64,000 nt of DNA from Watersipora subatra (lineage: Eukaryota; Bryozoa; Gymnolaemata; Cheilostomatida; Watersiporidae): assembly GCF_963576615.1 (NCBI RefSeq), contig NC_088711.1, forward strand, positions 33,530,121 to 33,594,120, in the 5' to 3' direction. Both the position numbers and the translations under genes were made by a program. This document shows positions 1 to 64,000 of this stretch, piece after piece. The notes beneath the pieces are model-generated. The model worked only from the letters and a program-made list of their open reading frames with translations. It did no database searches and was not told the DNA's origin. Numbering within the stretch: the first letter of the stretch is position 1; each line of letters begins with the position of its first letter.

Positions 1-561
1 CAATAGTTCAATATATACTTTATTGTTATCTGCGCATAGGCAATAACTCATATAACTATTGTAGGTGGTTAAGCGTTTAGGTTCATAGTAGTCTCACAAG
101 CCCATACTGTCCAAATTCTTCTGTTTAACTGGTAATTGTATTCCTAAGATTTTTGAATGCATTTGGTAAACATAATCAAAGTATTGATTTCATAGAAATG
201 AATTTGTTGAAGCATGGTTTTAAGAGACCTTTAGTTATTGCAAAGTTTAGATGATAAGAATGTATTTATAGCAGTCAGGTACTGCAATTCCTGTAGCCAG
301 CTGCATTTTCTCAGCTAAAAAAGATATATGCTGAGTTAACTGCTAGACCCTATGTCCTATTGTTATTGCCAATGTCAGATAGCCGCCAATTGATATGTTT
401 CCATGAGAAACTCGTATATTACGCACAAGTTCTTATTTTCACTGAACCGATTAGCCTTATTTTTGGCTTTGCTGTGTTTGTGTCTGATGTTTTATTCCAT
501 AATATCGAGTGCGTCATTTCCTGGGGATATAAGCTTTATATCACAATATTCTAAGCGTACC
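1..561. other. Left-edge non-coding DNA
   Basis: AT-rich sequence with only short open frames lacking family resemblance or splice context. I see no gene, RNA or clear repeat. Confidence 0.5.
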
Positions 562-2520
562 TATCATAGAGTTATCTCCCCCCTAGAGTGATAACTGTGC
601 CTTCAACAACACGAGCGTTTCCGGTGCCAACAAGGAGCGTTTAAGCCACACCCCTTTTTTGTGCTAGTCAATCGTAGTGATTGACAGAACAATAACATCA
701 GCCATGAGAATGATCATGAATTTCCACAGTTAAGATAGTAATTATTGCTCATATTAAAGAAATGATGATTATAGTTTATTACTCTAATATATGCTTATTA
801 TTTAAAGCAATTCAATACCTACATGCCTTGCAAAGTCACTGAATAGATAGTGTTAAGTAAGTGAGTTAATGCAATCAGTTACTCCAATGATATACAGCTC
901 CACACATGGGGGCTGTATATCATTGGTTACTCAGTGATAAGATAGATAGTCATACTGGGGTTGTATTACATTGGTGTGATGGGAAACTAATCGACTGCCA
1001 TCAACTGAAAGTATTGACATTGTATGGTGATAGAGTGATTCATTGACACGACAGTTCACAAACAGCCCTTGCATGTAATATTAGATTTCAATACATATCA
1101 ATCAAATACATAGACTAGCTTGAAGCAAAGATGTTCACTAGTTAGTGGACATCTTTGCTTGATGTAAGCAAGCAAAAAGTTTGAAAGAGTGGCAAATGTT
1201 GTTATATGTTAGATAAAAATAAATTATACTAAATTATAATTATTTAAAAATAAAATAGACTTTTTTATTACTTTATTTATTAAATAATTTTTTATTGTAA
1301 TCATAGCTAAACAGATTATATTTAGCGATTACTTGCTAATTATTTTACATTTAAACACATTTACAGTTTTATTTTTCTTCCTAATTTATTTCCACAAAAC
1401 ACTTCTTTCATGATATGAAATTTAAAAGTTGTAGTCGTTTGAAAAAGCTTGAAAACCTTTACATTTGTTTTCTTTTTCCGCTTAATTCATTTGAACTGCT
1501 TAAAAATATTTTCTCATGATATGAAGTTTAAAAGTTAGAATGGTAAATGTTATATAAAAATAAATTTTCTGTCCAAAGACTTTTATTACTCGGGTAGTAT
1601 AGCTTATAGTTGATGGCAGTCGATTAGCTTCCCATCACACTAATGTAATACAACCCCAGTATGACTATCTATCTTATCTATGAGTAACTGATTGCATTAA
1701 CTCACTTACTTAACACTATCTATTCAGTGCCTTTGCAAGTCATGTAGGTATTAGAGATTACGTGTATGTCACTATTTCCATTTCCATAATTCATTTCCAT
1801 AGCATTTCCATAATTCATTTCCATATTATTTCCATTTCCATAACATTTCCCTACTTCATTTCCATATTATTTCCATAACATTTCCATAATTCATTTCCAT
1901 TTCCATAACATTTCCACCATTCATTTCCATAGTATTTCCATAACATTTCCATAATTCATTTCCATATTATTTCCATTTTCATAACATTTCCACAATACAT
2001 TTCCACAATTCATTTGCATAACATTTCCATAATTCATTTCCATATTATTTCCATAACATTTCCATAACATTTCCCTACTTCTTTTCCATATTGTTTCCAT
2101 TTCCATAATTCATTTCTATATTATTTCCATTTCCACACCATTTCCATATTTCTAAAATAAAATTTCCATATCCATTTCCCTAAAATTATGGAAATATTTA
2201 TGTTTATGGAAATGGATATGGAAAAGTAAACATTTCCATAATATGTATAGCGATCCCTGGTAGGTATTGAATTGCTTTAAATAATAAACATATATTAGAA
2301 TGATAAACTATAATCATCATTTCTTTAATATGAGCATTAGTTACTATCTTAACTGGAAATTCATGATCCTTGTTTAACCCTTCTCATGGATGATGTTACT
2401 GATCTAGTCAATCACTACGACTGACTGGCACAAAAAAGGGGCGTGGCCTAAACGCTCCTTGTCGGCACCGGAAACGCTCGTGTAGTTATCACTCTAGTTG
2501 GAGATAACTCTATGGTACCT
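562..2520. mobile_element. Foldback (long inverted repeat) element
   Basis: The ends are inverted copies: TATCATAGAGTTATCTCC on the left answers GGAGATAACTCTATGG on the right. Pairing continues inward: the segment with ACACGAGCGTTTCCGG (about 610-625) reappears reversed near 2465-2485, and the 770-880 segment reappears reversed at about 1680-1755 and 2255-2330. The core contains a hairpin (about 1121-1161) and a tail-like stretch (about 1505-1600) shared with 39780-39880. No transposase frame is visible, so it is a non-autonomous foldback/MITE. A TTTCCAT minisatellite interrupts the right arm. Confidence 0.7.
1771..2240. repeat. TTTCCAT-type minisatellite
   Basis: Irregular tandem array of CATTTCCATAA/CATTTCCATATTAT-like words inside the right arm of the foldback element. 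The minus-strand open frame through it (MEME...NYGNVM-like) is only the repeat read as protein. Confidence 0.85.
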
Positions 2521-2785
2521 ATTACATAGATTTTGGATGTCAAAGGGATTTTTAGATGATTTTCTCAATTGAACTAGAAGGTTGATCACTGACAGCAAAT
2601 CTACCCTAAAAGCTGCATACACCATAAGCCCTACCCAACTTGCAGCATGAGATAGACCAAAATGGAAAACTAAAATGTTTTCTACAAACATGATATATGG
2701 GGTTGTCTTTTCATTTTCCTGAAGTTATAAACCATTTAAATGCATTGTCAAACAATAGAATGTCTCTCTACCTTGCTCTGTTGTT

Positions 2786-3458
2786 CCTATAGGGATTACT
2801 AGGTGAATGTCCGGTGTTGCACGGGTAGTAAAATAATTACCCAATGAATTTGAGTAACTTACCTGGGAAACAAGTAGTCTAAATCTTTGCGAAAACAATT
2901 GCCGGTTTATAATTGTTCCGTTACATGTAATGATCAACGTTACATGTAATGATCAACGTTACATGTAATGATCAACGTTACATGTAATGATCAACGTTAC
3001 ATGTAATGATCAACGTTACATGTAATGGTCAACGTTACATGTAATGATCAACGTTACATGTAATGATCAACGTTACATGTAATGATCAACGTTACATGTA
3101 ATGATCAACGTTACATGTAATGATCAACGTTACATGTAATGATCAACGTTACATGTAATGATCAACGTTACATGTAATGATCAACGTTACATGTAATGAT
3201 CAACGTTACATGTAATGATCAACGGTGCTAGTTAATAACCTCAAGCATTTCAAGCAGGAGTATTTTAACCAATGTAATGAATGTCATGTCATCACTGGCA
3301 TTCATGGGTGTTGTAGTGTAGTGGGTTAGATCGGTGGTCCGCAGACTGGCAGGTTCTGAGATCAAATCCTCTGTGATGTGGATTTTTCATTCCTAGATTT
3401 TAACTAGATGTAGCTGCACACACACGACACACAGACTTTAAGATTTATATATAGATGA
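2786..3458 (-). mobile_element. HINE/Helitron-like non-autonomous element with tRNA-like module
   Basis: Read on the minus strand, the left end near 3458 has CATCTATATATAAATC followed by GTCTGTGTGTC, and the right end near 2786-2830 has ACCCGTGCAAC, the partly palindromic tail common in invertebrate Helitron/HINE-like elements. A tRNA-like piece with a weak B-box (GAGATCAAATCC, about 3358-3370) lies between. The element resembles 39884-40816, sharing AATAATTACCCAATGAATTTGAG and AACCAATGTAATGA. A 19-bp minisatellite fills its centre, as known for oyster 'pearl' elements. Family assignment is inferred from end motifs. Confidence 0.55.
2919..3224. repeat. 19-bp minisatellite (ACGTTACATGTAATGATCA)
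   Basis: About 16 nearly identical 19-bp units, directly adjacent without spacers. Each has a short palindrome (TTACATGTAA). It forms the core of the surrounding HINE-like element. Confidence 0.95.
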
Positions 3459-3796
3459 GGAGTTCTTTTTTTAAGAAAAGTGCACACCATTTGCAATCAC
3501 ATAATACTCTGTCTGTCAAATGATCCAGCTGTCTATAGACAGAATATTAGAAATATGCGCAATAGTCTGTAACGCAGTTAAACATGTATGTGATTTTTAT
3601 GATGTGTATAATTAACAATTAATGACAATTTATTGAATTTGCCGCACTAATTCATGTTTACTCAGGCTAGACCGGTTTGGATTACTGCAAGAGAGTCAAG
3701 CAACATATTGGAGCTTTCCTGCATGCCTGATATATACTAACAAATTTTGTCTTGTTCTAGATAACAGGGAGCGCACAGAACAACCTTCAGTAAGGA

Positions 3797-3840
3797 ATGG
3801 CGACCTCCCACCCTCCAGCAGAGCGTGGTCGTCAGCTATC
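3797..3840 (+). CDS. DNAJC5: DNAJC5 coding exon 1
   Basis: Start ATG at 3797. Encodes MATSHPPAERGRQLS (last codon split, phase 2), aligning with the serine-containing N-terminus of CSP. Donor TC|GTTAGT. The exon itself probably begins at 3761 after CTTGTTCTAG. Confidence 0.85.
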
Positions 3841-6800
3841 GTTAGTATCCATAGTACATATATACTGCAAGAACCCTACTCATTCATCTCCTCGCTAGCT
3901 TCTCTCTTTCTCTCACACTTGCATGACTAATCTGGCATGCATTCTAGAGATAGATAGAATAATCACTGATATTATCAGCTATGAGTGCTATTACAATGTT
4001 GCTATGAGCGATGTATCTACCATATCACTATGATTTTATAACTTCCAGTCACAAAGCTGTGCCTAGTCATGTCTCCGTGTATGTTACATGTATGCCATGT
4101 TTTTCTTTTAAAACAGTTTAATAGAAGGGTACAATTTTTTGTATTACTTCGATGTATCTCGTAATGCCCTCTAGGAAATGCCCAGTGACCACATGCTAGT
4201 CACTTGTTTGTTATGTCTAACTCTAGTACTGAGTTGGGTGTCTAAGTCTTTACAATAATTTAGTAATTGTTTCATCAGTTTTAACGATTTTGGGTTTGCT
4301 TTATTGCACTGCAGGAGGAATAACGTTTACTTCACTCTAATTAGAATAACTCTAACCACAAAATCAATTGTTGCTTTATCACAAGATACATATTGCTAGG
4401 TTATCACTCTTTTAGTTGCTTACGTAATGACACAAATACTTAAAGCTGACCATTGAAAATGTCTATTTATGTAGTGATGCATTTTAATCCTGGTATACGC
4501 CTCATATCATAGCATACGCTACATATCCTAGCATACGCTACATATCATATCATAGCATACGCTACATATCCTAGCATACGCAACATATCCTAGCATACGC
4601 TACATATCCTAGCATACGCTACATATCATAGCATACGCTACATATCCTAGCATACGCAACATATCCTAGCATACGCTACATATCCTAGCATAGGCTACAT
4701 ATCATAGCATACGCTACATATCCTAGCATACGCTACATATCCTAGCATACGCTACATATCCTAGCATATGTTACATATCATACGCTACATATCCTAGCAT
4801 ACACTACATATCATAGCATACGCAACCTATCCTAGCATACGCTACATATCATAGCATATGTTACATATCATACGCTACATATCCTAGCATACGCTACATA
4901 TCATAGCATACGCAACCTATCATAGCATACGCTACATATCATAGCATACGCAACATATCATAGCATACGCTACATATCCTAGCATAGCTAGAGGATCGTT
5001 TTAATTTTCACCAAACACTATAAACAGTTCACATATTCACTTTGTAATTTTAACCACAGAACTTCTGGTACAAGTTTGTACGAGCTCCTGGGATTGAGCA
5101 AGGAAGCATCCCCGGATGATATTAAGAAATCCTACCGAAAGGTGAGACAGAGTAGTGAATGAAATAGTAGTCTCTCAGTATGCCAAACATTACACTTTAT
5201 TATTCAAGCTTTCTACTAGCTCCTGATTAGTTCATGCCTTTTTATTTCTGGCGCAATAGTAACAGAAAGTTGACTAGTTCATCATTATGTGTGCTGTTCT
5301 CTCCACCATAACAGATCATACCTCATCTGTTTGCTCTGCAGATGGCTCTCAAATGCCACCCAGACAAGAACAAAGGAAATGATGAGGCAACAGAGCTCTT
5401 TAAACAGATCAACCATGCCAACTCGGTGCTAACAGATCATACAAAGAAAAAGATCTATGATCAGTATGGCTCTATGGGTCTGCATTTAGCGAGTCAGATT
5501 GGGGAAGAGAGATTTGGTACCTACCTCCTCCTACAGAAACCTTGGGCTAAGGTATTTGAGTTTCGTACTCAGCTATTTGCAGTCCAGTACTCAGCTATAC
5601 ACAGTACAGTACTCAGCTATATACAGTAAAATACTCAGCTATATACAGTAAAATACTCAGCTATATACAGTACAATACTCAGCTATATATAGTACAGTAC
5701 TCAGCTATACACAGTACAGTACTCAGCTATATACAGTACAGTACTCAGCTATACACAGTACAATACTCAGCTATACACAGTACAATACTCAGCTACAGAT
5801 AATTCATATTTGTACTTTTTTCAGGCGTTGGCTGTAGTTGCCTGCCTTCTAACTGGATGTTGCTTTTGCTGCTGCTGCTGCCTCTGCTGTAACTGCTGCT
5901 GTGGTAAATGTGGGCCACAGGACTTCGATGAGGAGGCAAACAATTCATTCACCTCCCAGGTCAGTCCTTAGGTGGTTCCTGATTGTTCTGTTCCTTCAGT
6001 CTCACAGTGTAGGCCACTCTTGTCTCACAGTGTAGGGTCACTCTTGTCTCAACTGTAGGGCCACTCTTGTCTCAACTGTAGGGCCATTCTTGTCTCAACT
6101 GGAGGGCCACTCTTGTCTCAACTGGAGGGCCACTCTTGTCTCAACTGTAGGGCCACTCTTGTCTCAACTGTAGGACCACTTTTGTCTCACAGTGTAGGGC
6201 CACTCTTGTCTCAACTGTAGGGCCACTCTTGTCTCAACTGTAGGGCCACTCTTGTCTCAACTGTAGGGCCACTCTTGTCTCAACTGTAGGGCCACTCTTG
6301 TCTCAACTGTAGGACCACTCTTGTCTCAACTGTAGGACCACTCTTGTCTCACAGTGTAGGGCCACTCTTGCCTCAACTGTAGGGCCACTCTTGTCTCACA
6401 GTGTAGGGCTACTCTTGTCTCAACTGTAGGGCCACTCTTGTCTCAACTGTAGGGCCACTCTTGTCTCAACTGTAGGGCCACTCTTGTCTCACAGTGTAGG
6501 GCCACTCTTGTCTCAACTGTAGGACCACTCTTGTCTCACAATGTAGTGCCACTCTTGTCTCAACTGTAGTGCCACTCTTGTCTCAACTGTAGGGCCACTC
6601 TTGTCTTACAGTGTAGTGCCACTCTTGTCTCAACTGTAGGGCCACTTTTTCTTGCTGATTCATTGTCTCTCAGAACAGCACCTTATTGCGCAAGTCTTAT
6701 TTGTCTAAGTCTATGACATTTCATGACATAGCAGTTTGTAAAGGACTAATAGCCTAGATTTTGTTTACAGTTGAGGCTTAACATTGCATAGTTGGTTTAT

Positions 6801-9800
6801 TCCTTCTCTGCTGACCTAGTGATTGTTTGAAGCCTTCATGTAAATACAGTCAAACATGAATAACTCGAACTTCAAGGGACCGAGCAAAAGTGTTCGAATT
6901 ATCAGAGCGTTCAAGTTATCAGAGCACTGTCACAAGTCCATATATTTACTTATTTATTAGTAGATACATGTACATATACAAACTATAATATAAATCAAAA
7001 GCACAAATGGCTTGTTTCAAATTAAATGCTTCTAATGTAAAGTTTAAAACGTTTTCATGAAAAAGTATAGAGATTTTTCTATCACTTGAGATTGGTTTGT
7101 TGTTTGAGGTGATGTTATTGCCAGGACGTTTTACAGATTGACATTGGCAAAACTTGATCGTTGTTGAAATGCTCAAAAGAAAAGACATTTTTTTCTTTTG
7201 GGGTTTTACCCACGATCAATTTTGCCGTTTTTTCTTGAAGTTTATGCAGATTACCTTACTTTACCTGGGATTCGTTAAGAGCAACACTCCGAGGCAGTTC
7301 AATTAGAAGTTTTACGAGGTTTTACGGTACATTCTATATCACTCACACTTTTTTAATAGATACTTATTGAATGTACACACGTATTCTGTGTTTAGGTCAA
7401 ACGATGAATAGTTTTTTGTAGCTCAGACAATGTATACGTTTAATTACAACATTTTTTAAGACGTTTTAAACATTCAACATTCCGACGTTGATTCAACACG
7501 GAATCAACGTCGGAAAACTATTCATCACGGGCTAGCCGGGTCACGCACTCAAGAATTTTCGCCACGCACATACAAAACAACATGCGATTTTTGTTTTGTA
7601 TGTGCGTAGCGAAAATCCTTGCACGCGTGACCCGGCTAGCCCGTGCTATTCATCGTATCGCAGTATAAATCAAATTTCACCAAACTTTTAGAAAAGTCGT
7701 TGACAAAAATATTTTGCCGATGGTGGTAATAACGACGCTTATGAATTACGAAAAGATGAAGTTTACCTCTATGGCTTTGAATAAAGTGATTTTCTAAAGC
7801 GATAACAACCGTTTCGGTAGCCGTTGGGCAAAAAACAGTTCGAATTAACAGTGTTGAGTTCGAGTTATCTATAGCAATTTATCATTACGTGGGAACGGAC
7901 CAAAGGAAATGTTCGAATTAACCATGTGTTCGAGCTATCCGTGGACGAGTTATCCATGTTTGACTGTAGTTTCTTCATTAGTAAAAATCCAGCCTTGTAC
8001 TTCTCTTGTTTTTAAATTGAAATTAGCATCATGTAGATGTTTTTCTACTAATGGCTTTTGTATCCATTGTGATATCTGTTTGACCAATTACAGTGCGCTG
8101 TCTCCATACGATTTTAATCCATTCCAGGGTTGGCATCGTAGAGCGAAAATGTCATATAGAAGGGTATATAACCCATAATAATTATTATATAATTTGCAAA
8201 CATTCTCCGGTAGAAATCATCAAAATTTTATAGAAGTACTGTACATTTTAAAAATTAGTTACAAAATAGTATGTTAACTTTACTAACTGTAGTGACCTAC
8301 AGTAACTTTAGTATATTTCGTGTTTATGATCTGCAATAAAATGTGTAATATTCCAATGTATGTGCAGTAGCAGCAGTTCATCAGTTGCACCTCAACGTTT
8401 TTCATTTTACTAAAATTTTATCATCTATCGGTTTCCAGCTTCGCTTTCACTGTAACTTTTAGCCGACTTCATTAAAACCTTTTTCAACCTAATTTGACAA
8501 GAAAGCCCAAGTGATGGTGTTGTCAAAAATGTTCTGTTTAATATGTAATGAAGTGGATTTTTGTTAGCAGGCTAAGGGAAGTTGTCTGATCCCTCATCCT
8601 CTCTTCGCAGGGCTCGCTACTCCAACTTTGCTACTGGTTTTAAAGGGAAAATATTACTGCAATAGTACTCTAATAATACTGTAATAACACTCTAATAATA
8701 CTCCAATAGTAGTCTAATAATACTCTAATAAAACTCTAATAATAGTCTAATAATACTCTAATAAAACTCTGATAATACTCTAATAATACTCTAATATAGT
8801 CTAATAATACTCTAATAATACTTTAAATTAGTCTAATAATACTCTATTAAGAGTCTAATAATACTCTAAAAATACTCTAAAAATATTCTAATAATACTCT
8901 AATAATACTCTAATATAGTCTAATAATACTCTAATAATACTCTAAATTAGTCTAATAATACTCTGATAATACTCTAAAAGTACTCTAAAAATACTCTAAT
9001 AATAGTCTAATAATACTCTAATAATACTCTAATATAGTCTAATAATACTCTATTAAGAGTCTAATAGTACTCTAAAAATACTCTAATAATAGTCTAATAA
9101 TACTCTAATATAGTCTAATATAGTCTAATAATACTCTATTAAGAGTCTAATAGTACTCTATAAATACTCTAATAATAGTCTAATAATACTCTAATAATAC
9201 TCTAATAATACTCTGATAATGGTCTAATAATACTCTGATAATGGTCTAATAATACAGTGCACCCTCAGGCTACGACTACCCTGATATACGACTTTGTCAC
9301 CTTGCAAAGTGGACCATGACGATTTTTTCACCCCACCATATGAATTCAACAAAATTTTGCCCGAGTTCAAATTTAGCAGTCTGTGTGCTTATTACGTAGG
9401 TCAAAATAATAAAGACACCAAAATGCACTTTGCTGAAAATATTTTCACAATCCCTGAAAGAGACACGATGACCATTTTCTCTCAGTTCTGCAATTCTCGT
9501 GCGTAAAAAGGTAATACATTCTCTTTAAACCAATAGCAAAGTTGGAGTTGCGTTCTCTTCAAACAGAAGGTCAGACAGCTTCTCTTAACTTGCTAACAAA
9601 AATCCACTTCATTACTAAAATGGCATCGTTTCGGTTTTCTTGCCGAATTGGGTTAAAAAAGTTTTCAACAGGCCTCTTGAAAGTTATGGTGAAAGCATGA
9701 CCGAAGCAGCTAAGTAATACAGTTTTAGGAATAAAAGTTGAAATTCGGTAAAATAGTTGAAAATACATATTAAAACTTAGCTTTAAAGATGTGATTGCGT

Positions 9801-12800
9801 CAAAGAAGTCGATCAATTGAAATTAAGGCCAATATAATTCTAAAACATCAGCTACAATTTGATGTCATTTTTGTCTTTGTAGACTAGCCCTGTCCAGAGA
9901 TATAAGCGTTTAAAGGAGATCATTTTTTGAAATGCTCAGATTCAAGCGGATGTTTTATTCGTAGCGTATATAGTGAGCGTAAATAAGTGTTCGCGAGCGA
10001 TAAACATACTATCTCTTTTTTAGCCAATCATCTGCACGAAATTTTTATGTAGGTCACAATAAATGTTATCGCTAATAAAACGTGTTGTCTGTGATATCGA
10101 AGTTTCTCGTCGTTAGGGAATTTACTGAATAATTAGATCATGCATCGACGTCGTTATTTAATTTACTGAATTAATTGACATCGTTAATTTACTGAATTAC
10201 TGCATCATTGACACTTTTTATTGACGAAAACTAGAATTGTAATAATGCTTCCAACTTCCAGCAAAGGTGACTCAGAGTTTTCTGAGCATCAGGTGGTTAA
10301 AGATTGCGGCAGACAGCTTATGATTAGAATTGACAGGCGTCAGCAGCGTTATGCTGCAGAGGAAGATAGGAGATTGGAGGTAAATCTACATGTATCGTTA
10401 ACTTTTAGTCTTCTATGTATATACTAAGCTAAAGGTAAAAATTTTTACTACTCGTGAGTACATTTACTGATTAATAAAATTATAACATTCTGCTATCACC
10501 AATCAGCGTTTCATAACATTTTTATCGTTTCATCTAGCTATAACATTTGCTTCAAATTGTCTTTGGTAGTTTTAGCTGGTAAGTTAGATTTGTGATTAGA
10601 ATTTATGTTCACTTCTCACTTGTAGAAAGTGAGGAAAATGGATTGATCAATGCTCATCATTAACTCCCAGAAACAACGCTTCGAATTGTTGGCTTAGTGT
10701 ACTTATGCTTTTGTTAAACATTTGTTCATTTTATAATTTTACTCTCTCAATTTGTCTAACTCCCAAGTTGAAAGTTTTCAGTAGATACACGTTACAACGA
10801 CATCTTGATGAATGACATATACAGTGAAACATGGATAACTCGCCCTCGGATATAGCGAACACATGGTTAACTCGAATGGATTTGCTTGGTCCGTTCCCAC
10901 GCAATGATAAATGGCTCTATATAACTCGAACTCAACACTGTTATAATGAACTGTTTTTTGCCCAACAGCTACTGAAACGGTTGTTATCGCTTTAGAAAAT
11001 CACTTTATTCCAAGCCATAGAGGTAAACCTCAACTTTTCGTAATTCATAAGCGTCGTTATTACCTCCATCGGCAAAATATTTTTGTCAACGACTTTTCTA
11101 AAGGTTTGATGAAATTTGATTTATCCTGCTATACGATGAATAGCACGGGCTAGCCGGGTCACGCGTGCAAGGATTTTCCCCACGCACATACAAAACAAAA
11201 ACAGCATGTTGTTTTTGTATTTGCGTGGCGAAAATCTTTGAGTGCGTGACCCGGCTAGCCCGTGATGAATAGTTTTCCGACGTTGATTCCGTGTTGAATC
11301 AACGTCGGAATGTTGAATGTTTAAAACGTCTTAAAAATTGTTGTAAGTAATTAAACGTATATGTTGTCTTAGCTAAAAAAAACTATTCATCGTTTGACCT
11401 AAACACAGAATACGTGTGTACATTCAATAAGTATCCATTCAAAAAGCGTTAGTGATATACAATGTACCGTAAAACCTCGTAAAACTTTTAATTGAACTGC
11501 CTCGGAGTGTTGCTCTTAACAAATCCCAGGTAAAGTAAGGTAATCTTTGCATAAACTTCAAGAAAATTCGGCAAAATTGATCGCGGGTAAAACGCTCAAA
11601 AGAAAAAGATGTCTTTTCTTTTGAGCATTTCAGCAATGATCAAGTTTTGCCAATGTCAATCTAAAAAACGTCCTGGCAATAACATCACCTCAAACAACAA
11701 ACCAATCTCAAGTGATAGAAAAATCTCTATACTTTTTGATAAAAACGTTTTAAGCTTTACATTAGAAGCATTAAATTTGAAACAAGTCATTTGTGCTTTT
11801 GATTTATATTATAGTTTGTATATGTACATGTATCTACTAATAAATAAGTAAATACATGGACTTGTGACAGTGCTCTGATAACTTGAACGCTCTGATAATT
11901 CGAACACTTTTGCTCGGTCCCTTGAAGTTTGAGTTATCCGAGTTTCACTGTATTTATTACATTTGTTTTATTGATTACAGGTTTTATTGATTATCTAGTA
12001 ACTAGTTTTCGGTGTGGGTAGCAACTGAGAACTTCGCTAATACAAGGCCTCTCTGAAATAAGTTAACTCGACGACCTAATTACTGTTGACTGGCAAAATC
12101 GGAGTCGGTACTCAGACGGTTACACAGCATTTAGAGGAAACTAATATGACAAATTTTTAATTACCTTTATCTAAGGTGTTGGAGACATTTATAATAATGT
12201 ACATGTATTTGTAGCTAGATTAAAAATTTTATTCTACCAATCATAAGCAAATACAAAATAAAATATATGCCAATAGAGCCGCGTAGGACTGGACTTTTAT
12301 CGCAATAGCCGATGTGAATACAAAAGATAGAGACAGGCTGTCTCACTATATAGATCATTCTGGGCAAATTTGGCCTCATCTTTTTTTAGCGTTTTTACCG
12401 CGATCAATTTTTTCCGATTTTAATCTTGAAATATCATGACAATGAGATCGTCTAAAACAATAAACTACATGTCAACTGATAGAAGAAAATTGATACTTTC
12501 TGTTAAAATCAACTAAAGTTGGACACAGTCACATCTTTAAGTGTGCGGGATTAGTAAGCTAAACTTATTTGAGGTAAATTCAAAGCTTATGTTATACGTA
12601 CGTCATAATTCAAAGTTTGTTATACGTATGTCTGTCTTAAAGGTTAGAACTCCCTACGGTACATTACGATGTTACATTTTATTGCAGATCATAACCAATA
12701 AATACAATAAAGTTTCAGCAAGTAACTATAGGTACTAAGATTAACATGCTATTTTGTTACTAGTTTTTAATATGTACATCACTTATATAAAATTTTGACA

Positions 12801-15487
12801 ATATTTACCAGGGGGTGTTTGCATTATATAATTACTATGGTTTCTATACCCCTACATACGGTTTTTCACCATACGATGCCAATCCTAGAATGGATCAAAA
12901 TCGTATCCTGAGGGTGCACTGTACTCTAATAGTAGTCTAATAATATTGAACACTGTTTCATAGCTTTTTTTTTATCTTGAAATTGTGAATATCAAGGAAA
13001 CCACTGCGAGTATTTTTGAAAAGGTAGAAATAAGGTATTGTTTTTTTAGAATTAATACATGAATAATATAAAGGCTGAGCAAACATTCTTGCATCAATGG
13101 TATAAAAACTTCGAACTGTCTAGTAGTTATTGTGTTAATGAAAGTGGAAGAAATATGACAAAAAATCTTAAACAAGTGAACGTGGTTAGGGTGGTCTGAC
13201 CAGTGAAGACCAACTTTTAAACATTATGTGATATAAGAACAACAAAACATATAAAAAGCTTACCTATATTAATATAAAGTTGACATATTGTAAGTCGATT
13301 GCTCTATCGCAAAGGCTACATTTTTGCAATAATTTATTTTTATTTTGATTAATTTTTCATTCTTTTAGTTTTTACATATAACTCAGTCATTTATATTTAT
13401 AATTTTTATTTGTTTTGGTGCTATATGTAGTTTAGTCACCTGTGGTATATATCATCAAGTTAATGAGCTCTAGAGCAGGTTTAAGGTACATGATTTATTC
13501 CTGTAAGAATAAGTTGGTTTTGACATAGGAAGCTAATGCAGGGATGAATTAACTCTTAAAAGTCAGTATAGTTGTTATAGTATAAGTTAATAGTAATAAT
13601 AAATAAGGTAAGTTAATAGTAATAATAAATAAGGTAAGTTAATAGTAATAATAAATAAGGTAAGTTAATAGTAATAATAAATAAGGTAAGTTAATAGTAA
13701 TAATAAATAAGGTAAGTTAATATAAATAAGGTAAGTTAATAGTAATAATAAATAAGGTAAGTTAATAGTAATAATAATAAGGTAAATTGATAGTAATAAT
13801 AAATAAGGTAAGTTAATAGTAATAAAGGCAAGAGTATAATCATTATATATGTTTGTTTTGCATGTTGAGATAAAAGATTGTTGAAAGCTGATTTCACCCT
13901 CGCAACATTCAATTTACTGTGCCAATGCGTTACCACCAGTGCCATTCAAATGCCTTGCAACATTTGGGAATAACTATGTATATACTCACTCTCTGTGCTT
14001 TATCGGCTCTGTATAGTTTCATCCAATTGTGATTAAACTGTATCGATCTTGTAATTGTTTTGCTGTTTACAAATGCTTAAGGAAGTTTTTCTGCAAAATC
14101 TCGGAATTCTTAACGAATAAAATACACACGTTATTGAGAGTGTATTTCTTCTATTGTTTACCTTCAACGTGGATGAACGAAAAAAGCTACCAAAGGAATG
14201 ACAAAAGAGGAGCCAAGAGCAGCTCAGAGCAGATGAAAAATAACTCGAACGCAATGTAAGAGAGCAAATTTAAAGAATGAAGAATAACATAAATAAAGAG
14301 GATAGAGTTGCCTGTCATGATCAGAGTAGGGAACAAAGGTAGGCAAGAATAAGTCAAATGAATGAAGAAGAAGAACTTTATAACAATCAGACAAGGGAAT
14401 GAACACAAGCAAGAAGGGATGCAATGAATGAAGAAGAAAGACAAGTCCAACAAAGCATCTACAGACAGCGGATAAAATTTAGAAGAAATGACATGAGTGA
14501 AGAAGAACAAATAGACAGTTAGACTTTATTACTCTCAGCTCAAACATGCATAGGTTAAAGACAAGACAGTTTGTATTCAAAATATCCAAAAAAGACATTC
14601 CTGTGAAAGGAAACAACGTTGAATATGATTTCGTAATGATACAACTAAAATATCGGCTAGTATGATTTAGTAAAGGTTTAATAGCGATTTTAGGCCAAAT
14701 TAATCTGTCTATTTATGTATAATCTGATCAGATGGGTAAGGTTTAGAATATTGTCTACAAATTTCAAAGACTAGGTAAGATATTTAATTAGGTTTATATG
14801 TGTTTTGTATCGTTATTATACTTAAACGACTCCATTGAAAAATGATTAAATTTGTTGATGAGATTTCGGTGCAAGGGTTTGAGACAGCCGTTGATGAATA
14901 ACTTTCGTGAGTTGTGTGCACATATGCATTTATCATAAAGCTCTCGAACAATCGCTTCGCTCGTGTTTGGTCGTGGGATTAGAGATTCAAGTGGTATTTT
15001 CATTTACCCAGACAACGCTGGGTGTGTCTGCTTGTTTATTAATTATTTTAATTGTGTAAGTTTTGTTTTTCGTGCTGTACGAACTTCTTTAAAATGTGTA
15101 TGTAAGTTTTTTGGGCTTTAAAACCTATTATAGAAATTGCAATGTAATCTTGTGAGAATAAATGCTGCAACATACGATGATTTTGACATATGAAGCAAAT
15201 ATCAGCATGAATAACTTGGTGTCTAGGTTTACCCGCAGTCTTGTCTGCTGTAAACTTTTTGGATGTATTAAATTTTAGCTAAAGCTTTATAGTACTTACA
15301 GGATGAAACGCAAACAGGAAGCCCTGTAACAACTGAGCCAATCAGTGTTGGTGAGCCATCAGCTTCCCCCGATGCAGCATTTTGTGATGACAGAGATGTT
15401 CTAATAGAAGTCGATCCTAAAAGTCCTATTGCCCTTGGCCCCCCTCCTAGTAGCGCTGCTCCAAACTATGGTAGTATTAGTGACTAA
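3797..15487 (+). CDS. DNAJC5: Cysteine string protein (DnaJ homolog subfamily C member 5)
   Basis: Co-chaperone of Hsc70 on secretory and synaptic vesicles, where it supports SNARE protein folding. Coding exons: 3797-3840, 5060-5141, 5342-5551, 5825-5959 and 15302-15487 (phases 2,0,0,0), giving 218 aa against 198 in human. A serine-rich N-terminus precedes the J domain (about residues 17-85), with SLYELLGLSKEAS, the HPD motif in CHPDKNK and IYDQYGSMGL. A linker (about 86-120) leads to the cysteine string (about 114-137), with 14 cysteines in runs such as FCCCCCLCCNCCCGKC; these are palmitoylated in the family. The C-terminus is acidic, Pro/Ser-rich and ends GSISD. The coding start lies in an exon entered by a clear acceptor (TACTAAC branch site at 3735, TTCTAG at 3760), so an untranslated exon lies upstream. 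Intron 4 is 9.3 kb and full of transposons. Confidence 0.93.
4494..4987. repeat. 19-bp minisatellite in DNAJC5 intron 1
   Basis: About 25 units of CCTAGCATACGCTACATAT with CATAGCATACG and TTACATATCATACG variants. It ends about 70 bp before exon 2. Confidence 0.93.
5060..5141 (+). CDS. DNAJC5: DNAJC5 coding exon 2 (J domain helix I-II)
   Basis: Acceptor CCACAG, donor AAG|GTGAGA. Encodes TSGTSLYELLGLSKEASP and DDIKKSYRK, the first half of the J domain. Confidence 0.93.
5342..5551 (+). CDS. DNAJC5: DNAJC5 coding exon 3 (HPD motif to linker)
   Basis: Acceptor CTCTGCAG, donor AAG|GTATTT. Encodes MALKCHPDKNKGND (HPD loop), the rest of the J domain and the linker up to KPWAK. The open frame past 5551 is intron and minisatellite. 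Confidence 0.95.
5568..5798. repeat. 22-bp minisatellite in DNAJC5 intron 3
   Basis: Tandem ACTCAGCTATACACAGTACAGT units (about 10, with TATATACAGTAAAAT variants). It fills almost the whole 273-bp intron between exons 3 and 4. Confidence 0.92.
5825..5959 (+). CDS. DNAJC5: DNAJC5 coding exon 4 (cysteine string)
   Basis: Acceptor TTTTTCAG, donor CAG|GTCAGT, phase 0 at both ends. Encodes ALAVVACLLTGCC, the cysteine string and GKCGPQDFDEEANNSFTSQ. Confidence 0.95.
5996..6648. repeat. 23-bp minisatellite in DNAJC5 intron 4
   Basis: Roughly 28 units of CACTCTTGTCTCAACTGTAGGGC with a longer CTCACAGTGTAGGGC variant, starting about 35 bp after the exon 4 donor. Confidence 0.93.
6847..7966 (+). mobile_element. 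TA-flanked MITE, copy A (Tigger/pogo-like)
   Basis: Inverted ends CAGTCAAACATGAATAACTCG and GAGTTATCCATGTTTGACTG, both bordered by TA, as expected of a Tc1/mariner-superfamily insertion. The interior has nested palindromes: a hairpin with CCGACGTTGATTC at 7482-7513, and arms CACGGGCTAGCCGGGTCACGC and its reverse at about 7525-7650. No transposase is visible. Copy B at 10822-11950 is the same family in reverse orientation. Confidence 0.8.
8091..8610 (+). mobile_element. Tigger-like element fragment (CAGTGC family)
   Basis: Begins TA|CAGTGCGCTGTCTCCATACG. It is homologous, in opposite orientation, to the right part of the element ending at 12921, and in the same orientation to the copy at about 48800-49773. 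The right end is missing or was overrun by the minisatellite that follows. Confidence 0.6.
8655..9254. repeat. CTCTAATAATA minisatellite, interrupted by an insertion
   Basis: Array of 10-11-bp words (ACTCTAATAAT, AGTCTAATAAT). It stops at 9254 where the CAGTGC element begins and resumes briefly at 12924-12947 (CTCTAATAGTAGTCTAATAAT), so the element landed inside the array. Confidence 0.9.
9255..12921 (+). mobile_element. Tigger-like TIR element inserted in the minisatellite
   Basis: Ends CAGTGCACCCTCAGG and CCTGAGGGTGCACTG, each bordered by TA. The inner part near the right end matches 8091-8360 in reverse; the 9560-9740 part matches 8440-8600 in reverse. It contains MITE copy B as a secondary insertion. 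I find no intact transposase; the 10221-10427 frame has no recognisable domain. Without copy B it is about 2.5 kb. Confidence 0.7.
10822..11950 (-). mobile_element. TA-flanked MITE, copy B (reverse of copy A)
   Basis: Ends CAGTGAAACATGGATAACTCG and GAGTTATCCGAGTTTCACTG with TA on both sides. Nearly its whole length is the reverse complement of 6847-7966, including both internal hairpins. It is nested in the 9255-12921 element. Confidence 0.8.
12948..13574. other. AT-rich intron stretch, no feature seen
   Basis: DNAJC5 intron 4 sequence with poly-T tracts. Short open frames lack conservation cues or splice context. Confidence 0.4.
13583..13827. repeat. 26-bp minisatellite containing AAG|GTAAGT
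   Basis: About 9-10 units of GGTAAGTTAATAGTAATAATAAATAA with small deletions. Every full unit has a consensus 5' splice-site word (AAGGTAAGT) on the transcribed strand of DNAJC5 intron 4. Confidence 0.92.
14165..14521 (+). pseudogene. Decayed repeat-coding remnant (M-[NS]-E-E-E motif)
   Basis: In the plus frames, stop-interrupted protein reads DERKKLPKE, then MNEEEELYNNQ, ARRDAMNEEERQ and RRNDMSEEEQ, a repeating basic/acidic helix motif about 22-25 aa long. Similar repeats occur ahead of helicase domains in some invertebrate Helitron-related genes, but no helicase is present here, so assignment stays open. Stops and frame breaks show it is not functional. Confidence 0.3.
14530..15301. other. 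Unremarkable intron end with a degenerate HINE-like tail
   Basis: AT-rich intron. At 15004-15023, ACCCAGACAACGCTGGGT resembles the palindromic tail of the HINE-like elements in this window. Confidence 0.35.
15302..15487 (+). CDS. DNAJC5: DNAJC5 coding exon 5 (C-terminal tail)
   Basis: Acceptor ACTTACAG at 15301. Encodes DETQTGSPVTTEPISVGEP through PNYGSISD and TAA at 15485-15487. Phase 0 follows directly from exon 4. The tail is rich in Pro, Ser and acidic residues, as in other CSPs. Confidence 0.88.
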   Translation, partial: DETQTGSPVTTEPISVGEPSASPDAAFCDDRDVLIEVDPKSPIALGPPPSSAAPNYGSISD

Positions 15488-15969
15488 CATATGCAAAGCG
15501 AACTAATTTTTCATTATGACAGCATCAGCCCCACTGACTCGGGTCTGATGTATAACCCGTGTGATACTCAGGCCATAATGCAGTCTCTATATGAGTATTA
15601 GATTTGCTCAATCACACCAATACAAATGTCTATTTAAAGTAAACAGAATTACATTCAGGCTAAGTTCCTACTGGCAGTTTCTTGCTAAAAAAAGTTCACT
15701 TTTTGAAGCTCTTTAAAAACTCCCTGTTTATATGTATTTAATAACGTTGAAATTATTTTTCTTATCACCATTCTTGTAGACCAATTCCAATTTTTTCTGA
15801 TTACAGGTTTATCCAACTGTTTTGCAATGTAACGCTGCTACAACCATGCTGTTAGTTTTTGTTCCTTCAACACAGTTTAGGCAATTGAAGTGTGTTTTAT
15901 TATTTGTATATTTTGTACCATTGTGATTGGGATGTCCTATTATGCAATGGTGATGGATTTCAAATGCCA

Positions 15970-15975
15970 AATAAA
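15970..15975 (+). terminator. Candidate DNAJC5 polyadenylation signal (AATAAA)
   Basis: First AATAAA hexamer noticed after the DNAJC5 stop, 483 bp downstream. Use as the cleavage signal is inferred from position only. Confidence 0.45.
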
Positions 15976-18784
15976 ATACAGTTTCATACACAAATTTTAG
16001 CTTGCATAGCTTATAAACACTCTATTTCAGGTTCATCAATTTGAATTCTGGTGACAGACGCATCTATCGTTGAGGGTGCTGCAAGACATGCAAGGGTAGA
16101 CATTAGGTAACCAATCAGTTGCTTAGGCTGATTGATGGGTTTCTTGTATACACTATACATGTATGTACATGTATATATGTACATGTACATATGTACATAT
16201 ATACATGTACATATATATATTTAACAGCTGCTCTAATCTGCTATAACTTACAGCAATTCAAAACACACGCAAGAAATTTATGTTGTTTTCAAGGCTTATG
16301 CTCTTATTGGGCTGCAGATAGCCAGGGTTTCAAATGCTCTACAGGCCTTTTGAAAATGCTTTGAAAAACTTGTACTGCAACTGTAGCGCTTTGTTAACTG
16401 CTGCGTGTAAGGGATATATTACCCTCTATTCTATGACCACGAAAGCTTCAAAGGTTTGTGTATGACAAGTTCCTACTTGCTTGCATTATGTTAGCAAGCC
16501 TTTATTACATCTGCATGCAATTATTTTACTCACATGTTAATACAGACTATTTTTGCACAGTATACAGTTTTGCTCAAAATATACATGTATACACGACATA
16601 TTTTACATGTATTGGTCTTGTAAAGGTTCAAAGAAGTACGTAGAGAGATCCCTTGTACTAGAGTTACTTACACAATCTATATATATACATCCCAAAGTTT
16701 GTGTGAGTGTGATTTGGTTGGTCCAGCTATAGCTATTAAAATACTGGTATGAAGAATCCATATTGCAGAAGGTTTCATCTTGGAACCTCCCATTCCCCAA
16801 ACGATATGCTAAACCATTAAGTTATGCGAGATTGATGGATTCATTGGGTGATATATGCCGATATGTGGGTGAAAATACGCATAGCGCTACGCTTTATGCA
16901 AGTCATTAAAGCTTGCTCTCACGGCTCTTATTAGTAAATTACTAGCTTACACAAATTAGCCATTGACAATGTGCTAGGCTAATGCCAAGTGGCAGACGAC
17001 TACATTACATGTCGCTGTTTATAAGCTGATTTTGATACCTGTGCAACGCAGGGCGTTCCACTAATTAAAATAATAATGGTATGACAAAAGGGTTGCATGA
17101 GTGACGAGTGTCACTGGTTGTGACATGTTTAGGTACTACCTTACATATCATATTTTGCAGATAAAGATTATTTTATTACATATTTGATGTGTTATTTAAA
17201 ACATCTTCATTATTATTCAAAATTGAGTGCAGAATATAGTGAGCAGTGAAGCAATCCAAAGCTAGCCTGCTAGACTATGAATGTATCATGTATGGAGAGA
17301 TAAATCCTGAGCAGATGCTTTAAAGCTAAGACAGCCAGTCTGCGGTTGCATAGAAAGTCTGGCACAAAACTGCACAGCTTCAAGTCAAATGATGATAGCA
17401 GCTGCTATCTATTGAAACTGTCAGACCTTGGAAATGATGAACATAATTTAGCACTGATAATTACCTCATGGTTTTTGTCTCCTTTATCTAGATACCTTTA
17501 AAGATAATTGTACGAGCATTCGTATTAACTTTTATTATTTCTGTGGAACTAAGCAAATCATTGTTAGGGTAAGGATTCGACAGCAAACTCACATAATAAG
17601 AATGTAGAGTGAGTCGCAGTGCTGCCTCCTTATTTACATTATTTACCAGGTAAATCTCTCTCGACATATCGTTGCTATGTTCATTTAAACGGATTGTTGC
17701 TTGAATGTTGCGCAAGACGAATTGCTGTAAAATTTTGCTCCTCCGTGTAACAGGTTCATGACAGCACAATTGCTATCAACTTGAATGATTTTGACCGTTT
17801 GGCGATTTCCTATCTGAATGGCGAGTCATGATTTTTCAGGTAGCTAGGCACCATTTTTCAATTTTCTTCTAATGAATATTTCATACAATTTCGCATCTGT
17901 CATCACAAATAAAATCGATCTGCATTGAATGCAACTTTCCAAGTATAATGATAGTAAAAGCGATATTAATAGTAGTAATAATTCTATAATAATACCAATT
18001 ATCATGAAACTCTGCAAACTGTTATACATTTTCATTTTATTATTTGGTCCGAATATATATCTGCTCATTGAGCCCTATCTGAATACAGTTCAATTTATTG
18101 TAGGTGATGGGTGCGTAACATGTAGAGTTCACTACAAAGTGATTAAAAATAAATTTTAACTAAATCACACATAGGTTCACTCTATAAGTTTTTTTCGTAA
18201 GCATTCATGAGGTGTTAAAAAATACTTTTTATCCACTGAGAGATCAATCCATGATAGAACCTGTATCAAGCATGTACATCTGCATCCAGTTCTTTCTATT
18301 TTATATGCTCACATATATATGCTTGCTAGAAATGAAGAAGCACGTTTACTGTGTTATGCTTTCTGGAAACTTTCAATGCTTGATGGTAGTGATGTTATTA
18401 GTGTTCAAATTATAAGCGTGCCACTTCCGCCCTGGAAATTAGCAGCACTTGTATCGCCTTCAGTCTCTGCAAGCTCCATCAATATTTATGTTAGTGAACA
18501 AATACTCATCATACACTTTTGTTATCCGACACGACGCACTTGCTCCATACAGTCAAGAGCACGCTTACGTTCTCATTGATTTTTCACATGCCATGTGGTA
18601 TTACGATCATCCCAAAACACTACTAGTGGCTACTGAACTACACTACCGAAAGGTGCCCATTCCTAACTGGGCATTTGTTTTTTAAGTGTTTTGGTTGTCA
18701 TTTCATCAAGAAAGTGTTGAAAGAGTGTTCACAGTATTCACAGAATGAATCACAGTAGATCTTTGATTTAGCGCCTTTGCAACA
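15976..18784. other. Intergenic region between DNAJC5 and the first transporter gene
   Basis: Contains a TACATG-rich palindromic tract (16152-16222), a minus-strand tRNA-like piece (about 16735-16850) and a HINE-like tail word ACCTGTGCAACGCAGGG (about 17038-17054). Overlapping plus-strand frames at 18212-18685 match nothing I recognise. A probable acceptor (TTTGATTTAG at 18771) suggests the transporter's 5' UTR exon lies somewhere here. Confidence 0.4.
16735..16850 (-). repeat. tRNA-derived SINE-like fragment
   Basis: The minus strand reads CATAACTTAATGGTTTAGCA and then GGAGGTTCCAAGATG, the layout of tRNA A- and B-boxes. The B-box is poor and no cloverleaf closes. Confidence 0.4.
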
Positions 18785-18949
18785 ATGTCCGATGACTGGG
18801 CATCTCTCCAGCATAATGGAGGTCAACTGTATGCCAAGGGCAAACCTCCACATTTTCTCTACATATTTACTTCTCTGGCAGCTCTAGGAGGATTTCTGTT
18901 CGGCTATGACACGGGCATTATTTCTGGTGCTATTATTCTCATACGGCAG
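18785..18949 (+). CDS. SLC2A13: SLC2A13-like (+) coding exon 1: N-terminus and TM1
   Basis: [11 protein letters not shown] start, then [17 protein letters not shown] (TM1). Donor CAG|GTTAGT, phase 0. Confidence 0.92.
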
Positions 18950-21900
18950 GTTAGTGTTACACTGTGTTTACCTAATATGTCAGCACCATATTGAAATGAT
19001 TCTACAGCAAAACTCGTAACTATTTTTCAAACAATTTTATTGCCAATGTTCTTGCTCATCGTGCCTAAGAATTGCTAACTCGTTCCACCACTTTAATGTC
19101 TATTTATCAGGAGTTCACATTCAGTTATGAGCTATAAAAATAACATTTGCTGTTGGTAGGATTTTAGACTAAACACTGCATGGCAAGAATTCGTTGTTGC
19201 CTCGACTATCGGAGCAGCGGCGTTGTTCGCGCTAGTCGGAGGATACCTGAATGACAAGGCTGGTCGTAAACCAGTCATACTGCTCGCCAGCATTGTCTTC
19301 ACTTCAGGTTCTCTCTGCATGGCCTTTGCTGATGATAAGTACATCTTGGTAATTGGTCGAACCATCTTGGGAACAGGAATAGGTAAGCACTAGCAATATA
19401 CATACAATGGCTTTGAGTTCAGCATGAAATGATCATTTGCACTAACATGAAGCTTACTGGGGCCAAATTTGAAGGAGCAGTTCTCTTTGATCTGATTGAA
19501 TGTTCAGTCTCTTGACCATTATTTAGACTAACCAGAACTGCATGAGTCGCAGCTGTGCAGAGGACGGCTAACTAATAGCAAAGATGGCGCTATAGAAATT
19601 GCCTTGTAATAAAAGGTTTAAGATGAAGTCTATGATAAGTAACTCCTAGTGAGTACTAAGTGCAGAGGGTGGCCAACTCCTAGTGAGTACAAAGTGCAGA
19701 ATCTGTATCTATAGTCACTGAAACATGTGGAAAGATTGGAAGCATTTTTTGCTCGATTTCATTCTCATATATCTTTAGGTTTGGGGCGTTCCCTTATGCC
19801 CCTTATACAGAAAATTTCATATGAAGTACATAAACCTTTAATGTTGATTGCCCTTTTAGTCGCCCTCATTGAGTTCAACCCAGATTTTTTGTGGAAGGAA
19901 TAGAATTGATCGACCAAGCAGTCAAAAATATTTTTCAATGTCAAGCAGCATTTGCTAAAATGAGCGTTTGCTCTGTTCAAGGATTCTCGAGGGATCCTAT
20001 TGAGGGTGTAGTCGTTACACGCATTTGCTAATGAATAAAAAGTGTTGAAAGACCATTGCCAACTCGTATCAAGTCCCGAAGGAAGTGGATTCAGTTGAGT
20101 CAATCGTCTTTGACAGACTTCCTATGACTGAGCCTCATAAAACATCATCTGTTACAGTGATAGAGCTACTCCATAGACATCACATCTTCATCTGCTATAA
20201 AACAGTGACATTAATATAGTTCTATGATGCTGTTATTTGTATTTACAAAGGCCAAACTCAAGCTGCTTCTCAAATAATGACTCATTTTTAAAAATAGTTT
20301 TGTTGTAACGTTGCCCGCCTCAAGTCTGTTGGATGTAGATGGTTCTTAAACACTTGTCTCCTGATGATACGTCTTATCCCACTTTGCCTTCCCACTGGCA
20401 CTACGATCAATACTGATAAGAAGGTCATTAGCAAAGCATTCCTTTAATAATCGCTAGACAATGACTTTTATCGGCAGTTATAATTTCTATATAGCTCTTA
20501 GCTAATATTTGATCTGCCAATTTTCCTTGACCATATTGAATGATGCCCAGTATTTTTGATGATCGTGTTCCAACAACATGTGAGGCAACAATGTGTTCCT
20601 CCATCAAGGTCATGCTAAGGGCATTGAAGTCCCACACAAATTCTGCTAATTAATTGTGTATATCTCAGATGATGTATTTCTGTATATTGTCTTAGGTCGG
20701 TCATGCTGGAGTTAGCTCCCATTTTTCAACTAGTGAAGTTCTATGTTTTGTCTCATTACACAGGTTTATCATCCATGACAGTGCCAATGTATATAGCAGA
20801 ATCTGCTCCAGCTAACATCAGAGGACGACTTGTCTCTGTGAACATTGCCATGGTCGCTGCGGGGCAGTTCATAGCCAACTGTGTTGCTGGTCTCTTCACC
20901 AGTTTCTCTCATGATGGATGGAGGTTAGGAGTTTATTTCCTGTAGTTTTGTGCTAATTAAAGTTGTAGAATAGTTGAAATATATGAATGAATTTCAGTTT
21001 CTACTGAGTGAATTTACCACCTAAAATCATCTGGTACTCTGACTGTACTTGTAAAGTTACTAAAAACAATATGTGCCAGATTGAAGTAAATGAACTCTTT
21101 TCTCCTCTTTTCAGAAATCACACATTTATCCTTCATGCATATTATAACTTTTTCTAATGATTGATTAGGTGAATTTGCCAATATCAATTTGTTGTTGCCA
21201 TATGCTGTTATCTAATGAGCTCTATTGGCTAATGTAAAAACCAATCTCCTACAATACAATTTGCTCATCTAAATATGAATGATTCACCTGCCTGTCAACC
21301 GCCATCGCCATTGTCGCAAGTCGTCTGATACCATAAATTACAAATCAGATCACTTTGACAGAAATCTGCTCTGGGAAAGGTTTTATACAGCGGGTTTCTT
21401 TACTTGCAAAAATAATAAAAATGTAATAAGTCAAGCAGTAGCAATACTGTACAAACACAAAAACAATGCCATTTCCGCAGCAATATTATATACTTGGAAC
21501 ATCTTTCTTCTATGGAAGAAGGCCTCAAAATATGGCTATTTAATTTCAGGTCTGTTTTTCATATAAAGATAAATAAGATGTGAAACAGACACCTGTATGT
21601 CTGAAAGTGTTTATAATACATCAGAGTTTTTACTATAATAAGAGCCATGTTCATCCATCCGTATGTCCAAAGTCATAGTTGGAAGTCAGGAAAAAGATTG
21701 CATCGTACAGGGTTCAAACTTGCATTATACATGTATATAATAGGTGACAAGTATCTATGATTGTGGAATGCATACACAATATGTAAAACAATTAAACTGA
21801 ATATGAAAAGTTCAAATGATATGCAAAAATCATGCTTTTCAAAGGGTCAATATTACTTATACTATTATTGCTATTAATATTACTCATAGTATTGTTGCAA

Positions 21901-24900
21901 AAATTTGGGTTTCTCTGATGTTTGAGTTTAAAAATTCTTAATCATTCAAAAATAAGCTTGTTTAAAAGCAGCCTTTTGCTTCATCATGTTATAGACCTTA
22001 GGCTAGACCTTGATTAGTTACTGCGTATGGTATAGTCTGAGTCACTTACAATTTTCCCTCCATTTTACCTTAGAGCAAATTCCCTTCAAGGTCAAATTGT
22101 AAGTTTTTAAATTTAAGCTAAGCTATAATATTGCATAAATGCAACTAATAGTACTAATTGTTAAAATATTGAGCTAAGGCTATGTTTAGCGCGTTTTAAG
22201 AAAGCCATTTTCGATTGCCAGCAACTAAAGTTTACTAAAGAAGTAGCATTTTAGTGGCATCTTGCGATCGTGACATCACACTCTATTACTAAGCAGTGAC
22301 ATACTTGTAGATATATGCTCGGTCTGGGTGCATTGCCTGCGGCAGTGCAGTTTGTGGCATTTCTTTTTATGCCTGAGAGCCCACGCTGGCTGATCACGCA
22401 AGGCAAAGAGTCTGAGGCTAAAGAGGTGCTAGCCAAACTGAGAGGTACTACAGCTATGGTCGACGAAGAGTATGAAGGCATAAAAGCTAATATATTCTGC
22501 ATCTCGGAGGAGTTGAAGCATAGAGGTAGGTTGAAGCATAGAGGTAGGTTGAAGCATAGAGGTAGGTTGAAGCATAGAGGTAAGTTGAAGCATAGAGGTA
22601 GGTTGAAGCATAGAGGTAGGTTGAAGCATAGAGGTAGGTTGAAGCATAGAGGTAAGTTGAAGCATAGAGGGGACATTCTTAACCAAACCTCTATCACAAT
22701 TTTGTTGGTTTGCATAATTTGGTTATTACGCTAGATTTAGACAAAAATATTTTAAGTGTTAAAAAATCCTTTAAAGCCGTTGTTTTTTAAAAAGTTATTT
22801 GTTTGGAAGAGACTGTTGTTTTATGTAGATTGCTGTGGTGACAATAGTGAAACTGTTGTCTTATGTCTTTCTGGTTAAACCATATAAACCTTTACGTGTT
22901 CTGAATATTTTGAATTTGCTTATTTTGTAAATTTGGCAAATTATTAGAAAATATAGACAGGGACGGAAGTAAAACAATCAGAGGCAGTTGCTGGCAGACT
23001 GGGGTTCGATCGCTAACCAACGTGGATAGTTTTCAGATTTTAAGACAGTCTTTTGTGATGTTGAAAAATGAGTGTTCTGCTAGGCATAATGAAAATCCTG
23101 ATTTACGAGGATATTAACCACAATGTTTGAGATGTGCTAAGGCATAACCTCGTCTTGTCTTGTGAAAGCAATGCTTGGTCTAGATCTCTTGTTCTACGTG
23201 GAGCCGTTTGCAAAACTTGTATTCTCTGAAACTTCAGCTAACATAGGTTGGAAAGCATTGTGTTTAAATTGAAAAAGGTTGGCACAGCCAGACACGGTCT
23301 TGTGCTCCGCCATAATGTATAAGCTTGGATCTCCATAACATACTGTACGTTGAAAGGCTGTTGTCACTTTGTCAACAATGTAATGGTCATGTTTGCCGTG
23401 CATTCCATCTTCTATTGTATATTTATTATCAGATATTTGCAGTTAAATAATATAGTTTAGTTGAATTACCAATTTAGGCGTATTAATCATTCATAGCGCC
23501 TCATAAGTTACTAATGGATGACTCATTTTCTATGATTACTATCATGAACTGAGTCAGACATAGCTAAAGGTTTCATTATGTCTCAGCCGGTGTCCGTAGC
23601 CCTTAGGCATGCCACTCTGTAGCAGCCTGCATGTAAAGATTCATAACACTTGAAGGTGCATCGGAAAAGGATGTACTAAGCGTGTGGGTCGCCCTCTCTA
23701 ATGTAATATCATTACTAAATATAAGCTAATTGGAGGCTCTAATAGGCTAACAACTCATTGATTTAGCATATCACGCAATTTATAGCTCACTCATATGAGT
23801 TTGCTCTAGAACTGTCGCAACCTCATCATGGCCTCCCCTGTGCTGCCTGTAGCAGCTTCTAGAAAATTGCATCAAGATGGAGACAGCTTATCTAATCATT
23901 ATTTCTCTGTTCTGGTTGGTTTATCGCTCGCTCTACAGCACAATTGTGCGTGTATAAGGCAATCAGACTCGAGTAGAATATAACATCTTGTCTTCAGAAT
24001 CAATCTCATTACTGCATCTTGCTCAATATTGTCTTTATGTCCTGACTTAGAATCACTTGGGGTCAGTCACTCGTCTTGCCACTGCAGAATCAATAATCAT
24101 GTCTGCTTTTCTGGTCCATAAAATTCAAGTCGTTAATCTGAAATGATCAACTTAAACTTTGTGAAATATGGCAATTGTATAATATAATATATTGTATATT
24201 TCTTTCAGAGCATAAACCTTTGCTCCTGCAGATGTTGCAGACGCCTTCAGTAAGGAGAGCATTGATAGTAGGTTGTGGCCTTCAAATAATTCAGCAACTC
24301 GCAGGCATCAACACAGTCATGTGAGCACTTACTAATTCTTATCCTATAGGATTACTCTAGGCACATCGTACCTTGGAAATAGTCCCTCCTGGCAGAAACA
24401 TAGCCGTAATTTGCCTATCGCCAAGTGGTCCATTTAAAAACGGAGTTTGTTTCAACTAAGTAGTATTTCACTGGCATGTTCGACATGTAGTTTAGATACA
24501 TATCGTATTCACATTATATGTGACTAAAGCATTCACATTGTATAGGCTGAAACATTTAAATTACAAGCGGCTAAAACATTCACGTTATATAGGCTAAAAC
24601 ATTTAAATTACAAGCGGCTAAAACATTCTCGTTGTATAGGCTGAAACATTTAAATTACAAGCGGCTAAAACATTCACGTTATATAGGCTAAAACATTTAA
24701 ATTATAAGTGACTAAAACATTCTCGTTGTATAGGGTGAAACATTTAAATTACAAGCGGCTAAAACATTCCCGTTGTATAGGCTGAAACATTCCCCTCTTT
24801 AATGCAAAACTTTTGCGTTAGAAGGGCTGAAACATTCCCACGCTTGCTAGATGATTTCTTAATACTCTGCTACAAAGAAAGTAAAAGTGCAGAAGCTATC

Positions 24901-27900
24901 TTTCACTCCTACAGTCACAATGCCCCCCTCTTTTCTTTTGCCTTTATCTACTTACAATGTATGTTCCCCGGGGTTATAGCGCAATCAGTCCTCAGCAAGT
25001 AGGGTCACTCATCCTTCTAACCTTCACGCTATTTCATTGGTCTTTCAGATTTTATTAATTTTATCAGATTTTATTAAAAATGTTTGTAAATCATCTTAAC
25101 ATGCCAGTTGAGAATGATGATTTGGCGAGCTCATCAAGAGCATGTATTTTTAAGCTGAATCTAGTTGGAAAATTGTACCATGATCATTAATCTAGCTCAC
25201 CAGTTAAGGATTGTTTGCTTTACTAGTAGGCCTGGAGGCCACAGTTAGCTTTGTTGGTAATTCCATGTTGCTGCTCCCATCAAAAGGTTTATTATTAGTC
25301 AAATCACTTTTAAGACAAGAATTTGCTTCCAGACAGCAAATAGTTTTTAGGGTTTAACTTGTTCTTTAAGAACAGAATCAGTTTGTTGTAACTTCATCTT
25401 CAATAGCAGTCAGTCTGAGTTCAAGGTCACTCAATGTCGCTCGCCGCATTCAGACATCTTAAGATTCCAAAATATTGGCCAATTTTGAAAGTTTGCCAAA
25501 ACAATAGAAAGCATTGTGCACCATTGCTAAGAAATTTACCTTGACATTTCTTCGTAACAGTTACAACGGTAATTACCCAGCTTTAGGCCTATGTTACAGG
25601 TATTACAGCGCTAGCATAATAACAATGGCGGGAGTGCGTAGTGCTTCAACTGCTATTTGGCTATCAGCCTTAACCAGCTCTGTCAATTTCCTCTTCACCT
25701 TAGCTGGCCTCTATCTTGTGGAAAAGATGGGACGGCGCCCTCTTACCCTGCTTAGTCTTTTAGGTAAGATTAAAGATCCCTGTCGTGAATCTGAGACTAG
25801 ATGAAATTAGCACGATATATGAACAAACAAGCAAGCTGTGTGATGTTCTATCAATGCATTTACTCTTCCAGAAAATATCTTCAACATTGAAGAAACAGCC
25901 TATTCTACATAAAACTAAATGTTACTAGTTTTTTTCTGACTTTCTTAAAAGTAGATTTCGTTATAAGATTGCTAGTGTATGGTTACATATAGTTTACAAA
26001 TAAGGCTGCATAGAGCGTTGTTAATAACCATTCTAGCAAGTCATTAGCTAAAATATTAAAAACTTTAGCAGTAGATATGATATAACATAAATATGATGAT
26101 AAAAGCGTAGAGAAAATGTACATTTATATAGAAATACAAGAGAAGTGCAAGTAAGATAATAAGAGAATTATACTGTTTGTTTCTATGTATATTTTTTGCT
26201 AGCGGCGCTATGCAAGCATTTGTAATGAATTCTTTTCATTAGGTTAGAAAACGTCTTAGCTTTATATTTCCATCATGAAAAACAAAAGGCTACTACAGCT
26301 AATAGGCTGCCTATTGCACAGACATCACAAATGGTATGAAACTTCCAAACTATAGTTTGTTGTAAGATTTTTTCACGCTGCCTTCTAGTAAGGTGTAAGT
26401 CAAACGTAGTCCACCAAGTTGCTCCGTTTCAATTACAATAAGAAAGCTTGCAATCAGCAACTTGTGCACGTCCATGCTAAATGGCTGGACCTTATTTAGA
26501 AAGACGATATTTGTCTATTATATAGAATGTCACATCCGAGCTCTTCTGACTAATGATAATTTGATATTACATTGACTCTCCGAGGTCTGTCTATTGATTT
26601 AGCATCGTATTTTTGTTGATTGCTACTCCGTTACTCGTTGTATTGTTACGGCGCGTTTGATAGGCCGACTGTTAATAGGGCTATTAGTATCGCTGCTCAA
26701 ACATGTCACAAAAGAAATTAAATATAAATGATATATTGTATTTGAAGAGTAGAATGAGCCTAGAAAAGCACTCGAGCAAATTAAGCACCATCAGCGAATT
26801 TTTAATAAGGGACAAGACTGTGAAACCTCTTTCTTTCCGACACCTTCTTTTAATAGCTGACAACAACGCTTTATCTCTGCTCCAACCAACTTGCTGAAAG
26901 AACTGCAATATTCCTTAGTATTGCATAAAGGAAGACTCCTGCACACAGAGAATAGACTTAGTTCCAAGTACAAGAGATAAGCCGCTATTTATTATTGTAG
27001 TTCCATATTATAAGTGGTTTGTTTTAATAAAGTATTATCGCCTTAGTGTCTATTTTTGCCACCAGTTTGGGTGAGCTGTATTACAATGTTCACCAGCACC
27101 AACTTACATCCTCACAAACTTAAAGCTTGTGGCTGGTTTAGTTCTATAAACAAAATAAAAATGACAGAAGTCAAGGAGAAAATCTTCCGCAAGGTTTCCA
27201 AATTTAATTCCTCTGTATTAATCACTACTTTAGTATCTTTAAAGTAATGATCCCTCATAATACATGCGTGACGAAGTATCGAGCTTTGCTGTGTTCTACC
27301 CGATCATTTTGCGAGTGTAGCTCGTGATGTACCTCTTACAGGGGCCATAATCAGCCTGGCAGTGCTGGGGGTTGGCTTTCAGATGGAAGTGATTCACTCG
27401 CCAGCTGTCGACTTCAATGAAACTTCTTCTAACTGCTCCTCACATCGGTTAGTAAAATTAATGCCCGATATGGTACAATAAGTTGAGAGATGTGACAGTG
27501 GCAAGCAGAGGCAGGTGTCTCTTTGTGACTCATGATACATGTTCATGGTTCATACTAAGAGTTGCCATCAATATCGATTTTATGGAATAAGAACCAATTT
27601 ATTTTTGTGTACATACTGGTATAGGTAGGCACTCCAATACTTTGTCTATACATGTATATATGTAGATATATATGTAGATTCGGCTTTATGCTTATTTTTC
27701 TATTAATTACAGCTATTAATTTGGCTAGGTGCCAAGCAACGGAAAGTTTTACAATTTGATAACGTTCATTTTATTTAACATACTATGATATCCGAGAATC
27801 CATTGTTTCAGGTATATTGTGAGGAGACATTAGAAAAAAGCCTATTACAAGTAAATAACCAAAAATGATAACATACCAAATAAAGCACACTTTTGCTGTT

Positions 27901-30122
27901 TATTAAAACAAAGCAAATTTTTTTCACCACAGTAACCTTCACCTGTTCTAATTTATATATGTTTAACAACTGATCAATTCCTAATCCGTGTGTGGTTGCC
28001 ATTGAATATAAGAGTATATGTACTTTCTTTTACAGTACATGTGGAGACTGTCGAATGGATATAGGATGCGGCTACTGCTATATAGAACTAGGGTATGACA
28101 ATGCTGTCAATGGATCATGTCTGCCAACTTCTCCCGATGATTGGCTTCACTCTTTCGAAGGGCGATGTGACAATTATCTGCAGGAAGACGTAGACAGTAG
28201 ACTCGTTTGGGCTTATGATTTTTGTCCAACAAAGTTTTACTGGCTGCCTATGGTTGGGCTGGTCTTATACCTAGTTTTCTTTGCTCCGGGTTAGTAATAT
28301 GATCTTATACCTAGTCTTTTTTTACTCAAGGTTAGTAACATGATCTTATACCTAGTCTTCTTCACTCCAGGTTAGTAATATGATCTTATACCTTGTCTTC
28401 TTTACTCCAGGTTAGTAATATGATCTTATACCTAGTCTTCTTCACTCCAGGTTAGTGATATGATCTTATACCTAGTCTTCTTTACTCCAGATTAGTGATA
28501 TGATCTTATACCTCGTATTTTTTACTCCAGGTTAGTAATATGATCTTATACCTCGTCTTTTTTACTCCAGGTTAGTAATAAAATCTTATACCCGGTCTTC
28601 TTTACTCCAGGTTAGTAATATGATGTTATACCTAATCTTCTTTACTCCAGGTTAGTAATATGATCTTATTCCTTGTCTTCTTTACTCCAGGTTAGTAATA
28701 TGATCTTATACCCGGTCTTCTTTACTCCAGGTTAGTAATATGATCTTATATCGTTTTCTTTACTTCAGGTTAGTAACTTGGTCTTACACTTAGGTCTTAT
28801 AGCCTCATATCACATCTATAAATCTAATGTGGTCTATATAAGTTGTGAGATGTAAGTACATGTACCTCCCAAAGAAACATGGCCCCTAAGAATAATTTTA
28901 TCTACTACTATGAATTGATGCTTTTGTTTAAGATCGCTCTGATTTTTCAATTTGTTACACAAAATGAGAAATAATATTTTTCAGATTCTTAAAAGCTTTA
29001 TAGGCTCTCCTGTATTTCTCAGTTTGAACAGCCAAAATGATGTAAAAGAGTGTATAAAACTTTGTTATAGCTATTAAGGGACACAAGAAAAGTATCTTTA
29101 AAAATCATTTCACATTCTTATCCATGCTGTTCCAATGTAACGCAATGCTGTACATGTAACTCTACCCATCTTTTTTATAGTCACCTTATTATTATGGTAC
29201 CTTATTATTATAGTTATTATGTTGCCTTTCTACTTTGTTAGCCTCCATGCTACTTTTGTAGCCGTTATGAAAGTTAAATTGAACCAAGCTTTATTGTATG
29301 TACGACCACCATTGTCTCTGTTTGATCAGGTATGGGCCCAATGCCATGGACAATCAATGCTGAGATTTATCCTCTCTGGGCCCGAGGGGCAGGCAATGGT
29401 GCCTCAACATTCTGCAATTGGCTTTTTAACTTGTGTTCTAGCATAAGTTTTCTCTCACTTACAGAGTATATCGGAGCCCATGGTGAGCCTATCTTAAAGT
29501 CTCCTTTTAAAACTTTTCTTAGCATTCAAAAACTTTCTACCTTAAATATCCAGAAGCGCTACTCATCCGCTTTCAGCTACAAATGTCTGTAAGCTGCTTT
29601 GAGATGTAAATGACTTCATGGTATTCGTGTGTAAGTTTTCTGTTTCATCGATGTATTCCTATTACAGTTGTCATTTAATGGAATCATCACACGGGGTTGT
29701 TCAGATGGAGAAAAGACATCAAAATTCAATCCACTTTTTCTTTAATTTCAGGTACTTTCTGGATGTTTCTGGCTTTCTCAGTAGTAGGGCTCATTTTTTT
29801 GGTATGTACTCTACCAGAAACCAAAGGCAAAGACTTGGAGGAAATTGAAGGAATATTTGCAACTCCGTGGTTCAGTCAAGAAGGAAAATTTCAACCTTTT
29901 AATAAAAAAGATTCGCGATTTAACTATACGCATATAGATGACGACAGACCTTCCGCAACAGGAGACTATAGTAACATAACTGAAACTAGTCCCAATGGTC
30001 AAACTGGTGAAAAACAATCCAAAAAAGAGGCAACAAAGGTTAAAACTAGACTGTGTACCAATAGGGAGATTAGTACAGATGAAGATTTGGCTCAAGATTC
30101 AGATGACACGCTAAACAATTAG
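18785..30122 (+). CDS. SLC2A13: Proton myo-inositol/sugar cotransporter (SLC2A13/HMIT-like), plus-strand copy
   Basis: A 12-TM MFS sugar porter predicted to import myo-inositol or a related polyol with H+. Ten coding exons (18785-18949, 19160-19382, 20764-20923, 22311-22525, 24209-24320, 25600-25763, 27342-27447, 28036-28289, 29330-29482, 29752-30122) join in phase to 640 aa (human 648). Motifs in order: [13 protein letters not shown] in TM1, whose Asp matches the XylE proton-coupling Asp; [22 protein letters not shown] with the TM4 Arg; [35 protein letters not shown] in TM7; VEKMGRRPL; a Cys-rich extracellular loop between TM9 and TM10 (residues about 380-445), diagnostic of HMIT against GLUTs; [18 protein letters not shown] in TM10; [13 protein letters not shown]. 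The last 100 residues form a polar tail. ATG has A at -3. Exon 4's end is ambiguous because of a coding minisatellite. A convergent paralog lies 1.1 kb downstream. Confidence 0.93.
19160..19382 (+). CDS. SLC2A13: SLC2A13-like (+) coding exon 2: TM2-TM4
   Basis: Acceptor TTGGTAG, donor G|GTAAGC, phase 1. Encodes [34 protein letters not shown] and [10 protein letters not shown]. Confidence 0.93.
19383..20763. other. Transporter (+) intron 2, no feature seen
   Basis: Contains only a two-copy direct repeat with AACTCCTAGTGAGTAC (19640-19710). No alternative exon matching the paralog's duplicated TM4-TM5 exon was found. Confidence 0.45.
20764..20923 (+). CDS. SLC2A13: SLC2A13-like (+) coding exon 3: TM4-TM5
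   Basis: Acceptor ACACAG, donor AG|GTTAGG, phase 2. Encodes [14 protein letters not shown] and [17 protein letters not shown]. At the two TM5 sugar-site positions it has Ile and Gln (GQ), like human HMIT in keeping only the second Gln. No duplicate of this exon is seen, unlike the paralog. Confidence 0.93.
20924..22310. other. Transporter (+) intron 3, no feature seen
   Basis: AT-rich. A weak tRNA-like/HINE-like patch (GTATGTCCAAAGTCA...GGGTTCAAACTTG) lies at about 21660-21725. I see no exon. Confidence 0.4.
22311..22525 (+). CDS. SLC2A13: SLC2A13-like (+) coding exon 4: TM6 and cytosolic loop, variable 3' end
   Basis: Acceptor ATACTTGTAG at 22310. Encodes [30 protein letters not shown] and ISEELKHR. 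The shortest form ends at 22525 (GAG|GTAGGT). Seven further donors at 18-bp steps (ends 22543, 22561, 22579, 22597, 22615, 22633, 22651) keep frame and add LKHRG(R/K) hexapeptides. The 22579 and 22651 donors have the fuller consensus AG|GTAAGT. Confidence 0.85.
22513..22671 (+). repeat. 18-bp coding minisatellite with repeated splice donors
   Basis: Nine units of TTGAAGCATAGAGGTAGG; units 4 and 8 read GGTAAG and unit 9 reads GGGGAC. Eight units contain GAG|GTAGGT or GAG|GTAAGT. As 18 is a multiple of 3 and no unit has a stop on the plus strand, any donor preserves the transporter frame. Confidence 0.95.
24209..24320 (+). CDS. SLC2A13: SLC2A13-like (+) coding exon 5: TM7
   Basis: Acceptor TTTCTTTCAG, donor AT|GTGAGC. 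Encodes [19 protein letters not shown], then [14 protein letters not shown] with the TM7 QQ..GIN substrate motif. Confidence 0.93.
24480..24800. repeat. About 47-bp minisatellite in transporter (+) intron 5
   Basis: Units combine GGCTAAAACATTCACGTTATA and GGCTGAAACATTTAAATTACA; about six full units with point differences. Confidence 0.85.
25600..25763 (+). CDS. SLC2A13: SLC2A13-like (+) coding exon 6: TM7 end-TM8
   Basis: Acceptor ATGTTACAG, donor G|GTAAGA. Encodes [12 protein letters not shown] and [19 protein letters not shown]. Same length (164 nt) and phase as the paralog's exon 7. Confidence 0.95.
25764..27341. other. Transporter (+) intron 6, no assigned feature
   Basis: AT-rich. The 26700-26900 stretch is open on both strands (plus-strand frame starts [15 protein letters not shown]) but has no domain I recognise. 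Confidence 0.35.
27342..27447 (+). CDS. SLC2A13: SLC2A13-like (+) coding exon 7: TM9
   Basis: Acceptor CTCTTACAG, donor CG|GTTAGT. Encodes [16 protein letters not shown] and the start of the extracellular loop with sequon NETSSNCSS. Confidence 0.9.
28036..28289 (+). CDS. SLC2A13: SLC2A13-like (+) coding exon 8: Cys-rich loop and start of TM10 region
   Basis: Acceptor CTTTTACAG, donor G|GTTAGT. Encodes [31 protein letters not shown] and LYLVFFAPG. The last 29 bp of the exon plus 11 bp of intron have been tandemly amplified downstream (to about 28775). Confidence 0.94.
28261..28775 (+). repeat. 40-bp minisatellite derived from the exon 8/intron 8 junction
   Basis: Unit: GATCTTATACCTAGTCTTCT followed by TTACTCCAG|GTTAGTAATAT. 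The first unit is the true exon 8 end; about 12 downstream units are copies. Read-through gives GGT TAG at once, so only the first donor is productive. Confidence 0.93.
29330..29482 (+). CDS. SLC2A13: SLC2A13-like (+) coding exon 9: TM10-TM11
   Basis: Acceptor TTTGATCAG, donor G|GTGAGC. Encodes [18 protein letters not shown] and the TM11 start. 153 nt, the same as the paralog's exon 10. Confidence 0.95.
29752..30122 (+). CDS. SLC2A13: SLC2A13-like (+) coding exon 10: TM12 and C-terminal tail
   Basis: Acceptor TTTAATTTCAG. Encodes [16 protein letters not shown] (TM12), [16 protein letters not shown] and a polar tail ending DSDDTLNN, stop TAG at 30120-30122. Confidence 0.94.
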
Positions 30123-30248
30123 TTAAGGTCAGAGTTATCCGCTCGCTAAGCTAGCTCTGCTTCATATTGCAGGACAAGGACGGCATAAAGCACTGAAGTG
30201 AATCTAAATCCATGAAATATGCTGAGCATTCCATTTGATTATTTTAGT

Positions 30249-30254
30249 ATTAAA
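30249..30254 (+). terminator. Candidate polyadenylation signal (ATTAAA) for transporter (+)
   Basis: ATTAAA 127 bp after the stop codon; the nearest plausible hexamer found. Confidence 0.35.
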
Positions 30255-31252
30255 TTAATTCATGTGACACTAGAGTAGTTTTTTTATTTGTTCATTAAAA
30301 CAAAACCTTTCAAATTAACTGTGTCTCATTCAACTCTGACTCACTTAACATAAAGGGAGCCAAACACCACATTTATTAATCAATTTTTGCCAATTCTATG
30401 AGAGCGAGATTCTATGAATCCCGGAAGTTATTGTTGTAAATTTAAGATCTTCCCACCCGCGAGCAGACAACTCGTTTTATTTGTATATAAAAACAGCTAA
30501 AATAGATTAGTAGATTTTACAGCATCCACAGTAGCCTGTGGTACTTAAAATTACTTCACACAATATCATCAAATAATCTGACAAGAGATATAATAAATGT
30601 ACAAAGTTGAAAAGCCTGCAAAGGAAATTGCATATTTGCAATAAAATTGGTTGGAGACGGATTTATGCATAGCTTATATGCCTCAATTACATGTAATTGT
30701 GCAGATACAAATATCTGTAGTGAGAGAGATAAAAAAGACGCAAAGATATTGCAAACACACTACTTATAACTTATTTGGTCAGTAATATCTTAGTAGAAAC
30801 TTGCAAAGAGAATACATAAATAGGAATTTTAAAGTTTAAAAACAAACAACTGATTCCGAATATGTTAAATGAATTTTCCACCCCTTAAAATGACAAAACG
30901 TTCGTGTCTGAGCAGTGAGAGATGTTAGTATAGAACAATTCACTACACATGATAGATTTAACCAAATGGTTTCCATCATCCACACAGCAATGACTGGATG
31001 CATGGAAAGTTTACACCAAAATTTTTGACAGAACAGAAATCAGATAATATATATCTAAAAAACATAATAGCATTGCATAGAGATGACTTTGTTGAGTATT
31101 GAGACAACCAATTAAAAGCATTGAACAGTCACATATAGACATGAATTACTACCATTAATTACGTGCCCAGCAGTTTTGTAGAAAAACAAAAATACAATTT
31201 TAGAGGCATTTTTGCTAACAGTTGCTAGCCAACAAGGAAGGATAACTCTTGC
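30255..31252. other. Convergent intergenic spacer between the two transporter genes
   Basis: No coding sequence seen. For the minus-strand gene, reverse AATAAA words (TTTATT) occur at 30476-30481 and near 30280, so the two 3' UTRs may overlap. Confidence 0.4.
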
Positions 31253-31410
31253 TCAATCTGCCGATCTCTGGCGTGATTTATCTTTTACATACCAGCTGCC
31301 AGAAAACAAGGATTCCATTTCTTCCAGAGTTCGACCTTTGGTCTCGGGCAGGAAGAGAAAGAAAAAGATACAACCGACAACTCCGAACGAGGCATAAAGA
31401 TAAAAAGCAC
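31253..31410 (-). CDS. SLC2A13: SLC2A13-like (-) coding exon 11: TM12 and C-terminus
   Basis: Acceptor TTTCTTTCAG. Encodes [35 protein letters not shown] and a short basic tail ending RSAD, stop TGA at 31255-31253. Confidence 0.95.
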
Positions 31411-34400
31411 CTGAAAGAAAAGTAACATTTGTCAGTGAAAGTCCTGTACATATATATATATATCTAATCATATTGTCAGAAATTTACAGTCAGAAGAATA
31501 TAAATACATGTAAATACTCAGTTTGCAAAAGGAAATTTATTTTAATAAACTCAGGGCCTATCTTTACATCATTGTTTGTTTTTAGTTTTTCTACAGTTAC
31601 CATTGGCTGTATATGATATAGCAATTATAATAAGTTCACAAACTTCCTCAGAGTGCCATACTACATGCTAGAAAAAACCTTTCAACTGGAGCTATTCAAA
31701 AGCCACTAGGAACTTGTGGCTAGAAACAATTGGAATAAAAAGTTTAATGTATATTATGTTATCAATACACAGGAGACGCTTATATAGCGTAGACCTCCTA
31801 AAAGATAAATTCCACATAGCATAAAAAATTTATGTAAAGTTTTTGCTTTGTACAACAGAAAGAATTCCATATAATGTAAAGTGTCAAGTTGGTTCAAATT
31901 CTCAAACTCGATCCGATAGTTAGCCCTAAAAATATCGATATCTATTGCACCGCATGAGAGAGAGAGAGAAATCGACGTACATATAGGACTCTTTCAATTA
32001 TATATATATATACTAATGCCCTGTCAATCTAGTTCGCTGTCAGAGATCGTCAGGTGTGTCAACAAAATACAGAAAATAAGTTACTGCGCAATAATTCTGA
32101 AATACTTCAAAGCGATGTATTGATGCAGATATTGGAGTGTCGATACACCAAGCTATATGGCTATATGATTGTATGACTATATCATCAGGCAGACTGAACA
32201 AAATTTTCACAAAAGTCTGAGGTCTAACTGTACTCATTTTACTCCCTCTATTAACAAAGAATATGGAAAAAACCTCTTTAAATATAATTCGGTCAATATC
32301 ATGAAGGAGGAGATCTGCTCGCCAGCTGGTTTACTGTGTGTGTATGTGTATGTACATACATGTGCGTGTGTATGTGTGCGTGTTTGTATGCGTGTGTGTA
32401 TGCGTGTGTGTATGTGTGTATGCGGTCACTCCTCCGAATGAAGTCACAATCTCATCCACGCACAACTCCTAATTCGTATAGTAAAATTATTTTTGTTTTG
32501 CTCTATTTTGAACATAAAATATTTTGTCTGTGTGTCTGTCAGTGTATGTACATGTCTGTGTGAACGTGTATATATAGGTGTGAGTGTGTGTCTGTCAGTG
32601 TATGTACATGTCTGTGTGAACGTGTATATATAGGTGTGAGTGTGTGTCTGTCAGTGTATGTACATGTCTGTGTGAACATGTATATATAGGTGTGAGTGTG
32701 TGTCTGTCAGTGTATGTACATGTCTGTGTGAACGTGTATATATAGGTGTGAGTGTGTGTCTGTGTGTCTTTATTCTCACGTTAACTTCAATAAATATTAT
32801 ATAAAAACAAACAAGTCGAATGTCATGAGTTTATTCCCATCAAAAGCCATATTTTCCTCACCTCAAACCATGATGGACAGATAATACGTAAAAATAATAA
32901 TATGTCCTAATACGCATAACAAAGCTATATTTTTGGTTTTACTCTATTTTAGACATAAGACATTCTGTAATATTTTTCCTTTTAAAAATGGACTGTGCTG
33001 TCTAGAAAAAAATGAAAAGAACTGATGTAAATTGACATCTAAGGAGTGACCTCTTCTTAACTTATTAAAATTACCTTAAACATGAACCGAGTGAAGTTGC
33101 CAAAATGTAAAAAATTGTAGATATAAACCATTAATACTGCAGTTACTGTACAGATTCTGGATACAAGTTCTGGAACAAATTATTTACTTTGTAGGAGCGC
33201 GTACTTTATAGTGCTTTTCGTGATGGCCTCACAGGTACATGTAGATATGCGAACAATCTCATAAAAGTAAATTGATATAAACATATTCAGTACAATCCTA
33301 AAGATGTGGGTGCATGTTAATAGCCTCAGAAACTGAATGTATGTGAATTCACCTTGTCTAGTAATAGCCTGAGAGACTGAATGTATGTAAATCCACCTTG
33401 TCTAGTAATAACCTCGGTGAGTGAATGTATGTAAACCAACCTTGTCTACTAATAGCCTCAGACTGAATGTATGTAAATCCACCTTGTCTAGTAATAACCT
33501 CGGTGAGTGAATGTATGTAAACCCAAACCCACCTTGTCTAGTAATAGCCTCAGAGACTGAATGTCTGTAAATCCACCTTGTCTAGTAATAACCTCGGAGA
33601 GTGAATGTATGTAAACCAACCTTGTCTACTAATAGCCTCAGAGAGTGAATGTATATAAACCCACCTTGTCTAGTAATAGCCTCAGAGACTGAATGTATGT
33701 GAATTCACCTTGTCTAGTAATAGCCTGAGAGACTGAATGTATGTAAATCCACCTTGTCTAGTAATAACCTCGGTGAGTGAATGTATGTAAACCAACCTTG
33801 TCTACTAATAGCCTCAGAGAGTGAATGTATATAAACCCACCTTGTCTAGTAATAGCCTCAGAGACTGAATGTATGTGAATTCACCTTGTCTAGTAATAGC
33901 CTGAGAGACTGAATGTATGTAAATCCACCTTGTCTAGTAATAACCTCGGTGAGTGAATGTATGTAAACCAACCTTGTCTACTAATAGCCTCAGACTGAAT
34001 GTATGTAAATCCACCTTGTCTAGTAATAACCTCGGTGAGTGAATGTCTGTAAATCCACCTTGTCTAGTAATAACCTCGGAGAGTGAATGTATGTAAACCA
34101 ACCTTGTCTACTAATAGCCTCAGAGACTGAATGTATGTAAATCCACCTTGTCTAGTAATAACCTCGAAGAGTGATTGTATGTAAACCAACCTTGTCTACT
34201 AATAGCCTCAGAGAGTGAATGTATGTAAACCCACCTTGTCTAGTAATAGCCTCAGAGACTGAATGTATGCAAATCCACCTTGTCTAGTAATAACCTCAGA
34301 GACTGAATGTCTGTAAATCCACCTTGTCTAGTAATAACCTCGGAGAGTGAATGTATGTAAACCAACCTTGTCTACTAATAGCCTCAGAGAGTGAATGTAT

Positions 34401-37400
34401 ATAAACCCACCTTGTCTAGTAATAGCCTCAGAGACTGAATGTATGTAAATCCACCTTGTCTAGCAATAACCTCGGAGAGTGAATGTATGTAAACCCACCT
34501 TGTCTAGTAATAGCCTCAGAGAGTGAATGTATGTAAACCCACCTTGTCTAGTAATAGCCTCAGAGAGTGAATGTATGTAAACCCACCTTGTCTAGTAATA
34601 GCCTCGGAGAGTGAAAGAAATGTCATGGATATAAGAAGGTTAAATGCCCAGTTAGTGAATGTTGCTAAAGCGTTTCCAAAGCCTCTGGCCCACAAAGGGT
34701 AAATTTCAGAGTTGATCGTCCATGGCATCGGCCCCATACCTACGGATAGTGAGGAAGAGTTTATATCTACAAACTACATGTATACTTTTATAAAGCCTTG
34801 TAATAAGCAAGCTACTAAATCTTTTTCATTCAGGCAATGAAAAGCGATAGAAAAATTTCAATGAGAACTTATACTATAATTCGCTAACCAATAAGAACAT
34901 GGCATGAAGGTGGATGCTAAACTCAGAACCTGCAAGAGATAAGAAGACATGCTGATAAATTTAACCAGTGCAGTCAACTTTATGCTAATACTCCACACTG
35001 TTTTCCTTATGATATAAGGGTTATCGACTATTTTTATACATACATGACTGCACACACAAAGCTACAACCTATTTCTACAATATAAAGCAGTTTCATGTGT
35101 AAGTTTAATTTGCAATTTCATGGAATGCTTCTCTGCCTATAATGTGGCAGCTCTTTGTTTCCATGACTACAAAGCAAAGGTTTTGGCTGATAGGACGGTT
35201 AGCTAATAAAATTATCTTGTGCTCTTTTGTATGTTGGACACTCCAATAGCACCCAACTGACAGCAGTCAATGACAACACATTGCTGGTGAATGCGTAAAG
35301 GGGCAAGTATTAGCGTAAAATTAATATGAGTAGCGTAAAATGCAATTATTAAACACAATAGATATATAGTGAAACCTCTACTTACGAAATTAATTCGTCC
35401 TGGAAAGTATTTTGTAAGTAGAAAGTTTCTTAAAGCATAACTGTTACAAACAGTTTCAAAATCATCTCAGTTTTTTATGAAAGGTAGATAAGCTATTTAA
35501 CAATACTTGAAGAGGATGCTACAGAATGTTTAATAGGCTGAACGCCGAGAAAAATGAGCTGAAAAAGCGCGATTATATCACAAGCTAGCGTTGTTATCAC
35601 GCTTTTTAGAGCTCATTTCTTCTTGGCGTTCAGCCTATGAAACATCCTGTAACACGATACAAGCAAAATTAAATAGCTTATCTACCTTTCAGAAAAGACA
35701 GAGATTATTTTGAAAGCTGAACTTAGAGAATAACGGGTTTTAAGACACCCATCTCTATAATTTTAGATCGGACTAAACATCCCCAACTTCCGTCCCTAAA
35801 AAGCTAGGCTACGTCACATATTTATGGGCGGGGCTTGTTGTGTCAATTGTGTTGTTTGCGACACCAATATTGAATTGCAGTAAAAAATCTTTCAAAAACA
35901 AAAAAGAGTTTGAAAGTTAGTGGACCAATCTTTATTTTGAGTACCAAATCAGAATCAGCGTGTTTGATTTACCTAGAAAAAACAATGAAAGCTGTTCATG
36001 GCAGTTATGCTCTAAGTATAAGTGGATTCTACTACATAAATGACCTATTTCATTCCAAGCCCCACGAAACTCGTGGATATAACATTTGTATAAATTATAA
36101 ATACATGTAATGGTTAAAACTAACAAATACATATTAGAAATATATTACTGCAAAGTAAATATAAAAGAACACATTGAAGGAAAAAGCAGAAAAATAACGA
36201 ATAAAAAACTACAAATAGCATGTTTGTTGACTTAAGGCATTGGCTATCTAGACGAGGCCAAGCGATGGCCATTGACAGTGGGAAGATGACAGTCAGAAGA
36301 GTTAAGAGGGGGAAGGGGGTGTTGTATTGATCTTGTTTTGGCAGTGGGAAGATGACAGTCAGAAGAGTTAAGAGGGGGAAGGGGGTGTTGTATTGATCTT
36401 GTTTTGGCAGTGGGAAGATGACAGTCAGAAGAGTTAAGAGGGGGAGAGGAAGGGGCCGTTGTATTGATCTTGTTTTGGCAGTGGGAAGATGACAGTCAGA
36501 AGAGTTAAGAGGGGGAGAGGAAGGGGGTGTTGTATTGATCTTGTTTTGGCAGTGGGAAGATGACAGTCAGAAGAGTTAAGAGGGGGAGAGGAAGGGGGTG
36601 TTGTATTGATCTTGTTTTGGCAGTGGGAAGATGACGGTCAGAAGAGTTAAGAGGGGGAAGGGGGTGTTGTATTGATCTTGTTTTGGCAGTGGGAAGATGA
36701 CAGTCAGAAGAGTTAAGAGGGGGAGAGGAAGGGGGTGTTGTATTGATCTTGTTTTGGCAGTGGGAAGATGACAGTCAGAAGAGTTAAGAGGGGGAGAGGA
36801 AGGGGGTGTTGTATTGATCTTGTTTTGGCAGTGGGAAGATGACGGTCAGAAGAGTTAAGAGGGGGAAGGGGGTGTTGTATTGATCTTGTTTTGGCAGTGG
36901 GAAGATGACGGTCAGAAAAGTCAAGAGGGGGAAGGAGGGGGGGATGTTGTAGTGATCTTGTTTTGGCAGTGGGAAGATGACGGTCAGAAGAGTTAAGAGG
37001 GGGAAGGGGGTGTTGTATTGATCTTGTTTTGGCAGTGGGAAGATGACAGTCAGAAGAGTTAAGAGGGGGAGAGGAAGGGGGTGTTGTATTGATCTTGTTT
37101 TGACAGTGGGAAGATGACAGTCAGAAGAGTTAAGAGGGGGAAGGGGGTGTTGTATTGATCTTGTTTTGGCAGTGGGAAGATGACAGTCAGAAGAGTTAAG
37201 AGGGGGAGAGGAAGGGGGTGTTGTATTGATCTTGTTTTGGCAGTGGGAAGATGACGGTCAGAAGAGTTAAGAGGGGGAAGGGGGTGTTGTATTGATCTTG
37301 TTTTGGCAGTGGGAAGATGACGGTCAGAAGAGTCAAGAGGGGGAAGGAGGGGGGGGATGTTGTAGTGATCTTGTTTTGGCAGTGGGAAGATGACGGTCAG

Positions 37401-40400
37401 AAGAGTCAAGAGGGGGAAGGGGAGGGGGTGTTGTATTGATCTTGTTTTGCTCAGAGTAAATGTTTTTACGAGCATAAGTAAAAAGATTTATATACTTTAT
37501 ATAAAAGATTTATAGCTTCGATCATATCAGATCGGTATCCGAATGGTCTGGTGATTTTAGAATCGGAGCACCTCTATGATATATGATAACTCAAAATTAT
37601 ACAACGAATGATGACAAAACACTTGTAGTCTACTGATTTTCGGTAACAAATGAAACAGTGAGATGCGTTGTAAGTCACACCCACGAGAGGCAAACGGGGT
37701 AAGATACCACTAAAAGTCTTTTGTATCTGAATACATCTTTCATAAGTCAAAGCAAGATTTCTACCAGAAGACTTTTCCTAGTTGAAACTTTAATATGTAG
37801 AGATTCCAGTAGTCCTACACCTGCAGTGCAAATGTGATTGACAAAAAGACACCATACAGAAGTAATAATCATACCTGGAGAAAAGGAGGCGAGATAAAAG
37901 ACCATGCCAAGAATTGCCATCCACGCATATGGGGTTGGGCAGTAGTCATACGCCCACGAGTAGCCTGAACTAGACATGTCAGAGCAGAGGCCACTAACAG
38001 AGGCAGTAAAGTGTTCGTCGCTTGAAAGGCAGGTAGAGTTGATCTTTTGAGTCAGGGGATCCTTGTTGAAGCAGAACCCACAGTTTTTATCTTCTATGCA
38101 TGCTGTGCATGTACTATGAAATATAGAGAAGTGCAAGAACACTAGCAATCTTTACTAGACGGCTGTGTGGGTGGCCGGCTACTCAATGCAGAATTGACAA
38201 GTACAATTTCTCAGCTAAAACTCACAAACCAAAAGGCTTAGTTGCCTTCTTTGTTCCAGTTCCAGAATTAAAACTAGAGAACCTGTACACCTATGTCATT
38301 CGTGCTGCACTGAATGACATGGATGTACAGGTTCTCTAGTTCCAGAGTTGAAACGAAAGAACCTGTACATCCATGTCATTCGTGCTGCACTGAATGAAAA
38401 CAGACCTAAACCTTTGTTCATCACAAAATCCATGTCGTTATTATCTCTAAACATAGTCATAAAGTATAACCTAATCACTAAAATACATAGGCAATACATC
38501 TATTGACTCCATGCATCTATTGACTCCATGCATCTATTGACTCCATGCATCTATTGACTCCATGCATGCAACAACTACAAATAATAGTGATTTTTCAAAG
38601 CTCTGATTCACGACACTTGAGACTAACAGTTCCGACAACAAAGTAGTAGTATTGACTTTTTGTGAACTGACAAATCATCTTCATGCTTTATATAAACAAC
38701 CAGCAAGATCGCAAAGCCAAAAGAAGCATGTCTGGACAAATCTTGCAAAATCTGTACGGCTCACAAAATTAACTTTTGCGGAGAGCAAGATCACCGAGAT
38801 GGATTGAGCAAGCATATCTTCTGACTACTTCATATTCTGATAAAATTAATCATCTGTTGAAACCGGCATACATTCTCCACCTAAATACACTCTCAAACAG
38901 GAAGTTCCACTCAGTACGCATATCAATTACTGCACAGATGTTCATTTTAACTTCAGGGGAGGCAAATCCTCAAATGTGGGACACTTCTACATTCCCTACC
39001 GGCATTTCACAAAGGTACACGTGACGAAATATTGAAACAATATCTATTATGTGCAATACGCAATAAAAATTCATTTAGTCCTATGAGTACCCATAAACTG
39101 GTAGTTATCTTCACACACCGCTTTCATTGAAGTATGACAGAGATATGGTAATTACTCTATCAAAGGCCTCGGAACAAATCTAAAGAACCCTTTAGCACGC
39201 ACTGAATGCATTTGTTATAAGGCAAGTGTTCAGTTATTATAGCCTTGAAAAATTAAAACATATATATAAATCTTGAGCCGTTGGCTTTTGCAGATGCTCT
39301 ACCGCACCACTGTCTATAGAACCTGGCCGACTTGGTTGTCGTGTACCGTCATGCATGCAAGTCAAGGCTAGAGTAAAATTGTTGTATTTATCTTGAAACT
39401 GAGGGATACGCGATGGGTATTCAAATGCTTGTATGTGTAATCGATCGTGTACTTCCTACTTATAGCGCAATCATCCTTAGCAATTGCAACCTTAGCTTAG
39501 AAATAGCAAATATCCTGCTACGGTGCACAATAGTTCATGAGGGGACTGGCTAAGGGCTCCCCTATCTATACAAGCAAGTAGCATTGATGCTAGTCCTGCT
39601 TGAAATTCTAAAGCTATCTGGCACAATTCTAACATAGAGTATCTGTATTAGCAGGCACTCAACACAAACAGATGTTGGTGGTTCATTCTTAAATCGTTTA
39701 CTTCTGATCAACAGACAATACTAACAGGTATAAATTTTGATAAAAAGTATTGCAATTTTAGCAGGGAAATAGCTTTTAAACGAAGTTTAAAAGTTAGAAT
39801 GACAAATGTTGTTATAAATATAAATCAATTTTCTGGCCAAAGACTTTTATTACCCGGGCAACGCCGGGTAGCACATCTATATCTATCTATATAAATGTGC
39901 GTGTCTGTCATTCGTATGTCCAGTTAAGGCGATAAAATACGCACGAACAAAACTGCTTTGCATTGGATTTGAACTTGGAACCACCAGTTTTGCAAACGGG
40001 CGAGCTAACCACTACGCAATGCGGCATTGTGCACATAGTTGTGCACATGGTTATTATACCTGCCAATCTTTAATGCCGTTAAAATAGCGCGCTTCAACCA
40101 GAACGCGTGAAGATCATGATTGCATGAGAGATCATGAACATGAGGCAAACTTTTTCCTAATACTGACTTCAGAGGGATGAACACAGCTGTTATTATAGTA
40201 AGGACTAGTACTCTGACAGGCCCGTGCGCCGTAAGAGATCATCATGTGTAATAACTATGTGCACAATTATTATTAGAAATGTGAGAGTGATCACGTAGCA
40301 CAGATGGTAGTGCGCTCGGTTGATAATCCAAATATCTGGGTTCGATTCCTGTGCGGTGAAATCTATTTTCCTAACAATCTTAGCATGGTATCGGATTGCA

Positions 40401-43400
40401 CAGGTAATAAAATAATTACCCAATGAATTTGAGAAACTTAAAAAGCCAACTTGATAATCGTAATAGTAGTAGTAACCAACAATATTTTTAAGCGCTTTAG
40501 GCATGCCTATTTTAACCAATGTAATGAGTATGGCCATAACTGTTCCATTGTATAGCGATGTAGCTGCTTGGCCTAGTGGATTAGGTCGCCTGTCTGCAAA
40601 CCTGGAAGCTTCGAGTTCAAATCCAGTGCAAACTGGATCTTTTGCTCCTAAAACTTCATCCCTATAACTGGACACACCAACAACAGACAAACACAGATTC
40701 ATATGCATATCTAGATTTAAACTAATTAAAGTTACTCAAATTAATTGAGCAAAGAAACTTAGGCAATTAAAAATAAATTTTCTAGACAAAAACTTTTTTT
40801 ATTACCCATGCAACGCCAGCATTCAGGTAGTCTTTGATAAAATTAGCATGCATATGCTACACTTGTTTCAACGAATGCTTGCAATGATGCAATAAAGCTG
40901 GCCAGCTTCAGAAAGTATTGGATACAGCGAGCGAATGGTGCAGATGAGAAGAGGTTTACCTAAACTGCGTCGAGCAAAGATCAGAAGTAAAGTCTGAAGG
41001 GAGGGTAACGTCAGGGGCTGTGCCAGCCTCTACTTGGAAGCCTATTCCCAGAAAGACAAGAGATATGGTTACACCTGCAAAAAGAAACAGATTTACTACA
41101 GAAGTAAAATTATAAAGGACTTGAGAAAGAAGACGACTTAGTTTGGTGAGGTATAAGATAAATCATAGATTAGACCAATGGTTCACTAAGGCTATTACCA
41201 CTCAGTAGTTTGGTGAGGTATAAGACAAATCATAGATTAGACCAATGGTTCACTAAGGCTATTACCACTCAGTAGTTTGGTGAGGTATAAGACAAATCAT
41301 AGATTAGACCAATGGTTCACTAAGGCTATTACCACTCAGTAGTTTGGTGAGGTATAAGACAAATCATAGATTAGACCAATGGTTCACTAAGGCTATTACC
41401 ACTCAGTAGTTTGGTGAGATATAAGATAAATCATAGATTAGACCAATGGTTCACTAAGGCTATTACCACTCAGTAGTTTGGTGAGGTATAAGACAAATCA
41501 TAGATTAGACCAATGGTTCACTAAGGCTATTACCACTCAGTAGTTTGGTGAGTTATAAGATAAATCATAGATTAGACCAATGGTTCACTAAGGCTATGTG
41601 TACTGATGGAGCACCTTAAAGAGCTGTGTGACAGCGATCAAGCAGCACATGTGCAAAAGTCAACAATCTACAGCTAGTAGAATCTTTTAGTTAGGCTGGT
41701 GGAAGCTGACTGACAGTGTTGGCGTACTATAAACTATTTATAAATGCTTCCAGATATAATCAGACACATAAAAAGCTAACGGTGACAAATCCTAAATAAG
41801 ATTGAGCCGAAAGATAAAACACAACTACAGTAGCTACCTTTTAATAATTGCGAAACTCAACAGTTCCGTTTTCTTTAAACATTTGGTGAAAGCAAATGTT
41901 TATTTCGTTCCAGTAAAAATAGGAACTTATGCTACAAACCAAGGAAGTGCTTCTCTTTGCTATTCCACATACAAACGACAAACATTTCATCTAATTGAGA
42001 AGCGAATTGACCAATCCAACAGAGTTAGACAGGAGTAGACAACTACTTATTTTGTAGGTAATTACAATCTTAAGGGCTGGCAGCTCAACAGAAAGCTACA
42101 GATTGCTGTGAGCGACAGACCTAACAGGCTTGAGAGAAAAAGCATTCTTCTGCCGATACGTTCAACAAGAGCGATGCCGACAAAGGTGAAGAGGAAGTTG
42201 ACCAGAGCAGTGATGGAGGCATACCATATGGCTTTACACGGATCCTGTACGCCAGCCATGCTTATTATAGTTGCGCTGTAGTACCTGTAGAAAAGGGAGT
42301 TATTACAGCGCAGCTGACCAACAAAGTAAGATTGTGACAACTATATCATCAATTGTAGACTTCTACAGATGTTTTGCATCTTACTGCAATTTCCCATTTA
42401 CCGTAAACACGAGTCCCCTTTATCATATTCAAATCAATGTTAAATTAAAAACTGATTTTTGAGATAAAACAATTCTAACGAAACATTCTCAAAATACACC
42501 ACTCACAATCGGTTCGACCGCTGCATGAAACCAGCATCCACTGGCTATTTACAAATAAAATGATACTAACACAAGATTGACTTATTAATGCTGTTAATAT
42601 AGTAGAACCTATAGAAGAAGGTCAAGGTCCGTATACTGGAACGTACATTCATAGGATAGTTAATACTGAGGAGAACACTGATGAAATAAATAAAAAAGTT
42701 TAGCAGTGAACTTCAGGGCGTGTGATGCATTATAACTGCACCACAACATCGAAGTGCAGTACACAGTCATTTCACAGGGCATTACAATTTATAATGCACA
42801 GTAGCACATGCAACTGCGCTCCTACTGCAAATTGTCTACTGCCATCTACTTCTACGACGCATTACCTGAAACCCAGCAGTTCATGCATACTGCAAATGCA
42901 AATGCACATTCTTGAAACCTTGAAACTTAAAACTGTATGCGTACTGCATCTGCGCATTAGTATGAAGTTAATACCGTGGAACAGCTATCACTGCTGGTTC
43001 TATAAACGTCTGTACTGTATTATATACAATCAGATGTTATGTTCAGCAAGTTCATGAACTTGGGCTCCAACTCCCCATATCATTTCGGAATAGACAGTCC
43101 GGCATTATCACCATTTCGATGAATTGGGGTCTTTATATTCTTATTAAGATTACGTATTAAAACAATAATAGATATTAATTTAAAATATTAATATCTATTA
43201 ATATTATTATCTTTAATTTAAATTAAAGATATTAATTTAAAATTTAATTGCCCACTCACACTAAAGGTTGAGCAGCGTTCATAATCTAACATTAGTGTTG
43301 TGGTTAAATGAAAGTCAACTCAATATTTGATTATGTGATGAGTTTTCATGGAAAAGTGCTGTGCCTGTATTTAGAATGTAATGCAAAAGTTCCTACTACA

Positions 43401-46400
43401 TTAAGCACTACGAAATGTGCACTAGCAACACTCCCATCGTAACCAGCATGGCATCCTGTGCAGTAGGTAATATAGCCACTGCACCAATACTGCTTACTGC
43501 GCGTTAGAAAATATTTGTACTGTGTGTATCTGCATGCTGCGCAGTAGTGATAGCATGTAATGCACGTAATACCGCATAGCTGTGACATGTTCGCTACTGA
43601 TAACACAAGTTCATAAATTTCCTGGAAGAATTTAATGCAACTGTAATGTATTTTACACTTGGAGATTAGTGAGTATTTATCAATGCCCACTTATATTGTT
43701 TTGTAATAGACACAACCCTTGTAGATAAGGTAGAACACGAACTATATAGCCTTACATGACTGTGTTGATGCCTGTGATTTGTTGGAAGAGCTGAAGCATG
43801 CAGCCAATAATAAGAGCTCTTCTAACTGGTAGACTGTCCCACACCTTTTTGCCAATAAACTGGTTGCCCAGCACCTCTTTACATCTGGTCTCTTCATCAC
43901 ACGCCGCCTTGATGCCATTGTATTCATCATTGACGTCTAGAGTACCTCTAAGCCTTTGTAGCACCTTCATATAAACATGTTTAACAGTAAGATCTTCAGT
44001 TCAAAGTTTAGTTCTCATGCGCCTCCTAAAGCCTGTGTGACATTGCATAATTTGTGTGACAGAACATGCAATGTCACATATTCATGAGAACAGTGCAAGG
44101 AATGCTGCTCAATGATGAAAGTATTCCAACTCTCTCCAAGTCTCCACAAATGCTGGCCTTGTCAGACTCCTAGGATACTTTGTGCGCGTCAATTGGTCCA
44201 TCTGTACTAGTGGTACACCTGACTAGACCAGTATATTAGGTGGTCAAGGATACCTGACTAGACCACTATATTAGGTGATCAAGGATACCTGACTAGACCA
44301 GTATATTAGGTGATCAAGGATACCTGACTAGACCAGTATATTAGGTGATCAAGGATACCTGACTAGACCACTATATTAGGTGATCAAGGATACCTGACTA
44401 GACCAGTATATTAGGTGATCAAGGATACCTGACTAGACCAGTATATATTAGGTGATCAAGGATACCTGACTAGACCACTATATTAGGTGATCAAGGATAC
44501 CTGACTAGACCACTATATTAGGTGATCAAGGATACCTGACTAGACCAGTATATTAGGTGATCAAGGATACCTGACTAGACCAGTATATATTAGGTGATCA
44601 AGGATACCTGACTAGACCACTATATTAGGTGATCAAGGATACCCGACTATACCACTATATTAGGTGATCAAGGATACCTACAGCCAAGATAATGGTTTAC
44701 TCACCCGAATAGCCTCTTGGTCTTTCCCTTGACTCACCAGCCACCTCGGACTCTCTGGCATGAAGATGAAGCCAAAGAACTGTACAATAGCTGGGGTAGC
44801 GGCTAATCCCAGCATCCATCTACCAAATGATGCACCAATTCAATACTGTTGCGTTCTAACAAGCGGTCACGCTATTCATTATGCACTATTAAAGTTTCTC
44901 TCTCTTGCAGTTGGTGACTTCGACAATGTTCTATGGTTTGAATAATATTGGTGAGTTTTATACAACACTGCTCTTGGCTGAATTAAATAAATAGTTCATT
45001 TGGTCAACTAAGAGTATATCAAATGTTATCCATCGACGGTTGAAGAAAGTGACAGCTAACAATAATGGAAGTATATAATAATGAAGTATATAATAAATAC
45101 AATAATGGTTAAACAATTTACAGCAGAGGATTAAGGATACGAACAAATTACTTAATTATGCACAAACATACGACCAGCTGATTATGTTTAGGTGATGCAA
45201 AAAACAACAAATCAAGTTTACTTGAAAATGAATCACCAAAGAGCTATACAGCCGCCAGTTGAATGCAATGAGTCATAATTCACACCCAAAGAGGAACAAT
45301 CCTGGCTGTAAAGAGTCGATAGATAGAGCAGGTATCTTATCACTTAGAGTAGGACAGTAAAAATAAAACGGTCACTTATCGACAACTTATAATTATACTT
45401 TTACAAACTTTCGGTAGAATGGCCTTGTATTAAATCACCATTGCATTAGAATCTTACCATTTAGACTTATGTTAGCTCAAGTCAAGTTGTTGTTTGTACT
45501 ATTATTAGGGTAATTTGCAAAGGACTGCCGAGGCAGACATGTATGCGACTCAATTGACAATTGATATTAACAATCCAATGTCAACTGCTCCAAAATGGCA
45601 CTCTGTGAGAAGTTGCACACTCATGACACCCCATGACAGGTTACACACCTCCAGCCACCCACGGTGCGACAGAATAAGCCATCGACGACACTTGATGTGA
45701 ACTGGCCGGCAGTGATGCACAGGTTGATGAGTGTGACAAGCATACCTCGCAGAGTGGGAGGGCTGCACTCACTCACATAAACGGGTACAGTGCATGAAGA
45801 GAGGCCTGCAGAAAAAGCAATCAGCAGTAGAAAATAGCAGAATGTCTCTATGAGAGAGCATTCCCACCGAGAAGACAATTTCTAAAATATACTGAACAGC
45901 TACATGAACCTAATGAAAATGAACCTCCTTGTTTAGTATAATAAGCCCCTTACCCTTTAGGAGGGAAAATTTGAATGAATTTTTCAAAATTTGCTACCCT
46001 TTGTGTGTATTCAAGACAATGTTTGAGATTGCGAATTTCCTAGCAACCAATCACCTGAGCTGTAAAATCGTGAAAATATAATTTAAATACCGTATTCTAA
46101 AACCGTTCTACATAATTCAGAAATTGTCTCCTTACAATTAACTTGATCAATCATGTTTAGGAGTTGTCTAGCTCTACCGTAGATGGCTAAACCCCAATTT
46201 ATGAGTGACGCAAGAGAGGAAGCGGCGTATGGACTGACTCACCGCCAGCCACCACTGAGTGGACAGAAGGCACCAGAGACTAGTAGAGAGACAAACATCC
46301 CTCCAGATATGAAAGCCTGGTTGAGAGAGACAAGTGGTCCACGGAGGTGCGGTGGAGTGGCCTCCGCAATATAAATAGGCACTGTTACACTGGCCATGCC

Positions 46401-49400
46401 TAACAACACAGCGTTTTTACCGTACACCATAAAAACATCTCAAACGTCTTTAAATGGAATTGACTTTAAAAATCTGCAAAATTTTGTTTAGACAGCATAT
46501 TATCTATTACTTGTTGTTAACTCCCAACTAATTTCAATTGGAATGGAAATGACCATTAGAAATCATTGTAAAAAACAGAAGATCGAGTCACATGACCGAG
46601 TAACAGCTGGCAACAGCCGAGGCTGTTTTTAAGGCTACATATAGCATATTGTTTAAGCTCTGCCTGTATATAGAAATATCAAGTTTAAAAAACACTTTAA
46701 AAATATTCAAGCAAATTTTAATTTGAGCTTTCTTCATCTCACTGGTGAAAAGTGGATCTTAATTTAGCTAGCAGGATGAGCTAAGTGAGCGTTTGTGAGA
46801 GGCCATGTCCCCTCAAGTACAATGGTGCAATGAGCTCATGATAGACAAGAGCCATGGTATCTGCCTGTTGTGCCGTACAAAAGCTTCTTATATCCAAAGT
46901 TTAAAATGCCTGTGCCAGAAACAGTTTTAGCACAGAGTCTGTGCTGTGTGTCTGTGCCACAGACACATGCAGAAATTGACGTATGATAGGCAGACCACAT
47001 GTTCATTATTAAACGATGATAAGAAAGACGACGATCAATAGATTAAAGCAAGTAGCTTGATCGTCAGAGAATCCCAGATCAAAAGAAAAAAGTTGAAATC
47101 CTCGATCCCATTATATTCTGCGCTGTTCATATCATGTCAATAATTATTATTCGTTTAATATTTATTATTGATTATTTAGAATTAAACATCAAAATAATGA
47201 TGCCATTTTGTAATTGTGAGTTGCCGTCTTTGGAATCAGCCAGTTGAGGCATGGTCTCGTTGTTTGGATTCCAGAGGTACTGGTAAATTTGGTATGACAC
47301 CAAAAACAAGACGCAAGCGAGAGACCATTTAGCGAGTACAGGGCTAGTGCTTTGCACTTGCTGGGAATCGCGAGTCACACATCAATGAAGGTGATTGTAT
47401 TTTTCAATGGGCCTATCAAGTCTGAGGAGATAGACAATGATCAGATACAGAATAGATATGAACAACAAATGCAATTGAAGTTCTGCGCACACCGTATCAC
47501 ATACTTGTGTTTATACATGAATGTATATTCGCAGAGTAATAGGAGATAATCTCTCACCTATGCCAATGCCAACTATAAACCGACCAATCAGTAGAGTTTT
47601 TGTGCTATTGGCCGCAGCCAACACAATGGCACCAATAGTAAATACAACGCTTGCTATGAGAGTCGTCGGTTTTCGACCAACTTTGTCATTAAGGATCCCT
47701 CCAACAATGGCAAATATAGCCGCCGCTCCAACTAAAAACATGTACGGAATATTGAGAATGAAATAAAACTCCGCCTGTCTATCAATTATCAACAATGATA
47801 GTTTCAAGATATTGATATGTGACACACTAAGGTACGTTCACTGCCTTTGTAGACCTCATGTAATAGAGAATGTTAACCAATCAGGACACTGAGTTATTAC
47901 CTCTAATATAGTTATCTCAACTCGGCATCTCCAGTTATAAACAAAGCCATCTAATTGAGTGCTGCAAGCAATACCTCACAAGTCGTTGTCCTGGCACCAT
48001 AGGATAAATGGTAATAACCTTTTCTTAACACCTATTTTACCTGCGGCTTATATATTCAGCCACTGTTTACCTCAATGCCTAAAAGCCCATAATAAACTTA
48101 TACTGTTGTTTTTCTCTTCTCCACTCGATAGCTAGTTCTCAATGTTTCTCAATCCTATACATAGTGTGAAATCAAACCTAATGCCAAGTCTGATAGGGAC
48201 ATCAATTATAAACAGCTGGTGTCCAGCGTGCACCTTTGAAAATGAGAAATATAAACCTAACCCGACTTACTAGTGATGCTAACAAACAGCTCTGTGTCCA
48301 CCGTAGTGAACTCAAACAGCTTTGCAATCGGTAGACTCGCACCAGCGACTACTCCAGTGTCGTAGCCAAACAGAAATCCTCCGATAGCAGAGAGAAATGC
48401 CAGAATAAAGACATAGCACGGGGTACGAGGAGCATTTGATGGCCGTATTGCATTCTATAAAAGAATGTATGTTATGAACTCGCCAGTCATGTCCAGTTAA
48501 TAAAAGAAGGAGATCGCTCATGGTGAAAAAGAACAATGTAAAATTGATCCCTCAATAAATCATGAACTAAATGTCAAAAGGTTATAAATTAGGCGGTGTA
48601 GATTATGCTTTAATATGTTCTTTCATTCCACAGGTTAATGCATTGACAAGCTTACAGCATGTCTACTCAATTATTACACTTTCACGATTAAACTTGGCTT
48701 CCATAGTGATGCAAGGAAATAAGAAATACTCATGAAAAAAATTTAACCTACTTGTGTTTTGATGTATGCATACCAATAAGATGACAATTCTAAACAAGTA
48801 AAATGGGTCCCACCATATGACATTAATTTGTCCTGATGTTCTTGGGATCGCAAGGCGGAAATTTCGTATGGAGGGATATAAGAACCTATAGCAAAGCAAA
48901 CCCACGGTAACAACATCAAAGATTTTATTTACCGTACATACTGTACATATTAAAAATTAGTAACAAAATAGTATAGTAACCTTAACAACTATAGTAACCT
49001 ATTCAGTGGCTATGACCTGCAATAAAATGTAACATTATTATGCATAGTAATGGTGCTGTACATGTACACATAGTAATGGTGCTGTACATGTACACATAGT
49101 AATGGTGCTGTACATGTACACATAGTAATGGTGCTGTACATGTACACATAGTAATGGTGCTGTGCATGTACACATAGTAATGGTGCTGTACATGTACACA
49201 TAGTAATGGTGCTGTACATGTACACATAGTAATGGTGCTGTACATGTACACATAGTAATGGTGCTGTACATGTACACGCTGTATGGAGTTCTCACATTTG
49301 AGAACACTGTATGTAGTAGCGAACCACGGTGGTTAGAGAGACTTGGACAGCAGCGCGTTTGGTAAACTAGACTTTTGTGATGCTAAGTAACATAAATTTC

Positions 49401-49919
49401 TAATTTAACTTAAATGAATTTAGCTTACTAAACACACACACACTTAAAGACAAATTTTAATATTTACGATTTTACTCAACTTAACTTTAATTTTGTCATC
49501 GTTTTAATTTCTTATTACCCGTTTCCGGTTTGGCACTTTATGCCTCGCTTTTACTATAACTTTTAGCCGACGTTATTAAAACTTTTTTCAAACTAATTCG
49601 GTCTTGCTTGTCAAAACATTTTTCTAAAAAAATTTGAATTAGGAGAGAAATGTTGATGTCGCATGGTGAGGAAAATATTGTAACGGGGAAGGGAAGGGGG
49701 GGCCGAAAAAACTTTGTTCCACATCGTTAGGTGAAAAAACCGTAAGACAGGGACGCTATAACCCGGGGTCCGCTGTACAGCAAGTGAAAAAATGATAGGA
49801 CAACTCTCATAAGTATGACTAATACTAACGCTAGGATCATCTTCTATACTCATACTCTGTTCATTCTCTAACAAAGATGCGTCTTCCGCACAGATTCCGT
49901 TAGACATAGTTGCTCCCAT
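31253..49919 (-). CDS. SLC2A13: SLC2A13/HMIT-like sugar:H+ symporter, minus-strand copy with alternative exon 4
   Basis: A second HMIT-like 12-TM MFS transporter. Exons in order: 49919-49830, 48454-48271, 47731-47558, exon 4a 46399-46243 or 4b 45805-45649, 44819-44705, 43964-43756, 42284-42121, 41074-40960, 38113-37875, 34739-34587, 31410-31253. With either exon 4 the protein is 585 aa. Motifs: [15 protein letters not shown] with the TM1 Asp; [22 protein letters not shown] with the TM4 Arg; [18 protein letters not shown] in TM7; VERIGRRM; Cys-rich TM9-TM10 loop [48 protein letters not shown]. The C-terminal tail is far shorter than in the plus-strand paralog. Compared with that gene it has an extra intron in the TM6-TM7 loop (EAIR|VLQRL) and lacks the one next to the 18-bp minisatellite. 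At least one upstream untranslated exon is likely. Confidence 0.92.
32336..32780. repeat. TG-rich microsatellite and 56-bp minisatellite
   Basis: (TG)n-like tract at 32336-32425. From about 32525, roughly four 56-bp units with TCAGTGTATGTACATGTCTG and GTATATATAGGTGTGAG. Both lie in intron 10 of the minus-strand transporter. Confidence 0.88.
33315..34612 (-). repeat. 44-bp minisatellite derived from the exon 10/intron 10 junction
   Basis: About 29 units. On the minus strand each reads TCACTCTCTGAGGCTATTAC then TAGACAAG|GTGGGTTTACATACA. The 34587-34612 copy is the real exon end; the others carry copies of the exon end and donor. Several distinguishable unit types recur in the same order (around 33330, 33680 and 33860), a higher-order repeat. 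Confidence 0.93.
34587..34739 (-). CDS. SLC2A13: SLC2A13-like (-) coding exon 10: TM10-TM11
   Basis: Acceptor ATCCGTAG, donor G|GTGGGT. Encodes [18 protein letters not shown] and [12 protein letters not shown]. The exon end is the first unit of a 44-bp minisatellite extending about 1.3 kb into the intron. Confidence 0.94.
35368..35760. mobile_element. Foldback/MITE remnant
   Basis: Starts with AGTGAAACCTCTACTTACGAA, like the other TIR families here. Inside, 35475-35570 and 35580-35690 are inverted copies (AGGCTGAACGCC...GGCGTTCAGCCT; AGATAAGCTATTT...AAATAGCTTATCT). The matching right terminus is not clear. Confidence 0.55.
36286..37450. repeat. 66/72-bp G-rich minisatellite
   Basis: About 17 units starting GTGGGAAGATGACAGTCAGA and containing GAGGGGGAAGGGGGTG and TATTGATCTTGTTTTGGCA; longer units add GAGAGGA. 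The plus strand is strongly G-rich, so it is the template strand of the minus transporter (intron 9). The minus-strand open frame at 37059-37475 is only the repeat. Confidence 0.93.
37875..38113 (-). CDS. SLC2A13: SLC2A13-like (-) coding exon 9: Cys-rich loop
   Basis: Acceptor TTTCATAG, donor G|GTATGA. Encodes [18 protein letters not shown], then [14 protein letters not shown] and FYLASFSPG. Confidence 0.94.
38274..38339. repeat. 28-bp-stem hairpin in transporter (-) intron 8
   Basis: CTAGAGAACCTGTACAC... pairs with ...GTACAGGTTCTCTAG over 28 bp with two mismatches and a 10-nt loop (GTGCTGCACT). A direct repeat of the right half plus loop follows at about 38350-38400. Confidence 0.8.
38505..38572. 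repeat. 17-bp repeat (CATCTATTGACTCCATG)
   Basis: Four tandem units in intron 8 of the minus-strand transporter. Confidence 0.85.
39775..39882 (+). mobile_element. HINE/Helitron-like 3' end
   Basis: GAAGTTTAAAAGTTAGAATG through TTATTACCCGGGCAACGCCGGGTA. The palindromic CCCGGGCAACGCCGGG tail is the usual right end of these elements. Nearly the same sequence, lacking the palindrome, is at 1505-1600. Confidence 0.6.
39884..40816 (+). mobile_element. HINE/Helitron-like element with tRNA-like modules
   Basis: Starts TCTATCTATATAAATGTGCG and TGTCTGTCATTCGTATGTCC, ends AAACTTTTTTATTACCCATG then CAACGCC. Contains tRNA-like pieces at about 39930-40030 (reverse), 40290-40365 (GTAGCACAGATGGTAGTGC, GGGTTCGATTCC) and 40550-40635 (TGGCCTAGTGG, GAGTTCAAATCC). 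Shares blocks with 2786-3458. Confidence 0.55.
40960..41074 (-). CDS. SLC2A13: SLC2A13-like (-) coding exon 8: TM9
   Basis: Acceptor TTTTTGCAG, donor AG|GTAAAC. Encodes [17 protein letters not shown] and the loop start SDLCSTQF. Confidence 0.92.
41140..41598. repeat. 67-bp minisatellite
   Basis: Almost seven near-identical 67-bp units (TTTGGTGAGGTATAAGACAA...GGTTCACTAAGGCTATTACC), in intron 7 of the minus-strand transporter, ending about 65 bp from exon 8. Confidence 0.95.
42121..42284 (-). CDS. SLC2A13: SLC2A13-like (-) coding exon 7: TM7 end-TM8
   Basis: Acceptor TTTTCTACAG, donor G|GTCTGT. Encodes [20 protein letters not shown] and [17 protein letters not shown]. 164 nt, as in the paralog. 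Confidence 0.94.
42720..43600. repeat. Unclassified CTACTGC-rich element with partial inverted symmetry
   Basis: Both sides are enriched in ACTGC/GCAGT words (GCAACTGCGCTCCTACTGC left; GCTGCGCAGTAGTGATAGCATG right) around an AT-only palindromic centre (43140-43250, AATTTAAATTAAAG). It looks like a degenerate inverted-repeat element; no ends or duplication found. Confidence 0.35.
43756..43964 (-). CDS. SLC2A13: SLC2A13-like (-) coding exon 6: cytosolic loop and TM7
   Basis: Acceptor TATATGAAG is pyrimidine-poor but phase and protein fit ([17 protein letters not shown]). Continues through [16 protein letters not shown] to [10 protein letters not shown]. Donor AT|GTAAGG. Confidence 0.9.
44215..44685. 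repeat. 35-bp minisatellite
   Basis: About 13 units of AAGGATACCTGACTAGACCA plus GTATATTAGGTGATC, 20 bp inside the intron 5 donor of the minus-strand transporter. On the transcribed strand most units contain CAG|GTATCC. Confidence 0.94.
44705..44819 (-). CDS. SLC2A13: SLC2A13-like (-) coding exon 5: TM6
   Basis: Acceptor TTTGGTAG, donor CGG|GTGAGT, phase 0. Encodes [17 protein letters not shown] and [20 protein letters not shown]. Confidence 0.93.
45649..45805 (-). CDS. SLC2A13: SLC2A13-like (-) exon 4b (second alternative TM4-TM5 exon)
   Basis: 157 nt, acceptor TTTTTCTGCAG with a strong pyrimidine tract, donor AG|GTGTGT. Encodes [20 protein letters not shown] and [15 protein letters not shown], ending VGGWR. 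TM5 has Asn at the Gln168 position and Gln at the Gln175 position, and SSVVDGLF, closer to ordinary HMIT. Exclusive with 4a by phase. Confidence 0.9.
46243..46399 (-). CDS. SLC2A13: SLC2A13-like (-) exon 4a (first alternative TM4-TM5 exon)
   Basis: 157 nt, acceptor TTGTTAG, donor CG|GTGAGT. Encodes [20 protein letters not shown] and [15 protein letters not shown], ending GGWR across the junction. TM5 carries Gln at the XylE Gln168/GLUT1 Gln161 position and Met where XylE has Gln175. Phase 1 in, phase 2 out, the same as 4b. Confidence 0.9.
47558..47731 (-). CDS. SLC2A13: SLC2A13-like (-) coding exon 3: TM2-TM4
   Basis: Acceptor TGTTTTTAG, donor G|GTGAGA, phase 1. Encodes [19 protein letters not shown] and [13 protein letters not shown]. 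The plus-strand copy covers this segment with exon 2, whose start lies one intron earlier. Confidence 0.92.
48271..48454 (-). CDS. SLC2A13: SLC2A13-like (-) coding exon 2: TM1
   Basis: Acceptor TTTTATAG, donor A|GTAAGT, phase 1. Encodes [16 protein letters not shown] and [19 protein letters not shown]. Confidence 0.9.
48800..49773 (+). mobile_element. Tigger-like element copy (CAGTGC family) with internal minisatellite
   Basis: The left part resembles 8091-8360 (ACATTTAAAAATTAG/AACAAAATAGTAT-like block, then GACCTGCAATAAAATGT). The right part (49545-49640) resembles 8445-8560. The end CCCGGGGTCCGCTG|TA is a diverged inverted form of CAGTGCACCCTCAGG. The left terminus is diverged. It lies in intron 1 of the minus-strand transporter. 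Confidence 0.55.
49038..49276. repeat. 26-bp minisatellite (CATAGTAATGGTGCTGTACATGTACA)
   Basis: About nine units, within the Tigger-like copy. Open frames in all three minus frames are artefacts of the repeat. Confidence 0.95.
49830..49919 (-). CDS. SLC2A13: SLC2A13-like (-) coding exon 1: N-terminus
   Basis: Preceded by acceptor TTACTTTTCAG. Encodes [20 protein letters not shown] then [10 protein letters not shown], a polar acidic N-terminus like that of HMIT. Donor AGC|GTTAGT, phase 0. MSNG five codons in is an alternative start. Confidence 0.7.
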
Positions 49920-49920
49920 T

Positions 49921-51940
49921 CTGAAAAGTAAAATGATAAATGTCATACATTCTTCAACATGTTGTAAACGCTATCATATATGTAGATCAGAATGCTTGGT
50001 AAAGCAGATGTGATGAGTTGTCTTACACTGCGGCAGAAGGCCTATTAATAGAATATTTTCGATAGGACACGGAACTATAGCAAGAAATGATCAATATTAA
50101 CAAAGCGCCAAGAGGTCCCAAGGAACATAGTTGTTAAAAAGTGCCTGCTAGTTGGTCCTTGGGTTAGTACATTCCTCAATTATATGTGTTAGTAATTATC
50201 ATCATTATACACCATTATTCCATGGCTGATTGCAATTAAAGTGTTCAAAGGACATTGTGTTAGCTTTCTACATGACAAAAACACCTCCTGTGATGCCCTC
50301 ACCATGTCACAGCAGCTAGGTTTAGACACAAATACTTGCCAAATACAGCAATCGACAACTATTGGTGCTTAGGAACCTAAAACAGCATTCAACCTCGTTT
50401 TAGAACTAATTTAACACTTGAAGTCTTCTGTAACTAGTCACTTAGCTTTAGCATTCCTACAAACAATATTATTGCTGCGCAGTTATATGATTGTAGACAA
50501 GATTACGAGTGAACACTTACTGACTTACACTTACTGACTTACCATATATTGCCAGCGTATACATAAAATTTATATATTGCACAAGTCCTTATTTCTAAAA
50601 TAAGGTCTGAAACATATTTTGTGTAAATACTCAAGTCAATATCTTTGAATACAAAAAATATGATAAAACTCATTAATTCAAAAACATGCATACCAGCAAA
50701 AAAAAAAAAAAAATATCGTAACTGAAAATATTAGTTCGAGAATAGCTGACATTAAGGCTCAAATAATTTTATTCCCAACAGTTTTACAACTAAATTACAT
50801 AGATTGAGACTAACTAGTACTCCTTGTATTGACTACCTTCATATCTTTAATGGGTGGGTTAATATTACATGATACTTAAATTCATAATTTAAGTTTTTAT
50901 TGTACAATTCATTTAGGTGCTTCTTAAAACTTTACACTTTGTATTCAGTATACAAGTCACAAACAAATTGAAATTCTAAATCAGCGGAAAATTGTTTAGG
51001 CGATTGGTGTTATTTATGCTTGCTGCTAGCAGCGACAATGCTACTTATTATCAAGGCTTATGTTTGTCAACATTCACTCCAATATGTGCTCATTCACACA
51101 TCGATATTAATAAATCCCATTTTGTCATTGTCTGTCTGTATGTCCGTGTAAATGTCATGCACCTCCAAATTTTTCAGTCAAAATCAAAAGCTAGCGCAGT
51201 CCCCAATCTTTCTCTCACTCGCTTTCTCCCTCACACCCTCTGTGCATGGAGCAAATATATAGTATTTATAGCAAGCACAGTTTTATATGCAATAAACATA
51301 ACAAAAGCTATACCCACTTTAAAGTAGTATGTTAGAGCATTAGCAGCCTGCTTGCGCTTAAAACGCATCCTTTAAATCTATTCCGTCGATAAAAACTGAC
51401 ATGATTTAAGAGTTCAGCAATTTTTTAGAATATAAAGCAAATACTAATTGATTTAAATTAATACAACGCCAACGATTTACTTTGTTTATAGAACCACGTT
51501 CCATGATGCTTCCTCATACGTAACACTAAAAGCCTTTAATGCATTTTAAATTCATATAAATTGAAGCATGTCCAGCAAGATAATGGCTATAAGAGCAGAA
51601 TACCAAATAGAAAAACATTTACAACAAAGAATAACTGTTCTTGATAATCTTACTACTGCATGTCAGTAAAATAAACTGTTATTGTATGTCTTGAATCTTG
51701 ATACATAAAACAATTGTTAATATGCTTGGCCATCATAATAATATGATGAAACCTTTATAAGAACTAACCTTGCGCTCCTCCGTTGGTTCCTTTATATTAT
51801 AACAAATAAGAAACGCAGTTACTATGAAAAACCTTTATGTTAATCAAGCATATGAACAATGCCCAAAGTGAAAACAACATCCGTTTCCTTTGCAAGCATC
51901 TTGTCAACTACCTAATACGAATATGTACACTGTAACTCAC
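49921..51940. other. Upstream intron/UTR region of the minus-strand transporter
   Basis: AT-rich, with an A-run at 50700-50713 and a possible HINE-like start (GTCTGTCTGTATGTCCGTG, about 51131). A minus-strand exon-like piece GAACCAACGGAGGAGCGCAAG|GTTAGT (about 51769-51788) could be an untranslated exon. No coding sequence recognised. Confidence 0.35.
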
Positions 51941-52060
51941 CTGGGCGGAAACTCCAGCATTTGAGATTGTAGCCCCAAAACCAATTTGAGCGTTTGCGCG
52001 ATTGAATAAGTTTCTTCGCGGCTTTAGCAATCCCATTATCACGCAATGTTTATCGGTAGC
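51941..52060 (-). promoter_or_regulatory. Probable 5' untranslated exon and promoter side of the minus-strand transporter
   Basis: The minus strand ends ...GGAGTTTCCGCCCAG|GTGAGT at 51941, a strong donor after comparatively GC-rich sequence (CGCGCAAACGCTC). With the laminin-like gene starting near 52586 on the other strand, 52060-52580 may act as a bidirectional promoter. Transcription start not visible. Confidence 0.4.
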
Positions 52061-52600
52061 TATGTTGAAGAGAATTCGTTCATTACGAATAATTGTTGTT
52101 ATAATGAAATGGCGCGTTAAAATATACTTTAAACCAACTTCGTGCTACATGGTAGAATTTGAGCAAAGTTACTATTTTATTGTACAATAGGCTGCACAGG
52201 CTCAACAAAATTTTTTTTATTGCAAGATATCGTGTGAAAAGATACATTGTTCATTCAGTAATAACGTTTTCTACATTTTATATGTTAGTCATCAGGATGA
52301 TTGAAGTATTCGACATACATTGCTGTTTGAGTTATGTGACCAACTATAAGCTTGATAATACCAAATTATTTAGGCAATATAACGATCTAGAATAGTATGC
52401 GAGCGGCCATTGTTAGGGTTGAAGGTCTTGTATCTTAAAGTTCATTAATAAGTAAAATTATGGTATCGAATATCTAACAATTTCTATGTCTGGTAATCAT
52501 TGCATGTACTCTTTAGGTATGTAATATCTGTCATGCTAATTGGTATTGCATGATTATAATCGACCCAGTTTTCTTTGTACTTACAGGCAATAGGCTAGTT

Positions 52601-52787
52601 ATGCTGAAAGCTCTATGTGTTTGTATACTTCTCTTTGGAGTCGTCATTCCTTATGATTGTGATAACAACTACTGCATTCCAATAGCAGAAAATTTTCTCA
52701 GTGGAATCAAAAGTAATTCTGCTAGATCTCTTACTGTCAGTTCAACATGTGTGAATGGCTCCACTTATGTAAGGTTTCCTGATACAG
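52601..52787 (+). CDS. LamNT/LE gene coding exon 1: signal peptide and LamNT start
   Basis: ATG at 52601 chosen because it begins a hydrophobic signal peptide just after an acceptor; the upstream in-frame ATG (52550) lies in the intron. Donor G|GTAAAT, phase 1. Confidence 0.82.
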
Positions 52788-55700
52788 GTAAATATATGTA
52801 TATGTCATTACATAGTACCCAGCATTTTTATAATGCAATTTAGACCTTGCAATACAGTCTCGTTTCAATTTTGGCGAGAATTCATCTTGTTCTTTTTATT
52901 AGCTTCCAGCTCTTACTACCTGCTATTACTATTATTATTTGATTTTTCCGCTAAGACCACTTTTAATGACTGGATAAAAGATTGTGGGAGCACAATACCT
53001 TAGTAATTAAAAAAAGCTGTTTTAAATAAGAACTTTGTTTAGATGTGTTTATGTTTTTTCATTGTAACCAACTTTATCTGCAGGTGTTAAATACTTTTTA
53101 AAATCTTAATTCCCTTAGAATACAAGGGATTAATATATAAGCATATATAAGCCTTCCATATAAGCATATATATGCTTCATGTTTGCCAGAATGTTAAAAT
53201 AGATAATAGAATAAATGAAAATACCAATGTAAAATAGCATATGAATGTGTTACAAGTTATATCATATTTTATTTACTTATTGTTGATATTATGCTGTAAT
53301 AGTTTATTTATCAGTGCCAAAAGACATCTACTCTATAATTTAGGGGATCCAAGAGAGCTGCAATGCATTACTACAGACCATCACTCAGACTTCATATATG
53401 ACATTGACCCAACATTTATGACCTACTGGCAATCGGAAAATTCTATTTCTAATCAGGGTGTAATGACTGAACAGGTAATCGTGTCATGCACAAATAAATG
53501 TTTTATTGCTAAAAGGCTTTAAAGGTAAATCGATAGGCAGCAGTCTAAACTGTCTAATTTTTCGACAGCACTTATCAACTATTACTGATACTGTTGGCTA
53601 TTTGTATGCTGATAATGTTCTTCTCAAGTTAAAACAAACTGACTGGGTATGTTGCAGTGGATAGTTCTCAATTTAACTGATGTATTCTCCATAAGAAATG
53701 TATTAATTGGGTTCACTAGTCCAGATGTTGCTGTGGATGAACTTTCAGATGTTCGACCACAGGCACTAGCTATCGAAAGGTACGTGTCTTACACGCTTTC
53801 CTATTATTTCTGGAGACTTCTCTAGTATCCCCCATAATCCATTTTGGTATCCTCCGTCGCTTCACCGTTATATGTTAACCTTATGTCTCCTTCCAGTATC
53901 CTCCATAATAGTATGTTAACATTGCTGCTCCTATTAGTATTCTCCGTAATCATATGTTAACATTCCTGCTCCTATTAGTATCCTCTATAATAATACGTTA
54001 ACATTGCTGCTCCTACTAGTATCCTCCGTAATCATATGTTAACATTGCTGCTTCTATTAGTATTCTCCATAATAATACGTTAGCATTATTTCTCTTTCTA
54101 ATATCCTCTATAATCATATGTTAACATTGCTGCTTCTACTAGTATCCTCCGTAATAATATGTTTACATTGCTGCTCCTATTAGTATCCTCCATAATCATA
54201 TGTTAACATTACATCTTGCAAACACAGTCATCAGGGAAATGCTATATAAAATAAAGCAGCTTCCAGCTACATACTTCCCTATTTTAGCTCTTTTTTACTG
54301 AAAAATATGTCAAACCCTGTTGCAAGTAAACAAACCCTGTAGCAGATAAACAAACCCTGTTGCAGGTACACAAAACCTGTTGCAGATAAACAAACCCTGT
54401 TGCAGGTAAACAAACCCTGTTGCAGGTAAACAAATCTTGTTACAGGTACACAAACCCTGTTGCAGATAAACAAACCCTGTTGCAGGTAAACAAACCCTGC
54501 TGCAGGTAAACATACCCTGTTGCAGGTAAACAAACCCTGCTGCAGGTAAACATACCCTGTTGCAAGTAAATACTCTGTTGCAGATAAGCAAACCCTGTTG
54601 CAGGTAAACAAATCTTGTTGCAAATACACAAACCCTGTTGCAGATAAACAAACCCTGTTGCAGGTAAACAAACCCTGTTGCAGGTAAACAAACACTGTCA
54701 TAAAGTCCTAGAGAATCCTCCCCAAAATAACAAAAGATTTTGTCAATTTTTGAGGCAGTTTAAACTGTTATTATTAAAAACCATGCATAACTGGTTTTAT
54801 AATACATAAATTGCATAAATATTTCGCTGCGCAGTTTGCTAAACCTTACGTGCAACTTTTAGACTGGCTCAGAAGCTTTTTCAATTGGATCTTTATTACA
54901 TTTTTATAACATTAAAATGTTTTGCGCTTTGCTTCTATTGTTTATGTGACCTCTACAGAATAATACCTATAGCTAGCAAGAGAAGACAACCTTCATGCTG
55001 CAAAGACACAAAGGTCATTGGTGCAAAGAAGCTTTGGTGTCAAAAATTTTTGGGGCTAGTAGTGATATGTGTGGCATTAACTAGCTCGCTAATACAAATG
55101 ATTGATATGGATTAGTTTTGTCACCAAGAAGCTATATAGCAAGATTGTTAGGTGAAGGCTCTGATTGTTGCTATGTCACTACTAGGTGGTCGGAGTCAGA
55201 TGGAAAGTTTATGGCTTGGCAGTACTATGCGTCTAATTGCCAAAGATCCTTTCCAGATGTGCCATACCAACCAATCACAGGGCCTTCTCTCCCTCCTACT
55301 GCCTCTGCTTGCAAGGAGCAATACTACGGTGGAGATGTTAGCACACGAGAGCCTAGCAGGCCCTATCAATTTGTAGGTCTATTGCATTTACTGGTTTCGT
55401 TTAATGCTTGGATCAATAACAAGTACCTATGATCACCTTTCAGCTGACATTAAAGGGCGAGATTAGAAGTCACTGAAATATTAACTTTCTAAGTTTTCTA
55501 ACTTTGATTCTATCAACTCACCCATTGCTGTCTACTGTGTCAGCTCTTCGATGGTTCTATAATTTCAAGTGTCAAACCAAAACTAATTATATTTCTTGTA
55601 AGGACCAAATATGAGTTTTGATCGTAAAACACTCCCTAAACTCAGACCTCTTAGCCAATCAGCTGATTCTATAGTTTCAGCACTGTTTGCTTCAAAAACA

Positions 55701-58700
55701 GAGAATCAATGCGGCGAGAATTACTTTGTTTTCTTTGCTGGCAAGTGACCTGGATCAGACTTTATTGTTGTCATTTTCTTATAAGGAGACACGCATCGCT
55801 CTCATTGCTGTCAGGTCACTTTGAGAAGACTTCATTGTTGTCAGTTGATCATGTTAAAATTTTATCAGGTGTTGTACAGCCCTTTTGCCGACTTCAAAGA
55901 AACATATTTTGAGACTCGAGCAGAACAAGACTATTTCTCTACATCAGCCGTGAGAATTCGACTAGTTGAACCAGCCATCCAGTTGGAGTTGGCCAGTTAC
56001 TACTCCGTATCTGCTCTACAAGTCAATGGATCGTGTCTGTGTTATGGCCACGCCGACAGCTGCCTTGGAGAGGTGTGTTACATCTAGTTTTGTATTATTT
56101 TCTGCAGGGTTGGCTCAGTTTAAACTAGCCGAAAAAAATGGTTTTTTCGGTTTTTTTCATTATTTTTGGTGAAAAACATAATATTTTAAGCTCCTAGTGG
56201 TTCATGCACGATAGAAATGCAATTAAATGTAATTATCAGCTGTGGAAGTTTATTTAGGACACAGTAGTAAATTGATTGCAGAACTCAAGTTGAAACTACA
56301 TGAAATCCTAGCACAACAATGAATTAGTGAATTTCATTTTCAATTGCTTTTATCAAGTGATATAATGATCTCTTTAATGATGAAATATAAAAACCATGTG
56401 AAATGTACTAATCTCTTTATTGTCTCTAATAATGAATGAATACTTTCTCAAGTCTGGCCAGTGAGAAAGGATTACTTATAATTAGAAATTAAAACAATAA
56501 AATCCTTTTGGGCAAAAGCTTTAAGTTTGCAAACTAATATTTCATTTATTGGGCACAAGCAAAAGTAGTTGGATTGTTACAATTCAGTTTATCAATTTTT
56601 TGTGTTTTGAAAAGTTAAAGTTCTCCCTCAAATTTCCAACATGTCTCGAAACAGGATCCCGTTTGGCAGTTTTTTAATCGAACTGCAAAAAACAAAGGTT
56701 TTAAGGCAAAACGTAATAGGTGTGCTGTCGTAACGTGAGGTCACGCAGATAGGCTTAAAGCTCACATACATGTAGCAAAATGCCTAGTTGAAAACACCAA
56801 TTCAGACAGTGATGTTAGTATTCAGGTGATAGAAGTTGAGTCATTTGCTACTGCTCCAAACACTAGCAATGCATCTACATTATGCTCTGCTCTTCAACAC
56901 CACACGACTAATCACTTGGATTAAAATTCCTACTTATACATAGAGCTGTATGTAAAATATTCACTTTAAATCATAAAATTTCTGCTCTGTATTTCATCAA
57001 TCATGTTTGATCAAAGACTCATTCCAAAATTTTCATGTTTTTTCTCTTTTTTCCCATAACAACTCCCACAGTACCATCTTTAACAGATGATTCCACATAT
57101 GTATGTTGCGACTATATCAATCATATGGCTCAATCATGCGGCTATAGTAAGTGATGTTAATTAGACTTAAAATTGCAAAAACCTTGGTAAAATTATAGAA
57201 ACCATAAAAACCGGTTTAAATCATAAAAGCCGGGTTAAACAAAAAAAACCTGGTTTTTTTCAAAAAAACCATGGTTTTTTCCAACCCTGATTTTCTGCTA
57301 TCTGTTCCATCTACAGCGTAGTATTCACGTGTTTGCTTGTAGAAACAGGGATCTAAAATATTTGGCTTCAACACCATTGTAAAATATTAGAGATAGAACA
57401 TGCTCTGTAGTGTAATAGGTAAAAGCAGGTACCACAGGCTATCGACTCTTTTACAAACAGTATTCAACATTTGTTTCACAGAACAGAGCTGAGTGTGAGT
57501 GTCGGCACAACACGGCAGGCAGGAGCTGCCAGGAGTGTAAGTCACTGTATAACGCCGCTCCATGGCAGATAGGATCCATCCTCCATGACTCCTCATGTCG
57601 GCGTAAGTTTCCGCCCTCTTTTTCCTCTACTGATTTGACAACTCCAAACTGGTTAAGTTCACTTTATAATTGTGAATGTGAAGATTATTTGGTAGGTTAA
57701 TATAAAAAAAGCTCTGAGGCTATCAGAATAGATTTACAGCTGCATTCAGGTTACACAGAGGTCGCATGAAGGTCATACATAAGAAGAAGACTAAACCTTT
57801 TGAAAATAATGAGTTCTTTATTTAAATATGATTCGCGTTTTATAGAATACAGTGCAACCTCGGTTTTCGAACACAATCCGTTCCAGAAGGTTGGTCGAAA
57901 ACCGAGTTGTTCGAGATCCGAAACAGGTTTTCCCATTAGAATTAATATATATAAGTTTTAATCCGTTCCAACACACTGAATGTTTACCTTTTTAGTATTT
58001 TATACATTATTTTATGCATGAAATTGCACATTAAAATGCTGACCAACACATAAAAAGCAATGTATATCTCAGAAAATTTTAAGCAAAATGGCAAAGACAC
58101 AAATAACATAAACATAAATGTAACCCAGGCTAATCGTATGTTCGCGTTGTCGTAATCTTCCATACAAAAGATTACGCTAACATGAACGTGTAAAAACAAA
58201 AAAAAGGATAAAGAAAAGAATTATGAATAGGATTTTTTACTCGGCTACAGGATGTTCTTTTCTCTTAAAATATCTATCCAATGACACTTGCTTCTGCCTT
58301 CTTTTTAGCACTTTTCGGAAGTGGTTCATGATAGTGTCGTTAAAGTCATTGATGACTCTGGTGGCTGTAGCTTTATCGGGGTGGTGGAGTTCGACGAAAT
58401 TCTGTAACTCGGCCCATTTGCTACACATTTGTTTAATCTCGGACAATGCGACAACAGTTTGTCACGGAGAGAGCGATCTACACCCGTACGCCGCTCAGCA
58501 TCCCACCCTCACGTACGCACTCACGCGTCATACCGGCATTCGAACTCCAATTTTTGTTCGAACTACGAAGCAAGAATTTCTTGAATTTTTTGTTCGGACT
58601 CCGATTTGTTCGAACTGCGAGTCGTTCGAAAACCGAGGTTCCACTGTACTCGGAATTGCACGGGTATTAAAAATTAGCTTATAAACAATGAGCGGTAATG

Positions 58701-61700
58701 CAGTTGCTTGCCACTTGCCATTAGCCTGGCACATTGTTAATAGCTAATTTGAGTAAGCTTACTAATAGTGTAAGAGCTAATTACTCGCTCTTACGCTCAA
58801 TTACGCTGCGGCTCTCCGTGATGTTGCGCCGTAATGGAGAGCGGTATCGTACTTGCACCCAGATAACGATATATATCGCCTAATGAATCCATCAAGGTTG
58901 TATGGCTTAATTGGTAAGGATTGGACTGGTGAAACAGAGGGTCTGAGATCAAATCTTCTGCAATTCTTTATTTTTTTGACGTCATCAAGCCGTTTGCGCA
59001 TGCGCTCGTTCACGAAAAACCCGCCATATTCGTAGAAAGCGATAATTTTTCTTTTATTTAATAGTACTTTCAGGTGTTGTTTTGATACTACAATAAAAAA
59101 TTGCAAACGAAAGCATCATTTTCAAAAATTCATTGCAAAAGCTTCGTGTTTTTAACGATGAAAATGTCCATAAAGATGGCCGACAACGATAAAATGATGT
59201 CACGAAAAAACAAAGGATATGGATGCTTTCATTCCAAGATTTTAGTAACTATACCTGGACATACCGTTGGTACACACAAATTTTGAGATTTGCATAGATA
59301 GATTGAGACAAAATTCGAATTAAAATATCATTTTTCTGACCTTAGTTCACCCCTGCCGGCCTAAATAGGTCATCGGTAGGTGCCGTGTATTGAGAATACT
59401 ACAAACCAGTATTTGACTTACGTATGCAAATCCTCCATCATTCACCGATTTTCTGTCTTTAGATTTCTTGGCAAGTGTGCAACTCTGGGCCGCTATAGCG
59501 ACAGCCTTCTTTCGCCTTTTTTTAGGGAAGTCATAATGTGTTCTTATTTTTGTACAAAAATCTTGTCAGACAACATTGCTCATCTTCTCCAAATGCATAA
59601 CTACCTGTTGAATTATTAAGGGGGTATTAATTATTATAGGTTATTAAATAATGAAATATTATTAATGATTATAAACTGTTAGAATTTGTTTCTATGGTGC
59701 TAGGGTCACCTCGGCTGACTCTATCACCATAGTCTTAGCTTACCACTGCGGACCATAACATCATGAAAATTGAATATTTCTCTATTATATGTGTTGGCAT
59801 TTTTGAGAAAACAAACTGGAGGTAATGTAGCATTACCGCCTTTCACACTGCTGATGCTGTGCTACGCAAAACCTAGTTTTTTTTCCATTTCTCTATCATT
59901 GATTCTAGAATATGAACAAATTTGTTCTCTAGATGTGTATGTATAGTTTCGTGTTCAGCTTACTTTGGTACGCAACATTGATCACTCTATGGTACACGAC
60001 ATTGATCACTCTATGGTACACAACATTGACCACTCTACGCTACACAACATTGATCACTGTAAGTTACACAACATTGATCACTCTATGGTACACAACATTG
60101 ATCATTCCATGACTTGACAAGTCAGTCATGTCCATGTAGTCTCTCACGTTATATCCGATAAGCTCATGCTATTCTTGAGGTTTGCGTTCTGAAGTCGATT
60201 AGTTCATGATGATTCACCTATTGGGTATTAAGACGACTTCGTCTGTATCAATGAGTACTGACTCAGCTACCACGCATTATGTTTCTGACGACTGTCCTTT
60301 AACAGTCTTTTAGGCTCCCTCACAATGTTTGACCAGCTCAGCACCAAGTATCACATGTATTCCTATACACGTCACGAATAAAGCACCCGCTCGAATCTGA
60401 GCGTTTTAAAAAATGATCTCATTCAAACGCATAAATCTCAGGACAGGGTTAGTCTACAAATACAAAAATGACATCAAATTGTAGCTGATGTTTTAGCCTT
60501 TTATTGGTCTTAATTTTATTTGATCAAATTTTTTGACGCAATCACGTCTTTAAGGATATTTCATGTTTAAATAAGTGACTCCTCTCCACTCCGATCGTAG
60601 AAAGTAGCAGATTTTTTTCACAGCCCCAAAAAATGGTGCAGGCCTATCTGTTTCAGACCCGAATATTTAGACTTATTTGAATCTCCCAGGCTCAACATTG
60701 GACAATGTGAGGGGAGTTGTCAGTTTAGTCTCAATCTCAAATGTACTGGTCATTGTCCAACGATGATCGTTCTGTGTACTGTCAATGATTAGCTTTTCCA
60801 GCCTTCAAGTCTATCAATCTGTTGACTGATCGCTTGATTTGCAGAGCTAGGTAGCAGTTCAGCCGAATGAGTCAATTTGTCATAAACAACAAGGTTTACA
60901 TTAGTAATTGTCCTCTCTTTCATTTTGTATTCTATTAAATAATGGCTGATGACTCAGGTGATATTTTGTAGTGGTTTGTCATACTTACATGAATGCCTAT
61001 CTAAACCAACATTGTAAAAATCACTCGGTATGAGTTTTTGGTCGCAATGCCATCATGAGTTTCCCTATTATAACGCAATGTAAGGTAAAGGTTTACTGCA
61101 AGGTCGTTGAATGGTTCGTTGTAAGACACTCAAAGTCCATCCTCGATTTTCTCGCGCTCCAGCTCTTTTTAGCCCCCCCCTAATTACTGAACATTCTGGT
61201 TCCTACTCTGTCTTCCATAGACGTCAATATTACTACACACTATCCCTATCATAGCAGTTTGTTGATTATGTCTTTGTAGTTTTGCATGAGTCATTCTCAA
61301 ACCATTTGTATCACTTACCTGCTGGCTTCATTTCTTAGGCTGTGACTGCAACAATAATGCTGATTCGTGCTTGTTTAATGAGACCACCCAAGAATCTGTT
61401 TGCCTAAATTGCTATGGAAATTCCTATGGTACAAGCTGTGAGAACTGCATGTTGGGATACTATAACATTGGGCCAACCGATAGCAATGCAGTCTGTGCAG
61501 GTATGTTTGTATAATTAACATGTACATACTAAAACAAATGGGTTCATTATTGTATGTTTTGCTATTCACTGCCTAAAATTTAATCACATCTTTAATAGAT
61601 ATGGCATAAAATGACTAGCTCATCTCTTCACTTACCAGATTGTCAATGTGATGGCATGGGAGTGCTGAATCAGAGTCAACCATGTGATGGCGTGTCAGGC

Positions 61701-63608
61701 CAATGCCAATGCAAAATTCATGCAACTGGAAGGTCATGTGATCAATGTAAAGATGGCTACTGGAACATGTCACTAAGTAATCCAACTGGTTGTCAAGGTA
61801 GGTCATGCGCTCGGTTACAAAAAATGATTTGTTTCTATTAGTTTATATTCAGCTTTGTAAGTCATCAAATCATGCACACCAAGATGATACAGTAGTGATT
61901 ACACAGGTAGATGTTTGTGTTATGATGCCTCAAGTGCATGGATTTATATAATGTTCATACCGCTCTACCTAGGTCAATGAAACTCTCAAAGTTGTTTTTA
62001 TCAACGTTTTCCTATATTCATTAGAGTTGATTCAATAGCAGCCTTCTCAGTTCTGGCAACTTTTCCAAACGCAAAATATTGACCTGATGTTAACACAGCA
62101 AGGAATTCAAAAAAGCTACATAGCAGCGTAAACTATTAGCCTATATAAAATATTATCTTATATAAAATATTAGCCTATGTAGAAATCTCTATATAATATT
62201 GAAGACTGCAATGTAAAGCTGAGCAGTTAATGAAGTGATGCGACGTAGGGGAGCACGCTATTGCTACTATCTTAAGTCTTCCGCAATTTTTCAAGTTGTG
62301 GTTAAGCTTGTCATTTGTGGATTTTTATACCTAAAAGAGACATATTTTCCCCTCTCCAAAATATAGATAAAAAAGTGTTTATGACCTCGTTTGTCGGTAT
62401 CAACATACATATACACAAAATGGCTTCTTATGAGATCAGTCACTGGTTTAGCAAACATGATCAGCCGTATTTGAATACCACAGTGCTGTTGGTAAAGTAC
62501 GTTAGCAGGCATTCGGAAGGCTGTGTAACTGCTGAATTATAAAATTATTAATTATAAGGTTATAAAAAGGTTATTTCTAAATTGACTACTAGATAAACTC
62601 TAATGAAAACTAACACATCGAAAGCTCATAGGCAAACCTTATTACCCACTGTGCCATATTCACAACAGGAAGTCATGTATTAATGCTTTCCTATTGCATA
62701 AGATGGCAGTGTCTGGTCACTATATATGCCGTGGCTCAGCTGCACTCTGACACGTGTACCGTTTGTATTGTACCAATTAGTATAGAAATATAACATAATA
62801 CTTTCACGTCAGTTTATTATTCGAGTAATTTCTATCAGTATATATGTAGTGTGTTTGTTGATATAGCTATCTGTTGGGGGTATCACTTTTCTAGTGTTAT
62901 AAGTCTATGGCTATAAATCTATGGCTATAAATCTAGTGCTATTAGTCTATGGCTATAAGTCAGTGTTGCATTTTTATAGATCAGCTTTGCCTCTATCTTG
63001 AGTTTACTAGACATGCATTAGTCTGTCAGTATTACTGACAGACTAAAATTCTTAAAGGATGACTCGCCTAACTTGATCATGGCTCACCTAACTTGATCAT
63101 GACTCACTTGATTTGATCATGACTCACCTCACTTGATCATGACTCACCTAACTTGATCATGACTCACCTAACTTGATCATGACTCACCTGACTTGATCAT
63201 GACCCACCTAACTTGATCATGACTTACCTGACTTGATCATGACTCACCTAACTTGATCATGACTCACTTGACTTGATCACGACTTACCTAATTTCATTTA
63301 TTTAGTCTATTTAGTCTATTAGTCATTTAGTCAATAGAATTTTCGTTTTCCATTAAGAGTTGTTCATAAAACTGGCGGTTACATCACAGTGTATGAAAAT
63401 GGTTTGAGGAGCTAACCTCTTTTATTTATATGCTGTCACCTTACCTGTCAGTACTTTTTCGTCATAATCAAGTTACAGTTATTTTGTAGCTTGTGATCAC
63501 TGTGACACTGCAGGGAGTGAAGGGGAGCTATTGCCAGTTTGTGATAAAATGAGTGGAATGTGTAAGTGCAAGGCTAATGTTGCTGGACCAAATTGCAGCT
63601 TTTGTAAG
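52601..63608 (+). CDS. Secreted laminin N-terminal/laminin-EGF protein (usherin- or laminin-like), partial
   Basis: Extracellular matrix or cell-surface protein, continuing past the right edge. Coding exons: 52601-52787, 53344-53474, 53658-53779, 55186-55372, 55869-56072, 57482-57602, 61339-61500, 61639-61797, 63490-63608; 464 aa so far, all junctions in phase. A signal peptide (MLKALCVCILLFGVVIP) leads into a laminin N-terminal domain (about residues 20-260) with SLTVSSTC, TYWQSEN, WIVLNLTD and AWQYYASNC. Laminin-EGF modules follow: first CLCYGHADSC...CRHNTAGRSCQEC, second CDCNNNADSC, third CQCDGMG...GQCQCKIHATGRSCDQC, fourth CDTAGS...CKCKANVAGPNC. The later modules read most like usherin's short LE repeats, but the LamG-like domain ahead of LamNT in usherin is absent, so a laminin-chain relative is possible. 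The exon 1 acceptor (TACTTACAG at 52585) implies an upstream untranslated exon. Confidence 0.85.
53344..53474 (+). CDS. LamNT/LE gene coding exon 2
   Basis: Acceptor TATAATTTAG, donor CAG|GTAATC. Encodes DPRELQCITTDHHSD, FIYDIDP and the LamNT hallmark TYWQSEN. Confidence 0.85.
53658..53779 (+). CDS. LamNT/LE gene coding exon 3
   Basis: Acceptor TGTTGCAG, donor AG|GTACGT. Encodes WIVLNLTDVFSIRNVLIGFT and ALAIER, the LamNT beta-sandwich core. Confidence 0.85.
53840..54215. repeat. About 42-bp minisatellite in LamNT gene intron 3
   Basis: Units of TATGTTAACATTGCTGCTCC plus TATTAGTATCCTCCATAATCA, about eight copies with divergence. Confidence 0.85.
54308..54692. repeat. 20-bp minisatellite (GTTGCAGGTAAACAAACCCT)
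   Basis: About 19 units in LamNT gene intron 3. Most contain TTGCAG|GTAAAC, which resembles both an acceptor and a donor. The 20-bp period leaves all three minus-strand frames open, giving long but meaningless ORFs. Confidence 0.94.
55186..55372 (+). CDS. LamNT/LE gene coding exon 4
   Basis: Acceptor CACTACTAG, donor TTT|GTAGGT (weak -1 base). Encodes WSESDGKFMAWQYYASNCQ and ACKEQYYGG, matching the W-x-x-(W/Y)-QYYA-x-x-C block. Confidence 0.83.
55869..56072 (+). CDS. LamNT/LE gene coding exon 5: LamNT end and LE1 start
   Basis: Acceptor TTTTATCAG, donor GAG|GTGTGT. Encodes TSAVRIRLVEP, SVSALQVNGSCLCYGHADSC. Confidence 0.88.
56105..57289 (+). mobile_element. Non-autonomous hAT element with BED zinc-finger remnant
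   Basis: Terminal inverted CAGGGTTGG and CCAACCCTG, flanked by a perfect 8-bp direct repeat ATTTTCTG (56097-56104 and 57290-57297), the hAT signature. At about 56658-56790 a degraded plus-strand frame reads DPVWQFFNRTAKNKGFKAK then a stop and GHADRLKAH, resembling the start of a BED-finger transposase. The catalytic domain is absent. It sits in intron 5 of the LamNT/LE gene. Confidence 0.88.
57482..57602 (+). CDS. LamNT/LE gene coding exon 6: LE1
   Basis: Acceptor TGTTTCACAG, donor C|GTAAGT. Encodes CECRHNTAGRSCQECKSLYN and AAPWQIGS, the classic laminin-EGF core. Confidence 0.9.
57850..58646 (-). mobile_element. Tigger-like (Tc1/mariner) element with transposase C-terminal tail
   Basis: Ends CAGTGCAACCTCGGTTTTCG and CGAAAACCGAGGTTCCACTG, both flanked by TA. 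Inside, the minus frame 58446-58237 encodes EIKQMCSKWAELQNFVELHH, then HPDKATATRVINDFND, ending RRQKQVSLDRYFKRKE, like the C-terminal tail of Tigger/CENP-B-type transposases. The DDE domain is deleted. Confidence 0.82.
58650..58975. repeat. HINE-like tail and tRNA-like fragment
   Basis: ATTGCACGGGTATTAAAAATTAGC (58655-58678) is the reverse of the HINE-like tail. TGGCTTAATTGGTAAGGATTGG and GAGATCAAATCTTC at 58902-58955 look like decayed A and B boxes. No intact tRNA. Confidence 0.4.
58976..61338. other. LamNT/LE gene intron 6 remainder
   Basis: Apart from the 24-bp minisatellite I see no exon or intact element. 60370-60560 (AAAAATGATCTCATTCAAACGC, ACATCAAATTGTAGCTGATG) is the reverse of 9820-9930 in the DNAJC5 intron, so it is a dispersed repeat related to the CAGTGC element. 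Confidence 0.45.
59960..60112. repeat. About 24-bp minisatellite (TACACAACATTGATCACTCTATGG)
   Basis: Six imperfect units in intron 6 of the LamNT/LE gene. Confidence 0.85.
61339..61500 (+). CDS. LamNT/LE gene coding exon 7: LE2
   Basis: Acceptor ATTTCTTAG, donor G|GTATGT. Encodes CDCNNNADSCLFNETTQES and CENCMLGYYNIGPTDSN. The usual HNT-G segment is replaced by YGNSYGTSC. Confidence 0.88.
61639..61797 (+). CDS. LamNT/LE gene coding exon 8: LE3
   Basis: Acceptor CTTACCAG, donor G|GTAGGT. Encodes CQCDGMGVLNQSQPCDGVSG, QCQCKIHATGRSCDQCKDGY. Confidence 0.92.
63055..63292. repeat. 20-bp minisatellite (GACTCACCTAACTTGATCAT)
   Basis: About 12 units in intron 8 of the LamNT/LE gene. The reverse strand reads TTAG|GTGAGTC, a donor-like word on the untranscribed sense. 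Confidence 0.94.
63490..63608 (+). CDS. LamNT/LE gene coding exon 9: LE4 (partial)
   Basis: Acceptor ATTTTGTAG, donor AAG|GTGAGA. Encodes CDHCDTAGSEGELLPVCD and KCKANVAGPNCSFCK; the module must finish in an exon beyond the window or after 63608. The usual CxC start reads CDHC. Confidence 0.88.
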
Positions 63609-64000
63609 GTGAGAAAACATGGTAGACAATTTGCTGTTTTTCACATTCAAAGCGTCTCATTCACTTCTAGGCGTCTATGAAAATGCTTCCCACACTCATG
63701 AACATGGAGCCTGATGTCTCCTATAATCATTACCTCCTGACTAAATATTTTCTCTATTCGGGTACATGTAACTTAGCAGGAGCTACACACCGTATGCCTC
63801 TTTCACAGTCTTACAAACATCTCAACTAATAGATATACATGCGAGTATAACCAACTCTTCATTTGAAAAACTTTGAAGTACCTTTCTTTCCCATAGACAT
63901 TTAGCCATTTTAGGTCAACATTTAGTGCTATGAAGACATGTGTGTGTAATATTCATAGAGTCATGTATTCTACTTGTCTGATCTATGAGATTGATAGTTA

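Follow-up and report, generated by a model that had tools for sequence, protein, structure and literature searches.

The closest described system to the transporter analysed here is SLC2A13 (HMIT, GLUT13), a H+/myo-inositol symporter of which a cysteine-rich extracellular loop between TM9 and TM10 is a hallmark. Alternative exons are known from other transporters, among them SLC25A3 and SLC39A14, which do not have the sugar porter fold, and NKCC2 (SLC12A1), the exon 4 variants of which are named A, B and F. According to the excerpts of the respective papers, the NKCC2 variants encode the second transmembrane domain, which contributes to Cl- binding, and have different ion affinities (PMC6873903), and SLC25A3 and SLC39A14 carry mutually exclusive exons (PMC5740500). 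The gene described below shares with NKCC2 the position of exon variants in a transmembrane segment, but fold and substrate are different and NKCC2 has three variants; with SLC25A3 and SLC39A14 it has mutually exclusive exons in common, but the families are unrelated. No mutually exclusive exons were found for SLC2A13, HMIT or SLC2A in the literature searched, which lay mostly outside subscription journals, in agreement with the initial annotation that no such pair had been described for SLC2A13. Papers on glucose transporters or Drosophila sugar transporters named no such exon in their titles and the beginnings of their abstracts. Unlike SLC2A13, the gene described here has two alternative TM4-TM5 exons, and what appears to be new is that their predicted swap alters both TM5 positions that align with sugar-site residues of XylE, a change on which the initial annotation had not commented.

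The window, i.e., the whole stretch of 64,000 nucleotides that was analysed, is part of contig 4, and genome searches were performed over the 784-Mb assembly of 239 contigs. Two SLC2A13/HMIT-like genes were identified in the window in convergent orientation: a plus-strand paralog, with its first homologous exon at ∼18.8 kb and its last at ∼30.1 kb, and a minus-strand gene at 49919-31253. The two paralogs are placed tail to tail, with their stop codons ∼1.1 kb apart. Eleven exon positions bordered by GT-AG make up the minus-strand gene, and position 4 is filled twice, by exons 4a and 4b (Table 1). When a 334-residue query from the minus-strand protein was searched against the genome, 13 matches were obtained (25 candidates scored), of which seven fell in the minus-strand gene, five in the plus-strand gene and one in a GLUT-like gene on contig 9. 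A broader Pfam search of the genome also returned places on contigs 1, 9 and 11 (9 of 95 candidates scored), so that the genome holds further sugar transporters. Compared with the paralog, exon 4 is less conserved (48% identity for 4a and 46% for 4b) than the neighbouring exons 3 (60%) and 5 (70%); exon 2 is 45.9% identical over the matched part.

Table 1. Positions of the exons of the minus-strand transporter gene and of exon 4 of its plus-strand paralog in the window.
Feature	Position	Strand	Description
Putative exon 1	49830..49919	-	ends ...DDPS; phase 0 out, donor GTTAGT; in frame with exon 2; start and donor inferred
Exon 2	48271..48454	-	TM1 region
Exon 3	47558..47731	-	through first part of TM4, GRK loop
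Exon 4a	46243..46399	-	remaining TM4 and TM5; 157 nt, phase 1/2; Gln and Met at XylE 168 and 175
Exon 4b	45649..45805	-	homologous alternative to 4a; 157 nt, phase 1/2; Asn and Gln at XylE 168 and 175
Exon 5	44705..44819	-	TM6 with PESPRW
Exon 6	43756..43964	-	central loop and TM7 (FQQITGIN)
Exon 7	42121..42284	-	from after TM7 to GRR loop
Exon 8	40960..41074	-	TM9 and beginning of TM9-TM10 loop
Exon 9	37875..38113	-	cysteine-rich loop and TM10
Exon 10	34587..34739	-	from GPMPW; 3' end and donor repeated in minisatellite
Exon 11	31253..31410	-	last TM (LPETKGR) and stop
Single exon 4 of paralog	20764..20923	+	160 nt, phase 1/2; Ile and Gln at XylE 168 and 175

The description of the minus-strand gene as HMIT-like could be upheld, as it encodes a complete SLC2A13/HMIT-like sugar porter in a frame of 585 amino acids. 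Both isoforms belong to the sugar porter family of the major facilitator superfamily, with scores of 344 (4a) and 344.6 bits (4b) in TIGR00879 (cut-off 237.8), a model that does not tell the isoforms apart. Pfam Sugar_tr was matched by the peptides of exon 4 as well as by the C-terminal portion of the protein. The cysteine-rich TM9-TM10 loop is present in exons 8-9 of the minus-strand gene and also in the paralog. Both exon 4 peptides were also compared with the presumed corresponding segment of human HMIT, to which 31 and 32 of the 53 residues, respectively, are identical. Class III GLUTs are characterized in the excerpt of PMC12347752 by PESPR in TM6, GRR in loops 2 and 8, PETKGR in TM12, a Trp after GPxxxP in TM10 and a TM7 without QLS. 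The minus-strand protein has PESPRW, GRR in loop 8, PETKGR and a TM7 (FQQITGIN) without QLS, but loop 2 reads GRK instead of GRR, and in TM10 (GMGPMPW) the Trp is kept and Met replaces the first Pro of GPxxxP. In a comparison restricted to these motifs, leaving aside the Arg/Glu of loops 4 and 10, the protein appears to have most, not all, of the listed class III motifs, in which it would resemble SLC2A13. Equivalents of XylE D27 and R133 were found in the alignment to XylE, and H+-coupled transport of myo-inositol is a candidate activity of the protein. Among the best 60 of 61 PDB matches to the 4a isoform, no entry was named member 13 or HMIT.

The coordinates and the common length of exons 4a and 4b were confirmed, and the features that the initial annotation had described for the pair all held: entry in phase 1 and exit in phase 2 for both exons, splice sites intact with AG and GT bordering each of them, and the motif TVPxYx..PPxLRG...GGWR in both 53-residue peptides. 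It had also been claimed that inclusion of both exons, or of neither, breaks the frame. Indeed, either exon alone left an open frame with the ten other exons, giving a predicted protein of 585 amino acids with one terminal stop when the start codon and the exon 1 donor were chosen as in Table 1, and each of the other two combinations led to an early stop. With 4a and 4b together, the stop lies 34 nt into 4b and 120 nt upstream of the 4b-5 junction; with neither exon, translation would end 14 nt after the start of exon 5, with 98 nt left before the 5-6 junction. Nonsense-mediated decay usually follows a rule of 50-55 nt from the junction, and both stops lie beyond this distance. Joint inclusion is therefore predicted to be non-productive. 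As neighbouring internal exons of 157 nt each, with the same phases (1/2) and 27 of 53 residues identical, 4a and 4b show the sequence-level features expected of a mutually exclusive cluster. In a human survey, as excerpted, 377 of 629 such clusters (60%) had lengths indivisible by three, and 57 clusters (9%) may depend on a steric block (PMC5740500); by these proportions, exclusivity based on the reading frame would be ordinary for such clusters.

Exons 4a and 4b are old homologues, identical at 27 of 53 amino acids and 83 of 157 nucleotides, and 4a retrieved 4b within the window by tblastn with E = 1.3e-15. Each peptide alone was recognized by Pfam Sugar_tr (4a, E = 2.2e-10, 40.5 bits; 4b, E = 8.1e-12, 45.2 bits), as was that of the paralog exon (E = 4.4e-13). 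Genome searches with the 4a peptide and with the 4b peptide returned 4a, 4b and the paralog exon only (seven candidates scored each), apart from one extra match to the 4b peptide at chance level (E = 0.49). An assembly or allele duplication was rejected as the origin of the pair: the sole same-strand match in the 400-nt flanks of both exons was 9 nt long, which argues that the duplication is neither recent nor an assembly artefact. On the opposite strand, the flanks share a match of 24 nt (83%, E = 0.019) and shorter ones. The pairwise amino acid identities (4a/4b 51%, 4a/paralog 48%, 4b/paralog 46%) are too even for the order of the exon and gene duplications to be read from them. That the plus-strand paralog has a single exon at this position was corroborated, and no second copy turned up in the two introns flanking it when 4a, 4b and the paralog exon served as queries in a tblastn with permissive settings.

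The pair could also be left over from a gene that was duplicated in tandem, with one of the exons coming from a second, decayed copy of the transporter. The second SLC2A13-like gene in the window demonstrates that the locus does duplicate, but exons 2, 3 and 5-11 were found to be single in the gene by a permissive tblastn with 14 exon peptides (exon 1 excluded), except that the nine residues at the end of exon 10 are found again in a minisatellite. Besides the pair itself, no match in the interval between exons 3 and 5 was better than E = 0.30, so that decayed exon remnants of a tandem gene are represented by chance-level tblastn matches at most, and the phases and length of 4a and 4b still match each other. 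This origin is regarded as highly improbable.

Comparison of 4a and 4b by the NG86 method gave a dN of 0.565 and a dS of 1.591. Neutral evolution to the observed divergence was simulated 4000 times from each exon (8000 runs in total). Fully neutral runs kept at most 22 and 23 of 52 residues, compared with 26 of 52 observed, and 970 and 722 of the 4000 runs, respectively, were free of stops. When half of the divergence was neutral, at least 27 residues were kept in 3500 and 3519 of the 4000 runs, and a late relaxation of one exon is thus compatible with the simulations. Over 47 codons, unique amino acid changes numbered 5 in 4a, 5 in 4b and 6 in the paralog exon. Unique nucleotide differences at the first, second and third codon positions were 9, 5 and 4 in 4a, 6, 10 and 12 in 4b, and 10, 3 and 8 in the paralog exon, and positions differing in all three exons were mostly third positions (5, 2 and 15); the 4a-only differences have no third-position excess. 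A set of 80 prokaryotic relatives conserves 22 positions in this segment; of these, 17 keep the family residue in 4a, 17 in 4b and 15 in the paralog exon. Neither 4a nor 4b is plainly a decaying copy.

Splice sites in the interval from exon 3 to exon 5 (167 GTs and 129 AGs) were scored with an approximate metazoan frequency table. The donors of 4a and 4b ranked first and third among the GTs. The acceptor of 4b was the highest of all AGs with a score of 11.2, and that of 4a was weak at -0.3, a score equalled or exceeded by 62 of the 129 AGs (4a counted). Constitutive acceptors can be as weak as that of 4a (exon 6, -0.6; paralog exon 5, -2.1), and that of exon 5 scored 2.4. A strong acceptor at 4b and a weak one at 4a may fit one default and one regulated exon. 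They also bear on the view that only one exon, probably 4b, is used and that 4a is a relic, or rarely spliced, and on its way to being lost. This view is favoured by the weak acceptor of 4a, by the codon-position pattern of the 4a-only differences, by the late relaxation that the simulations allow and by the Sugar_tr score of 4a, which is below that of 4b; but 4a has no in-frame stop and is equal in length to 4b, its donor is the best in the interval, and it equals 4b in conserved positions and in unique amino acid changes (15 and 6, respectively, in the paralog exon). Use of a single exon is considered unlikely. The exon pair is real, old and frame-locked, and on the evidence of the sequence its members are very likely mutually exclusive.

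Exons 4a and 4b would then be tandem-duplicated, mutually exclusive alternatives in a two-isoform SLC2A13/HMIT-like transporter, with exclusivity presumably arising from the frame shift, nonsense-mediated decay and a regulated choice. As the 437-nt intron between them would permit 4a-4b splicing, exclusivity probably does not come from a steric block. A steric block by a distant branch point was likewise rejected, since the distance from the acceptor to the nearest upstream AG is ∼40 nt in 4b and ∼39 nt in 4a, which makes ordinary branch points likely. Exon 4b, with the stronger acceptor, may be the default, and 4a, with the weak acceptor, may require an activator. Docker/selector pairing between the introns was tested with 20 shuffles each, which is a weak test, and found no support: the longest exact complements were 10, 9 and 10 nt, compared with shuffle means of 9.4, 9.25 and 10.5. 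A search of positions 44000-50000 with Rfam gave nothing at the gathering score.

By alignment, exon 4 spans approximately residues 141-200 of E. coli XylE, which would correspond to the last part of TM4, the loop that follows and TM5. XylE and bacterial GlcP are homologous proteins with an aligned TM5 site, and 4a resembles GlcP in this segment, but both are single-form bacterial proteins made without splicing. The two TM5 positions aligned with XylE Q168 and Q175 both differ between 4a and 4b (Table 1). At the first position, Gln is present in GlcP, STP6 and the contig 9 GLUT, and at the second, all three have Ile. Human HMIT presumably has Thr and Gln, so that exon 4b would share its Gln at 175. 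Exon 4a would depart from HMIT at both sites, with a Gln of the glucose-porter type at 168 and no HMIT-type Gln at 175. The position of XylE L297 is Met and constitutive in both isoforms. Among 80 prokaryotic relatives the residue pair was Gln/Ile in 78, Asn/Ile in one and Gln/Met in one; these were the best 80 of 322 confirmed, found with patterns from the 4a isoform, the 4b isoform, the paralog and GlcP and ranked by the 4a isoform, and are thus biased towards GlcP-like and 4a-like proteins. In the same 4a-leaning set, 4a was nearer than 4b to 63 of the 80 relatives, with 7 ties, and mean identities were 0.453 and 0.423. Scores for the 4a and 4b isoforms were 207.7 and 195.2 bits with the XylE model and 239.1 and 233.8 bits with the GlcP model, all below the cut-offs. 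With 26 of the 53 residues different, chance alone would make any two chosen positions both differ in about one case out of four. Judged by these alignments, 4a is near the glucose-porter pattern at both sites and 4b nearer to the pattern of the paralog and, presumably, of HMIT.

Q169 of PfHT1 is presumably the equivalent of XylE Q168. In the excerpt of PMC13095657, this PfHT1 residue forms a bond with the ring oxygen in a sugar analogue, and XylE Q175 in TM5, where GLUTs have Ile, hydrogen-bonds the C6-OH of glucose. The same excerpt describes that XylE with Q175I by itself did not transport glucose and that L297F was also needed; the double mutant transported glucose with an efficiency almost equal to that of wild-type xylose transport (PMC13095657). 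In the excerpt of PMC8784342, a value of about 10% is given for the double mutant. Because the swapped exon holds TM5 and both sugar-site positions change, the isoforms would be expected to differ functionally, whether in affinity, in turnover or in the choice of substrate. An inositol/HMIT-type carrier would be expected from the 4b form, and one nearer to hexose-type porters from the 4a form; a change in affinity or turnover would be just as probable as a switch of substrate. That one gene makes two transporters by splicing, an inositol-type 4b form and a hexose-type 4a form with different substrate sites, is a doubtful, if possible, reading.

Both exons might instead be used with the switch serving regulation, localization, stability or the control of output through decay after double inclusion, and not substrate choice. 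In the excerpts available, mutually exclusive exons are said to modulate and not considerably alter protein function (PMC5740500), and substrate preference is often set outside the binding site (PMC13095657); against such a role stands the content of the exon, with TM5 and changes at both aligned sugar-site positions. This alternative is plausible but falls short of being probable. The best explanation is probably frame-enforced, mutually exclusive splicing of 4a and 4b which would retune substrate choice or kinetics. Its splicing part is well supported by the reading frames, and the functional switch is a hypothesis drawn from the aligned residues.

If both isoforms are made, splicing would switch the sugar-site residues of an inositol/sugar transporter, and the two would form a native matched pair, 26 residues in one exon apart, of which two are sugar-site positions. 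The determinants of inositol versus hexose recognition in the family would then be directly testable. The natural exon swap would cover the TM5 position, Q175, that was mutated in XylE to study glucose transport, and the prediction is unusually testable because the swapped exon carries the TM5 sugar-site positions.

Tandem repeats were observed at several exon ends of the two genes. Two minisatellites cover the 3' end of an exon together with its 5' splice site, so that the donor is repeated in the units: one at 33318-34615 on the minus strand, in which GACAAG|GT occurs 29 times at exon 10 of the minus-strand gene, and one at 28263-28798 on the plus strand, in which a 40-bp unit is present in 13.4 copies at the exon of the plus-strand gene that corresponds to exon 9. 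No array overlapped the mapped acceptors of the minus-strand gene, those of the plus-strand gene being partly mapped. An 18-bp array of 8.8 copies (22512-22670, plus strand) is located near the end of the plus-strand exon encoding EEYEGIKA, and a 35-bp array (44217-44679, minus strand) begins ∼25 bp downstream of the donor of exon 5 in the minus-strand gene.
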